From Platanthera guangdongensis (taxonomy: Eukaryota > Streptophyta > Magnoliopsida > Asparagales > Orchidaceae): a DNA stretch of 64,000 nt. The stretch spans positions 72,590,757-72,654,756 of the forward strand of contig CM077165.1 of NCBI GenBank assembly GCA_039583875.1. Direction: 5' to 3'. Shown here piece after piece: positions 1 through 64,000 of the stretch; the stretch's first letter is position 1, and each line of letters starts with the position of its first letter. Below the pieces are notes generated by a model. It was given only the letters and a program-made list of their open reading frames with translations, was not told the DNA's origin and made no database searches. The position numbers were made by a program, and so were the translations under genes.

Positions 1-1233
1 TAGGGGCCACTAAAATTGGTGAGGTGATAAGTTTTTGTTTTATTAAATTAAAGGCTGACTCGCATTCTCTACTAAATATGAAACGTGATTCCTTTTCCAA
101 GAGGTGAGTTAGAGGCTTTGTTATTTTTGAAAAATCTTGAATAAAACGTCGGTAAAAGCCCGCATGGCCTAAGAAACTCCAAATAGATTTTACGTTTGTG
201 GGTTGCGGAAGTTTTTCTATGATTTCTATCTTGGCCTTATCCACCTCCATCCCCTTAGACGAAATCATATGGCCGGGGACCAAACCTCCTCGAACCATAA
301 AGCTGCATTTTTCCCAATTTAAAACAAAGCTTGTGTCCTCGCACCGTTGAAGGACATGATCTAGATTGTGAAGGAAATCGGGAAAAAAGCGTCCGAAAAT
401 AGAAAAGTCATCCATAAATACTTCCATAATATCTTCTACTAGCTCGCCAAAGATCGCTAGCATACATCTTTGGAATGTAGCCGGTGCATTACAGAGTTCA
501 AATGGCATTCTTCGGTATGCGAAGGTGCCAAATGGGCAAGTAAAAGTTATTTTCTCTTGATCATCGGGGGAAATGAGGATTTGGAAAAACCCCGATAAAC
601 CATCAAGAAAACAATAATATGGATGACCGGATAAACGCTCTAAAATCTGGTCCAGAAACGGTAGTGGGAAATAGTCCTTGCGGGTGGCATCATTAAGTTT
701 TCTATAATCGATGCAAACTCGCCAACTCGTAACAGTACGAGTTGGGACGAGCTCGTTATGCTCATTCGCCACTCCGGTTAGACCGCCCTTCTTGGACACG
801 ACATGCACAGGACTAACCCATGCACTGTCCGAAATAGGGTAGATAATCCCTGCATCTAATAACTTAATAATCTTGGCTTTAACAATGCCTTTCATGTTTG
901 GGTTAAGACGATGTTGCAGCTGAATCGTTTTGCGGTAATTATCGTTAAGAAATATCTTTTGGGTGCAAAAGGAGGGGCTAATCCCCTTTAAGTCAGAGAT
1001 TTGCCACGCAATTGCGTGGCGATGTTTAAATAAAACTTCCAATAAATGGGAAGTCTCCGAATCACTCAAGCCGAAGAAATAATAACGGGAAGCGTATAGC
1101 ATTTTCCCAAAAAAGCGTATTTGAGTGATATGGGTAAGGGTTTGAGGTCTAGGATGGGCGGTTCTTCTAGTGAGGTTTTAATTCCTATGTCTTTCTTACC
1201 AATTGGTTTGAAAGGCAAGTCTATAGAGGTATC
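1..1233 (-). pseudogene. Athila-like Ty3 reverse transcriptase fragment
   Basis: Read on the minus strand, this stretch encodes the palm and fingers of a Ty3-type reverse transcriptase running off the left edge. Recognisable pieces, from right to left, are the YPISDSAWVSPVHVVPKKGG block (about 780-860), CIDYRKLNDATRKDYFPLPF (about 650-720), the MPFGLCNAPATFQRCM block (about 465-515) and FMDDFSIFG, the active-site region with the two Asp (about 395-425). The wording of these blocks is typical of the Athila lineage. No long uninterrupted frame spans the region, so it is decayed. It follows the protease remnant at 1234-2330 in the same orientation, as expected for Ty3 order Gag-PR-RT. Confidence 0.85.
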
Positions 1234-2330
1234 CTAATCACAGTTAAAATTTTCGTACGCATAAATATCGTCGTTTAAAAATACGGACTCGAAAACGGGA
1301 GAAGAACGATCTCCAAAAAAGGTATCTAAAGAATAGCAGAAATCGTCGCTCGATGACAAATTGTCCATCGAGGGATTAATAGAGAAAGTAACTTGATCAT
1401 TGCCTACTCGGAGGAGAAGACTACCATTACTAACATCTATTAGTTTGCGGGAGGTGGAGAGAAAAGGAAAACCGAGTATTATTGGTACCTTGGCGTCCTC
1501 CTCGATGTCTAAGATGACGAAGTGTACCGGAATGGTAAACTTATCAACTCGGACAAGGACGACCTCCACTATCCCGATAGGAACTTAATCGAGCGATCCG
1601 CTAATTGGATGCGCATATTCGTAGGACTAGGAGTACCCAAACCTAAATGTTGAAAGAGCGAGAACGACATCAGATTAATGCTATCCCCTAAATCAGCTAA
1701 GGCGTATTTTACTAATATATCGCCAAAAAGGCACGAGATGGAAAACCGTCCCGGGTCGTTTTGTTTTGTGGGAAATTTATTAGTTAGTGCCGCCGAGCAG
1801 ACAGCGTTGAGAGATACATGCGAAATATCCTCTAATTTGCGTTTATTAGAAAGTAATTCTTTTAAAAATTTCGCATATTTGAGCATTTGCGAGATAGCCT
1901 CGCAAAAAGGAACATTAATATGAATTTGTTTTAATAATAAAATAGATTTTTCGTATTGCGCATCCTTACGCTCGTTATCTAATTTATGCGGATAAGGTAA
2001 GACCTTGTTTAAAATAAGTTTTTCATTTAAAATTGGTAAAGGCTGCGTAAACGAAGAAGAGGGAAGAGGGGTCGGAGATGAATTATGTACCTGCGGATCG
2101 ATCTGTTTTGGATCGATGACCTCCTTTCCACTACGGAGGGTTGTAGCGTTGGCGTTCTCCCGCGGATTTGGCTCCGTGTTTCCCGGCAATGCCCCTAGCG
2201 CGCGCTCGGACATCATCCTCGCCAGCTGTCCAACCTGTTGTTCAAGTGTTTTTAGCGATCCGGTGATGTTCCAGATATTTGATTCGTTGGAAAGTAAAAA
2301 AACTCTATCATTAAGACAAGTAAAAAAATA
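1234..2330 (-). pseudogene. Athila-like Gag C-terminus and protease remnant
   Basis: Two minus-strand frames (1569-2216 and 1234-1569) together encode the end of Gag and the protease of an Athila-type polyprotein. The Gag tail shows LEQQVGQLARMMSERA, then LPGNTEPNPREN and TTLRSGKE, a signature of this lineage. The protease part has ISCLFGDILVKYALADLGDS, with the Athila-style D-L-G active-site motif, followed by VPIILGFPFLSTSRKLIDV. A frameshift near 1570 puts a TAG in the first frame and separates the two protease halves. The N-terminal half of Gag is missing: upstream of about 2330 the sequence passes directly into LTR-like DNA with no primer-binding site. Confidence 0.85.
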
Positions 2331-2642
2331 TTGAAAATGAACAAGTTACACTCATACACACACACACACACTTTTCATACAAGAGAACTAAGAAATAATA
2401 AAAAAATAAAATATCATTGAAATTAGGCCACTCAAATGCATTCCGTACAATCATGAGGAGAGAAAAACTACCAAATTTATTTAAGGGAAAAAGTTGGATT
2501 ACAAAGCAAAAGCAAAAGTAAAACAAACATGAAAGGGAGGGGGATTAATATCATTACATAACACAAAACAACACCCAAGCAGCCCTCAAACACACTAAAG
2601 TGGCTCAAAAAGGTGAACCCTTGGCCCTTACAGAAATGGGCA

Positions 2643-2649
2643 ATTTATA
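2643..2649 (-). promoter_or_regulatory. TATA box of the Athila-like LTR
   Basis: The minus strand reads TATAAAT here, about 30 bp beyond the end of the inverted-repeat array. Its placement matches the TATAAAT at 28705 and 34117 in the LARD LTRs. Confidence 0.55.
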
Positions 2650-2675
2650 GGAAAAAAATCCAAGTACATGCCCTC

Positions 2676-3250
2676 CGACACGGGCGTGTCGGGGGGGGGG
2701 GGGGGGCGGGGGGCGTGTCAGTACTGTTTGCGATGTGATCCGGCAATTTGACGGCATAGTTGACTTCGGGCTTCATACGAGGATGTCACGCCCCAGGTCA
2801 CGGGCGTGACTCTGGGCGTGTTGGGGAGGTAGATCCGACGCGGGTTGCATAAAATGTCCCCGGCAGCATCTCGTAGGCTAGGTGGAGGAGTACACATGTC
2901 GGTCACGCCCGTGTCTCTGTCTACACGGGGTGTGTCGGGTTGGTCTCGACGAGTGTCGAGAGCGTTGTGTCGAGAACCTTTGTCGAGTCTGGAAGTTGTC
3001 GAGCTGAAAATGTCGAGAGCAAGTGACACGGCCGTGTCGAGTTGGATGACACGGGCATTTCAGGTTGGTCGATGAACGTCGAATGCAAATCGTCAGGCTT
3101 GCGTGACACGGGCTGGGGTCACGGGGCGTGTAATTCGACACGGGCGTGACCCCGGGCGTGACTAACTTTTCTCTTCAAAAATAGCGGCTTTCCACGGATT
3201 TGACGTGTCATGCCCTGGACACGGGCGTGACCCAAATTACACGGGCGTGA
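2676..3250. repeat. GACACG-GG-CGTGTC inverted-repeat array
   Basis: Dispersed copies of a dyad motif with arms GACACG and CGTGTC (or GTCACG and CGTGAC) around a GG/CC centre, for example at 2676-2691, 3047-3058, 3103-3145 and 3218-3250. Between them are copies of GTGTCGAGA and GTCGAC. The array lies upstream of the TATAAAT box at 2643-2649 in the LTR's own orientation. A run of 16 G plus a second G-run sits at 2691-2713 and may vary in length between reads. Confidence 0.75.
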
Positions 3251-3841
3251 GATGGCAAAATTTTGATTTTTTTCTGAAAATTTCAGAAATCAAAATTATG
3301 GTTATGTTAGGTAAATATTTACAAAAAGAAACATATTTATAAACAAAAATAACTAAAAATTATGAATAAGAGCAAAAATGATTTAAATAAAATACTAAAA
3401 TATGCATATATTTTCAACTCATCATACTTCCAATTTCCCCATTGGCGTTAAGCCGTAAATAAAAGGGTACAGCAATTACCCTAACGACATACAAGCCGCA
3501 ACACGGAAATCTTGCCAAGGCCCCACCCGCTCATGGGTCTTAGGCCCGGGCTTGCCTGGAAACTCTGACTTCGCACGTCAGGATTCCGTCTCACACACAA
3601 ACCGATTCTAAGAACAATTGCTGGACCCCACCCGCTCGTGGCTTCATTGCTCGGGATTGCCCAATGCTTGGCGTTCTTGTTAGTCTCACAGAAGGGGACT
3701 AGTCTCGCCAGGACACTCTCCACACATGACTTGCACGTCACGAGATATCCAGCCGACCACGGAACAAAGACGCGCCTTAGCACATCACAATTCTTAAACA
3801 TTCCCACCCTAATCCATCATTTGTACTGCAACATCCTCGTG

Positions 3842-3927
3842 CACCAAGGAAACCATCTACCGCCAATGCGGAGCTAACCTTGTCCACCAAGGAAACCATC
3901 TACCGCCAATGGGGAGCTAACCTTGTC
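3842..3927. repeat. 43-bp tandem duplication
   Basis: Two nearly identical 43-bp units begin CACCAAGGAAACCATCTACC at 3842 and 3885 and differ at one base (GCGG versus GGGG). They lie in the downstream part of the TGTAATGCC-family LTR. Confidence 0.85.
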
Positions 3928-4589
3928 CGGTTCCGGCTACATGTACTCACTCGAGAAAAAGGGGGAAATCACATACATCACAAACGACATCTTGCCGCAA
4001 CGAATTTCTACAAAATCCTTAACGCTCGCTATGCAACATCACAGAGTCAGACTAACGGCCACGACTACGGCTTCACCCATAATGCCTAATCCACTAATGG
4101 AGCGGATCTCTAATGCAAAATCATGCCGGGGACGGACTCAATCGACCCGGAGGTTCCTCTTGAACCATGGCGACCCATAGCCCTCTCGTTTGAGAGATTT
4201 GGTGCCCAAAAGATTGAAAGAAGAAGATGCTAAGCATGCATCCTAGAAACTAAGAGGATAAGTGTCGTTACCTTACGACCCCTCTTCCTAGCCATGGGAA
4301 CTTATCTGGATGAAAACCACCGCAACGGACTTGCCTCCGCGGATCCGGACTCGGCTCGCGATTTGGGGCTCCGAAGCTTCTCCGGCAGCTGGATCTCTCC
4401 TTCACCTCCTTCCTTGCTCGCCCTTCTCTTTAAAACTTTAGAAAGAGAAGACTTGAAGAAGAATGAGGGTTTAAAACCCTATTCCCTAACATAACTCAGC
4501 AAGGACAGCTCTGGACCATCAGATCCTAATAGAAGGAAATGAACGGCCATGATTCGCACTTAAAACCAAACTTCTGGGCCGAACACGGC

Positions 4590-5134
4590 TTGTGAAACGC
4601 CCGTGTCCAAGGCCGTGTGCCTTAATCGATGCCAAAACCGTCACACCCAAAAAAGGACATGGGTTCTGGACATGCCCGTGTCAAACGTGACACGCCCGTA
4701 TCACTCAGTACACTTCCGTATGCCTGGGTGTGTTCCTCCATCGACAAAGGACCAAACACAACCCGAGGAGAACACGGGTACTCGACACGCCCGTGTCATA
4801 TTTGACACGCCCGCGTCAAATCCGAACACGCCTGGGATCCACGCCATGTTTATCCCCTCACATGGCACAACTAACATTCCGAGCAGGACACGGCCTGGGA
4901 CACGCCTGTGTCTCAGGCCGTGTTCATTGTCTCGATGATCGTCGACCGCATTTTTGTTGACCATGCGAAAATTAGTCGAACCTGAGCACGACACGGCCTT
5001 GGACACGTCCGTATCACAGGTCGTGTTCACTGGCTCGACCCTTCGTCGAGTGCAATTTGTCAACCACCCGGGTTCTTCGTCGAACCCGAGTACGACACGG
5101 CCTTGGATACGCCCGTGTCCCAGGCCGTGTGACA
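4590..5134. repeat. About 105-bp-period array of long inverted repeats
   Basis: Three successive units place a long dyad at about 4888, 4989 and 5094. The ideal unit has 17-bp arms, ACACGGCCTGGGACACG and its complement, around a 2-bp centre. Between them are smaller dyads with unrelated sequence but preserved pairing: CTCGAC/GTCGAG at about 5034-5050 and GGGTTC/GAACCC at about 5069-5086. Weaker copies run left to 4590. The array lies at the 5' side of the minus-strand LTR. The LTR at 63693 carries matching units. Confidence 0.8.
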
Positions 5135-5199
5135 CATACCAAGATCCTGACTTGGCTCTAAATGTTGTCCGTCCCTCTTTCGAGTTTCGGGGCATTACA

Positions 5200-5731
5200 G
5201 AGGTAGGGTTGTGAGCCTGTGGTAGGAGGAGCTATTTCTCTTAGTTGTAGGAAATGGAAGGTTCTGAGATTGTAGGGCAAGGGTTTGCCTGAGGAGTAGG
5301 AGGTACAGTCTGAGGTAGGGTTCTTGACGAGGAACCTGAGTTGGTGGATCTTGATGATCTAAGGTAGGACATTATTTTTTCTGAGTTGTAGGAGACAGTT
5401 GGGCTCTAAGGTGTAAGATCTAAGGATCTGAGGAAAAGTAAGAAGAAGTTTGGCCAAATCTAGTTCATTGTTAGATAGACAAAGGGGGGAAGTGGATGTA
5501 CCAATAAATTGGGGAACCACTATAAAACTACTGTATGATGTGTTGTGATCTGTGATGTGATTGTTAAATTAAATATGTGTTGTATTTAGTAGATCAACTA
5601 TGTTCTTGAATGTTGTGGCTGTGTTAATAAACACACTAAGAAATTTCTGTGATTTAAAGTAGACAAGATTTAAATTAGACATATTCACCCCCCTCTAGGT
5701 CACTCCCTATCCTAAACAAACACTTTACAAC
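5200..5731 (+). mobile_element. Copia LTR, 3' fragment
   Basis: This is the R/U5-like end of a copia LTR related to C (compare 41320-41845). It has degenerate GAGGTAGGG/GAGTAGGAGG repeats, the conserved hairpin block AGTGGATGTACC...GGGGAACCACTATAAA (5491-5526), and the C-rich terminal block TTCACCCCCCTCTAGGTCAC (5684-5704). The left part of the LTR is not in the window because the minus-strand LTR at 3425-5199 interrupts it. No initiator-tRNA primer site follows, so this is probably a 3' or solo LTR. Confidence 0.75.
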
Positions 5732-6580
5732 TTGTTTGATTTCTTGGCATATGGTTGATCTCGACCGAGTGATAAGAAAAATGCATGTGTAGTTCTTTTG
5801 CCGAAAAATAAGAATCCTGTCCCATCCCGTGCATTTTTATTCGTGCATGGTTGTTTCAACAGTGCATGAGTAAAATCATATGCGTAGAATGTTCGACTAT
5901 TTGGAAATTTTACGGATTAATATCACACTTTTTGTATATACAGACGTGCATTCGAACGTACGTGATCATTTTTTACAAGGTTACTATTTAAGCATAGGAT
6001 TTCACACTAATATGGAATTCAATCTTCATTCTGCACTGCCACCTGCTCCAGGTAGCCAAATTCGTCGTATCTTGTATGGAGGTGCCTTAGCTCTGTTCCT
6101 TCTTCTATAGTCCATTAGGGCTTTGCCCTAGGCAGCCTCCATCATCAAAGGACCTCAAGGAGGAGATCTTAGCTTCATTCTCATCACCAATGGATGAGAA
6201 ACTTGCAAAGGATGTGGCCTGATTATAGTTCACAAAAGAAGACTGGTAAAATAGGAGGAGGTGACATCCCTCTTGTACTTTGATGGTAGTTAAAGATCGA
6301 GAGAGGATGAGGAGTGACGACCCAATGATTCCGCCGAGAATCTTCCATGAGTCTTTAGATTCAGTTGTATCCTGTGATCTTTCTCATTTCTTGTTGAAGT
6401 TTGTTGTTATTCTCTCCATTGTTTTGATGATGTTTGAACTTTAACATATTATTCTAAGTTATAATTCATTTTTATGAATGTTTGAGTGGTTATGTATATT
6501 TTGGATGCGCCTCCATCTTCCATGTGTGTTATGATGAAGAGAGATTGCCACATTAGCAATTGCTAGGTATTTCAGTCATC
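5732..6580. other. Unassigned flank between two copia LTRs
   Basis: About 850 bp with no recognisable transposon domain, LTR or RNA gene. A plus-strand frame of about 45 codons ending in TGA near 6220 includes PPSSKDLKEEILASFSSPMD and looks protein-like in composition, but it has stops just upstream and no homologue that I recognise. This is the best candidate in the window for host or older single-copy DNA. Confidence 0.4.
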
Positions 6581-7589
6581 TCAGAAATTGTACATATAGA
6601 TTACTGACCAAAAGATTATTATAGTAAAAGTAAACACAACACAACAAAAGTAAACACAAAAAATCACACACAGATGACACCAAAGATATAGTGGTTCCCA
6701 AACATCTGGGTACATCTACACTTCTACCACCTTGGTAGGATTACACTATCCTAGTGTCTGAGCCTTCTGATCAGGAGACTCTTAGAACTAACAAGCATAT
6801 CTTTTGGTAAGGGGATCTTAAACCACAACTAACTGAGTCTTTTGGTAAGGAGAGTCTTAGTACCATAACCTAAATCCTTTGAAGGGGGATTCTTAGAACT
6901 CTTTACTCAATCAATACATGTGAAGTAAGATGGAGATTGAGAAAGATGGTGTTGAAGAAAAGTCTTTTGAAAGAGTCCTCTCAGCAAGAATCTAAGGAAT
7001 ATTTGGCACTAAGTATATTGGATCCTTAATTGATGATGAATCCTTGTTAAAGTGGATTGCAAGAATTATATGCTCTTTGATCCAAATGTACTCTTATATT
7101 GTTCATTGAATCTGTAGCACCTTGGAGAGCAAAAGAGAAGACGAAGAAGGGCTCTCTATAAAATTCTATTATGTGATTTTTATCACATTTTTTTACTTTT
7201 ATTCCCTTTTCATACCATTCTCTGATAACTATTGAAATTGTCTTCATCTAGGAAAACCTTCTCCAGAAGGAATTGTATAATCTTATTATAAGTTTGCCCT
7301 ACATAATTTTGATTAATTCTTCAAGATATCTTTTATATAAGTTCTAGTGAGTATGATGGAGATTTTATTCTTTATATCCTTCTTTCAACGACCCTAAGAA
7401 TTTGAATTAATTCCATAAAATCTCCCTTGGATTAAGTCTGGATGAAACCTATATAATTTCCATTTTGATTTGTATTTGACGCTATGTAGTCTTAATGTAA
7501 GAGTAATATCGACATCTTACTTTATAATAAAATAACTTTGTTGTCAAAGTTGCGTCGATATCATATCAATGCATGTGTCGACATCTATC
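6581..7589 (-). mobile_element. Copia element D, LTR 3' part (minus strand)
   Basis: Read on the minus strand, this continues the LTR that starts at 18837. It holds GTCGACAT/GTCGATAT motifs at 7486-7589, a TATATAG box (plus-strand 7449-7456), repeated AAGACTCTCC/AGAGTCTCC blocks, and the copia hairpin block GATGTACCCAGATGTTTGGG followed by AACCACTATA at 6688-6719. The terminus near 6581 resembles B's GTACAATTTCT end. No primer-site follows on the left and 3' UTR lies at its start, so it is D's 3' LTR. A minus-strand frame of 66 codons at 7047-7247 lies inside and has no supported function. Confidence 0.7.
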
Positions 7590-7927
7590 TGTTGGGTATT
7601 GTATCCACAACGTACCTGATTTGAAGAAGCCCCTGATCAAGCTAAGGTAAATAGGCAATGTTTTTGACAAATTATTTTAAGTTGTGCTTGCAGTTATTCC
7701 ACGCTAAGTGCACACCAATGTCAGGGTGCAGTAGGTCAATATACACGGGTCTGCACGACGTAATCCCTCGTTGAGCAGATCAGTGTGTTGGCCTACGTGT
7801 ACTCTCTCTATTGGAGTGCACTTACTTTCAAGTACAGGGCTGTGATCTTGCAAGAGCAGACAAGGAGAAAGGATGGGTCAAGGAGCACATCATGGGTGGA
7901 AAGACGAAAATTCGTCTAAGTGTAAAT

Positions 7928-8300
7928 CGGCCAGAATCGCCAAGTGATTCTCGCCGATTCGGCGAGAATCGCCAAGTGATTCTCGCCGAATCGCCGAGAA
8001 TCAATGGCTTATTCCCGCCGACTCGATCCAACTACATTTCGAAGCAAGCAACTCTGATTCTAAGTAAGAATCGACGAGAATCACCAAGTGATTCTCGTCG
8101 ATTCGGCGAGAATCACTAGTGATTCTCGCCGAATCGTCGAGAATCACTGGCTGATTCTCGTCGTCTCGACCCGGCTAAATCAGTGCGTGCAACCAAGTCA
8201 AATTCGACGAGAATCATCTTTGATTCTCGCCGAATCGTCGAGAATCACCTTTGATTCTCGACGACTCGACGAGATTCACTTTCGATTCTCGCCGATTTTG
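7928..8300. repeat. GATTCTCG...CGAGAATC inverted-repeat array (A, 5' LTR)
   Basis: Repeated dyads with arms GATTCTCGCCGA and TCGGCGAGAATC and variants (GTCGA, GACGA). Units are spaced roughly 30-60 bp apart. The array ends about 120 bp before the TATA box at 8418. The matching array in the 3' LTR is at 15512-15850. There, a 31-nt unit at 15529-15559 has perfect 15-bp arms around a single central T. Confidence 0.9.
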
Positions 8301-8417
8301 ACTTGGCAATTTTTCTGGAAATTCCTGAACCGGATTCTGCCGCTGTCAATGTTCTGGACCAGGATTTAGGGATTCTTCTTGTGGGTCCCACAACGGTCAT
8401 ATTGAAAGCATCTACGG

Positions 8418-8425
8418 TATATATA
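8418..8425 (+). promoter_or_regulatory. TATA box of element A LTR
   Basis: TATATATA in U3, downstream of the inverted-repeat array. It is conserved at 15971-15978 in the 3' LTR, where a neighbouring C has become T. Confidence 0.65.
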
Positions 8426-9285
8426 CGGGTATTTTTTGAACGACAAATATACAGAAAGAAGCCGAGCACGATCTAAACCTAAAATCGCGAGTTCCGCTCC
8501 GCCGCCGCCGTCGTCGCTCGAGCAAGTTAGTCGCTGCTTTCGATCGAGATTTCCTCCTGATCTTCCGGCGATAGAAGCTTAGCCAAGCTTAGAGTCTCAT
8601 GCGTCTATCCAGAGATCCCTTGTCTCTCGATTTGTTGATCGGGTAAAACTTCCCCGTCCGAATCGATCGAGACAACTGATCCTAGAGTGACCATTGGTAG
8701 ACCTAGCCTGCTTCGCTACGAAGTTTGGATCTCCAAAGTTCAGCAGCCGCACATCGTCGTCGCCGCCGATCCCGTGAACCTAGCCGCCGCCCATCTTGCC
8801 GCCGCCGGTTCCGGGGAGATCCTTTCCAAGAGAGTTCTAGGGTTGTGGACTCCTCGTGGACTTCAAGAACACGTCGTCAATGAAGAGGGACACCTTGGTC
8901 TCCAAACGTAGTTTGTATCTTTTGTACATTCTAGTTTTACTTTTGTTGTAAAGGAACGTAGGTTTCTAGTTGTAAGGGTTGGGTGCAACCCGTGTTGTGG
9001 GAGTGTTGACTCCTACGTGTGGAAGGGTTCCTTCCGATAGTGCAAGGATTGGATTTCAATCCTGTTGGAGAAGAGACCGAGTTGTCCCGTGTTGGGAGAT
9101 AGGTCGAAGGGGGAAAGTGGATGTACCCAAATCGGGGAAGCACTATAAATAGCTTGTGTTTTCTGTGTGCTGTGTTGTTTATTTTTATTGTGCAGGTACA
9201 ATTTTAAATTCCGCAAAAACACTGCACGTCACCTATTCCCCCCCCCCCATAGGTGAAGATAGTTGACACTAGGTGCACTTTCAAG

Positions 9286-9298
9286 TGGTATCAAAGCG
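9286..9298 (+). other. Element A primer-binding site (initiator Met tRNA)
   Basis: TGGTATCAAAGCG lies two bases after the LTR end. It matches the usual TGGTATCAGAGC complement of the plant initiator-Met tRNA 3' end with one change. Confidence 0.85.
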
Positions 9299-9373
9299 AG
9301 GTTACTCATCTAAAAGGTTAACACCTTGAGTTGAATCCTGCCGCTAGTGTCAAGAAGGAGGCAAACTTCTACT

Positions 9374-11656
9374 ATGGATGGGCTCAAGTTCACAGGCAAG
9401 ATCCCAGTGTGCACCAGGCTCAACTTTCCTATCTGGAAGGAAAGGATCAGGTTCTACATGGAAGCAGTTGATCCTCGACTCTTCATGATCGTGGAGGAGG
9501 GACCTTATGTCCCCACTAAGGCCTCCACCATTGATCCTACCCAGAAAGTGCCAAAGAAACTTTCTGAAATGGACAAGGACGAGATGGTGCTAGTAGGACT
9601 TGACAAGAAGGCGCAAAACATTCTGGTCAGCGCGGTTGATGACTCAATGATGCAAAACTTCAGCAACTACAGGACAACACAGGAGATCTGGCATTGCCTG
9701 ATCATCCTAATGGAGGGCACTGATGAAGTGAGGGATGATCGGAGATCCCTCCTGAACCAGAAATATGAGGCCTTCAGACAAGGGCCTAAGGAAGAGATCG
9801 GAGTCACCTACGAGAACTTCCTCAAGATTGTCAACGCCCTCAAAGGATACGGAAGAGTGTTCACTAATGGTGAACTCAATGATAAATTCCTTAGGTCCCT
9901 TACGAAGGAATGGGACACAAAGATCTGCGCCATCCGAGAGTTTGGCAGACTAGCTGAAACAGACCCGCAAATTCTGTTTGGGAAGCTGATGTCCTATGAG
10001 CTTCAGCTGAACACCAGGAAAGCAGAAGAAGAAGCAGAGAAGGCTGCGTCCAAAGAAAAGACTGTGGCTCTAAAAGCCAGTCACTCCAGAAAAGGCAAGG
10101 GTGCGGTTTCATACCGTGCCAGGAAAAAGGATGAGGAGGAGGACTCCGAGCCATGCTCCTCCAGCTCAGAGCTGTCGAAGGAGGATTTCTCCCTCATCAC
10201 CCGAGAGTTCAAGAAGTTCCTCAAGATGAGGAATCAAAGAAAGGGAGACGGCTCCTCCTCCAGGAATCAGAAGAAAAATTATTCTTCTGACAGGTATGCT
10301 TCTAAACCGAACAAACATCGCTCCTCTGACATTATTTGCTTTGGATGCAATAAGCCAGGACACGTCGTGGCCGACTGCTATCAAGGCAAGCGAGAAAAAG
10401 GGAAAGAAGAGGAGCACAAATCTTCGAGAGATAAGAAGAAAGAGCAGAGCTACATCGCCAAAAGGCCAAAGACACTTAGTGAGTCTGATTCCTCAGACTC
10501 CAGTGATGATGAGGAAGCCTACTTCGGGCTGGTGGGTCGCTCCGACTCAGAAGGAGAATGCCCCCCATTTACTGGGAAGGTAAAAGCTCACACCCCTCTC
10601 TCCGACTCCGACTCTGATCCTGAGTCTCAGTATGATGAACCTGAGGATAGCCCTTCGGCCCGTGAAGCGGAGCTCCTCGAGAAGTATGAGCTTCTGCTCA
10701 ACACTTTCGAGGAGTGCCGTAAGAGACTGAAAGCTGAGAAAAAGGAAGTGAAATTCCTTAAGGGTGAATGTTTATCCCTAAGGGAAGAAGTCACTAGTTT
10801 GATTTCTCTCCGACAGGAGCACCTTGACCTGACTTCTAAGCATTCAGAGTCTCTTAAGCTCCTTGATCTTAAGCAGGAGGAAGTCGACAAGTTGGAAGAA
10901 CAACTTGCGGCAGAAAGGAAGATCGTCAAGAGCTTCTCTATGCCAAAAACAGTTCTTCCAGTTGTTGATACCTTCTCTGCTCAGGCCAAAGGAGCTGGCT
11001 TGGGGCATGTAGGGGTATCTGGTTCCTCATCCAGGAGAAATAGGAACCAGAGGAAGAATAAGGCCGCCAAGAAGGCCTCTGCTGATGAAAAGGGAAAGGC
11101 TCCGCTCAGTCCTGTTGCGTTCAGAAAGCCTAGCTTTCCTTGCAACCAACATGACTTTGAATCAACCTTTGGTCATCATTTCCGGCCCTCGGTTGCAAAG
11201 ACAAAGAGCCGATATGATGGTTGAGCCTTTCCCCGGAACTTCGGTGAGAGTTCCCTCAAGGCACCTTATGAGGAAATCCACATGGGAAATTATGGTCAAT
11301 TCTCTAGCGGCCATAATGGAAAGCAGACACCAAAAGCCAAGCCTATTATACAGAAGGTGACGAAGTCATGTGACTGCTGTCACCATGAGGCCTCCACCTC
11401 CAGATCCAAGGCCCCAACTGTACCCACCATTCCCAGGGTAAGGCAGGAGCCTAGGAAGAGGTACAACAGATTCGACTGTTGGTGCTGTGACAAAGTCGGT
11501 CACTTTGCCGTGGATTGTTGGTTTAATCCAAGGTATTACGAGACTCCCTATGTTAGCAATGCGAGGCCGACCACTCGTAGGGTTAACCAACCGAGGGGGA
11601 GTATTCTAACCAGGAATCTAGGACCCAAGTTCGATTGGGTTCCTAAGGAAAATTAA
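9374..11656 (+). pseudogene. gag: Element A Gag, with in-frame TGA
   Basis: Structural capsid/nucleocapsid protein. The start is taken at ATG 9374 (MDGLKFTG); the frame is open a little upstream without an ATG. Residues about 10-220 are the copia Gag capsid region (FPIWKERIRFYME, then DKFLRSLTKEWDTKI and LMSYELQLN). A first CCHC zinc knuckle lies at residues 322-335 (C-F-G-C, G-H, D-C). A Ser/Asp-rich stretch and a coiled coil (about 10670-10930) follow. A TGA at 11222-11224 interrupts the frame. The same frame then continues to a TAA at 11654 and holds a second CCHC knuckle at 11477-11520 and the tail motif LGPKFDWVPKEN. Length with read-through is about 760 codons, long for copia Gag. Confidence 0.88.
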
Positions 11657-11663
11657 TTATGTT

Positions 11664-12235
11664 TTGCAGGAATGTCCAAAGGCCACCAAAACGCCGATCT
11701 GGTATTTGGACAGTGGATGCTCCCGGCATATGACTGGGACAAGAAGCCTGCTGCGTGATTACACTCCAGTCGAGAATGGACCCAAAGTCATCTTTGGAGG
11801 GTCAGATCGAGGAGTCACCAGAGGTTACGGTATGATTTCCAACGGTATAATCTCTATCACCGACGTGGCTTATGTTGAAGGGTTAAACCATAACCTGATC
11901 AGTGTAAGTCAGTTATGTGACAAAGGTTATGACGTTAAGTTCTGCAAGGATAAATGTCTGATAATTTCACGTACCTCTTCTGAGACGGTATTATCAGGCA
12001 TTAGGAGCGGAAATATCTTCTACTTAGATTTTCTCAGTGTAGATTCATCTACCCCCGTATGCCTTGTGGCAACAGGCAGTGCATCTCTTTGTGATCAATG
12101 GCACAAGAGATTGGCACATATTAATTTCAAGACAATTAGTATGCTGTTTTCTAAGAACTTAGTAAGGGATGCTCCCAGTATCAAGTGCATCAAAGATAGC
12201 CCCTGTCCTGCATGCATAAGGGCAAACAGACTCGG
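11664..12235 (+). pseudogene. Element A protease and integrase zinc domain
   Basis: This is in a different frame from Gag (+1). It begins after TTTTGCAGG and holds the aspartic protease motif WYLDSGCSRHMTG, with the catalytic D-S-G at 11709-11717, then the gag-pre-integrase HHCC zinc domain (WHKRLAHINFKTI, with CIKDSPCPAC near 12190-12220). A frameshift near 12230 moves the true reading to the frame starting at about 12212, and the original frame runs on only to a stop at 12350. The protease matures Gag-Pol; the zinc domain helps integrase multimerise. Confidence 0.85.
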
Positions 12236-14830
12236 GCTACCTTTAAGAGCATTGCAGACAAAGACTCTTCCCGATGTCTTTACCTTTTATATATGGACTT
12301 GTTTGGTCCAATGCAAGTTCATAGCTTGGGAGGCAAGTCCTATACGCTAGTGATAGTTGATGATCATTCTCGGTTTACATGGGTGTTCTTTTTGAAATGA
12401 AAGTCAGATATGTTTGACATCTTCACCTGTTTTGTCAAGCAGGTTCAGAACAAATTTAACTCCTCAGTGGTCAAAATCAAAAGTGACCATGGAACAGAAT
12501 TCGAATCTGGTGCTATGACAGAGTTTTGTGAAGAACAAGGTATCTTTCATGAGTTTTCCTCCCCGCGTACTCCTCAGCAAAATGGAGTTGCGGAGAGGAG
12601 AAATAGAACTCTCATTGAAGCCTGCACGACAATGTTGAAAGACGCTTCTCTCCCAGAATACTTCTGGGCAGAGGCTGTCAATACAGCTTGTCATGTACAA
12701 AACCGAGCATTGATCAACAAGCATCATCGTAAGACGCCTTACGAGCTACTGAAAGGCAGGAAACCAACCATGTCCTACTTGAGGATTTTTGGTTGCAGAT
12801 GCTATGTACTGAATAACGGGAAGTACTCGCGTACTAAATTTGGTGAAAAATGCTTTGAAGCCATATTCATGGGCTATAGTTCCCACAGTCGGGCATATAG
12901 GGTCTTCAATAAGAAAACCCTAGTGGTAGAAGAATCAATAAATGTTGTATTTGATGAAGGAAGTTTGCTTAACGACAATTCTTCCAGTGGTATTCTTGAA
13001 GATGCAGGTGCACGACTTGAACAGCTGAGTCTGGATGAGACCGCTAAAGATGACACTCCTAAGTACGTCAAAGTTTCCACCTCCACGTCATCTAGAAATG
13101 TTGAAGATCAAAATGGAACAAATCTCTTAGAAGAAGGAGAAGCCCAAGAAGTAGTCGAAGCTCCAGACGCCAGACTTCTAGAGCTCCGGCACGTGAGGGA
13201 TCATCCTAGAGATCAGATCATCGGAGATCCTCATGTCGGTGTCAGAACTCGAAGAGGTACTATTAACGAAGTATTGCATCTTAGCTTCCTGTCACAGGTT
13301 GAGCCAAAGAAGTTCGACGAGGCGAACAAAGATGCGGCATGGATTCTGGCCATGCATGATGAACTACATCAATTCGAACGTTGCAATGTTTGGACGCTAG
13401 TTCCCAGACCTTACAAGCAGAATGTGATTAGCACCAAGTGGATCTTCAGAAACAAGCTGGATGAACATGGTGTCATCATAAAGAACAAGGCAAGACTGGT
13501 GGCTCAAGGTTACAGACAGGAGGAGGGGATTGACTTCGACCAGACCTTCGCACCAGTAGCAAGGCTCGAGGCAATCAGATTGTTCCTGGCATATGCTTCG
13601 CACAAAGGATTCATAGTCTATCAAATGGATGTGAAATCAGCATTCTTGAACGGAGACCTGAAAGAGGAAGTATACGTCGCTCAACCCCCAGGTTTTGTCG
13701 ATCCTACTTATCCCAATCATGTTTATTTTCTTAATAAAGCTTTATATGTGTTAAAACAAGCTCCACGAGCTTGGTATGAGACTTTATCTAGTTTTCTTCT
13801 TGAGAACAAGTTCTCTAGAGGTAAAATAGATAAAACATTGTTTCTCAGGGAAGTCAAAGGCAAGATTTTGCTGGTGCAAATCTATGTCGATGACATAATA
13901 TTCGGCTCAACGGACAACAATCTTTGCAAAAAGTTTTCTAAACTTATGCAAGGAAAGTTTGAAATGAGCAGTATGGGAGAACTCAAGTATTTCTTAGGAC
14001 TTCAAGTGAAACAGTCTGAGGATGGTATCTTCATCTCTCAGACGAAGTTCACAAATGAACTCCTTAAGAAATTCGGTATGGAGAGTGCAACCTCTATGAG
14101 GACTCCAATGGGATCCACTATGTCTCTAGATAAGGATGAGAAAGGTAAACCTTTCGATGAAACCAAATACAGAAGCATCATTGGATCCCTACTCTACCTT
14201 ACTGCTAGTAGACCGGATATCATGTTCTCCACATGTGTCTGTGCCAGATATCAGGTGAACACTAAGGAATCTCACTATGTCGCTACAAAGCGAATTCTAA
14301 GATACCTTAAAGGTACTCCCAATCTTGACTTGTGGTACCCGAGAAACAATGATGTCGAGCTAATAGGTTTTTCAGATGCTAATTTTGCAGGGAGTAGGGA
14401 TGACAGGAAAAGCACCTCCGGGACGTGTCAATTCCTCGGACGAAGGCTTGTTTTATGGAATAGAAAGAAACAGAATTGTGTTGCAACCTCCACAACAGAG
14501 TCTGAGTACATCTCGGCAGGCAGCTGTTGCGCACAACTCCTATGGATCCGAAACCAGTTAGCCGACTACGACCTTCAGTTCAAGGAAGTTCCAATGTACT
14601 GCGACTCCTCCAGTGCAATTGCAATTGCCAACAATCCGATTTCGCACAGCAGAACAAAGCATATTGAAGTGCGCTACCACTTCATTCGGGAGCACGTGGA
14701 GAACAAGGACATCTCTCTCTGTTATGTCCCCACGGACAAGCAGATTGTAGATATATTCACAAAGCCCTTAGACGAGGCCAAGTTCAGTCTTTTCAAAACT
14801 GAATTGGGGATGCTAAATTATGAGGAATGA
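12212..14830 (+). pseudogene. pol: Element A integrase core, RT and RNase H
   Basis: One frame with a single in-frame TGA at 12398-12400. Integrase DDE residues are all present: Asp in YMDLFGPM (12296), Asp in SDHGTEF (12485) and Glu in NGVAERRNR (12593). The RVT_2-type reverse transcriptase follows ([13 protein letters not shown], then [13 protein letters not shown] and [10 protein letters not shown]) with the catalytic YVDD at 13883-13894. Copia RNase H closes the frame, with Asp in FSDANFAG, Glu in [10 protein letters not shown] and Asp in YCDSSSAI. It ends LGMLNYEE at 14830. The 806-codon open part from 12410 is the best-preserved coding stretch in the window. Role: integration and copying of element RNA into DNA. 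Confidence 0.92.
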
Positions 14831-15161
14831 AGACTACAGTAGATTCAGGCTCGTGCAAGCACTGAAGGGGAGCAAGGTACTCAAGATGAGCACAGGAGCA
14901 AAAACTGAGGGGGATCAAGGTACTCAAGTATGAGCACAGGTGCAAGCACTGAGGAGGAGCAAGGGGTCAATTGCTACCGACCCCGATTTGCAGAAGCCGA
15001 AAAGGGGGAGATTACCCTCTCGGCTAAGGCTAAGGTGGCTCCAAGCTTGCTCCCAAGGAATTGGTATTGGTAATGAATAACTCACTCAACTCAATTTCAA
15101 GTTTATGATTTTCATTCCTATACGCTTCATTCACCTTAGCTTGTAGGGTTTAGGCTTCTTC
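14831..15161 (+). repeat. Element A 3' UTR with direct repeats
   Basis: Non-coding spacer between pol and the polypurine tract. At 14850-14965 a roughly 50-60 bp unit recurs about twice (GAGCAAGGTACTCAAG..., GAGCACAGG, GCAAGCACTGAGG). Unlike B and C, there is no third ORF and no palindrome array here. Confidence 0.6.
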
Positions 15162-15175
15162 AAATAGGGGGAGAT
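15162..15175 (+). other. Element A polypurine tract
   Basis: AAATAGGGGGAGAT lies directly before the 3' LTR start (TGTTGGG at 15176). The same sequence precedes B's 3' LTR at 39068-39080. It primes plus-strand DNA synthesis. Confidence 0.85.
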
Positions 15176-16835
15176 TGTTGGGTATTGTATCCACAACGTA
15201 CCTGATTTGAAGAAGCCCCTGATCAAGCTAAGGTAAATAGGCAATGTTTTTGACAAATTATTTCAAGTTGTGCTTGCAGTTATTCCACGCTAAGTGCACA
15301 CCAATGTCAGGGTGCAGTAGGTCAATATACACAGGTCTGCACGACGTAATCCCTTGTTGAGCAGATCAGTGTGTTGGCCTACATGTACTCTCTCTATTGG
15401 AGTGCACTTACTTTCAAGTACAGGGCTGTGATCTTGCAAGAGTAGACAAGGAGCAAGGATGGGTCAAGGAGCACATCATGGGTGGAAAGACAAAAATTCG
15501 TCTAAGTGTAAATCGGCGAGAATCGCCAAGTGATTCTCGCCGATTCGGCGAGAATCACTAGTGATTCTCGCCGAATCTCCGAGAATCAGTGGCTTATTCC
15601 CGCCGACTCGATCCAACTACACTTCGAAGCAAGCAACTCTGATTCTAAGTAAGAATCGACGAGAATCACTAGTGATTCTCGCCGAATCGTCGAGAATCAC
15701 TGGCTGATTCTCGCCGTCTCGACCCGGCTAAATCAGTGCGTGCAATCAAGTCAAATTCGACGAGAATCATCTTTGATTCTCGCCGAATCGTCGAGAATCA
15801 CCTTTGATTCTCGACGACTCGACGAGATTCACTTTCGATTCTCGCCGATTTTGACTTAGCAATTTTTCTGGAAATTCCTGAACCGGATTCTGCCGCTGTC
15901 AATGTTCTGGACCGGGATTTAGGGATTCTTCTTGTGGGTCCCACAACGGTCATATTGAAAGCATCTACAGTATATATATGGGTATTTTTTGAACGATGAA
16001 TATACAGAAAGAAGCCGAGCACGATCTAAACCTAAAATCGTGAGTTCCGCTCTGCCGCCGCCGTCGTCGCTCGAGCAAGTTAGTCGCCGCTTTTGATCGA
16101 GATTTCCTCCTGATCTTCCGGCGACAGAAGCTTAGCCAAGCTTAGAGTCTCACGCGTCTATCCAGAGATCCCTTGTCTCTCGATTTATTGATCGGGAAAA
16201 ACTTCCCCGTCCGAATCGATCGAGACGACTGATCCTAGAGTGACCGTTGGTAGACCTAGCTTGCTTCGCTACGAAGTTTGGATCTCCAAAGTTCAGCAGC
16301 CACACATCGTCGTCGCCGCCGATCCCGTGAACCTAGCCGCCGCCCATCTTGCCGCCGCCGGTTCTGGGGAGATCCTTTCCAAGAGAGTTCTAGGGTTGTT
16401 GACTCCTCGTGGACTTCAAGAACACGTCGTCAACGAAGAGGGACACCTTGGTCTCCAAACGTAGTTTGTATCTTTTGTAAATTCTAGTTTTACTTTTGTT
16501 GTAAAGGAACGTAGGTTCCTAGTTGTAAGGGTTGGGTGCAACCCGTGTTGTGGGAGTGTTGACTCCTACGTGTGGAAGGGTTCCTTCCGATAGTGCAAGG
16601 ATTCGATTTCAATCCTGTTGGAGAAGAGACCGAGTCGTCCCGTGTTGGGAGATAGGTCGAAGGGGGAAATTGGATGTACCCAAATCGGGGAACCACTATA
16701 AATAGCTTGTGTTTTCTGTGTGCTGTGCTGTTTATTTTTATTGTGCAGGTACAATTTTAAATTCCGCAAAAACGCTACACGTCACCTATTCCCCCCCCCC
16801 ATAGGTGAAGATAGTTGACACTAGGCGCACTTTCA
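15176..16835 (+). mobile_element. Element A 3' LTR
   Basis: 1,660 bp, from TGTTGGGTATTG to GCGCACTTTCA. It is nearly identical to 7590-9283 except for scattered substitutions and loss of one 32-bp array unit (8073-8104 region of the 5' copy). The array lies at 15512-15850, the TATA box at 15971-15978, and the conserved hairpin block at about 16671-16698. Confidence 0.92.
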
Positions 16836-17056
16836 CTGTCTTGAAGTGGTATCGACTCAGCATTTGTGTTACTTTGAGTTCTAGTCATAGAAATGTCGAC
16901 ATTACATCAAGTCAATGTTATGTCGACTTCTAGCCGACACATGTTTGCTCTTCTTTACTTTATTATATAATCCAGTATGCCTAGATTAGACCTTTGACTC
17001 TATTACCTTCCTAAGAAATCTACGACCACATTACCCTCACCATACAACATGGGTAA
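16836..17056 (-). mobile_element. Element D LTR, middle part
   Basis: Minus-strand LTR sequence between the insertions of A and H. It carries GTCGACATT and GTCGACTT motifs (16892-16945) that continue the motif series at 7486-7589, and an upstream TATATAA near 16966. The GGTAA at 17052-17056 is the left copy of H's target duplication. Confidence 0.7.
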
Positions 17057-18752
17057 TGTTGGGTATTGTATCCACAATAACCCTGATTTGAAGAAGGGTC
17101 CCATTAAGCAAAGAGGAATTGAGTTTGTGTTTTTTTTTGTCTTTTAGTTATGTGCTTGTATGACTATATTGCTAAGTACAACCCAATGTCAGGTTACAGT
17201 GAGTCATGAAACGCAGGACTATACAATGTAATCCCTCATTATGTAGGCCAATGTGTTGACTCACATTTAATCTCTCGATTTAGATGTACTTCTATCCCTA
17301 GTGCATTAGAAGGATCAAGGAAGGTCAAGGAATGGAATTCAGAAGAAGAGGAATTTTACCTAAGTAAAATTTGTCGAGTATTATAAGACATATTCGTCAA
17401 ATTCGTCGAGTTTACTCGTTAATACTCATAGAATTCATCGTATATACTTACTAGCACTCATCGAATTCATCATTTGTACTTAAGGTAAAATTTTTGTAAG
17501 TTGGAAAATCGGTCAAGTAAAAAATCATCAAGTATAATCGTGTATACAAGTTGAATTCATCGAATGTATCTATCAATACTCGCTGAATTCATCGAATATA
17601 CATGTCGATACCCGCCAAATACATCGCATCATTTCAACTTTACTTCTCTTGATTTTCTAAGTAGGATTTGTCGAATATCACTTGGATAGGTGTCAAATGC
17701 GTCGAGTATTCTAGCTATTACTCATCGAATTCGTCGAGTATACTAACTGATATTCGTCGAATTCGTCGAGTATACTAACTGATATTTGTCGAATTCGTCG
17801 AGTTACTCTTTTGCATCACGTCGAGTGTTAAGATTCAATTGGGCTGAATTTCTCCAAGTAAAATTCAACAAATTTCATTATTGTTCAGTGAATATCCTCA
17901 ACGATACTCAACGATACTCGACGAATATTACTTAGGGTTATTTCTTCTTCCCGATTTCAAAATCCGGTTCACTATTGCCGACAGCCATGTACAGTGACCC
18001 GCGAGTTTTCCAGCGTGCATTAACTTTTCTAGTTGTTGAAATTGAAGATCTCTATATATATTTAGTGTGAGTTAATCTGAAACCCAAATCTTGTTAATCG
18101 AACTTTTTCCAAGAACTTCCCGATCAAGAAATCCCGTCGACTTCCGTACGATTCTCACAATAAATCTCGGCCGATGCAACGGTGTTGCACCATTCGGTCT
18201 TCCCCCACCGAATTGACTGTATTGTTGCTTTCTGAAGATTCATATCCATTCAGATCTACTCGTTCCGTGGGTCCAGATTCAAGTCTTTAAAGCTTTCAAC
18301 GTTTCTGTGTTCTCCAAGCTTTTCAAGATCAACTTTTTGAAGAACGAAGGACTGAAGACTTTAGATCTGAAGAGGATTTATTTGTAATCATTTTGTATAA
18401 ATCTCTTGTTACATTTGTAGGAGGTTTTCCCTCGTCGTAGTAGATCCGTATTTTAATCGAGTTGTAGTAGAGGTTGTTCTCCGAGTGGTAGGAGCATTGT
18501 CTCTGAGTTGTAGGAGTTAAGGCTCCGAAGTGTAAGATTTGTTGAAATCTGAGAAAGGTGAAGTAGCCGAATCAAGCCATTCATGGTAGATAGATGTGGC
18601 GGGACAGTGGACGTACCCAACTCGAGGAACTGCTATAAATCTCTGTGTTCTATGTGTTCTAATTTTTGAAGTTGTTTTTATTCCGAAAAAAGACACAGAC
18701 ATCACCTATTCACCCCATTCTAGGTGATTTAGGTATACACTAGATACTTTTA
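17057..18752 (+). mobile_element. Element H: solo copia LTR
   Basis: Starts TGTTGGGTATTG and ends ATACTTTTA, with a perfect GGTAA duplication at 17052-17056 and 18753-18757 and no internal region. It therefore arose by recombination between the two LTRs of a former full element. It has the same layout as A: an inverted-repeat array (17374-17940), TATATATA at 18053-18060, the GTGGACGTACCC hairpin block (18607-18640) and the terminal TCACCTA/TAGGTGA hairpin (18702-18727). Its 3' end is TA instead of CA. Opening bases match A's LTR closely, but the array motif is different. Confidence 0.93.
17374..17940. repeat. TTCGTCGA-type inverted-repeat array (H)
   Basis: Copies of ATTCGTCGA, ATTCATCGAAT, CGAATTCGTCGAG and related sequence alternate with TACTC/GTATA, and several form dyads around GAATTC. 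One block, GAATTCGTCGAGTATACTAA, is tandemly repeated at about 17727-17800. It ends about 110 bp before the TATA box. Confidence 0.8.
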
Positions 18753-19051
18753 GGTAATAATCCTAGGATGTAAAATTACATAAAAAATAATTTGTTAAGT
18801 TAAATCATAAGAGTTTTCCCAACAATCTTCCCATATTTAGCTTTACAAATTTTACAATGTTTCAATTGTAATTTTACAAAATAAAGAATGATATACAATA
18901 AAGGATTTTCAACAAACACATGTGAATGACACAAACACATGCAAACAATATAAGCATGAGTGGCAACTGAATACTTTTAGCAATTGAGAATATTATAATT
19001 TAAACAATGTTAACCACACTTTTTATTTGCAAGAAACTGAGGGAACAATAT
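18753..19051 (-). mobile_element. Element D LTR 5' end and 3' UTR
   Basis: 18753-18837 is the start of D's minus-strand 3' LTR: the minus strand reads TGTTGGGAAAACTC from 18837. Immediately upstream, on its right, is the purine tract GGGAAGAT, then AT-rich D 3' UTR to 19051. Element C starts at 19052, preceded by AATAT (19047-19051), the likely target sequence. D's pol would lie beyond the right edge, and no D coding sequence is visible. Confidence 0.65.
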
Positions 19052-19857
19052 TGTTGAGTACATTGGTCTTAATGTACTTGATTTGAAGAAGTTATCTCAG
19101 CTCAATGATATACACATTGTTGTATTTGATGGCTGTTAAGTTTATTTATGCAGGTTAATAAAGCTAAGTAAAATGTGTCGACACTCAGGACTAGTGTCGA
19201 CACACATTGAACAAGTTGTGTCGAGATAAAGAAAGTTGTGTCGACACTAAGGACAACTATGTCGACACACTGTGTCGACACTCAGGACTTGTGTGGACAC
19301 ACTCTACACAAGATGTGCCAAGACTGAAGGAAATTGTGTCGATATACTCTATACAAGCTGTGTCGAGACTGAATATAACTGTGTCGACACTCAGGACTAG
19401 TGTCAACACATTCCAATCAAGCTGTAACAAGACAGAAGAAACTGTGTCGACACACCAGACTCGTGTCGACACATTCCACAGAAGTTGTGTCGAGACAAGT
19501 TGAAGAGCATTGCTGACACATTTAGAAGTGCGTCGACACCACTACAGTGTTGTGTCGACACCCAGGACAAATGTAAACACATTTCACAGCCAAGTCTCAA
19601 CACTTCAGCAGACTTATTTCCAAAGTACAGATACCAAGACTGAGATACTGACAGTTGTCAGAACAGTTAGTTATTAACCGGATCTACCGGTTACTCCTGT
19701 CAGAGGCTATTTAAAGGGTTGCAGTTTTCAGAAGAAGAATATAAAGAAAGAAAGAGAGAAAAACAGAAGAAGCAGCACAACCTTGAAGCTTCAGGTACAA
19801 TTAAGAATGTGGAGAGAGGTCAGATCAAGAATCATCTACAACATCTCTGTTGGGTAC
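19052..19857 (+). mobile_element. Element C 5' LTR, first part
   Basis: Starts TGTTGAGTACATTGG, similar to B's LTR start. It holds an array of GTGTCGACAC and GTGTCGAGAC at 19177-19605 and a TATTTAAA box at 19708-19715, then leader sequence up to the ATCTC (19853-19857) that B duplicated on insertion. Confidence 0.85.
19177..19605. repeat. GTGTCGACAC array (C LTR)
   Basis: Irregularly spaced copies of the perfect 10-bp palindrome GTGTCGACAC with variants GTGTCGAGAC, GTGTCAACAC and GTGTCGATAT. The array ends about 100 bp before the TATTTAAA box. Confidence 0.88.
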
Positions 19858-19993
19858 ATTGGTATTAAATGTACCTGATTTGAAGAAGCCTCACCCTACT
19901 CAATGATATACATCAAAATGTATTTGATGTATTTTGAGTTATCTTGTGCAGGTTAAGTATTTACAGGGAAAACTGAAAAGTTTCTAAGTCCAT

Positions 19994-20865
19994 GTGTCTA
20001 CACCCAGGAGCAAAGTGTCGACACTTAAGAAGACTTGTGTCGACATCCAGACAAGCAGTGTCGACACTTGGAGTCATTGTGTCGACACTAGGGATGCAGA
20101 GTCGACACTAGAAGGAAAGTGTCGACACATACAGGGTGTGTCGACACTCAATGAAGAAATGTCCAGTGAAGCAGTGTTGACACTTAGAAGCAGTGTCGAC
20201 ACCCAGAGGAACTGTGTCTACATCAAAAAGTGTCGACACTTGGAGGCTATGTCGACACTCAACAAGTTCAACAAATTCTAAGTGCAAGTGTCGACACAAA
20301 GGAGATGTGTCGACACTCAGCCAAAGACTCAATAGAAGAAGAAAGTGTCGACATAAAGGATCAATGTTGACACACAGCCAAAGTCTCAACAGTAGAAGAA
20401 TGTGTCGACATAATGAAGAATGTGTCGACACACAGTAGAAGTCTCAACACATGAAGAAAGTGTCGACACAAGGAGCTGTGTTGACACTCAGCAATTTCTA
20501 TGAAGACTAAGTACAAGTGTCGACACCAAGCAGATGTGTAGACACTCAACAAAAGTATCAACACTGAAGGCATGTGTCGACACTAAGAAGATGTGTCGAC
20601 ACTTAACAAGTTCAACACAAGAAGATGTGTCGACACAAAGGAGTTGTGTCGACACTTACAAGAAATCAACAGAGTACTGAAGAACAAGGAGTTGTGTCGA
20701 CACACATTATCAGTGTCGACACATGATGAAGAAGCTGTGTCGAGAAGTAATTTCTACAACACAAGGAGTTGTGTCGACACCTTGAAGGCTAGTGTCGACA
20801 CTTAGTCTACTTGTGTCGACACTTAGTCTACAAGTGTCGACACTTAAAGACAGACTGTCTCGACA
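19994..20865. repeat. GTGTCGACAC palindrome array (B, 5' LTR)
   Basis: By eye I count about 22 exact GTGTCGACAC copies in about 870 bp, plus many one-base variants. Spacing is irregular (about 15-60 bp) and intervening sequence is unique and AG-rich. Many variants are GTGTTGACAC or GTGTCAACAC, the products expected from CpG deamination. The matching array of the 3' LTR is at 39225-40105. Confidence 0.93.
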
Positions 20866-21000
20866 CTTTCAGACAGTTACAGATATTTCAAGAAGTGTCT
20901 GGATGACATGACAGCTGTCATTCCAGCCGGTCTACTGCAACTTTCAGAGTTGTCAGAAAGTCGTTAGAAACCGGATCAGCCGGTCACAATGAAGAAGACC

Positions 21001-21008
21001 TATATATA
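21001..21008 (+). promoter_or_regulatory. TATA box of element B LTR
   Basis: TATATATA followed by GGCC, about 130 bp after the array. The same box is at 40234-40241 in the 3' LTR. Confidence 0.7.
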
Positions 21009-21838
21009 GGCCTATTCTGTCAACAGAAGAAGACGATTCACACAAGATCTAGCAATTCATTGAAGATTCAATTCAAGTGAAGATCTAAGAAGTTGGAGAG
21101 AGAGAGCTCCTTCCGAGAAGACAGCCGTTGGAACCAAGCTGTGAAGAAGGTTTCAGATCAAGGTCTGATTCTTAAGTTGCAGTGATTGAAGATCAGCTGC
21201 AGAGAGTATCAACCCTATTGTGTTCTACATTCAAGAAGCTTTGAAGAAAGCCAAGTGAGGTTGATCTCAGCAGAGTTCTTCCAAGAACTCATCAAGAAAC
21301 CTGTCAACTCTTCTCTCTTATTCTGAGTTGAGGTTTTACACTTTGTATTCTTAATTTCTTGTAGGATCCTTAGGGATCTGAGTTGTAATCCTGTAATTAT
21401 AAAGGCTGAGTGGTAGGGCCTGTGTGCCTGAGTGTAGGAGATCTATTTCTCTAAGTGTAGGCCTGTTGTGGCTGAGTGTAGGCCTTGTTTAAGGCTGAGT
21501 GTATGTCTTTGTGAAGACTGAGTTGTAGGGCCTTGGGCCCGAGCTGTAGGAACCATTTGGGGTTCTGAGTGTAAGATCTGTGGATCTGAGATATAGTGGA
21601 GGAGTTTGGCCGAATCTAGTACACTACTAGATAGGCGAAGGGGGAAAGTGGATGTACCCAAACCTTGGGGAACCACTATAAATCTGTGTGTTCACTGTGT
21701 GCATGCTTTATTCTGTGATGTTGTGTATGCTGTGGATAGTTCTGTGAAATCTGTGATATAATCTGCCTAAAAGTTTAAAGAAGATTAAGTCACCTATTCA
21801 ACCCCCCTCTAGGTGATTAGGGTACAATTTCTTTCAAG

Positions 21839-21851
21839 TGGTATCAGAGGG
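21839..21851 (+). other. Element B primer-binding site (initiator Met tRNA)
   Basis: TGGTATCAGAGGG lies two bases after the 5' LTR and matches the initiator-Met-tRNA complement over its first eleven bases. Confidence 0.87.
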
Positions 21852-21939
21852 AGGTTGCTCAAAAAGGACATAACTGTCTGAGTAGATCCTGTTGGCAGAT
21901 TCAGCTTTAATCAAGTGCAAACTTAAGAAAATCAAGAAA

Positions 21940-23991
21940 ATGGGTTCCACAGAGAATCACAAAAAACTTGAATCCATGAAGTTGCCAATATGCAGAAAGG
22001 AGATTTTTGGCATTTGGAAAGAAAGGGTGAGACTATTTATGGAAGCCTCAGACCCTAGAATTTATATCACAGTTAAAGAAGGGTCATATGTGCCTATGAA
22101 GGTATCTGTGTTAGATGCAAATCAGAGAACACCTAAGAACTTTTCTGAAATGACAAAAGATGAGATTATTCTGGCCACCATGGACAAGAGGGCTCAGCAT
22201 ATCATTATAAGTGCCATAGATGATGCTACATTTCAGAACTTGATACACTGTAAAACATCAAAGGAGATGTGGGATACACTGATAGTGTACATGGAGGGTT
22301 CAGAAGAAGTTAGACAAGACAGAAAGTCTTTGTTAAACCAGGAATATGAAAGTTTCAGGCAAGGCATGTCTGATAGTATAACAGAATGTTATAAGAAATT
22401 CTATAGGATTGTCAATGAGTTGATGTCCTATGGAAGAGAATTCAGCAATTATGAGCTGAATGATAAGTTCTTGAGGTCCCTAACAAAGGACTGGGACACC
22501 AAGATCTGTGTCATAAGGGAAATGACCAAGTTAGCAGATATTCCTCCTCCAACATTATTTGGAAAAATGTTATCCTATGAGATGCAGTTGATGGTAAGGA
22601 AGGAGGAGGAGAAGACTACAAGAAGTGAGCATAAAGAAAGAGCAGTGACATTCAAGACAGAAGCCACCAAGAAATATAAAAGCAAGTCTCCATCTCCACC
22701 TCCAAAAGTGGCTGAGACAGAGTTAGATGAATCAGAAGGCAGGAATTCTGAAAGCAGTGAGAGTGATTAGTACTTTACAGCTTTCACAAGACACTTTCAG
22801 AAGTTTCTAAAGAAGAAACAGTGGAGATCAAAGCCATCCACTTCACAGTGAAAAGATGACTATTATCAGAACAAGAAGTCATCAAAGAAAGACAGGAGAA
22901 AGACCAAGTCAAGCAAAGCAACTTTATCAAAAATTGTATGCTATTGCTGTAACAGACAAGGACATGTTGTTGCAGACTGTCCAGAGAAAAGGAAAGAGTC
23001 AACAGATAAGAAAAAGACTCAATTCAAGGGCAAGAAGGAAAGGTCCTTTGTTGCCAAGAAGGACAAAATCCTGTCAGACATATCTTCTTCAGAAACTGAG
23101 TCAGAAGCTGAAGCATAAATATGACTGTTTGCTGAAGAAGAGGAAGAGGAGTTCATCCAGATAATGAACTCTATATATGAGCAAGATGACATTCAGTGCA
23201 AAGGACTGATGGCCTTAACAGAAGGTGACAAAATCCAGGATCAGCCTGGACCTACTCAGGTATAAAATTGTTCTTTAAGTTCAATTTCTAGTGCTAGTTC
23301 AGATTCAGTTACATCAGCATCAAGTGATGCCAGTGGATCAGAATCTGAAGGGGATATTCATCAGTTGATTGATGAATATAGAGTACTGTAGCATGCTTTT
23401 AAGAAAAGCAAATCCTTGGCCAAAAGTCAGGCTAAGGAGATTGCTAATCTTAAAGATGCTGCAACAGATTTTGAGAAGTTGTTTGATCAAAAGCTAAATG
23501 AAATAGCCAGACTGAAGCACATAACTGTTATTCAGATGGGGACTATAACATTTAAGAATGATCAAATCAAAAATCTGGAGATTAGTCTTCAGAAGGAGAG
23601 AGATATAGTAGCAAGGTTCTCTAAACCAAAATCAGTTCTACCTTTGATAGATGAGTTTATACCTCACAAGGGTAAAACTAGATTAGGGTTTACACAACCA
23701 GCTAGGACTTTAAAGTCCAAGTCTAAGGGCAAAGCCCCAGTACTCAACAAGTCTGCTGTAGATAGAACAACTAGGGTTGTACGTAAGCAAAAGTACAATA
23801 GATTTGAGTGTTGGGGCTGTGGCAAGGTAGGCCACTTTGCCATGGACTGTTGGCACAATTCAAGTGCCAAAGTGAGTAGCAAACTGCCTGTTGGAAGATC
23901 TGCAGGTAGCTTTGTTAAGAGGCAAACTAACCAGCACCAAGGACCCAAAATTCTTTGGGTTCTAAGGTCAACTAATCTGTTTTGCAGGTGA
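21940..23991 (+). pseudogene. gag: Element B Gag with six in-frame stops
   Basis: The first ATG in the conserved frame is at 21940 (MGSTENHKK). The capsid region has FGIWKERVRLFMEASDP and DKFLRSLTKDWDTKI. The frame to 22770 is open, then TAG 22768, TGA 22849, TAA 23116, TGA 23122, TAA 23263 and TAG 23389 break it, all in the same frame. The first zinc knuckle (C-Y-C-C, G-H, D-C) is at about 22935-22979, between stops. A coiled-coil region lies at 23416-23640. A second knuckle (C-W-G-C, G-H, D-C) is at about 23807-23850. It ends near LFCR at 23991, overlapping the pol start by a few bases. It encodes the virus-like-particle shell and RNA-binding protein and is inactive as written. Confidence 0.88.
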
Positions 23992-25418
23992 GTCCAAGTG
24001 GCTATGCCCCAATATGGTACTTGGACAGTGGATGTTCCAGGCACATGACTGGAACTAGAGGATTGCTAAAGGACTTCACACCAATCAAGGATGGTCCTAA
24101 AGTCACCTTTGGTGGTTCTGAAAAAGGAATCATCAAAGGTTTTGGTAACATTTCTAGCAACCTTATAACAATTACTCAAGTGACCTATGTTAAAGGTTTG
24201 AAACATAACCTTATTAGTATAAGTCAACTGAGCGATTTAGGATATGACATCTCATTTGTCAAATATGGTTGTCATATCAGGAGGTCAAATGATCAAGAGA
24301 TCATTTTGACGGGTTATAGAAAGATAAATGTCTATTGTCTAGACATTATGAGTGAGAACAATGCTTCTCTAGTGTGTCTTGTAGCTGATGAGAAAGTGTC
24401 TCATTGTGTCAAATGGCACAAGAGGCTAGCCCATCTTAACTACAAGACAATTGGCCAACTCTATAACAAAGAGTTAGTGAGAAATGGTCCTCAGGTTAAG
24501 TGTATTAAAGATGGGATATGCTCAGCTTGTCAAAAGGGCAAGTAGACTAGATCCACCTTTAATAGCATTGAGAACAAAGATGCTGTGAGGTGCTTATACC
24601 TCTTGCATATGGATCTCTTTGGTCCTATGCCAATTCACAGCCTAGGTAGGAAGCTCTACACATTTGTGGTTGTAGATGACTACTCAAGGTTTTCCTGGGT
24701 GTTCCTCCTTAGACAGAAATCTGAAACACCTAGTATCTTCTATAGTTTTGTCAAACAAATTCAGAATGAGTTAGACAGTACAGTGGTCAAAATAAGAAGT
24801 GACCATGGTATTGAATTCTAGTCTGATAGTATGATAAAACTATATGAAGAATTTGGGATATTTCAGGAATTTTCTTCACCAAGAACACCTCAGCAAAATG
24901 GCATTGCTGAAAGGAAAAATAGAACCTTGATTGAGGCTGGTAGAACCCTATTAAGTGACACATCTCTCCCAGAATATTTCTGGGCTGAGGCAGTTAATAC
25001 TGCATGCCATGTAATTAATAGGGCTACCATTACTAAGAGCCATAATAAGACCCCCTATGAGATTGTGAAAGACAGAAAACCAAACCTATCCTATTTCAGG
25101 ATCTTTGGTTGTAAATGCTATATACTTAACAATGTGAAGTCTTACTTGACCAAGTTTGCTGCCAAGTCCCAAGAGGGGATCTTTGTTGGGTACAACAACA
25201 ACAGTAAGGCTTATAGGGTCTACAACTTGACTACACAAGTTGTAGAGGAGTCAGTACATGTAGTATTTGATGAAGCCAGACTTATTAACCATGAGTTGTC
25301 TAGAAGTATTTGCAGCTCCACAGGTATGACTAAGAAGATGAACAAGCTCACTATTGATGAAGGATCTACTACAAGTCAGCATGTAGATGATAATGGCTGT
25401 TGTCCAGGGGAGTACTAG
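23982..25418 (+). pseudogene. Element B protease and integrase
   Basis: This lies in the -1 frame relative to Gag and starts after TTTTGCAGG. It has the protease WYLDSGCSRHMTG motif, the HHCC domain (WHKRLAHLNYKTI), and the integrase core with Asp in HMDLFGPM (24612), Asp in SDHGIEF and Glu in NGIAERKNR. In-frame TAG stops occur at 24543 and 24819, and the frame ends at TAG 25416, where a frameshift near 25400 moves on to RT. All three catalytic acidic residues of integrase are still encoded. Confidence 0.87.
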
Positions 25419-27146
25419 ATGCACCTGATGCAGAAGAAGATCAAGGAGTGCAGCAAGTTGAAGAAGATGAAAGAGTTCAACCTGGAGCCAGGCTGCCTCC
25501 AGCTACTAGGAACCTAAGAGATCATCCAGCAGATCAAATTATTGGTGATCTAAGACAAGGGGTACAAACAAGGAGCAGAAATCTTAGTTCATTCTACTCC
25601 AATTTTCTATCCCAAGTTGAGCCAAAGAAATTTGAAGAAGCCATCCTAGACCCTCATTGGATTGAGGCAATGCAAGAGGAGCTGAATCAGTTCAAGAGAT
25701 GCAAAGTCTGGGAGCTTAATCCTAAACCAAAAGACCACAACATAATTGGGACTAAGTGGATCTTCAGGAACAAGATGGATGAACATGGAGTTATTATAAA
25801 GAACAAAGCAAGACTGGTTGCTAAAGGATATAGGCAGGAAGAAGGTATTGACTTTGATCAGACCTTTGCTCCAGTAGCCAGACTGGAAGCCATAAGAATG
25901 TTCCTGGCCTATGCAACCTATCAAGGGTTTAAAGTATACCAAATGGATGTTAAGTCAGCCTTTTTGAATGGCAATCTGAAGGAAGAGGTCTATGTGGAAC
26001 AGCCATCAGGTTTTGTTGATTCAACTCAACCTAATTATATCTATAGACTTAGGAAGGCTTTGTATGGGTTAAAACAAGCCCCTAGGGCTTGGTATGAAAC
26101 CCTGTCTAGTTTCCTCATTGAGAATAAATTCACAAGGTGGAAAATAGAGAAGACTCTATTCCTTAGGGAATCCAGAGGCAAGATCATACTAGTCCAAATA
26201 TATGTAGATGACATTCATATTTGGGTCTACTGAAAGTAGTCTTTGCAGAAAGTTTGCAAAACTTATGCAATGACAATTTGCGATGAGCAGTATGGGGGAA
26301 CTTAAGTTCTTCTTGGGTCTCCAAGTTAGACAGGTTGAGAATGGTTTATCCATATGCCAGTCTAAGTTCACCCTAGAACTGATAAGGAAGTATGGTATGC
26401 AATCATCCAGTACCATGAAAACTCCTATGGGGTCAAGTATGTCTCTTAGCAAAGATGATGCAGGGAAACCTGTAGATGAGACTTTGTATAGAAGGATAGT
26501 TTGATCCCTATTGTATTTGACTGCAAGTAGACCAGATATCATGTATGCTACATGTGTCTGTGCTAGGTACCAAGCTTGCACTAAAGAATCTCATTTGACA
26601 GCAGTCAAAAGGATACTGAGATATCCAAAGGGCACACCTTTTCTAGGCCTTTGGTACCCTAGGAATGGAGACTTTGAACTGACAGGTTATTCAGATGCAG
26701 ATTTTGCAGGCTGCAAAGAAGATAGGAAAAGTATAACTGGTACCTGTTAATTCCTAGGTGGAAGACTGATATCTTGGAGTTGCAAGAAACAAACAAGTGT
26801 GGCTATCTCCTCAGCAGAATCAGAATATGTGGCTGCAGGAAGTTGTCGTGCTCAACTTCTATGGATACAACATCAGCTTGAGGATTATGGTATTCAGGTA
26901 AGTAGAACACCACTATTTTGTGATTCTACTAGTGCTATATCTATTGCAAACAATCCTGTTTCCTATAGTAGAACTAAACACATTGAAATAAAATATCATT
27001 TTCTAAGGGAACATGTGGAAAAAGAAGATATTTCACTAGAATATGTCAATACAGATAATCAACTAGCTGACATGTATACTAAGCCTTTAGAAGAAATCAA
27101 ATTCAATAGGTTTAAAATTGAATTAGGTATGATAAACTTAGAATAA
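25400..27146 (+). pseudogene. Element B reverse transcriptase and RNase H
   Basis: The frame to 26233 carries the RT fingers and palm ([34 protein letters not shown]) and the catalytic YVDD at 26201-26212. A small indel immediately after it shifts frame, so the frame ends at 26233. The RT thumb and RNase H continue in another frame (26240-27146) with in-frame TGA at 26270, TGA at 26502 and TAA at 26748. RNase H acidic residues are seen in [18 protein letters not shown] and FCDSTSAI. It ends LGMINLE. Confidence 0.88.
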
Positions 27147-27174
27147 GTTTACAGAAATGGCTAAGTAAAATAGT

Positions 27175-27640
27175 GTCTACACACAGAGTTGTCTGTGTCG
27201 AGACAGAGAATTGGTGTCGATACTTCAGAGAAAAGGTGTCGACACATCTAGGAAGTTGGTGTCGACACTTCAGAAAATTAGTGTCGACACATACAGGATA
27301 GGTGTCGACACATCCAAGGTGGTGTCGACACTTAGACTTTTTGCAGAATTAGTGAAGTAAAGTATTGATCAAGTGTCGAGCTAAGCAGTGTCGACACATA
27401 AACAAGTGTCAACACATATATTCTGTTGACTAAACTTATGTCGACACATAGTTGTCGAGACATCATAAGTCTGTGTCGACACCTTTCCCCAGTGTCGACA
27501 CAATTTAAGTTTATTAACGCGCCCTTTCATCTTCAATCCTAGAAAGGTATAAATAGGATTTCACCATTGTCTGTCGACACGCTCACCAAAGTTTCGAGAC
27601 CAAACTTGTGTGTCGACACCTCTCTTCTCTCAATTCAAAT
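27175..27640. repeat. GTGTCGACAC array in the pol-ORF3 spacer of B
   Basis: About nine exact GTGTCGACAC copies plus variants (GTGTCGAGAC, GTGTCGATAC, CTGTCGACAC) fill the 500 bp between the end of pol (27146) and the third ORF. Most copies lie upstream of the TATAAATAG at 27548 and two or three lie between it and the ATG. It is the same motif as in the LTR but at an internal site outside either LTR. Confidence 0.9.
27548..27556 (+). promoter_or_regulatory. Candidate internal TATA box before ORF3 of B
   Basis: TATAAATAG, 106 bp upstream of the ORF3 ATG at 27654 and directly after the spacer array. Element C has TATAAAT at 47734-47740, 125 bp before its ORF3 ATG, in the same arrangement. The role as a second promoter is inferred. 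Confidence 0.5.
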
Positions 27641-27653
27641 TCTTCAAACCCTA

Positions 27654-27978
27654 ATGGCGCCCAAGCTCGAAGAGAACGTGAATGAAGGATATGAACTGGT
27701 GCGGCATGCGTTTGATGACGCAGAACCAGAGATCAAGGATGTGGTAACCCTAGTTGCAAACTCAGGGTTAGATTTTCTTGTTTCAGAGCCGACCAAGATA
27801 TGGAAGAAAGAAGTTCTGGAATTTCTGAATGGAGCATACCTAGATGAATCAGGACTAAAGATTAAGTCTAGGGTTCATGGGGCAAAGGTGAAGATCTCAT
27901 CTAAGAGTTTGAGAAAGGTACTAAACCTACCAAAAACTAAGGAAGAAGTTGAAGTTTCTGCTTCTAAGACTAGAGAAG
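27654..27978 (+). pseudogene. Element B third ORF, N-terminal part
   Basis: Starts at ATG 27654 (MAPKLEENVNEGYE). The same frame is open upstream but only through palindrome repeats, so this ATG is preferred; C has the equivalent MAPKMDDHIKE start. About 108 codons are followed by element E, inserted with an AGAAG duplication. The reading frame resumes exactly in phase at 36307. The sequence (IWKKEVLEFLNGAYLDESG, then KVKISSKSLRKVLNLPKTKE) is not Gag, Pol or a recognisable envelope. It faintly resembles the N-terminal domain of the family called putative plant transposon protein (from memory, low confidence). Confidence 0.72.
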
Positions 27979-28147
27979 TGATGAATTGTAAATATACCTA
28001 TTTTTCTGTACATTAATTTAGTCATTTTCATTTCTTTTCGTCTTTTTTATATATTTTTGGTTAATAAATTGCTCCTTATTTATAAATAATTTTGCTGACT
28101 TGCTTTATTTTTATTTTTCATAAAAAATTAAAATCTGCCAAAAATTG

Positions 28148-28690
28148 ACATGTCATGCCCGTGACCAGGGCGTGACACGTCAAATTCCAGTCAATCAGCA
28201 AATTTTGAAGAGCAAAGCTTGACACGCCCCCTATCACGCCCGTGTCACCCGACACGGGGCGTGACCCAAGCCCGTGTCCACCCGCTCAACGTTTTCATCT
28301 CAACGATCGTCGACACCAGCCGACACGCCTAGCGTCATGCCCGTGACCTAGGGCGTGACACCTCTTTCCGCTCGACGATTTTCAACTCGACACTTTCCGC
28401 TCGACATTCGTCGAGTGTCTACACCTGCCGACACGCCCAGAGTCACGCCCGTGACCTGGGGCGTGACCTTTCCAGCTAGCCCGACAAGACCTGCCCGAAG
28501 ACTTTCGGCGCAACCCGCGCCTAGATCAACCTGCTTGACATGCCCAGCGTCACGCCCGTGACCTGGGGCGTGACCACTGCGAGACCGACACGTGTCCAGC
28601 CCGAAGTCCACTTTCCCGTCAAATCGCCGGCCGCCTTCGCAAATAGTACTGTCACGCCCCCTGTCACGCCCGTGACCAAAGGCGTGACCC
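28148..28690. repeat. GTCACGCCCGTGAC array (E, 5' LTR)
   Basis: About seven to nine copies of a dyad with arms GTCACG and CGTGAC around CC, often extended to GCGTCACGCCCGTGACC and followed by a half-site GGGCGTGAC about 5 bp on. Between them lie CTCGACATTCGTCGAG-type dyads (28400-28416). The same array in the 3' LTR is at 33560-34105. It ends about 20 bp before the TATA box. Confidence 0.9.
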
Positions 28691-28704
28691 ATGTAAATTT
28701 TTTC

Positions 28705-28711
28705 TATAAAT
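28705..28711 (+). promoter_or_regulatory. TATA box of element E LTR
   Basis: TATAAAT directly after the inverted-repeat array; repeated at 34117-34123 in the 3' LTR and, on the minus strand, at 2643-2649 in the Athila-like LTR. Confidence 0.65.
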
Positions 28712-29318
28712 TCAGAGCTTCTGCTTAGGATTTCTGTTCCTTTTTTGAACCACTTTGCTTAGGGTAGGTGCTGCCGAATTGCCTTCTCATGCTATGTAAG
28801 GGATTTTCTTCCCCCTCTCTTAGTGTTTGTTTTTAGCTTTCTTGTAATCACTTTTTCATTAATAAAATGTGTTAGTTTTTTCTCTCTTTGCATAGCTTGG
28901 AATCCATTCATGCGCCCTACTCGAAGTGATTTTTAATGTTTGTTCTTATTTTGTTTTTCTTTTATGTCTTCTAAATCTTTTTAGCTTTTAACTTTTGTCT
29001 AATTTCTAGCCGTTATAATCGCAATTTTATTTTCATGCAAATACTTGTTTAGGTTTACTTTATTATTTTTACTTTGTTTTCATTCCTATAAGTTTATAAA
29101 ACAATGTTTTAAAAGGTGATTTTTAATTTTCTTTTAACTTAGGCTTTTTAGGATTGTAAAACTTTTCGTTCTCTTTTAGTCTTATTTCCACTTTTTAGGC
29201 GTTTCTATAAAATTATAAGAATGAAAACATAATCGTTTTAATTTTTCAAGCTTTTTTCATTTTTGTTTTTATTTCAAAAAACTTTTTCCTTATTTACTTT
29301 TTTCGTTCTCTTTTTATG

Positions 29319-29458
29319 CATTTCTACCGCATTCTAGTGGTAGAAATGTTTTCGTTTTAATTTTTCGTGCACTTTGATTTTTCGTTTAAACTTTTGCCCC
29401 TTTTATTTTTATTTCAGCTTTTTATGCATTTCTCCCGCATTCTAGCGGTAGAAATGCA
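29319..29458 (+). repeat. Pair of strong hairpins in E LTR
   Basis: Hairpin 1 has arms CATTTCTACC (29319-29328) and GGTAGAAATG (29339-29348). Hairpin 2 has 14-nt arms at 29425-29438 and 29445-29458 with one mismatch. Both have the loop word ATTCTA. In the 3' LTR the first copy pairs perfectly over 12 bp (about 34729-34758). They lie in the transcribed leader, so they could fold in RNA. Confidence 0.75.
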
Positions 29459-29645
29459 GTTGTTTTCATTTTTAGACAACTTAGTTTTTTTTTACTTTTT
29501 TCTGTACTTGTGCGCATTTATTTCCGCCTACTCGTTAAGAGTTAAATGGCGCTCGCTTATTTTACTTTCTGTAGAGTGCGTGAGTTTGTAATTTTCTTTC
29601 TTTCCACCTACTCACTTGAGTTAAATGGCTGGATTTTATTTCGGT

Positions 29646-29815
29646 AGAGTGTGTGTGTTTTCATTTATGTCGAGAGTGTGTGTGTTTTCATTTATGTCGA
29701 GAGTGTGTGTGTTTTCATTTATGTCGAGAGTGTGTGTGTGTGTTTTAAATTCAGTAGAGTGCGTGTGTTTTACTTTATGTTGAGAGAGTGTGTGTGTGTG
29801 TGTTGCATTTATTTA
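29646..29815. repeat. 27-bp minisatellite and GT-rich tract
   Basis: Three to four units of 27 bp start AGAGTGTGTGTGTTTTCATT at 29646, 29673, 29700 and 29727, then degenerate GT runs continue to 29810. The matching tract in the 3' LTR is at about 35056-35215. It opens frames full of Val-Cys-Val that are not genes. Confidence 0.88.
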
Positions 29816-30898
29816 GTCCTACTCATTTGAGTAGGACCAGCTTTCTTTCTCCCGCCCACGCATTTGCGCCGGGACTCGCACTTTACAGCTTTCTTCAGTC
29901 CTACTCGTTTGGGTAGGACTTGCAATTTACTGCTTTATTTTACTGCTTTCATTTTATCGCTTTCATTTACTGCTTTCTTTATCGCTTTATTTACTGCTTT
30001 TCACCGCAAGCCGTCCCCATTCCGATGAGTGGCTAATCGTTCTTAACCCTCGGCATCGAAGAGCATTGGGACAGATAAAATAGCTTAAAATAATTAAAGG
30101 TCTAATCTTTTTAATTAAAAGTACTTAAGGTTTGCCCGGGGTTAACGACGCGTAGGACCACATATCGATGTGTGGGCCCTATTTCCGTTTTCCATACGCT
30201 CGCCGAGAGGCCGTGCGTATGGACAGATCACCCCTTGGCAAAGCGAGTTTCGCACTAACCCTCGAGAGAGGAGGCGCGCCAACTCTACCGGATTGGATTC
30301 CCCACCCAATAGCGGGGTTCTTAGCGTAATGCGGGCATTAAGAGGAATCCTTCGTCGGACGAGAGCCCGGTCGAATAGTCTTAGCGTTCAGGTGAGCGAT
30401 AGCCCTATAGCTAGGTGAGCTCATTTTAGTGGAACCTCTACGGCCAAGTCTCCGCCTTAATTAATTAGAAATTTAGGAGCTCTTTTTATTTAAAGTCTAT
30501 TTTAGTTCAATTGTTTTTTCGGTGCCATCGAGCTAAGCTCTTCATCGGCACCACCTTCTTACTTTCATTTTCTTTCTGTCATTTTCTGCTTTTTCTTATA
30601 TATAAAATACCCGACAAGTATTATCGGTAAAATAATAGTCCCCTCCAGGAAAGAGTAGAAATAATCGAACCAACCCCGAGAACAATATGACCTCGGTATT
30701 CCCCCGAATATCGAGTACTACTTGCGATAGGTGCACTTGCCTCCTTTCGTTAAAACTCGATCTAACCTGTTTTATATCCAAATAAATAAATATGCGCGCC
30801 CCGTTTTCTAAATAAAATCACTTCGCTTTTTTCTCAAATCAAACCGCCGGGTCGCCGCGTGACCGTAAATAATTTTGGAGATTTAACCATCAAGTTTT

Positions 30899-30915
30899 TG
30901 GCGCCATTGCCGGGG
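30899..30915 (+). other. Element E primer-binding site (Asp tRNA)
   Basis: TGGCGCCATTGCCGGGG, six bases after the LTR end. It is complementary to the plant Asp-tRNA 3' end (TGGCGCCGTTGCCGGGG, from memory) with one mismatch. Asp-tRNA priming is known from plant Athila and Tat elements. Confidence 0.85.
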
Positions 30916-33390
30916 AAACCGTCGTTTCGTTATTTTGAACCCTGGAACTCTATTAATTTTACCTATATCTATATATATCAAAAATTAAAAATGGCCAACA
31001 ACAATATAAAAATAATAATAATAAAAAAAAACTATACAAAAAAAATTACAAAATTATATAAAAAAAATTTTTAAAGAAAAACTTATAAAACTAAAAAATT
31101 TTTTTGCAAAACCTTAAAACTTAAAATTTGAAAAAAAAAACTATAAAAATTCAAAAAAAACTAAACTAAAAAAAAAACCTAAACTAAAAATCCAAAAAAT
31201 GAAAAAAAAAACTTAACAAAAATATTTTTATTGTCATTATTGTTTTTGAAAAAAACAAAAAACAAAAAAACACTATAAAACAAACACAACTAAAAAAAAA
31301 ATTCGAAAAAATGAAAAACTTAACGAAACAACAAAAAAACTTATATTTTCATTATTTTTATAAAAAAAAACTAAAAACTAAACAACCTACCTAAAAAAAA
31401 TCAACTAAAAAAATAAAATAGCTACTTAAAAACACCAAAAATAATATATATTAATAAATCTATATATTTTTATTTAACTTCTTTTATTTTAATTTGTTTT
31501 ATTTTGTTTCATTTTACTTCGGCACGCTTCCATTATTGTGCGCGCTAGGGGATCACATATTTATCACGCAGTGGTCGCTAAGGCCTTAGCTACCTTCGAC
31601 TCCACCACGCACTTGCCCCCCTACCGCCTGCAACCCTTTAGCCGAATTTTTCGTTTTTTGTTTTTTCTATTATTGTTTTGCTATTCTTTCCTCTTCTAAT
31701 AATAATGCAGGGTTTCGACCTGGGCCTCCCGGACTCGTCTAAGGGAAGCTCCTACCCTCCCTTTTTCTTTTTGTACTTATTATATTTTGTATCTTATCTG
31801 TTCCGCATACTTAGATTGCAACATTGGGGAAAATGTTGGGTTTAAGTATGGGGGTGTTTTCCTATACTGCTTTTTTATTTTGTACTCATCAAAAATACAA
31901 AAAAAATTGCAAAACATAAAACATAAAAAATTTTTCCTTGTTTTTATTATCATAAAACTTCAAAAAAATTCTCTTCCCCCCATCTTCTTATTTGTAAAAG
32001 CTTGCATTCTGCCTGCCCGCGACGTTCGACTCATCGAACCAACCATTCAAATAAGAGTCTGTTCGCGGGGGCTGCATTCGAGTTTTTACTTTGTACTTTA
32101 TTTGTAAAAATCTCTCTTTTCCCCCTATCTTCTTTAAATCACACTTCTTTCTCTTCTCATTCTTGTAAATTACTTATCATAAAACACTAAAACATCAACA
32201 AAAAAATTAGAAAAACCAAAAATCCTAAAAAAAGAAAATAACTCTAAAAATCTTAAAAAGATAATAATTAAAACACAAAAAAAAATGATAAAAACTCTAA
32301 AAATTCCAAAAAAATGTTTTGTTAAATTATGTAACAAAATAATTCGAATATACCATATCTTAACCCTTTTTGCTTACCAAAAATCTAGTTTCGAGTTAAT
32401 TTATATGCGAATTTTAGTTATTCTTTGCTTACTATTCGTTTATTAATTAAAGTTCGATAAATTTAAGTATCTGGGGTTAAGATTTAAAAAAAATTTTATG
32501 TCTTTTCCTTATAATAGAGAACTTGTTTTTCACCACCACTTCTAATTTTATAAATAGATGCTCGTTTTTTATGTTAGAAAATAACATCCATGAATTTCAA
32601 TTATTTCTACTCTTTGCTTTTAGAAACATTGGAACGTTCCTTTTAAAAAGGTTGCTCTTAAAACTTTTTTATTAAAATCTAGTTTTCTTTTTGAAAAAAC
32701 TAAACCCACTTCCTTTTTTTCATGTCTTACTTGACATGTTTTCCCCTATCCCTTAAAAGATCTTATGTCAATGGGAATAAGATTTCATTCCGTAAACATA
32801 GGCACCCAATATTTAAAAAGATTATATGTTATGGAGTAAGAGGATAAAATTCATTACTCCTACACATATACATTGGGTTATTTATTACTTATGAAGAAAA
32901 AAAATTTATGTGTTAGGAAAATAAGATTTCATTTTCCTAACTATCAAAAAAGAAAAAAATTGGAGGTTCGAGAAAAAATTGTCTCGCCTCAATATTCAAG
33001 CCTTCTTCATAAACCACCAAACCACTTATCTCATTTCAATGATTCTAGACTTAATTTAAAATTTTTTTGAGAGCATAATTTTTAAATTGCATTATTTCCT
33101 TTAACTTCTTTTAAGCTAAGGTTTTTTGTATAAATCCAATCCATCTTTGTTAAACTAACAAAAATGAATTTTTGCTTTTTATTTTATTTTATCTAGGAGT
33201 CTTTTTTGAAACTCTTCCTCTATTTATAACATTTCATAAATTAGGATTTAATTTTTTAACCCCGGATATTTATTTTGATCTTACTTTTAATTAATTCAAG
33301 CGGTAGCTAAACTTATGATTTCTTTTATTCCTTATAAGTTCACCTCCAACTTTTGCTCTGGAATAGCAAAAGCTTAAGTATGGGGGTATT
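30916..33390 (+). mobile_element. Element E internal region, no coding capacity
   Basis: A-rich low-complexity DNA (30960-31440), then a GC-richer island (31515-31650) with a frame of about 45 codons, then T/A-rich sequence to the 3' LTR. Within it is a purine tract at 31841-31856 and a small dyad CCCGCGA/TCGCGGG (about 32016-32065). No protease, RT, integrase or Gag motif is seen in any frame. It ends with the purine tract AAGTATGGGGGTATT (33376-33390). Confidence 0.85.
31841..31856 (+). other. Second, internal purine tract in E
   Basis: TTTAAGTATGGGGGTG is almost the same as the terminal tract CTTAAGTATGGGGGTA next to the 3' LTR (33373-33388). It is preceded by a small dyad, AACATT (31820-31825) and AATGTT (31832-31837). 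It could be a relic of the pol end of the parent element, or a functional central tract. Confidence 0.6.
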
Positions 33391-36301
33391 TGATGAATTG
33401 TAAATATACCTATTTTTCTGTACATTAATTTAGTCATTTTCATTTCTTTTCATCTTTTTTATATATTTTTGGTTAATAAATTGCTCCTTATTTGTAAATA
33501 ATTTTGCTGACTTGCTTTATTTTTATTTTTCAGAAAAAATTAAAATCTGCCAAAAATTGACATGTCACGCCCGTGACCAGGGCGTGACACGTCAAATTCC
33601 AGTCAATCAGCAAATTTTGAAGAGCAAAGCTTGACACGCCCCCTGTCACGCCCGTGCCACCTGACACGGGGCGTGACCAAAGCCTGTGTCCACCCGCTCA
33701 ACGTTTTCATCTCAACGATCGTCGACACCAGCCGACACGCCTAGCGTCACGCCCGTGACCTTGGGCGTGACACCTCTTTCCGCTCGACGATTTTCAACTC
33801 GACACTTTCCGCTCGACATTCGTCGAGTGTCGACACCTGCCGACACGCCCAGAGTCACGCCCGTGACCTGGGGCATGACCTTTCCAGCTAGCCCGACAAG
33901 ACCTGCCCGAAGACTTTCGGCGCAACCCGCGCCCAGATCAACCTGCTTAACACGCCCAGCGTCACGCCCGTGACCTGGGGCGTGACCACTGCGAGATCGA
34001 CACGTGTCCAGCCCGAAGTCCACTTTCCCGTCAAATCGCCAGCCGCCTTCGCAAATAGTACTGTCATGCCCCCTGTCACGCCCGTGACCAAGGGCGTGAC
34101 CCATGTAAATTGTTTCTATAAATTCAGAGCTTCTGCTTAGGATTTCTGTTCCTTTTTTGAACCACTTTGCTTAGGGTAGGTGCTGCCGAATTGCCTTCTC
34201 ATGCTATGTAAGGGATTTTCGTCCCCCTCTCTTAGTGTTTGTTTTTAGCTTTCTTGTAATCACTTTTTCATTAATAAAATGTGTTAGTTTTTTCTCTCTT
34301 TGCATAGCTTGGAATCCATTCATGCGCCCTACTCGAAGTGATTTTTAATGTTTGTTCTTATTTTGTTTTTCTTTTATGTCTTCTAAATCTTTTTAGCTTT
34401 TAACTTTTGTCTAATTTCTAGCCGTTATAATCGCAATTTTATTTTCATGCAAATAATTGTTTAGGTTTACTTTATTATTTTTACTTTGTTTTCATTTCTA
34501 TAAGTTTATAAAACAATGTTTTAAAAGGTGATTTTTAATTTTCTTTTAACTTAGGCTCTTTAGGATTGTAAAACTTTTCATTCTCTTTTAGTCTTATTTC
34601 CACTTTTTAGGCGTTTCTATAAAATTATAAGAATGAAAACATAATCGTTTTAATTTTTCAAGCTTTTTTCATTTTTGTTTTTATTTCAAAAAAATTTTTC
34701 CTTATTTACTTTTTTCGTTCTCTTTTTATGCATTTCTACCGCATTCTAGCGGTAGAAATGTTTTCGTTTTAATTTTTCGTGCACTTTGATTTTTCGTTTA
34801 AACTTTTGCCCCTTTTATTTTTATTTCAGCTTTTTATGCATTTCTCCCGCATTCTAGCGGTAGAAATGCAGTTGTTTTCATTTTTAGACAACTTAGTTTT
34901 TTTTTACTTTTTTCTGTACTTGTGCGCATTTATTTCCGCCTACTCATTAAGAGTTAAATGACGGTCGCTTATTTTACTTTCTGTAGAGTGCGTGAGTTTG
35001 TAATTTTCTTTCTTTCCGCCTACTCACTTGAGTTAAATGGCTGGATTTTATTTCGGTAGAGTGTGTGTGTTTTCATTTATGTCGAGAGTGTGTGTGTTTT
35101 CATTTATGTCGAGAGTGTGTGTGTTTTCATTTATGTCGAGAGTGTGTGTGTGTGTTTTAAATTCAGTAGAGTGCGTGTGTTTTACTTTATGTCGAGAGAG
35201 TGTGTGTGTGTGTTGCATTTATTTAGTCCTACTCGTTTGAGTAGGACCAGCTTTCTTTCTCCCGCCCACGCATTTGCGCCGGGACTCGCACTTTACAGCT
35301 TTCTTCAGTCCTACTCGTTTGGGCAGGACTTGCAATTTACTGCTTTATTTTACTGCTTTCATTTTATCGCTTTCATTTACTGCTTTCTTTATGGCTTTAT
35401 TTACTGCTTTTCACCGCAAGTCGTCCCCATTCCGATGAGTGGCTAATCGTTCTTAGCCCTCGGCATCGAAGAGCATTGGGACAGATAAAATAGCTTAAAA
35501 TAATTAAAGGTCTAATCTTTCTAATTAAAGTACTTAAGGTTTGCCCGGGGTTAACGACGCGTAGGACCACATATCGATGTGTGGGCCCTATTTCCGTTTT
35601 CCATACGCTCGCCGAGAGGCCGTGCGTATGGACAGATCACCCCTTGGCAAAGAGAGTTCCGTACTAACCCTCGAGAGAGGAGGCGCGCCAACTCTACCGG
35701 ATTGGGTTCCCCACCCAATAGCGGGGTTCTTAGCGTAATGCGGGAGTTAAGAGGAATCCTTCGTCGGACGAGAGCCCGGTCGAATAGTCTTAGCGTTCAG
35801 GTGAGCGATAGCCCTATAGCTAGGTGAGCTCATTTTAGTGGAACCTCCACGGCCAAGTCTCCGCCTTAATTAATTAGAAATTTAGGAGCTCTTTTTATTT
35901 AAAGTCTATTTTAGTCCAATTGTTTTTTCGGTGCCATCGAGCTAAGATCTTCATCGGCACCACCTTCTTGCTTTCATTTTCTTTCTGTCATTTTCTGCTT
36001 TTTCTTATATATAAAATACCCGACAAGTATTATCGGTAAAATAATAGTCCCCTCCAGGGAAGAGTAGAAATAATCGAACCAACCCCGAGAACAATACGAC
36101 CTCGGTATTCCCCCGAATATCGAGTACTACTTGCGATAGGTGCACTTGCCTCCTTTCGTTAAAACTCGATCTAACCCGTTTTATATCCAAATAAATAAAT
36201 ACGCGCGCCCCGTTTTCTAAATAAAATCACTTCGCTTTTTTCTCAAATAAAACCGCCGGGTCGCCGCGTGACCGTAAATAATTTTGGAGATTTAACCATC
36301 A
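33391..36301 (+). mobile_element. Element E 3' LTR
   Basis: 2,911-bp copy of 27979-30892, from TGATGAATTG to AACCATCA. The order of parts is identical: array 33560-34105, TATAAAT 34117-34123, hairpins about 34729-34870, minisatellite about 35056-35215. Followed by AGAAG (36302-36306). Confidence 0.92.
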
Positions 36302-38843
36302 AGAAGCATTAACATGGTGTGGACTGGATTCCAAGATGAAAATAGGATCTGTTTTCAATAGGAAGGGGATGAACAACCAAGGCAAATTCTTATCTGAAAT
36401 AGTTGGAAAAGTGATCCTGTGCAAGTCTGGAGGATATGACAGGATTTCAGCATATATGTTCAGTCTAATGACAAGGTTAATCTTCCAACTAAATACTAAT
36501 TGGTCTGCAGTATTGTTTGATAAGATAAAGGAGAGCCTGAAGAAACCCAATTTGGGTAGGATTCTAAGTCTTTACTTGGCTGGTAGTATACCAGAAGTAA
36601 TGAGACAAGCTGCAGGATCAAAGATCAATCACATGAGGAAGATGAACATGAGAATCTTCTCTAGATGGGATAGGATCTTAACCAAGGAATTGCCAACTCC
36701 TGAGAAAGTAACACCCCTAAAGAAGAAGAAGAAGATAGCCCCAGTGGCTCAAGAATTCTCTAGTAGCTCTGAAGAGCAAGTTGTCTTTACTCCAGATGAT
36801 GAACAAGATACTGGAAATGCTGGAAAGTCTCCAACTAGACAAGATGATGCAGAGAGACAGGGGGAGCTACCACAGGCTAGCCCACTTCCCCAGGATTCCA
36901 TCCAGGGGGAGCCTCTACTGGTTGAAGAGCCAACTCCCTTAGAAAGTGAAAGAGCCACTCAAAACATTCTTGAGGTAATCACTGAAATTAATCAATTAGA
37001 TTTCCTTATTGAGAGTGAAGTTATAATTGACAAATTATCTGATGTTAATCAGCAACCTCAGATTCATAGTCAACCCCCAGATGTTGTCATGGAGGACACA
37101 TCTGTTGCAGATCAAGTAGTATCTGATCAAGTTGTTGATGAGACAAGAGAATCTCCACCCCATCCTCAACAAGAATTTACCCTAGAAGAACTATTCCCAG
37201 ATCTTCTACAAACAGACTTTGAGAAAGAAAGTGGTGCTGCTGAGGGGGAGAATGCTCATGTTGAGGGGGAGCAAGTAGTTATTGTTGAGGAAACTGTAAG
37301 GAAGGAACCTGAAGTGCAGAAGGAGTTACCTCCAAGCCCTAAGGACATGGTTGATATTGCAAGCACATCTGCTTCTGAAGATGAGGAGGCTGTCAGAGCT
37401 AAAAAGAGAAAGTTTCAAGTCTTCAAGTGGAGATGCCAAAATTATAAGAAAGCTCTGCAAACTATATCACCACAGCCTACACCACAGCCAGCACCATCTG
37501 CAGATTACAGTTCTCTGATGATTGCAATGCAGATAAATCTTGATGAGCAAAGACAGGCTTTGCAATCTTATATGGATGAAGGACAAAAATCTCTACAGTT
37601 TGATCTGGCCTAAGATATTAAGTCCATCAGATTTGAGATGAATCTGAATAAGAAAGAGATGACTGAATGCTTCCACAAGGGAGGGAATGCAGTGGTCTAC
37701 TTGGCTACACATCAAGAGAAGATCAAAGCTTAAGTAGATGAACTTGTAGTGAAGCAAGGCTATGTTCTGGAGAATCAAATAAGAATGAATGATAATTTGA
37801 CAGCTTCCCACAATGTTATTGTAACTGAACTAAAGAATATAGCAACTTCCCAGAATGCAGCCCTGACTACTGCCAAAGAGGAATTTGACAAAGCATTGCA
37901 AGAAAGCCTAACTGCTGTTACTACTGCACTTCAAGATTCCCAGAAGCTCATCACTGAAAAGCTCCAAAGGTTGAAACCTTTCTACAAGGATGGAGTAAAT
38001 TATCTTAATGCCCAAATAAGATTCCAGAAAGATGATCTAAGAGATCACATTGAAAGAGAAGTCATAAAGGGGGAGAGGGTGTTAGTCAAAGCAGGCTCTG
38101 ATCATGCAAAATGGTTTTCCAATTCCATCAGAGCCACCCTTGGATATCCTCCATTATGTGATGATGATAATGTTGCAGAGTCTGGGATTAATCCTGCATA
38201 TCTTGGAGGGGAACAAGCTGAAGTGGCTCAAGTAATTTACCCTCCACCAGACTTTGATATGATACAAGCAGATATACAGTCAATGTATAGCCCACCTGAG
38301 GGAAAGCAAAATGTCATCATAGAAAAAGTGGTTCAGCCAGTGCCTGAGGCTATACAAGAAGCTATACTGAAGGAACAAGCAGCCCAATTGTCTAAGAAGA
38401 GGTTCAGAGAGCAAGCTGAACAAAGGCCTGATTTTGAACAGTGGAGCCCCACTTCAAGGAATATCATTCTGACTGCATGGAAGGCTGCCAAAGACAATAT
38501 TGTGGACAGAGGCAAATGGTATTCTGATGTGGAGTGGAGGAAGCATGAGAACAGGCAAGAAGCCATTGTGCAGTATAGAAGAAAGGCAAAGATGGGAAAG
38601 CTACCTCCTACTGCCCAGGAGCCTAGCAAGTACTTTCCCAAGCCTTATCATTATTTTGAAAGGCAAAAGATCAAGGCAGAGGAATTGAAAAAGAAGGATC
38701 TGAAAGGCAAGAAGCCTGCTGCTGCTGAAGATGCTGAAGCCCCAGTCCAAGCAAAGATACAATCTGGAAAGGGCATAGTGATCAAGGAGACTGAGAAGCA
38801 ATCGGATAGAATTTATCTTTTGTTTACAGTTGTAATCATTTAG
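36302..38843 (+). pseudogene. Element B third ORF, main part
   Basis: Continues the frame that starts at 27654: after the AGAAG duplication, coding resumes in phase. Total about 953 codons, broken by TAA at 37611 and TAA at 37731. Parts in order: the end of a folded N-terminal domain (NQGKFLSEIVGKVILCKSGG, then FSLMTRLIFQLNTNWSAVLF, to about 36660); an acidic, Pro/Glu-rich and probably disordered middle (36700-37400); a helical, coiled-coil-like region (about 37500-38060); and a basic Lys/Glu-rich tail (38380-38800). I see no signal peptide, no membrane segment in the body and no enzyme motif, so it is unlike an envelope protein despite its env-like position. Role unknown. Confidence 0.75.
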
Positions 38844-39080
38844 TTTTAAAACTTTCTGTAAACTTTTGGATAATGATATTGTTGAAGTTCTGAGAACTAT
38901 GTAATGTGTGATAAATCTATTACATTAAATGTTCTGAGATATTTGTTATACATGTTTTGATTATTACATGTTTATGAATTAACCCTGTTAAATAATCCTG
39001 TTTTACATCATACTGTAATTTTGTTATGTATGGTGTATATCATTGACTAAGGGTTATGAATTCTCCAAATAGGGGGAGAT
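38844..39080 (+). other. Element B 3' UTR and polypurine tract
   Basis: AT-rich spacer of about 220 bp after the third ORF. It ends with AAATAGGGGGAGAT (39067-39080), the same plus-strand primer as in A, directly before TGTTGGG at 39081. Confidence 0.85.
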
Positions 39081-41073
39081 TGTTGGGTACATTGGTATTA
39101 AATGTACCTGATTTGAAGAAGCCTCGCCCTACTTAATGATATACATCAAAATGTATTTGATGTATTTTGAGTTACCTTGTGCAGGTTAAGTATTTACAAG
39201 GAAAACTGAAAAGTTTCTAAGTCCATGTGTCGACACCCAGGAGCAACGTGTCGACACTTAAGAAGACTTGTGTCGACATCCAGACAAGCAGTGTCGACAC
39301 TTGGAGTCATTGTGTCGACACCAGGGATGCAGAGTCGACACCAGAAGGAAAGTGTCGACACATACAGGTTGTGTCGACACTCAATGAAGAAATGTCCAGT
39401 GAAGCAGTGTCGACACTTAAAAGCAGTGTCGACACCCAGAGGAACTGTGTCTACATCAGAAAGTGTCGACACATGGAGGCTGTGTCGACACTCAACAAGT
39501 TCAACAAATTCTAAGTACAAGTGTCGACACAAAGGAGATGTGTCGACACTCAGCCAAAGTCTCAACAGAAGAAGAAAGTGTCGACACAAATTATCAATGT
39601 TGACACACAGCCAAAGTCTCAACAGAAGAAGAATGTGTCGACATAATGAAGAATGTGTCGACACACAGCATAAGTCTCAACACATGAAGAAAGTATCGAT
39701 ACAAGGAGCTATGTTGACACTCAGCAATTTCTATGAAGACTAAGTACAAGTGTCGACACCAAGCAGATGTGTCGACACTCAGCAAAAGTATCAACACTGA
39801 AGGTATGTGTTGACACTAAGAAGATGTGTCGACACTTAACAAGTTCAACACAAGAAGATGTATTGACACAAAGTAGTTGTGTCGACACTTACAAGAAATC
39901 AACAGAGTACTGAAGAACAAGGAGTTGTGTCGACACACATTATCAGTGTCGACACATGATGAAGAAGCTGTGTCGAGAAGTAATTTCTATAACACAAGGA
40001 GTTATGTCGACACCTTGAAGGCTAGTGTCGACACTTAGTCTACTTGTGTCGACACTTAATCTACAAGTGTCGACACTTAAAGACAGACTGTCTCGACACT
40101 TTCAGACAGTTACAGATATTTCACGAAGTGACTGGATGACATGACATCTGCCATTCCAGCCGGTCTACTACAACTATCAGAGTTGTCAGAAAGTCGTTAG
40201 AAACCGGATCAGCCGGTCACCATGAAGAAGACCTATATATAGGCCTATTCTGTCAACAGAAGAAGACGATTCACACAAGATCTAGCAATTCATTGAAGAA
40301 TCAATTCAAGTGAAGATCTAATAAGTTGGAGAGAGAGAGCTCCTTCCAAGAAGACAGTCGTTGGAACCAGGTTGTGAAGAAGGTTTCAGATCAAGGTCTG
40401 ATTCTTAAGTTGCAGTGATTGAAGATCAGCTGCAGAGACTATCAATCCTATTGTGTTCTACATTCAAGAAGCTTTGAAGAAAGCCAAGTGAGGTTGATCT
40501 CAGCAGAGTTCTTCCAAGAACTTATCAAGAAACCTGTCAACTCTTCTCTCTTATTCTGAGTTGAGGTTTTACACTTTGTATTCTTAATTTCTTATAGGAT
40601 CCTTAGGGATCTGAGTTGTAAGCCTGTAATTATAAAGGCTGAGTGGTAGGGCCTGTGTGCCTGAGTGTAGGAGATCTATTTCTCTGAGTGTAGGCCTGTT
40701 GTGGCTGAGTGTAGGCCTTGTTGAAGGGTGAGTGTAGGTCTTTGTGAAGACTGAGTTGTAGGGCCTTGGGCCTGAGCTGTAGGAACCATTTGGGGTTCTG
40801 AGTGTAAGATCTGTGGATCTGAGATATAGTGGAGGAGTTTGGCTGAATCTAGTACACTACTAGATAGGCGAAGGGGGAAAGTGGATGTACCCAAACCTTG
40901 GGGAACCACTATAAATCTGTGTGTTCACTGTGTGAATGCTTTATTCTGTGAAGCTGTGTATGCTGTGGATAGTTCTGTGAAATCTATGATATAATCTGCC
41001 TAAAAGTTTAAAGAAGATTAAGTCACCTATTCACCCCTCCCCCCTCTAGGTGATTACGGTACAATTTCTTTCA
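39081..41073 (+). mobile_element. Element B 3' LTR
   Basis: TGTTGGGTACATTGG to AATTTCTTTCA, closely similar to 19858-21836. Array at 39225-40105, TATA box 40234-40241, GCTGAGTGTAGG repeats about 40640-40740, hairpin block 40881-40909 and terminal hairpin 41024-41052. Several palindromes differ from the 5' LTR by single C-to-T or G-to-A changes. Followed by ATCTC (41074-41078). Confidence 0.93.
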
Positions 41074-41078
41074 ATCTC

Positions 41079-41845
41079 TCCAGCCTAGATCAACCCTAAT
41101 TTTTACTTCAAGAAGCTTTGAAAAGATAAGAAGGATTTCATCAGATCTGTCTTGTCAGAATGAAATGAAGAACAATCATCAAGACCAGATCAATAAGCAG
41201 TTACTCAAATCTCATACTGGGTGACATTTTTCTGATTCTTTTCTCTATTACATTCAATTTGTAAGATCTGTCTGCAGATCTGAGTGAAGGAGATTTATTC
41301 TCTTATTGTAAGCCTGTGTTATAAAGGCTGAGGTAGGGCTAGGATTGCCTGAGGTAGGAGAAGTTTAAAATTCTCTGATTTGTAGGGCAATTGTTACCTG
41401 AGAAGTAGGAGTGAAGATTCATTCTGAGGTAGAGTTATTAGGAAGACTTGAGGTGTAGGATCTTGGTGATCTGAGTGGTAAGACTTATGAAGTCTGAGTT
41501 ATAGGATCCGGGTGGGCTCTGAGCTGTAAGATCTATTAATCTGAGTAAAGGAAAGAGGAGGTGTTTGGCCAAATCTAGTTCATTGCTAGATAGGCGAAAG
41601 GGGAAAGTGAATGTACCCATAAACTGGGGAACCACTATAAAACTGTGTGCATTGTGATGTGTGTGCTGATGTGTCGTAATCTGTTAATTCAGTTGATTGC
41701 TATTTAGTTTCTATTGATTATCAAATTTTAGTTAATCATTTCAATTAGAGTAGTACTCTGATTAAAGAAAATGGGGACCATATTTAAATTGGACCTATTC
41801 ACCCCCCTCTAGGTCACTTTCAATCCTAAAGTAAACATTTAAAAT
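41079..41845 (+). mobile_element. Element C 5' LTR, second part
   Basis: Resumes C's LTR after B. It has leader with GAGGTAGGG repeats (41330-41500), the hairpin block AGTGAATGTACCC...TGGGGAACCAC (41606-41634) and the terminal hairpin GACCTA (41792-41797) with TAGGTC (41810-41815). The exact LTR end before the primer site is uncertain by a few bases. Confidence 0.82.
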
Positions 41846-41858
41846 TGGTATCAGAGGG
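41846..41858 (+). other. Element C primer-binding site (initiator Met tRNA)
   Basis: TGGTATCAGAGGG, identical to B's primer site, just after the LTR. Confidence 0.85.
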
Positions 41859-41922
41859 AGGTTCACTGAAATATGGCATAACTTCCTAGTGAGAATCCAA
41901 GGATTGCAAAGAAAGAAACATC

Positions 41923-44183
41923 ATGGCCTTGAGGGAAAATAATTCCATTATGCTCCCTATCTGCTCCAAAGAAAACTTTGGAATTTGGAAAGAAAGAGTG
42001 AGATTATTCATGGAGGCAGCAGATCAAAAAATATACATTACTGTGGTTGAAGGACCATTCATACCCATGAAAGTGTCAGTTCTTGATACAAACATCAAGA
42101 CACCGAAGACTTACATGGAAATGTATAGGGATGAAATCATACTGGCCTCTATGGACAAAAGAGCTCAGAATATTATAGTTAGTGCAATTGATGATTCAAC
42201 TTTTCAGAATCTAATTCATTGCAGAACAACCAAAGAAATGTGGGAGTCCTTGTTAGTTTACATGGAAGGTACTGAAGAAGTCAGAGATCATAGAAAATCT
42301 TATTAAATCAACAGTATGAAGGCGTCAGACAAGATAAAAAGGATTTAGCGTCTGAGTGTTTTGAAAATTTCTTCAGAATAGTAAACAACCTGTGGACTTA
42401 TGGCAGAAGTTTCACTAATTATGAACTAAATGACAAGTTCTTGAGGTCCCTGAACAAGGAATGGGACATCAAGATTCGTGGCATAAGAGAAATGGGAAAC
42501 TTAGCCAACTAGACCCTCAAGCCCTATTTGGAAAGCAGTTGTCACATGAGTTACAACTTAATCTGAGAAAGTCTGAAGAAGAATCAGTCAGGGCACTCAA
42601 TAGAGAAAATACCTTGCCTTTAAAGGCTGAGTCATCCAGAAAAGTCAGAAAAAAGTCAATACTCACAGAAAAACTAGAAACTACCTTTGAGTGCTTAGAA
42701 TCATCCTCAACTGAAGGAGAAATAACTGAAGAGGAACTGTCACTCTTCTCTAGACAATTCAAGAAGATGTTAAGGAGAAGAAGACAAGGAATATGGAAGG
42801 GTTTAGTAGGAGACTCTTCTAATAAAAAGATCAATCATCCAGAGAAATCCAGGAAGAAGAATTCTGAGGACAGGTATGGCTCTTCTCAGAATAAATATAT
42901 TAAAACTAATATAGTGTGTTATTGTTGCAACAAAAAATGGCATGTCATAGCTGATTGCCCAACAACAAGGAAGGAGAAAAAGTCTGAGAACCTTAAGGAT
43001 AGACAACACAAGAAGGCTGACAAAAGCCTATTGGCAAAAAGACAGTTAACACTGTCTGACAGTGAGTATGATTCATCTGAATCAGAAGAGGAGGATGCTC
43101 TTATGGGCATGATGGCCATTGAGTAAACTCAACTAGGAGAAGAAGATCAGGATTGTTCAGATCCTGCTAAGGTAAAATCAATCTCTAATAGTTTTTCCTC
43201 AGATTCAATTTCTGCATCAGAAAATGAATCATTTTCACATAGTAAAGAACATGATTCAGGCATTGAAGCAGATTTCAACTCCCTTATCAACAGTTATGGG
43301 AAGGTAATAAAGGCCTTAATTGCAAGAAAACAGCCTACTAAGGATCAGGTCAAAGAGTTAGACTCCTTGTGAGGAGTATCTTCTCAGTTAATAAGTGCTA
43401 ACACAAAGTTGGATTTACAAAAACTAACACTAATTGAATTAACCAACATGATAGTTAGCCAGGCAGAAGTGATAATTGAACAGGTCAAGACTATCAAAGA
43501 CCTGGAAGCAAAGCTTGCTCAGGAAAGACATCTCCTGACTCAGTTCTCAAAGCCTAAGTCAGTGCTACCTATCATAGATACCTTCTCTGCACCATTTAGA
43601 AGTGGTGTAAGGATTGGTAAGAATAAAAAATCTAAAAAGAAGTTTGTATCTAAAGATAAAATTCCAAGTGGTCCAGATAGGCAAGCTGTCAGGTATCTGC
43701 CTTCTAACAGATGCTTGAGATCATGTGTTCCTGGACACATGATATGTGAGTGCTCTACCGGCAAGGTCAATAAAGAGCCTTGCTGGAAGGATCAGATGAT
43801 AAAAGGCACTATAGGCCAAGAACCACCATAGAAAGTGATCAATCCAAGAAGCCAAGGACTTTCTTGGGGCTGATCCCAGTGTAGCTCACTCAAATCTAAA
43901 AGATAAGGGTGTGAATTATGCACTTCTACCTTGGAAATTGGATGAGAATTCTGTGTTGCACAAGAAAAAAACTTCAAATGTGCAACCAAAGAGAAGATAC
44001 AACAAATTTGAGTGTTGGTGTTGTGGGAAGGTTGGGCATTTTGCCTTATATTATTGGTATAATCCAACAGGTCCTTCATATAGATTTCAACCACCTCTAT
44101 TTAGAAAGTATTTTGTGTTTCACATAATAAAGCCTAACAGGAACCAAGGCCCCAAAACTTGTTGGGTGCCTAAGGTGAAATAA
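41923..44183 (+). pseudogene. gag: Element C Gag, frameshifted
   Basis: ATG 41923 opens MALRENNSIMLPICSKENFG, homologous to B's Gag. A one-base deletion near 42300 ends the frame at 42306. A second break near 42505 moves to the frame 42461-43126, which carries the Glu/Lys-rich middle and a first zinc knuckle with the usual Gly changed to Trp (C-Y-C-C, W-H, D-C; about 42912-42960). Further breaks follow. 43409-43831 is a coiled coil and 43911-44183 carries the second knuckle, where the last Cys is lost (GHFALYYW). The tail QGPKTCWVPKVK ends at TAA 44181. Confidence 0.85.
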
Positions 44184-44191
44184 ATTTATGT

Positions 44192-45214
44192 TTGCAGGTG
44201 GAGCCAAGTACCACTAATAGGCCAATATGGTACTTGGATAGTGGATGTTCCAGGCATATGACTGGATCACAGAGTTTACTAAGATACTACACTCTAGTTA
44301 AGAATGGACCAAAAGTCATCTTTGGAGGGTCAGAGAAAGGACTCAACAAGGGATATGGTAATATTTCTAATGGCTTAGTTATCATCACTAAAGATACTTA
44401 TGTGGAAGGATTGAACCACAATCTGATAAGCATAAGTCAGCTTTGTGATATAGCTTATGAAATTGTCTTCCACAATGACAAGTGTCTGATAAGGAATTCA
44501 AGTGATCAAGAGATCATCTTGTCAGAAACTAGGAGTGGGAACATTTCTTTTCTAAATTTCCTTAGTATAAATGAGCAATCACCAGTGTGTCTTGTAGCTA
44601 GTGAGAAAGACACTTTGTGTGTACAATGGCACAAGAGGCTGGCTCACTTAAACTACAAAGCTTTGAGTAAACTATTTTCTTTGGACTTAGTTAGAAATAA
44701 CCCACAATTAAAATGCTCCAATGTAGGCATATGTTCTGCTTGTCAAAAATGCAAACAAACAAAAGACTCTTTTAAGAGCATTCAGTCCAAAGACACTGAA
44801 AGGTGTCTATACTTACTTCATATGAATTTATTTGGTCCTATGCAAGTTCTTAGTTTGGGAAGGAAGTCTTATACCTATGTGATTGTGGATGATCACTCCA
44901 GGTTTGCTTGGGTGTTCTTCTTAAGGAAAAAGTCTGAAACACTAGGCATCCTTGCTGATTTTGTCAAACAAATTCAGAATGAGATGGGATGTACTGTGGT
45001 CAAACTTAGAAGTGACCACGGTACAGAATTTCAATCTGAAAGGATGACAAATTTCGGTAAGGAACTAGGTATCCTTCAGGAGTTCTCTCCAAGAACACCA
45101 CAACAAAATCGAGTTGCTAAGAGGAAAAGTAGAATTCTTATTGAGGCAGCTAGAACCATGTTCAAAATAGAGCATTGGTCAACAAGTATCACAATAAGAC
45201 TCTCTATGAACTAA
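44192..45214 (+). pseudogene. Element C protease and damaged integrase
   Basis: Frame -1 relative to the Gag tail, after TTTGCAGG. The protease motif WYLDSGCSRHMTG is intact. The HHCC zinc domain is present (WHKRLAHLNYKAL). In the integrase core the first catalytic Asp is Asn (HMNLFGPM, codon 44824), the second Asp is kept (SDHGTEF, 45014) and the catalytic Glu is Lys (NRVAKRKSR, codon 45119). A deletion of roughly 60-70 bp with a frameshift near 45170 removes the block that in A and B reads [16 protein letters not shown]. The integrase would be catalytically dead even without the stops. Confidence 0.87.
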
Positions 45215-47286
45215 TGAAAGGCAGAAAACCAAATCTCTCCTACTTCAAAATTTTTGGAATCAAGTGTTATGTCTTGGACAATTGGAAAACTTATCTAACC
45301 AAGTTGTCAGAGAAATCCTATGAAGGAATTTTTGTATAGTATAGTATTCATAGCAAAGCATACAGGATCTACAACTTGAAACATCAAGTTGTAGAAGAAT
45401 CTATTAATGTAGTATTTGATGAATCATCTATTTTATGTAATGATATCTCTAACAATTCTAGTCTAGTTGGTGTAATGTCTAGAATGGAAAAAACTAAGAA
45501 TAAGTTGCACACCTAACGTAGAGTTAGACATTAGGGATAATATAGAAGTTCCTATAGAAGATACTACATCAGCTCAGGGGGAGGAAGAGAATCACCCTAA
45601 TCCTCCTGCAACACTAGATGATAATAGACACCTTCCTGTAGCTATAAGACATCTTAGAGATCATCTTATAGATCAAATTATAGGTGATGCCAGATTAGGT
45701 GTGACTACTAGAAGTAGACATCACAATGAAGTTCTATACTCTAGTTTTCTCTCACAGGTAGAACCTAAAAGGTTTGAAGATGCCAATCCGGATCCCAACT
45801 AGATTATGGCTATGCAAGAAGAGTTAAATCAATTTGAGAGATGCAAAGTCTGGTGTCTAGTTCCAAAACCTAGTGATCATAATATTATAGGCACTAAGTG
45901 GATCTATAGAAATAAATTAGATTTGTATGTGGTTATAGTCAAGAACAAAGCTAGATTAGTGGCTAAAGGATATAGACAAGAGGAAGGATTAGATTATGAT
46001 CAAACTTTTGCACCTGTAGCAAGGCTAGATGCCATTAGGTTGTTTTTAGCCCATGAAGCATTCAAAGAATACAAAGTCTACCAAATGGATGTAAAGTCAG
46101 CATTCCTTAATGGTACACTGAAGGAAGAAGTCTATGTAGAGCAGTCGTCAGGTTTTGTTGACCCTATACACAAAAACTATGTTTTCAGATTATACGAGGC
46201 TTTGTATGGGTTAAAACAGCAACCTAGAGCCTGGTATGAAATGCTCTCTACCTTTCTTATAGAGAATAAGTTCTCTAGAGGAAAGATAGACAAGACACTA
46301 TTCCTTAGGAACATCAAAGATTCAAGTATATTATTCCAGATTTATGTAGATGACATAATTTTTGGGTCTACCAATGAGATGATATGTAGTAAGTTTGCAA
46401 GGCTTATGCAAGGCAAGTTTGAGATGAGCAGCATGGGTGAGCTAAAGTTCTTCTTAGGATTCCAAGTTAGATAATCTGGGGATGGAATATCCATCTCTCA
46501 ATCTAAGTTCACTAAGGAGTTGATTAAGAGATATGGTATGAAGAATTCTTCTACCATGAGAACTCCAATGGGTTCTACAGTGTCACTACACAAGGATGAA
46601 TCTGGAAAACTAGTTGATGAAACCTTGTATAGAGCCATAATTGGATCACTCCTATGTTTAACTGCTAGTAGGCCAGATATTATGTTCTCAACATGTGTCT
46701 GTACTACGTACCAAGCATGCCCCAAAGAGTCTCATTATACTGTTGTTAAGAGAACACTCAGAAATCTTAAGGGGACACCCAATCTTGGGCATTAGTTTCC
46801 TAGGGATAAAGATTTTAAACTAATTGGGTACACAGATGCAAATTTTGCAGCGTGTAAAGAAGACATAAAGAGTACTTCTGGAACTTGCCAGTTTCTAAGG
46901 AAAAGACTTATCAGTTGGAGTAGCAAGAAGCAAACAAGTGTTGATATCTCTACAGCAGAATCAGAGTACATATCTGCTGGAAGTTGCTGTGCATAGCTGT
47001 TATGGATTCAACATCAAATACTGGACTACAGTATACAACTAAGTAAATCTATTATGTTCTGTGATTCTACTAGTGCAATTTATATTGCCAAAAATCATGT
47101 TTCACATAGTAGAACTAAACATATTTTAATTAGATATCACTTTCTCAAAGAGAATGTAGAAAAAGAAAATATTAGCTTACAACATATTCCAAATGAAAGA
47201 CAAATTGCTGATGTCTTTAAAAACCCCTAGATTAAAGTAAGTTCAATTATTTTAAGTTTGAACTAGGTATGTTGAATATTGAATAA
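45215..47286 (+). pseudogene. Element C integrase tail, RT and RNase H
   Basis: The integrase C-terminal part and linker (45215-45800) are frameshifted, with a TAG near 45800. RT is open at 45806-46474 ([34 protein letters not shown]) with YVDD at 46343-46354. A TAA at 46472 and a TAG near 46793 interrupt the thumb and RNase H. RNase H blocks are seen as [17 protein letters not shown] and FCDSTSAI, with a TAG after SCCA near 46996. It ends LGMLNIE at 47286. Confidence 0.85.
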
Positions 47287-47396
47287 ATATTTACATTTAA
47301 AAGTATGACTAATTAGGAATGCAAATAGTTTAAATCTTTACTTTAATAAGTCAGGACATATAAGTCAGAACACAAAATTTGTCTAAGTCATAGAAT

Positions 47397-47835
47397 TATG
47401 TCGAGACACCAGGGTGTGTGTCGACACTATTAGTTCAGGTGTGTTGAGACACAACAGCGTGTGTCGATACTTATAGAAAAGGTGTGTCAAGACACGTGAC
47501 TGTGTGTCGACACTGTTTAGCGGATGTGTGTCGACACTAATAAAAGAATGTGTGTCGAGACATTATAAGTTTTTGTCGAGACATTTCGGTCTGTGTCGAG
47601 AAACATAAACCTTGAGTCGACACATGTCGACACATCTCGACATCATAGATTTTCTTTGTCGACTCTAGAAATTATCTAATTTTGAGAAAATCACTAAATG
47701 CAGCTCACCTTTTCATCTTCAAAAGACTGATGCTATAAATTGTAGATGTTAGGTTTTGTTGACTTCACTCGCCAGTAATCTTGAGAGACTAATCATTGTG
47801 TGTCGAGACCTAGAAATCCATAGTCGACACCCTTC
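47397..47835. repeat. GTGTCGACAC array and TATA box in the pol-ORF3 spacer of C
   Basis: Copies of GTGTCGACAC (for example in 47415-47540) mixed with GTGTCGAGAC and CATGTCGACACATCTCGACA, more degenerate than in B. A TATAAAT at 47734-47740 follows the main array, 125 bp before the ORF3 ATG at 47859. The arrangement repeats that in B (27175-27654). Confidence 0.85.
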
Positions 47836-47858
47836 TGACTCAAGATCTTTTAACTAGA

Positions 47859-47900
47859 ATGGCACCAAAGATGGACGATCACATCAAAGAGGTAAATGAA
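47859..47900 (+). pseudogene. Element C third ORF, first codons only
   Basis: ATG 47859 encodes MAPKMDDHIKEVNE, collinear with B's MAPKLEENVNEGYE. It is cut by chromovirus F at 47900. The boundary could instead be about 47925: the next codons (KFVSRPF) can be aligned weakly with B's ELVRHAF, while clear identity to F's other LTR starts at GGTCTTAGGCCC (47925). Confidence 0.75.
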
Positions 47901-49189
47901 TGTAAGTTTGTGTCGAGACCTTTCGGTCTTAGGCCCAGAACCGCCGCTTTGCGGTGACACCTTCACGCCCGGGAAGGTCATCACTACAAAACGCCGATCC
48001 TGCCGGCCAAATCGATCATAACTGTAGCAAAGTAATAAAAGGCAAGTCCGCAGAAATCACATATAGTAAATAATCTCCACGGAGGGAGTGTCCACAGAAA
48101 TAATAATAAAAGAACTGAATCTTGGGCTCATGCCTAGTACATGAAGTCCTCACTACATATCTCTCATTGCGGAAGCAAAACAAATACAACTACTAACAAT
48201 CAGGACTGACAGTCCCCACTGTCTGAACTCCGGTACTAGAATGCCCCATCTCCAAGTGTGCCGATCTCCGGGGTTGCTCGTCCATGCTGGGCTCCACGGT
48301 CCCATAAAATGATGTGGTTCAAAAACCGTTAGACTAAAATACTAAGTCCTATCATCCCCCCCCCCCCCCACTTCCCCCATGGCTCCTAGGCACCGAGTGG
48401 GGAGAAGGAAAGGAGAGGCCATGAAAGTGGAGAATAACAAATATAAGCAGGTGGCGGCGGAACTACTCTAGCAATTCTATAATATATAAGACTAAATGAA
48501 GGTAAGAAAGACTGGCCAAGAAAAGTAACCTTAACTTATATGAAAACACATAAGCCAAGGGATCTTTTGCAGGGCTCCTATTGTATAAAAAGTCTCATAC
48601 CAATTTATACGATAGGGTGTCAGTTTTCTAACAAGCATTCATATATATTTACTGAATAAAAACCTTAACTTATAAGCATGCTCACGCGAACTTATAAACC
48701 AAGGGGTTGTTTTGTAAGGCCTATTGTATAAAGCATCTCATACCACTTATACAATAGGTGTCGTGGTTCTATGAAATGGTAATGCTATGAAATACAATTA
48801 TGCCATGATGTGAACATGCAAGTACAACTTACCCACTCAACTCTGTGTACACAAACCTTTAGTTCCCCCTTTCTGAAGCCAAACCTCCCAGGATACCTCC
48901 GTAGTGGCAAACGGAAGCGGTGGGTTGGGTCTCGCCCACCTCTAAAGCGGTAATTGCACTACCAGTCAGACCTATCGTACGCCTCAATGCTGTTGCACTA
49001 AGTGGAGCTCTTGCGTACTCTTGTCGGCTGGCGCACCAGACTTTATTTGGCCAAGTGCTAAACCACACTTCCCGAGTCAACATATTGGCATCGGTGCATC
49101 GACCCTCCAATACCGAAGACCCACCACCTTATACTTTATGCACATGCAATCCTAATGTATCACCACCAGCCTAAGCTCCCTGAACCATC

Positions 49190-49340
49190 CCGTTTGTCAC
49201 AAATAACAACCTAGCCAAAGCTCACCGGGCCAACCAGCCCATCACAAACAACTACCGAGCCAAAGCTCGTCGGGCCAACCTGCCCATCACAAACAACTAC
49301 CGAGCCAAAGCTCGTCGATCCAACCTGACCATTACCAAAT
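49190..49340. repeat. 45-bp tandem repeat in F LTR
   Basis: Units start AGCCAAAGCTC at 49213, 49258 and 49303, exactly 45 bp apart. The other LTR has the same array with starts at 60152, 60197 and 60242 and at least one partial unit before it. Each unit carries the dyad GAGC...GCTC and the word GGGCCAACC. Confidence 0.9.
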
Positions 49341-52300
49341 CCACTTAGCCTATTGCCCGAATGACCCAACCTAACATCCCGAGACATCGAGGTGAGTGAA
49401 AGTGAATCACTAGTTATACTAGTTACTCTTGCAATTCAGTTTTACCTACAATTTTAGTTAGCCGAGGACTGCCCAAGGTATTCCCCGTGAAGGGCTCTCG
49501 AGGGCACTAGGAACTACGATGGGCTGAAGCCCAAAGCTCCCTTTCTCAAGGCACTTATTTTTATTGGTTGCTACCCATCTCCTAAACCTTTAAATGTTAT
49601 ACTGGATCTGACCACAGTGTATTTGACAGTTCTATTCCTGCAGGGGAAGACGATGTTTCGTCGACCGCGAGCACCACTTAACCCTAGCCAAACTTCTCAC
49701 TCTCCATCACTACTCCTGATGATAATCTCATTTTACTCACTAAATCAACACACTAATACCCCAACTCCCTCGGTGCATTTTGCACCATATCTTGAATTCT
49801 GCAGTTTTACTAAACGCAGACCATCTTAAGCCGTATGATGTGTAAAATGGGAGGTACTCAAAATAATCATCCAGTATCCCTATAATAATTATTGGAGGGC
49901 CCACATGACATTTTTAGCCTAAATTCAGAAATCCATAATTTTCCTAGATTATCTGATAATTTATTTAATTTTCTCTAGTAATCCAAAAACCCAAGTTTGA
50001 ATATGAAGTAACCATTTCAAACATGCAAATGCTCCACAAAATTTATGATAAATACAAGATGATTATTTAACATAGAATCCAAAGTCTCCTAATTTTCCAG
50101 CATGGTTTAGGCTTCTAATTCTAATTTAAAATACAGCATACCATTAATCACTTTAAGAGACAAGTACAGCAAGAATACTTCCAGAATTCTGAGAAAGTTC
50201 AAGGTTGATTGTAAGGACATATAAAAACTCCAGGTCAACTTTCATAATTTATCAATTAATAAAGAACTCTAAACCTAATTTTGATCAAATATTTAAATTG
50301 GTAACTTAATGCACTAAGTACAAAAATTATTCATTTAAAAATGGTAACAAAAATCTCCACCAGAGAATGTTGAACTAAAATCACTACTGATCATGTTTCA
50401 CAATTTCTCAACAAATAATGAGCTCTGAATAAAATATTGAACAAGTTTTCAAATTAATGAGTTTGTGAAGTAGGTACTGTAATTATGTATTCAAAAATTC
50501 TAATAAAATTCATACATGAGCATAATGGTCTAAAACTCCCTCTGCCCAATTTTCATTGCTTTCTAATGGACAGTGAGTTCACAATATCCAAATGATTAAG
50601 TAGGGCTCACTCATTCATTATAAAGGAAGTACCAAGATTATTGATCCAAAATTCCCAATTAAATTTCTAGAGATTCATACAACCCCTATGACCACAATAC
50701 CCAAGTTTCATTACTGTTCAATGAGTTTTAATACCCTATTCTATCACTACTAAGCTTATACCCTAAACTAGGGTTAGTGTTTTGAGGGGCCTATCTATCT
50801 CCACATCCTCTAATATTTTTACTAGAAGGTTTTAGATGCCCTAGTACCCTCCCTCCAAATTTCAAGTCCATTCAAAGTCTTTTGACCACATGCCCTTCAC
50901 AAGACACCAAAGCCCATCCTTAGGGTTTGGCCTTGGGTCCTAGGGAAAATCTATCCCACTCCACCCCATCTTCCATGGGAAGGTGTTAAAAGGCATGCCA
51001 AGTCAGTGGCCCAATTTTAACCTCTGTTGAGGTGATTTGGCCACTCAAAACTCAAAGTGCACTTTTGAACTAAATACCCTTATTTTTGCATGGATTCCAT
51101 CCACATCATCTCCAAATGAGATGAAATTCTAACCAGAGTCTTGTGATGTCCCCAAGGACCACTCAGCAAAATTTGGGAGAGTTTGAAGGTCATTTGGTCC
51201 CTTAATTAATTTACCCTAGAGTAATTAAATGATTTCAAAACTATAGAAAACTCATCTCCGAAAATTCCCATTTTTGGGCAGGACCTAGGTATAGACTAGA
51301 GAGACTCCCTCTCCAATTTTCAAGTAATTTCGACAAGACATGATGTGTGGGCACTCATTTTAATCTCTGGCTAGCTCTAGGTATAGATCCCACCAAAATG
51401 AGTGCCCTGGTCAAACCAAGAACCCAAATTCGTTCAAACTAATTTGAAATTAAAGTAGACCCATAGGGCTAAAAATTATATGTTGACCATTCTCTTTGAA
51501 TTAGAATCTACATATTTTTAATAATTAAAGACATTAAATACTGAAGGTGTGACAAAAATGAAATAAATAGAAAATACATAACCTATAGTTTAAATCATTG
51601 CCAGTGCGAATCTTGGCGCAGATCGGGCGGCTGCCAATTGTCTTCAAAATCTAGCCAATGGCCCCGATTGCTCCTTACTGGAGCATCTTCCACATGCTGC
51701 CACCGGCCATCCGGCCACCTCCCTGGCCGGCCTCCGCCACCACAACCTCCGTTGAGGTGGTGGCTATCGCCAGGCGGCGGCACAGCCGCCGGAGGGGCGG
51801 ATTCCGGCGATCCCGACGGGATGAAATAATACAGAAAATAAGGAAATTTCAACCTTCGATCGGGCTCAATGGAGCCCGGAACTTGGACCTATCTGTTGAT
51901 ATGATCTACCCATGGAAGAAGGAGAGGAGGAGGACCTGAATCGCGGCCTGAGAGCGGGTGTTGTGCATCCTTGCCATTTCCGACAACCAAGCTTTGGCTA
52001 CTCTGCAACCTCCACACCAACTCCTCTGAAACTGAAATGTGATCGGGGGAAAATCTTCCCCTTGCCCTAGTGAAGGTTTCTAATGTAGGAATTGGGGAGA
52101 GGAGGTTTGTAACTCCCCAATTCATCAAAACACCATTAAAACCATTAATGGTGAGTTTTCAGTTTCAACCAATTTGATGGGCTGAGCCTCCCCACTGGCC
52201 GGCCACCTCCTGAAAACTCCTCCCCTGCCTCTAAGGAGATAAAGCCCCATCAAAAGGGGGAGTTATGGGGCCTCCATGGCCATGATGACCATTAAGCTCT

Positions 52301-52489
52301 TCTTTCTCTCTCCTCCAAATTTGGGTAACTCCCTCTTCCTCTCTCATAGTCACCAAATTTTGAATTTGGTAGGCCCAAAATGTTTCTCACCACCTCCTAG
52401 ACCAATGGGCAACACTTGTCTGGGCCTAGCCCACTTAGCTTGGGCTTGAGTTAGCCATTTAGGCTAGTTTCACCGCTTAGACCCAAGAG

Positions 52490-53650
52490 TTGACTTTGGT
52501 CAAATTAGCCACTAGGGTTGACCTCAATGGGTCCTTGGTGACCCATGGGCCTCCCCTAAAGTCTAGAAATACTTGGGTAGGGTTGGTTGGATATCTTGGG
52601 GGTCACTTGTCCCTTAGTTAGGGCACTTTGACCTTTTTAGGGCTAAGGTTGACTTGGGTCAACTTAGCTCTAGAGTTGACCATACTGGGTCCCAGTTGAC
52701 CCATTGACCTCACTCTAGGGTTAGGAGGACATGAGTGGGATCCACTTGGCTAAGGGAAGGTCAGTTGACCTAGGTAGGTCAGTTTGACCAATTTAAGGTT
52801 AGAGTTGACTTTGGTCAACTTAACCACTTTGACAGCCCTCCATGGGTCCTTAGTGACCCATTGACTCCACTTTGGGTCTATGAAGACCCTGGTAGGGTTG
52901 GTTGGGCTTACTAGGGGCACATTGCCGTTAGTTAGGGCATCTTGCCCCTTTTTAGGGCTAGAGTGGTTTTAAGTCAACTTGGTCACCCTGGGTCGATTCC
53001 AATGGACCCTTAGGGCTCTAATGGACCTCCCAATGGATTGGTGAGACCATGGTGGGGTCTTGGAGTCTTGGTGAAGCCCCATGATCATCTTAAACTAGGG
53101 TTTAGAAATCTATTATTTGCAGACCATAATGATCTCACCTACATTCCGTGGTTCATTTTGCCTTCTTGGGCTTCCTAGGGTTTAGTCATGACCTAGTCAT
53201 GACAAAATCACTCCTAGGGGTCTTGTTATTTGAGGGATGATACAATGAACTTGTGCGCGATGCATTCGACACCGCTTCTGCAGATATGGATGGTATTCTA
53301 TTGAGTAACCACCCAGTCTGTCTATGGTATATAGCGTCGGGCCCCAGCCAGACATACTGATATATGCTATGCGACGGATAAGAGGTGTTACATGAGTTGG
53401 ATCCACTTGGCTAAGGGAAGGTCAGTTGACACTAGGTAGGTCAGTTTGACCCATTTAGGGTTAGAGTTGACTTTGGTCAACTTAACCACTTTGGCTGCCC
53501 TCCATGGGTCCTTAGTGACCCATTGACCCCACTTTGGGTCTATAAAGACCCTGGTATGGTTGGTTGGGCTTATTAGGAGCACACTGCCCTTAGTTAGGGC
53601 ACCTTGCCCCTTTTTAGTCCTATAGTGGTTCTAGGTCAACTTGGCCACCC
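52490..53650. repeat. GTTGAC...GTCAAC array in F LTR
   Basis: Many copies of GTTGACC, TTGACC/T and the dyad GTTGAC-TTTG-GTCAAC lie among TGGGTCC/GGACCC and GTGACCCAT words. TTGAC followed by C or T is the core of the W-box bound by plant WRKY factors (known family fact); binding here is inference. On the minus strand this is the 5' part of U3, the same place as the arrays in other families. The other LTR has the array at about 63425-63670. Confidence 0.72.
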
Positions 53651-53906
53651 TATGTCGATTCCAATGGACCCTTAGGTCTCTAATGTACCTCCCAATAGAT
53701 TGGTGAGACCATGGTGGGGTCTTGGAGTATTGGTGAAGCCCCATGATCATCTTAAACTAGGGTTTAAAAATCTACTATTTGTAGACCATAATGATCTCAC
53801 CTACATTCCTAGGATCATTTGGCCTTCTTGGGCTCCCTAGGGTTTTGACATGACCTAGTCATGACAAAACCACTCCTAGGGGTCTAGTTGTTTGACAGAT
53901 GTTACA
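52731..53906. repeat. 661-bp-offset direct duplication at F LTR start
   Basis: 52731-53228 is repeated at 53392-53890. Between them, 53229-53391 reads on the minus strand TGTAACACCTCTTATCCG, a chromovirus-like LTR start, while the outer copy starts TGTAACATCTGTC at 53906. So two LTR-like 5' ends stand in tandem. The junction shares the short word ACATGAG on both sides. Confidence 0.8.
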
Positions 53907-53958
53907 AATCCCAATATATAAACAAAAAAAATTCATCCTCGAAATTCTAGTTAGGCCA

Positions 53959-55640
53959 TCAGGGTTTCAAGTATGAAATGTAAATTGTAATATCCCGAGA
54001 GGTTGTGAGTAATACTTGACTGAAAAGCTTCGGGTACCTTTGTTGCATCAAGTCCTGAGGCTCCCATGTGTGCTCCTCTCGCCCATGATTCCTCCACAGG
54101 ACCTTGACCAATGGAACCTTCTTGCGGCGCAAGACTCGTATTCCCTTGTCGTCAATCCGGACCGGTTCCAAGTGAACTGACCGATCAGATGCTACCGGCC
54201 CATCCGTGGCCATAATCTGCGGCTCCAGGCGTAGCAGAGCCCTCCTGAGAGAGGATACATGAAGCACGTCGTGTAGACTCGCCAGCTCCGGTGGCAGCTC
54301 CAATATGTAAGCCAAAGGACCGATTCGCTCCAGGATCCTATAAGGCCCCATATATCTTGGGCCGAGCTTCTTCTTCCGACCACATACCCGTGACACCCCG
54401 TGCATCAGTCAGATCTTCAAGAATACTTGGTCCCCCACCCGAAACTCCACCTGACGATGCCGAGCGTCATAATACTTAGCCTGTCGCCTCTGTGCCTCTA
54501 ATATCCTGTCCCGTATCAACCTCACCCGAGCCTCGGTGTCCTCAACAAACTCCAAACCCAAAGCCTTCGGATCCTCATCCTGTATCCATGACAGCAGAGT
54601 CCTACACCTCTGTCTATATAGGGCCTTATAAAGTGCCATCCCTATGCTGGACTGGAAGTTGTTATTATATGAGAACTCGATCAGTGGCAATAGCTCTCCC
54701 AAGGCTCACCACGATCCAGTATGCAAAGTCGTAGCAGATCTTCCAAAGCCCGATTGGTGCATTCCGTCTGCCCATCAGTCTGGGGATGAAAAGCTGTACT
54801 AAATGTCAGCCGAGTACCAAAGTAAGTCTGCACTGATCTCCACTCCCTGAACGTGAACCGTCCATCCCGATCTGACACAATCGTCCTGGGTATGCCATGA
54901 TAATGGACGAACTGCTCTACGAATTTCCGAACCAGCACACCCACCGAGTCAACCTTTTTGATTGGGATAAATCTGGCTACCTTTGTCATCCGGTCAACGA
55001 TCACCCAGATCGAATCGTTCCTTGTCCGCGATTGGGGAAGCCCATGTATGAAGTCCATCGAGATATCATCGAACTTCCACTCCGGTACTGGGAGTGCCCG
55101 CAACAATCCTGCAGGGTTTCTGCACTCTGCCTTCACCACCTGGCATGCCTCGCAGTGGGTCACAAAGTAGGTGATATCCTTCTTCATGCCTGGATAGTAC
55201 TTGGTCTTCTTTAGATCCGCCGTCATCTTCGTAACTCCCGGGTGTACCGAATACCAACTGCAGTGAGCCTCCGTCATGATACCATCCCAGACCTGGCCTC
55301 CCTCTGGTATGTAAACCCATCCTCTGAAGCACACTAGGCCAACCCTCAGTGTGTAATCTCCAGTAGTGCCTGCTTCTAAGGCCCGGATTATCGGCTCTAG
55401 CTTGGCATCGTGCCTCTGCCTATCTCTAACTCGGTCTCGAATGTCATCTTTGGAAATCAATGACGATAGGTACTCCCGGTACAACTCTAGGTGATCCTCG
55501 GACACCAAGGATATCTGCATCTTTTCTAACATCTGGACCAACTCCAAGGCCATCAACTGCGGTCCTGCTCTAGAGATTGTGGCCTTCCGGCTCACCGTAT
55601 CTGCCACCACATTCGCCTTCCCTGGGTGGTAGTGCATCTC
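53959..55640 (-). pseudogene. Element F integrase and chromodomain
   Basis: Reading minus from 55637: an HHCC zinc finger (VHPGVTKMTADLKK, then FVTHCEACQVVK), then the DDE core with Asp in ISMDFIHGLP (codon 55053-55055), Asp in VSDRDGRF (54870-54872) and Glu in DGQTECTNR (54762-54764). The GPY-type module (GPRYMGPYRILERIGPLAY) and a C-terminal chromodomain-like tail (VPLVKVLWRNHGREEHTWEP) follow, ending near 53990. Stops or frameshifts near 54690 and 54405 split it into three frames. The chromodomain type is the Tekay/Del kind, which in relatives helps target insertion to heterochromatin. Confidence 0.88.
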
Positions 55641-56840
55641 ATACTAGTAATCTGCTAGGAACTCCACCCACCATCTCTACATGATATTCAGCTCCTTTTG
55701 TGTGTCCACATACCTCAAATTTTTGTGGTCGGAGTTTATGTCGCAGTGGACACAGTACAGATAGTGCCACCAGACTTTCAGAGCAAATACGACCGCTCCC
55801 ATCTCTAAGTCATGAACAGGGTAGTTCTGCTCATGCTTCTTCAGCTGCCGAGAAGCGTACGTTATCACATGACCATTCTACATCACCACTGCACCCATGC
55901 CCTGGTAGGAAGCATCAGTGTAGACCTGGAATCCTTCTTTCCATGAAGGAAGGGCAAGTATAGGAGTCGAGGTGAGTCAATCCTTCAGCTCCTGGAATGC
56001 CACCTTGCACTGCGGGGTCTAGACAAAGGGCACGTCTTTCCTCGTCAGGGATGTGAGTGGAAGGGCAATACGAGGAAATCCCTCCAAAAATGTCTGGTAG
56101 TAACCGGCAAGTCCTAGAAAACTCCGCACTTCTATGGCTGAATTCAGCTGTGCCCAATCCCTAACTGCCTGGATCTTGGCCGGGTCCACTACCAGCCCAT
56201 CCCCACTGATGATATCGCCTAGGAAAGCCACATCCCTAAACCAGAACTGGCATTTGTTGAACTTCACATAAGGCTGGTGCTCCCGTAGTCTCTCTAGGGT
56301 CAGCGTCAGATGTCGTGTGTGCTCCTCCTCTGTCCTCGAGTAGATGAGGATGTCGTCAATAAACACAATGACGAACACATCCAGATATGCCTCGAAAACC
56401 CGATTCATGAGGCTCATGAACGCCGACGGTGCATTCGTGAGCCCGAAGGGCATCACGGTAAACTCGAACAACCCATATCTACTACTAAAGGCAGTCTTCG
56501 AAATGTCCTCCTCCTGGATCTGCAGCTGGTAGTAGTCTGACCTCAAATCCAATTTTGAAAAGAAATGCGCCCCCACCAGCTGATCAAACAACTCATCTAT
56601 CCTTGGCAATGGATAGGTATTCCGGACTGTCAGTCAGTTTAGTGCTCGGTAGTCGATGCACAATCTAAGTGTCCCATACTTCTTCTTGACGAACAACACC
56701 GTAGCTCCCCATGGTGAAGAGCTTGGCTGGATAAATCCGGCTTCCATTAGTTCCTGGAGCTGGCTTTGAAACTCTGTCAGCTCCTTCGGGGCCATCCGGC
56801 AAGGGTCTCTAGATGCTGGCTTAGCCCCTGACACCAGCTG
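55641..56840 (-). pseudogene. Element F reverse transcriptase and RNase H
   Basis: RT blocks in order: [31 protein letters not shown] (56634-56834), then a stop, then [33 protein letters not shown] and the catalytic FIDDILIYS (about 56340-56366) in 56019-56609. The connection and RNase H domain ([49 protein letters not shown]) lie at 55640-56018 with several stops. The order and wording are chromovirus-like. Confidence 0.88.
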
Positions 56841-56852
56841 TATCCGAAAATC

Positions 56853-57440
56853 CTACTCCTGGCACAGGGGTAGCCCTGGCAGCCTCTCTGGGAATACGTT
56901 AGCAAAATCTCGCACAACCGAAATATCAGATATGGAATCCTTGGCCTCAACCATCTCAAACAGCACTTCATAGACTTCCTCCCCCTGCAAGTGGGCCTTG
57001 ACGGCCTGCACGAATGATAGCAAGAGAGGGGGAATAGTTATAATACCTTCGATGATGATGTAGGAATCCCCATGCCTCATAGTGATCCTCTTTGACAGGT
57101 AGTCAAGCTGGGCATGGTTCCAATGCAACCATGTCATGCCCCGGATCAAATCAAAGACTGACATCTTTAGGATCGTTGTTGGTGCTTCAAATGTCTTCCC
57201 GTCGATCTCCGCCTCCATGTTGCAGCGGGCGGAGGTGAATAGCTCCGATCCGTCTGGTAACCATATCCTCATCATCAAGCCTGTGAATCGTTCCATGCCT
57301 TCCAGCCCTTCCATGAAGGCTTCCGACATGAACTAGTGCAAAGCACCCATATCAAATAGTATATAGGCAGGCTTGCCGCTGATGAAGACTATGCCTGGGG
57401 TAGTTAAAGTCTTAGAAATCTAAATGTAGTTTTCTTTCCT
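56853..57440 (-). pseudogene. Element F protease
   Basis: Ty3 retropepsin region. Near 57340-57395 the minus strand encodes AYILFDMGALH then TAG, where D-T/S-G-A is expected, so the catalytic Thr/Ser is Met and a stop follows. The open part 56853-57329 carries FTGLMMRIWLPDGSELF, then LIRGMTWLHWNHAQLDYLSK, the usual retropepsin tail. Non-functional as written. Confidence 0.8.
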
Positions 57441-57499
57441 AGTTTATCCGTTTTATACCCATAACTCTAATTCCCTAGGAAAGAGAAAACTTAGAATTA

Positions 57500-58640
57500 A
57501 CTGACATACATGTGATCACTTGCTCCGGATTCCATTGTTGAGTCAGATCCAGAGCATACACTTGCTCCCTCTCCTTCCTGCGGTCTCTGCGCTAGTTTCC
57601 ATGTTCTCGGCCACATCCTCGGCCTCCAAAATACTGAGCTGGCGGGGCAGCCGGTGGTGCTGGAGGTGGTTCCCCCCTCATGGGGCAGTTCCTCCGGATA
57701 TGCCCCACCTGATGACAGTTGAATGATTCTAGCGGGGGATATGCCATACCCACGGGTCTCTGCACCTCCCGCATCTGGAGAGGCTGAGGGGCCACCACTA
57801 CTGGTTCCCTCTACTCCTGTCTCACCTCCTGACGAGGCTAGTCTTTTGCACTTCTCCCATCTGTGATGCGGCCAAGTCGCTGATCATTTCTGGCTCCCCG
57901 TCCCTGATCCTCAGTTGGCCGCTTCCGACCTCGGGTAGTGTGACAATCTGCCTTGATCCTTTTTGCCATCTCCAATATCCGAGGAATAAGCCTGTCAGAC
58001 ACGAACACCAGAGCCTCCCTCAGATCCTCTCGCAGGCCCATATAGAACCTCTTAGTATATCCTGCCTCATCCAACTGATAAGAATCCGCAAACTGGGCTA
58101 GATGATTGAACTCCCGATGGTACTATACCACTGTCTTGCAACCCTGTCTCAACTGTAGAAATCTATCTTCCATCTCATCTCTGGCCGACTGCGGAACAAA
58201 ATGCTCCAACAGTGCGGCCCTAAACTATCCCCAGGCAATCTCTGCGACCTCTCTGTCAACAAACATCATGTCCAGCGATGTCTTCCACCACATCTTGGCA
58301 TGGGACTCCAAGCAAGAGACAACCAAAGGTACCGTCTCCTCCCATGGGCACCGTATCCCAGTCAGCATCTCATACATGATGTCCAACCACTCTTCCATCC
58401 GAACGGCCGACTCCGTCCCCAAGTAGGATGGGGGAGAAAGTCCTAGGAATATACTCAGCCAGTGGGCCCTCGGGTTTGGCTGAAGAGCCGGAAGCTATTG
58501 AGCACTGAAAGCCTCCAGAATAGCCGTCAGAGCTACCCCATTTCTGACGGTAGGAATGGAGTTGGGACCGGGGGAGGTGGTGCAACATTCAGAGTCTGCT
58601 GGACTCCGCCCTGTGGTGAAGGGTGTGCTAGGGGCTGCGT
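57500..58640 (-). pseudogene. gag: Element F Gag
   Basis: Retrotransposon Gag family. The minus strand reads MEEWLDIMYEMLTGIRCPWE, then VPLVVSCLESHAKMWWKTSL (58225-58422), FVPQSARDEMEDRFLQLRQG, and FYMGLREDLREALVFVSDR (57838-58074). The zinc knuckle near 57680-57730 reads SFNCHQVGHIRRNC: the first Cys is Ser, so zinc binding is probably lost. Stops occur near 57836, 58120 and 58225. The N-terminus near 58500-58640 is frameshifted, so the start is not assigned. Confidence 0.82.
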
Positions 58641-58803
58641 AACAAAACAATTTGTAAGTAATCAACTCAAACCTAATAAGAAGTGGACAATTTACATGTG
58701 ATCCCCCATATGGGCACACCACTGCTTCCGCTGCTTAGTTTGTCCCAAAACTAAACTCACGCAGGGGTGTCCCATCGGTTATGGACTGCTACTTTTCGAT
58801 CGA

Positions 58804-58852
58804 GGTCTGCTCTAATACCACTTGTAAGACCCCCCCCCCCCCCCCCCCCCGC
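58804..58852 (-). other. Element F primer-binding site and long C-run at the LTR edge
   Basis: On the minus strand TGGTATTAGAGCAGACC (58820 to 58804) matches the initiator-Met-tRNA primer complement with one change. Two bases away the LTR ends in CTTACA. On the plus strand the LTR edge is TGTAAGA followed by about 20 C (58830-58850) and a T8 run, a likely site of length error. Confidence 0.8.
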
Positions 58853-61800
58853 TTTTTTTTGAAACACCGGGGTCTTAGGCCCAGAACTGCCGCTTTGCGG
58901 TGACACCTTCACACCCGGGAAGGTCATCACTACAAAACGTCGATCCTGCTAGACAAATCGATCACAAATATAGCAAAGTAATAAAAGGCAAGTCCACAGA
59001 AATCACAAATAGTAAATAATCTCAACGAAGGGAGTGTCCACAGACATAATAATAAAATAACTGAATCTTGGGCTCATGCCCAGTACATCAAGTGCTCACT
59101 ACATATCTCTCATCGCGGAAGCAAAATAAATACAACTACTAACAATCAGGACTCACAGTCCCTGCTGTCTGAACTACGGTACTAGACTGCCCCATATCCA
59201 AGCGTGCCGATCTCTGTGGCTGCTCCTCCATGATGGGATCCATGGTCCCCTAAAATGATGTGGTTCGAAAACTGTTAGTCTAAAGACTAAGTACTATCAT
59301 CCCCCGCCCCTTCCCCCATGGCTCCTAGGAACCGAGCATGGAGAAGGAAAGGAGAGGACATGAAAGTGGAGAATGACAAATATAAGCAGGTGGCATCGGA
59401 ACTACTCTAGCAATGCTATAGTATATAAGCCTAAATGAAGGTAAGAAAGACTGAACAAGAAAAGTAACCTTAACTTATAAGAAAACACATAAGCCAAGGG
59501 ATCTTTTGCAGTGCTCCTATTGTATAAAAAGTCTCATACCAATTTATATGATAGGGTGTCGATTTTCTAACAAGCATCCATATATGGTTAATGAATAAAA
59601 ACCTTAACTTATAAGCATGCTCGCACGAACTTATAAACCAAGGGGTCGTTTCGCGAGGCCTATTGTATAATGCGACCCATACCACTTATACAATAGGTGT
59701 CGGGGTTCTATGTAATAGCTATGCTATGAAATACAATTATGCCATACTGTGAACATGCAAGTTCAACTCAGCCACTCGACTCTGTGTACACAGACCTTTA
59801 GTTCCCCCTTTCTAGAGCCGAACCTCCCAGGATACCTCCATAGTGGCAAACAGAAGCGGTGGGTTGGGCCTCACCCACCTCTAAATCGGTAATTGCACTA
59901 CCAGTCAGACCTATCGTATGCCTCAACGTGGGTGCACTAAGCGGAGCTCCTGTGTACTCTTGTCGGCTGGCGCACCAGACTTTATTTGGCCAAGTGCTAA
60001 ACCACATTTTCCGAGTCAACGTATTGGCGTCGGTGCATCGACCCTCCAATACCGAAGACCCACCACCTTATACTTTATGCACATGCAATCCTGATGTATC
60101 ACCACCAGCCAAAGCTCCCCGGACCATCCCGTCCGTCATAAATAAAAACCGAGCCAAAGCTCATCGGGCCAACCAGCCCATCACAAACAACTACCAAGCC
60201 AAAGCTCGCCGGGCCAACCTGCCCCTCACAAACAACTACCGAGCCAAAGCTCGTCGGGCCAACCTGCCCATCACCAAATCCACTGAGCCTATTGCTCGAA
60301 TGACCCAACCTAACATCTCGAGACATTGAGGTGAATGAAAGTGAATCCCTAATTATACTAGTTACTCTTGCAATTCAGTTTTACCTACAGTTTTGGTTAG
60401 CCCAAGACTACCCAAGGTATTCCCCGTGAAGGGCTCTCGAGGGCACTAGGAACTACGATAAGCTGAAGCCCAAAGCTCTTTTCATAAGGCACTTATTTTT
60501 ATTGGTTGCTACCCATCTCCCAAACCCTTAAATGTTATACTAGATCTGACCCTAGTGTATTTGACACTTCCATTCCTACGGGGGAAGACGATGTTTCGTC
60601 GACCCCGAGCACCACTTAACCCTTTCCAAACTCATCACTCTCCATCACTACTCATGATGATAATCTCATTTTACTCACCAAATCAACACACTAATACCCC
60701 AACTCCCTAGGTGCATTTTGCACCATATCTTGAATTTTGCAGTTTTACTAAACGCAGACCATCTTAAGTCATATGATTTGTAAAATGGGAGGTACTCAAA
60801 ATAATCATCCAGTATCACTATAATAATTATTGGAGGGCTGTCATGACATTTTTATCCTAAAACCAGAAATCCATAATTTTCCTAGATTATCTGATAATTT
60901 ATTTAATTTTTTCTACTAATCCAAAAACCCAAGTTTGAACATGAAGTACCTATTTAAGACATGCAAATGCTCCAAACAATTTATGATAAATACAAGATGA
61001 TTATTTAACATAGAATCCAAAGTATCCTAATTTGCCAGCAAGGTTTAGGCTTCTAATTCTAATTTAAAATATAACCTACCATAAATCACTTTAAGAGACA
61101 AGTACAGCAAGAATAATTCCAAAAATTCTGAGAAAATTCAAGGATGATTGTAAGGATATATAAAAACTCCAGTTCAACTTTCATAATTTATCAATTAATT
61201 AAGAACTCTAAACCTAATTTTGATCAAATAATCAAATTGGTAACTTAATGCACTAAGTATAGAAATTATTCATTTAAAAATGGTAACAAAAATCTCCACG
61301 AGAGCATGTTGACCTAAAATCACTACTGATCATGTTTCACAATTTCTCAACAAATAATGAGCTCTGAATATAATATTGAACAAGTTTTCAAATTAATGAG
61401 CTTGTGAAGTAGGTACTGTAATTATGTATTCAGAAATTCTAATAAAATTTATACATGAGCATAATAGTCTAAAACACCCTCTGCCCAATTTTCATGGCTT
61501 TCCAATGGACAGTGAGTTCATAATATCCATATAATTAAGTAGGGCTAACTCATGCATTACAAAGGAAGTACCAAGATTATTGATTTAAAATTCCCAATTA
61601 AATTTCCAGAGGTTCATACTACCCCTATGACCACAATACCCAAGTTTCATTACTATTTAATGAGTTTTAGTACCCTATTCCATCATTACTAAGCTTGTGC
61701 CCTAAACTAGGGTTAGGGTTTTGAGGGGCCTATCCATCTCCACATCCTCTAAGATTTTTATCAGAGGGTTTTAGCTAACCTAGTACCCTCCCTACCAAAG

Positions 61801-63692
61801 TTCAAGTCCATACAAGGTCTTTTGACCTTATGCCCTTCACAAGACACCAAAGCCCATCCTTAGGATTTGGTCTTGGGTCCTAGGGCAAATCTATTCCAGT
61901 CCACCCCATATTCCATGGGAGGGTGTTAAAAGCCATGCCAAGTTATTGGCCCCAATTTCAACCTCTGTTGAGGTGACTTGGCCACTCAAATCTCAAAGTG
62001 CATTTTTGACCTAAATACCATTATTACGGCAAGGCTAAGGTTTGCATGGATTCCATCCAAATCATCTCCAAATGAGATGAAATTTTAACTAGAGTCTTGT
62101 GATGACCGCAAAGACCAATCACCAAAATTTGGGTGAGTTTGGATTTCATTTGGTCCCTTAATTAATTTACCCTAGAGTAATTAAATGATTTCAAAAACTA
62201 TAGAAAAAGCATCCCTAAAAATTCTCATTTTTCGGCAGGACCTAGGTATAGACTAGAGCGTCTCACTTTCCAAAGTTCAAGTAATTTGGACAAGAGATGA
62301 ATTATGGGAACTCATTTTAATCTCTGGATAGCTTTAGGTATAGATCCCACCAAATTGAGTGCCCTGATCAAACCATTTACCAAAATTGGTTCAAAGAAAT
62401 TTTAAATTAAAGTAGACCCAGAGGGCTACAACCTATATGTTGACCATTTTCTCTAAATTAGCATCTCGGTATTTTTAATAATTAAAGACATTAAATACTA
62501 AAGGTGTGACAAAAATGAAATAAATAGAAAATACATAACCTTTAGTTTAAATCATTGTCAGCGCGAATCTTGGCATAGATCGGGCGGCTGCCGGTTGTCT
62601 TCAACCTCCAGCAAACGGCCCCGATTTCTCCTTCCTAGAGCATCTTCCACATGCTGCCGCCGGCCATCCGGCCACCTCCCTGGCCGGCCACCGCCACCAC
62701 CACATCCGTTGAGGTGATGGCTATCGTCAGGCGGCGGCACAGCTACCGGAGGGGCGGATTCCGGCGATACCGACGGGATGAAATAATACGGAAAACCAGG
62801 AAATTTCAACCTTCGATCGGGTTCAATTAAGCCCGAAACTTGGCCCTTTCTGTTGCTATGATCTACCCATGGAAGAAGGAGAGGAGGAGGACCTTTATCG
62901 CCACCTGAGAGTGGGTGATGTGCCTCCTTGCCATTTCCGACCACCAAGCTTTGGCTCCTCTGCAACCTCCACACCAACTCCTTTGAAACTAAAATGTGAT
63001 CGGGGAAAAATCTTCCCCTTGCCCCGGTGAAGGTTTCTAATGTAGGAATTGGGGAGAGGAGGTTTGTAACTCCCCAATTCATCAAAACACCATTAAAGCC
63101 ATTAATGGTGAGTTTTCGGGTTCACCCAATTTGATGTGCTGAGCCTCGACACTTGCCGGCCACCTCCTGAAAACTCCTCTCCTTCCTCCAAGGAGTTAAA
63201 GCCCCATCAAAAGGGGGAGTTATGGGGCCTCTATGGCCATGATGTCCATTAAGCTCTTCTTTCTCTCTCCTCCAAATTTGGGTAACTCCCTCCTCCTCTC
63301 TCCTAGTCACCAAATTGTAAATTTGGTGGGCCCAAAATGTGTCTCACCACCTCCTAGACCAATGGGCCAAACTTGTCTAGGCCTAGCCCACTTGGATTGG
63401 GCTTGAGTTAGCCATTTAGGCTAGTTTGACCACTTTTACCCAAGAGTTGACTTTGGTCAAATTAGCCACTAGGGTTGACCCCAATGGGTACTTGGTGACC
63501 CATGGGCCTCCCCTAAAGTCTAGAAATACTTGGGTAGGGTTGGCTGGATATCTTGGGGGTCACTTGTCCTTAGTTAGGGCACTTTGACCTTTTTAGGGCT
63601 AAGGTTGACTTGGGTCAACTTAGCTCTAGCGTTGACCATACTGGGTCAGAGGTGACCCATTGACCTCACTCTAGGGTTAGGATGACATGAGT
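58823..63692 (-). mobile_element. Element F 5' LTR, cut by LTR G
   Basis: Matches 47901-52735 in order and content: 45-bp repeats at 60110-60290, AT-rich middle, GC-rich block 62570-62800, and GTTGAC/GTCAAC array 63425-63670. At 63692 it is interrupted after CATGAGT by LTR G, at the position equivalent to 52736. The remaining 1.2 kb of the LTR should lie beyond the window. Confidence 0.87.
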
Positions 63693-64000
63693 TGTAATGC
63701 CTCGAAACTCAAAAGAGCGACGAGAGGCATTTTGAGCCAAGTTTGGAATTTGGCAGGGGGCACACGGCCTGGGACACGGGCGTGTCCCAGGGGCGTGTCG
63801 TGCTTGGATCGACAAACTGGCGGAGATCGATGAATTTTGGAGTCGATGATCGTCGAGCAGCTAACACGACCTGAGACATGGGCGTGCCCCAGGCCGTGTC
63901 CTTCTCGGGTGGTTGGCTGAGTTGAGTTGGGTGAGAAACACGGCCTGGAGCCTAAGCGTGTTCGGGTATGACACGGGCGTGTAATTTGGGACACGGGCAT
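63693..64000 (+). mobile_element. LTR G of the TGTAATGCC family, 5' end
   Basis: Starts TGTAATGCCTCGAAACTC and matches the minus-strand LTR at 5199 read leftward. It contains two long dyads of that family's array (about 63761-63800 and 63864-63900: ACACGGCCTGGGACACG arm and GGCGTG centre). It is preceded by TGAGT (63688-63692), the candidate target duplication. It continues past the right edge; whether it is a solo LTR or a whole element cannot be seen. Confidence 0.8.

Follow-up and report, generated by a model that had tools for sequence, protein, structure and literature searches.

The 507-bp spacer that separates pol from an extra open reading frame (ORF3) in element B, an apparently Sirevirus-type retrotransposon of Platanthera guangdongensis, is best explained as an internal RNA polymerase II promoter, a reading that its sequence makes moderately probable. 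With a second copy of the palindrome array of the LTR, then a TATA box, then a short leader running to the ORF3 ATG, the spacer would allow a separate ORF3 mRNA to be made under the same transcription factor or factors as the genomic RNA; the array would act as an enhancer, and transcription would start about 25–35 bp after position 27548. An internal promoter that reuses the LTR module had been proposed in an earlier, sequence-only reading of this DNA, and it gains support here from the layout of a second element (C), from a leader retained in a Platanthera protein record (P0001), from the distribution of CpG dinucleotides and from the stop codons of the spacer. The accompanying claim that the arrangement is new does not stand, as the layout has already been published for Sireviruses (PMC2829016).

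In nine env-containing Sireviruses, palindromic motifs lie in the LTR, 5' of a conserved TATA, and again in the linker, where 77 of the 79 motif copies stand before env (PMC2829016; Bousios et al., 2010). The same paper credits the internal-promoter hypothesis to Peterson-Burch and Voytas (2002) and states that the promoter had not been conclusively identified (PMC2829016). New here are a TATA box located at corresponding positions, the evidence from CpG dinucleotides and an array whose motif matches a known nutrient-response element.

Nested elements and Sirevirus hallmarks

Plant LTR elements are nested in one another across the 64-kb window, that is, the whole stretch of DNA analysed (Table 1). 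The two LTRs of B are 96.7% identical. Its ORF3 is interrupted by element N, in which no + strand ORF of at least 150 aa was found, and a further repeat-bounded element, D, appears to break ORF3 of C after the first codons.

Table 1. Coordinates of the elements, arrays and candidate signals in the window
Feature	Position	Strand	Remarks
Element A LTRs	about 7590-9283 and 15176-16835		copia type
Element A LTR arrays	7925-8295 and 15511-15848		palindrome about AATCGGCGAGAATCACTAGTGATTCTCGCCG, with CGG-CCG; unlike B/C motif
C 5' LTR, left part	19052-19847	+	8 exact motifs; array 19175-19603; split by B insertion
B 5' LTR	19848-21836	+	TSD ATCTC 19843-19847, same as right TSD 41074-41078
B 5' LTR motif array	19994-20866	+	37 copies with ≤2 mismatches, 22 exact GTGTCGACAC
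B LTR TATA box CTATATATAG	21000-21009	+	fits published Sirevirus LTR TATA motif (PMC2829016)
B PBS junction, gag, pol	21837-27146	+	copia type; pol stop TAA 27144-27146
B spacer array 5' of TATA	27173-27501	+	14 copies with ≤2 mismatches, 8 exact
Block CCCTTTCATCTTCAA in B spacer	27522-27536	+	14/15 identical in C spacer (47708-47722)
B internal TATA box TATAAATAG	27548-27556	+	aligns with TATAAATTG of C
Motif copies between B TATA and ATG	27571-27619	+	three, at 27571, 27591, 27610
B ORF3, 5' piece	27654-27978	+	ATG 27654; 7 non-motif CpGs, 27658-27790
Nested LTR element N	27979-36301	.	LTRs 27979-30892 and 33391-36301, 98% identical; TSD AGAAG; breaks B ORF3
Rest of B ORF3	36307-38843	+	more in-frame stops; one CpG in 2.5 kb
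B terminal polypurine tract AGGGGGAG	39071-39078	+	starts exactly 10 bp 5' of 3' LTR
B 3' LTR	39081-41073	+	23 exact motif copies; TSD ATCTC 41074-41078
C 5' LTR, right part	41079-41843	+	runs to PBS junction; end approximate
C gag-pol	41844-47286	+	~70% identical to B
C spacer array 5' of TATA	47398-47665	+	13 copies with ≤2 mismatches, 3 exact
C internal TATA-like box TATAAATTG	47734-47742	+	125 bp 5' of C ORF3 ATG
C ORF3 start (ATGGCACCAAAG...)	47859-47915	+	apparently cut by element D; end approximate

Sirevirus-type Ty1/copia elements are the best explanation of B and C. A copia-type RVT_2 was found with Pfam, and the hallmarks of the genus scored here are the non-coding ones. The octamer AGGGGGAG was scored in A and B, the 3' end of C lying outside the window, and in both it stands exactly 10 bp 5' of the 3' LTR (15166 against 15176 in A, with another copy at 15003; 39071 against 39081 in B, with five more at 36859, 36904, 37243, 37264 and 38068). 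The LTR/PBS junctions of B (CA/AGTGG/TATCAGAGG) and A (CA/AGTGG/TATCAAAGC) each depart by one base from the rule CA + A(T/G)TGG + TATCAGAGC; the junction of C reads ATTGG/TATCAGAGG, with the CA of the LTR degraded. In Sireviruses a C-rich integrase signal precedes the end of the LTR by 21 bp on average (PMC2829016), and CCCC(C/T)CTAGG occurs at 21804 in the B 5' LTR (stopping 23 bp short of its end), at 41041 in the B 3' LTR and at 41804 in the C LTR.

The five upstream octamers of B all fall inside ORF3 in one shared reading frame (QGE/EGE/KGE), and the Platanthera homologues likewise repeat QGE. The multiple polypurine tracts of the genus thus seem to be embedded in coding sequence in B, whereas most published Sirevirus ones lie after env.

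A palindrome array before the LTR TATA and again upstream of the extra ORF is present in B and C. This many-copy arrangement, with CpG islands at both sites, is like that of the RM boxes of env-containing Sireviruses (PMC2829016). The motif itself differs: a CGG-CCG core characterises 12 of 13 published motifs, Tnd-1 being the exception, but is missing from the B/C motif GTGTCGACAC, and GTGTCGACAC is absent from Table 3 of that paper. B and C are therefore filed as a variant among env-containing Sireviruses with repeated motifs.

No ORF3 was seen in element A, and between the end of its pol and its 3' LTR no array is listed except a 44-bp tandem repeat (14853-14964). With a motif in the LTR only and no ORF3, A agrees with the published rule for env-less Sireviruses. 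It is flanked by CTATC and CTGTC, possibly a decayed target duplication.

The array and the TATA box in front of ORF3

The sequence-only reading had described about nine exact palindromes in the B spacer, followed by a TATA box and the ORF3 ATG, and the same module in the LTR. All of these features are confirmed. Nine exact copies of GTGTCGACAC start at 27236, 27259, 27281, 27302, 27322, 27388, 27473, 27492 and 27610, and TATAAATAG at 27548 is 106 bp from the ATG at 27654; the array of the B LTR is followed by CTATATATAG, with 22 exact copies and a TATA at 21001 in the 5' LTR and 23 exact copies and a TATA at 40234 in the 3' LTR. Eight of the nine exact spacer copies are upstream of the TATA box and one lies between it and the ATG. 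When up to two mismatches are allowed, the spacer (27147-27653) holds 17 copies from 27173 to 27619, 14 before the box and 3 after it. Variants of the motif are thus found 3' of the TATA box as well, so that the array straddles it, and the expected start, 25–35 bp past the internal TATA, would coincide with the first downstream copy. No ATG occurs between the TATA box and ORF3 in B; the corresponding interval of C has one (47746), before the expected start.

Chance does not explain the motif copies: the window contains 66 exact GTGTCGACAC and each of 100 dinucleotide shuffles contains none, while the B spacer has 15 copies with up to one mismatch against a mean of 0.05 and a largest value of 2 in 500 spacer shuffles. 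Within B the motif is restricted to the LTRs and the spacer, gag-pol (5.3 kb) and both ORF3 parts having zero copies at up to two mismatches. Spacing is also regular, gaps of 18–24 bp making up 12 of 14 in the spacer of B and 11 of 13 in that of C, and in the LTRs 27 of 36 (B) and 11 of 16 (C), where neighbouring gaps below 60 bp were counted and the random placements compared had no minimum spacing; helical phase at 10.5 bp gave a mixed result, and the claim is limited to the 18–24 bp range.

The TATAWAW word alone is weak evidence. Among 5000 dinucleotide shuffles of each spacer, 0.66% (B) and 1.7% (C) have it 90–140 bp 5' of the ATG, a TATA-like word is present in 4.2% of the window's 51-bp stretches, and B has further TATAWAW words, three in gag-pol and one near the end of each LTR. 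The weight rests on its matching position in B and C. Element C, about 70% identical to B in pol, keeps both the array and a TATA-like box in its spacer: 13 motif copies are followed by TATAAATTG at 47734, by two motifs and by the ATG at 47859. Of the 15 C spacer copies with up to two mismatches only 3 are exact; C gag-pol has 0 copies at up to one mismatch and 1 at up to two, and the C LTR has a box one base off the consensus, CTATTTAAAG, at 19707, after its array. Just 5' of the TATA, the two spacers share CC(C/T)TTTCATCTTCAA (2 of 200 motif-masked shuffles score as high), and this DNA-level conservation concerns two elements in one window.

A third case of TATA and motifs at the same spacing fits the amino acids of P0001, an automated Platanthera zijinensis gene model in which a reverse transcriptase is fused to ORF3 and some of the leader is retained. 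Searches with two separate B ORF3 pieces matched Platanthera proteins only (five of five in each), and a search with part of P0001 gave four of four from Platanthera, P0001 itself among them; its reverse transcriptase is 88%, 78% and 89% identical to that of B over three segments. The B leader, which reads GINRISPLSVDTLTKVSRPNLCVD in frame, aligns without gaps to GINRSRTYSVDTLTRFSRLKPCVD of P0001, upstream of MAPK, and the codons of the B TATA box (GGT ATA AAT AGG) read GINR in frame. Identity is found at 13 of the 16 codons that touch the TATA or a motif and at 2 of the remaining 9 (one-sided Fisher P = 0.0065, with the split chosen after the alignment was seen), in a comparison with a single record that covers the first 25 of 36 codons, the remainder differing by one codon in length (36 vs 37). 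The first G of the P0001 GINR may derive from an upstream exon, and the exon junction, which adjoins the TATA, could itself indicate splicing. A TATA-like box at matching places in B and C, with this probable third, distinguishes these elements from those described by Bousios et al. (PMC2829016).

The leader was sought in P0001-P0005, P0011 and P0012, with P0006-P0010 outside the survey: P0002, P0003 and P0011 open with the start of ORF3, which P0005 and P0012 lack, and the stretch upstream in P0004 is not clearly leader. The 5' piece of B ORF3 is homologous to P0001, P0002, P0003, P0004 and P0011. In P0003, P0005, P0006 and P0011, ORF3 is fused into gene models that bear the names or contain the domains of a kinase, an annexin, a superoxide dismutase and a polyamine oxidase, so that these annotations appear to mix host and retrotransposon coding sequence. 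No envelope family exceeded the Pfam cut-off in the B ORF3 pieces, and the Platanthera homologues match Transposase_32 below the cut-off (best E 2.1e-07, 31.4 bits vs 45). Two pattern matches in viral contigs were judged to be chance, the contigs being phage-like from their ORFs alone, and a reverse transcriptase query against viral contigs matched 11 stretches, with no relative among them.

As to the origin of the spacer array, a whole LTR fragment is rejected: motif-masked similarity between spacer and LTR is at chance both in B (57 of 200 shuffles as good) and in C (63 of 200), so that in B only the motif, and perhaps the left edge, is common to the two. The C LTR and the B spacer have the same left array flank, GCTAAGTAAAAT, and CTAAGT occurs at all four array edges. 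An unanchored comparison of the B spacer with the C LTR is equalled by 10 of 200 shuffles, and the 12-mer shared at their array edge by 7 of 3000 random 25-mers, both edges themselves being part of this null. This is the strongest of six edge comparisons; the B LTR and the C spacer have 8 bases in common (42 of 3000), and the remaining four pairs have 6 (321–451 of 3000). These values give a hint, from sequence comparison, that the spacer array may have begun as a copy of the left end of the LTR array.

Since insertion, the LTR pair of B has changed at 12 of 320 motif positions (3.75%) and at 34 of 1116 elsewhere (3.05%), with 3.62% divergence between motifs and 12 of 46 CpGs changed. Motif positions diverge as fast as the rest, so that this copy of B is not visibly under selection now and is decaying.

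The CpG footprint and other routes to ORF3 expression

The coding body of B (gag-pol plus ORF3 from 27791) has 6 CpGs in 7,932 bp, with observed/expected ratios of 0.00–0.03 in its three parts; in eight window stretches outside B and C the ratio is 0.44 to 1.26. The B spacer has 19 CpGs, 16 of them inside motifs; another 7, all outside motifs, lie in the initial 325 bp of ORF3 (Poisson P = 8.7e-9 against the body rate). The CpG-rich stretch extends over the spacer and some 140 bp at the start of ORF3. In gag-pol and the larger ORF3 piece, no other 325-bp stretch exceeds 2 CpGs. Coding constraint is no explanation, because 6 of the 7 ORF3 CpGs are removable by synonymous transition. In the B LTR, the non-motif CpGs lie at 20928-21126, around the TATA at 21001, with three more in the last 300 bp. 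C gag-pol has 14 CpGs in 5.4 kb (0.08) and the spacer region is CpG-rich (0.99), its ORF3 remnant being too short to show the extension. CAG/CTG is not depleted in the bodies of B and C, so the loss is specific to CG.

This pattern is read as the mark of LTR promoter and ORF3 promoter regions that would have escaped CG methylation or CpG avoidance in transmitted copies. CpG islands at LTR and pre-env sites were already reported, also in six env-containing Sireviruses without the motif (PMC2829016); what is added here is the contrast with a CpG-free body and the extension of non-motif CpGs into ORF3.

The coding bodies at 21940-27146, 36307-38843 and 41900-47286 are almost CpG-free (observed/expected 0.01–0.08), to which either methylation decay or selection against CpG may have led; CGN codons for Arg number 0 of 62 in four B coding segments against 28 of 90 in two A segments, and NCG codons among NCN number 1 of 233 against 35 of 303 in the same sets.

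Splicing of the genomic RNA is another route by which ORF3 could be expressed, with the pyrimidine block as the acceptor tract and the TATA-like box incidental; we consider it unlikely. The block CCCTTTCATCTTCAA is pyrimidine-rich and could indeed be such a tract: the acceptor-like site at 27542 in B has 12 of 15 pyrimidines upstream, a strong donor-like CAG|GTAAGT lies near 26897 within the RNase H (3') portion of B pol, and in the P0001 gene model pol is joined to the leader close to these two sites. Spliced env-like mRNAs have also been reported or predicted in other plant elements (PMC2829016, PMC7264820). However, the donor-like site is missing at the aligned place in C and A, C has AAAAG rather than YAG at the aligned acceptor (other acceptor-like sites of its spacer are at 47668 and 47775), and splicing leaves the motif array, the co-located TATA and the retention of CpGs into ORF3 all unaccounted for.

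The array might also be an RNA or silencing feature (hairpins, a source of small RNAs) or a passive remnant of the LTR, with no promoter at all, which seems more improbable still. RNA folding of the B spacer is far above that of shuffles (z = -7.84, 0 of 100 as good), and a 2016 paper reportedly assigned hairpin and small-RNA roles to the LTR palindromes of maize Sireviruses. Yet any repeated palindrome is expected to fold strongly; the 18–24 bp spacing in four arrays, the shared TATA-like box and the non-motif CpGs of ORF3 fit a DNA-level promoter better, and a passive remnant is not expected to be recognisable in both B and C while their coding bodies drifted to about 70% identity.

Like the soybean Sirevirus SIRE1, B, apparently of the same genus, has an extra ORF after pol, and its ORF3 is also in the pol frame; SIRE1 uses stop-codon suppression, its pol and env being parted by one stop (PMC2829016), whereas B has a 507-bp spacer and nine in-frame stops from pol's own to the ORF3 ATG, so that simple SIRE1-style readthrough is excluded in this copy. 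An internal promoter, the preferred reading, has a partial parallel in gene23 of Grande, a maize Ty3/gypsy element, which is an accessory gene between pol and the 3' LTR with its own promoter (PMC7264820). Unlike B ORF3, the Grande gene is antisense, and the account consulted from that paper does not describe its promoter as a copy of an LTR array.

A match to the zinc-deficiency response element

The motif GTGTCGACAC satisfies the zinc-deficiency response element (ZDRE), RTGTCGACAY, at all 10 positions. This is the site bound by the group-F bZIP factors bZIP19/23 (PMC9643250, PMC5826268, PMC5656842, PMC5476651), a family reported across land plants, of which some wheat proteins bind the element and rescue (PMC5826268, PMC5656842, PMC5476651). 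Exact RTGTCGACAY occurs 26 times in each B LTR, 10 times in the B spacer, 9 times in the left part of the C LTR and 4 times in the C spacer, and is absent from gag-pol in both elements. One more exact match is at 7576, just upstream of A, in the insertion-target sequence of that element. The same 10-bp element stands in the promoter region of ZIP and NAS genes; the ZDRE-bearing ZIP promoters surveyed have 1–4 copies, most of them two (PMC5476651), against the 10 and 26 of the B spacer and LTR.

Among 86 copies, which were chosen by similarity to the motif so that agreement is favoured, position 4 (T) is invariant, and position 5, where a change reportedly abolishes binding (PMC5476651), holds C in 50 of the 54 copies from B and in 30 of the 32 from C. 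In B conservation extends over 10 bp, and in C the preceding T is also favoured. Departures at position 1 are to A in 3 of 5 cases in B and 3 of 6 in C, and those at position 10 are to T in 4 of 5 and 2 of 3, respectively.

The likeliest activators of the array would be group-F bZIP factors of the bZIP19/23 type, a weaker step than the promoter itself, and both transcripts, genomic RNA and ORF3 mRNA, would then rise under zinc shortage. The ZDRE match could be coincidental. Given a real promoter, the chances are even that its motif is bound by a factor from outside group F: Sirevirus motifs vary by element (13 in Table 3 of PMC2829016, whose account finds no common single-factor site), the Vitis motif CGGTCGACCG also has a GTCGAC core and is yet no ZDRE, and position 8 is G, off the consensus, in 10 of the 32 C copies. 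Against this, the commonest word fits RTGTCGACAY throughout and the end positions of B vary mainly within the allowed set. A literature search, with subscription papers mostly outside it, found no link between ZDREs and retrotransposons among the matches listed; two listed papers that mention bZIP19 together with retrotransposons lack the phrase zinc deficiency response element, and for the 10-mer itself no title listed is that of a plant retrotransposon paper.

Zinc-starved maize roots lose methylation, mostly in transposable elements (PMC6307195), and this could act in the same direction as a zinc control of B and C. A fuller proposal, tentative and rather doubtful, is that an orchid Sirevirus lineage built its LTR and ORF3 promoters from dozens of ZDREs that zinc-sensing bZIPs would switch together, the persisting CpGs being a fossil methylation footprint of their use in vivo.

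Ever since the internal-promoter idea was put forward, it has been an open question how the extra ORF is expressed in Sireviruses, a genus abundant in plants. The candidate promoter described here is testable, having a located TATA, a layout present in two diverged elements and a named candidate activator, and the CpG readout offers a way of seeking internal promoters in other CpG-poor elements from sequence only. If zinc-sensing factors do drive this promoter, the micronutrient state of the plant would be linked to the activity of its retrotransposons.
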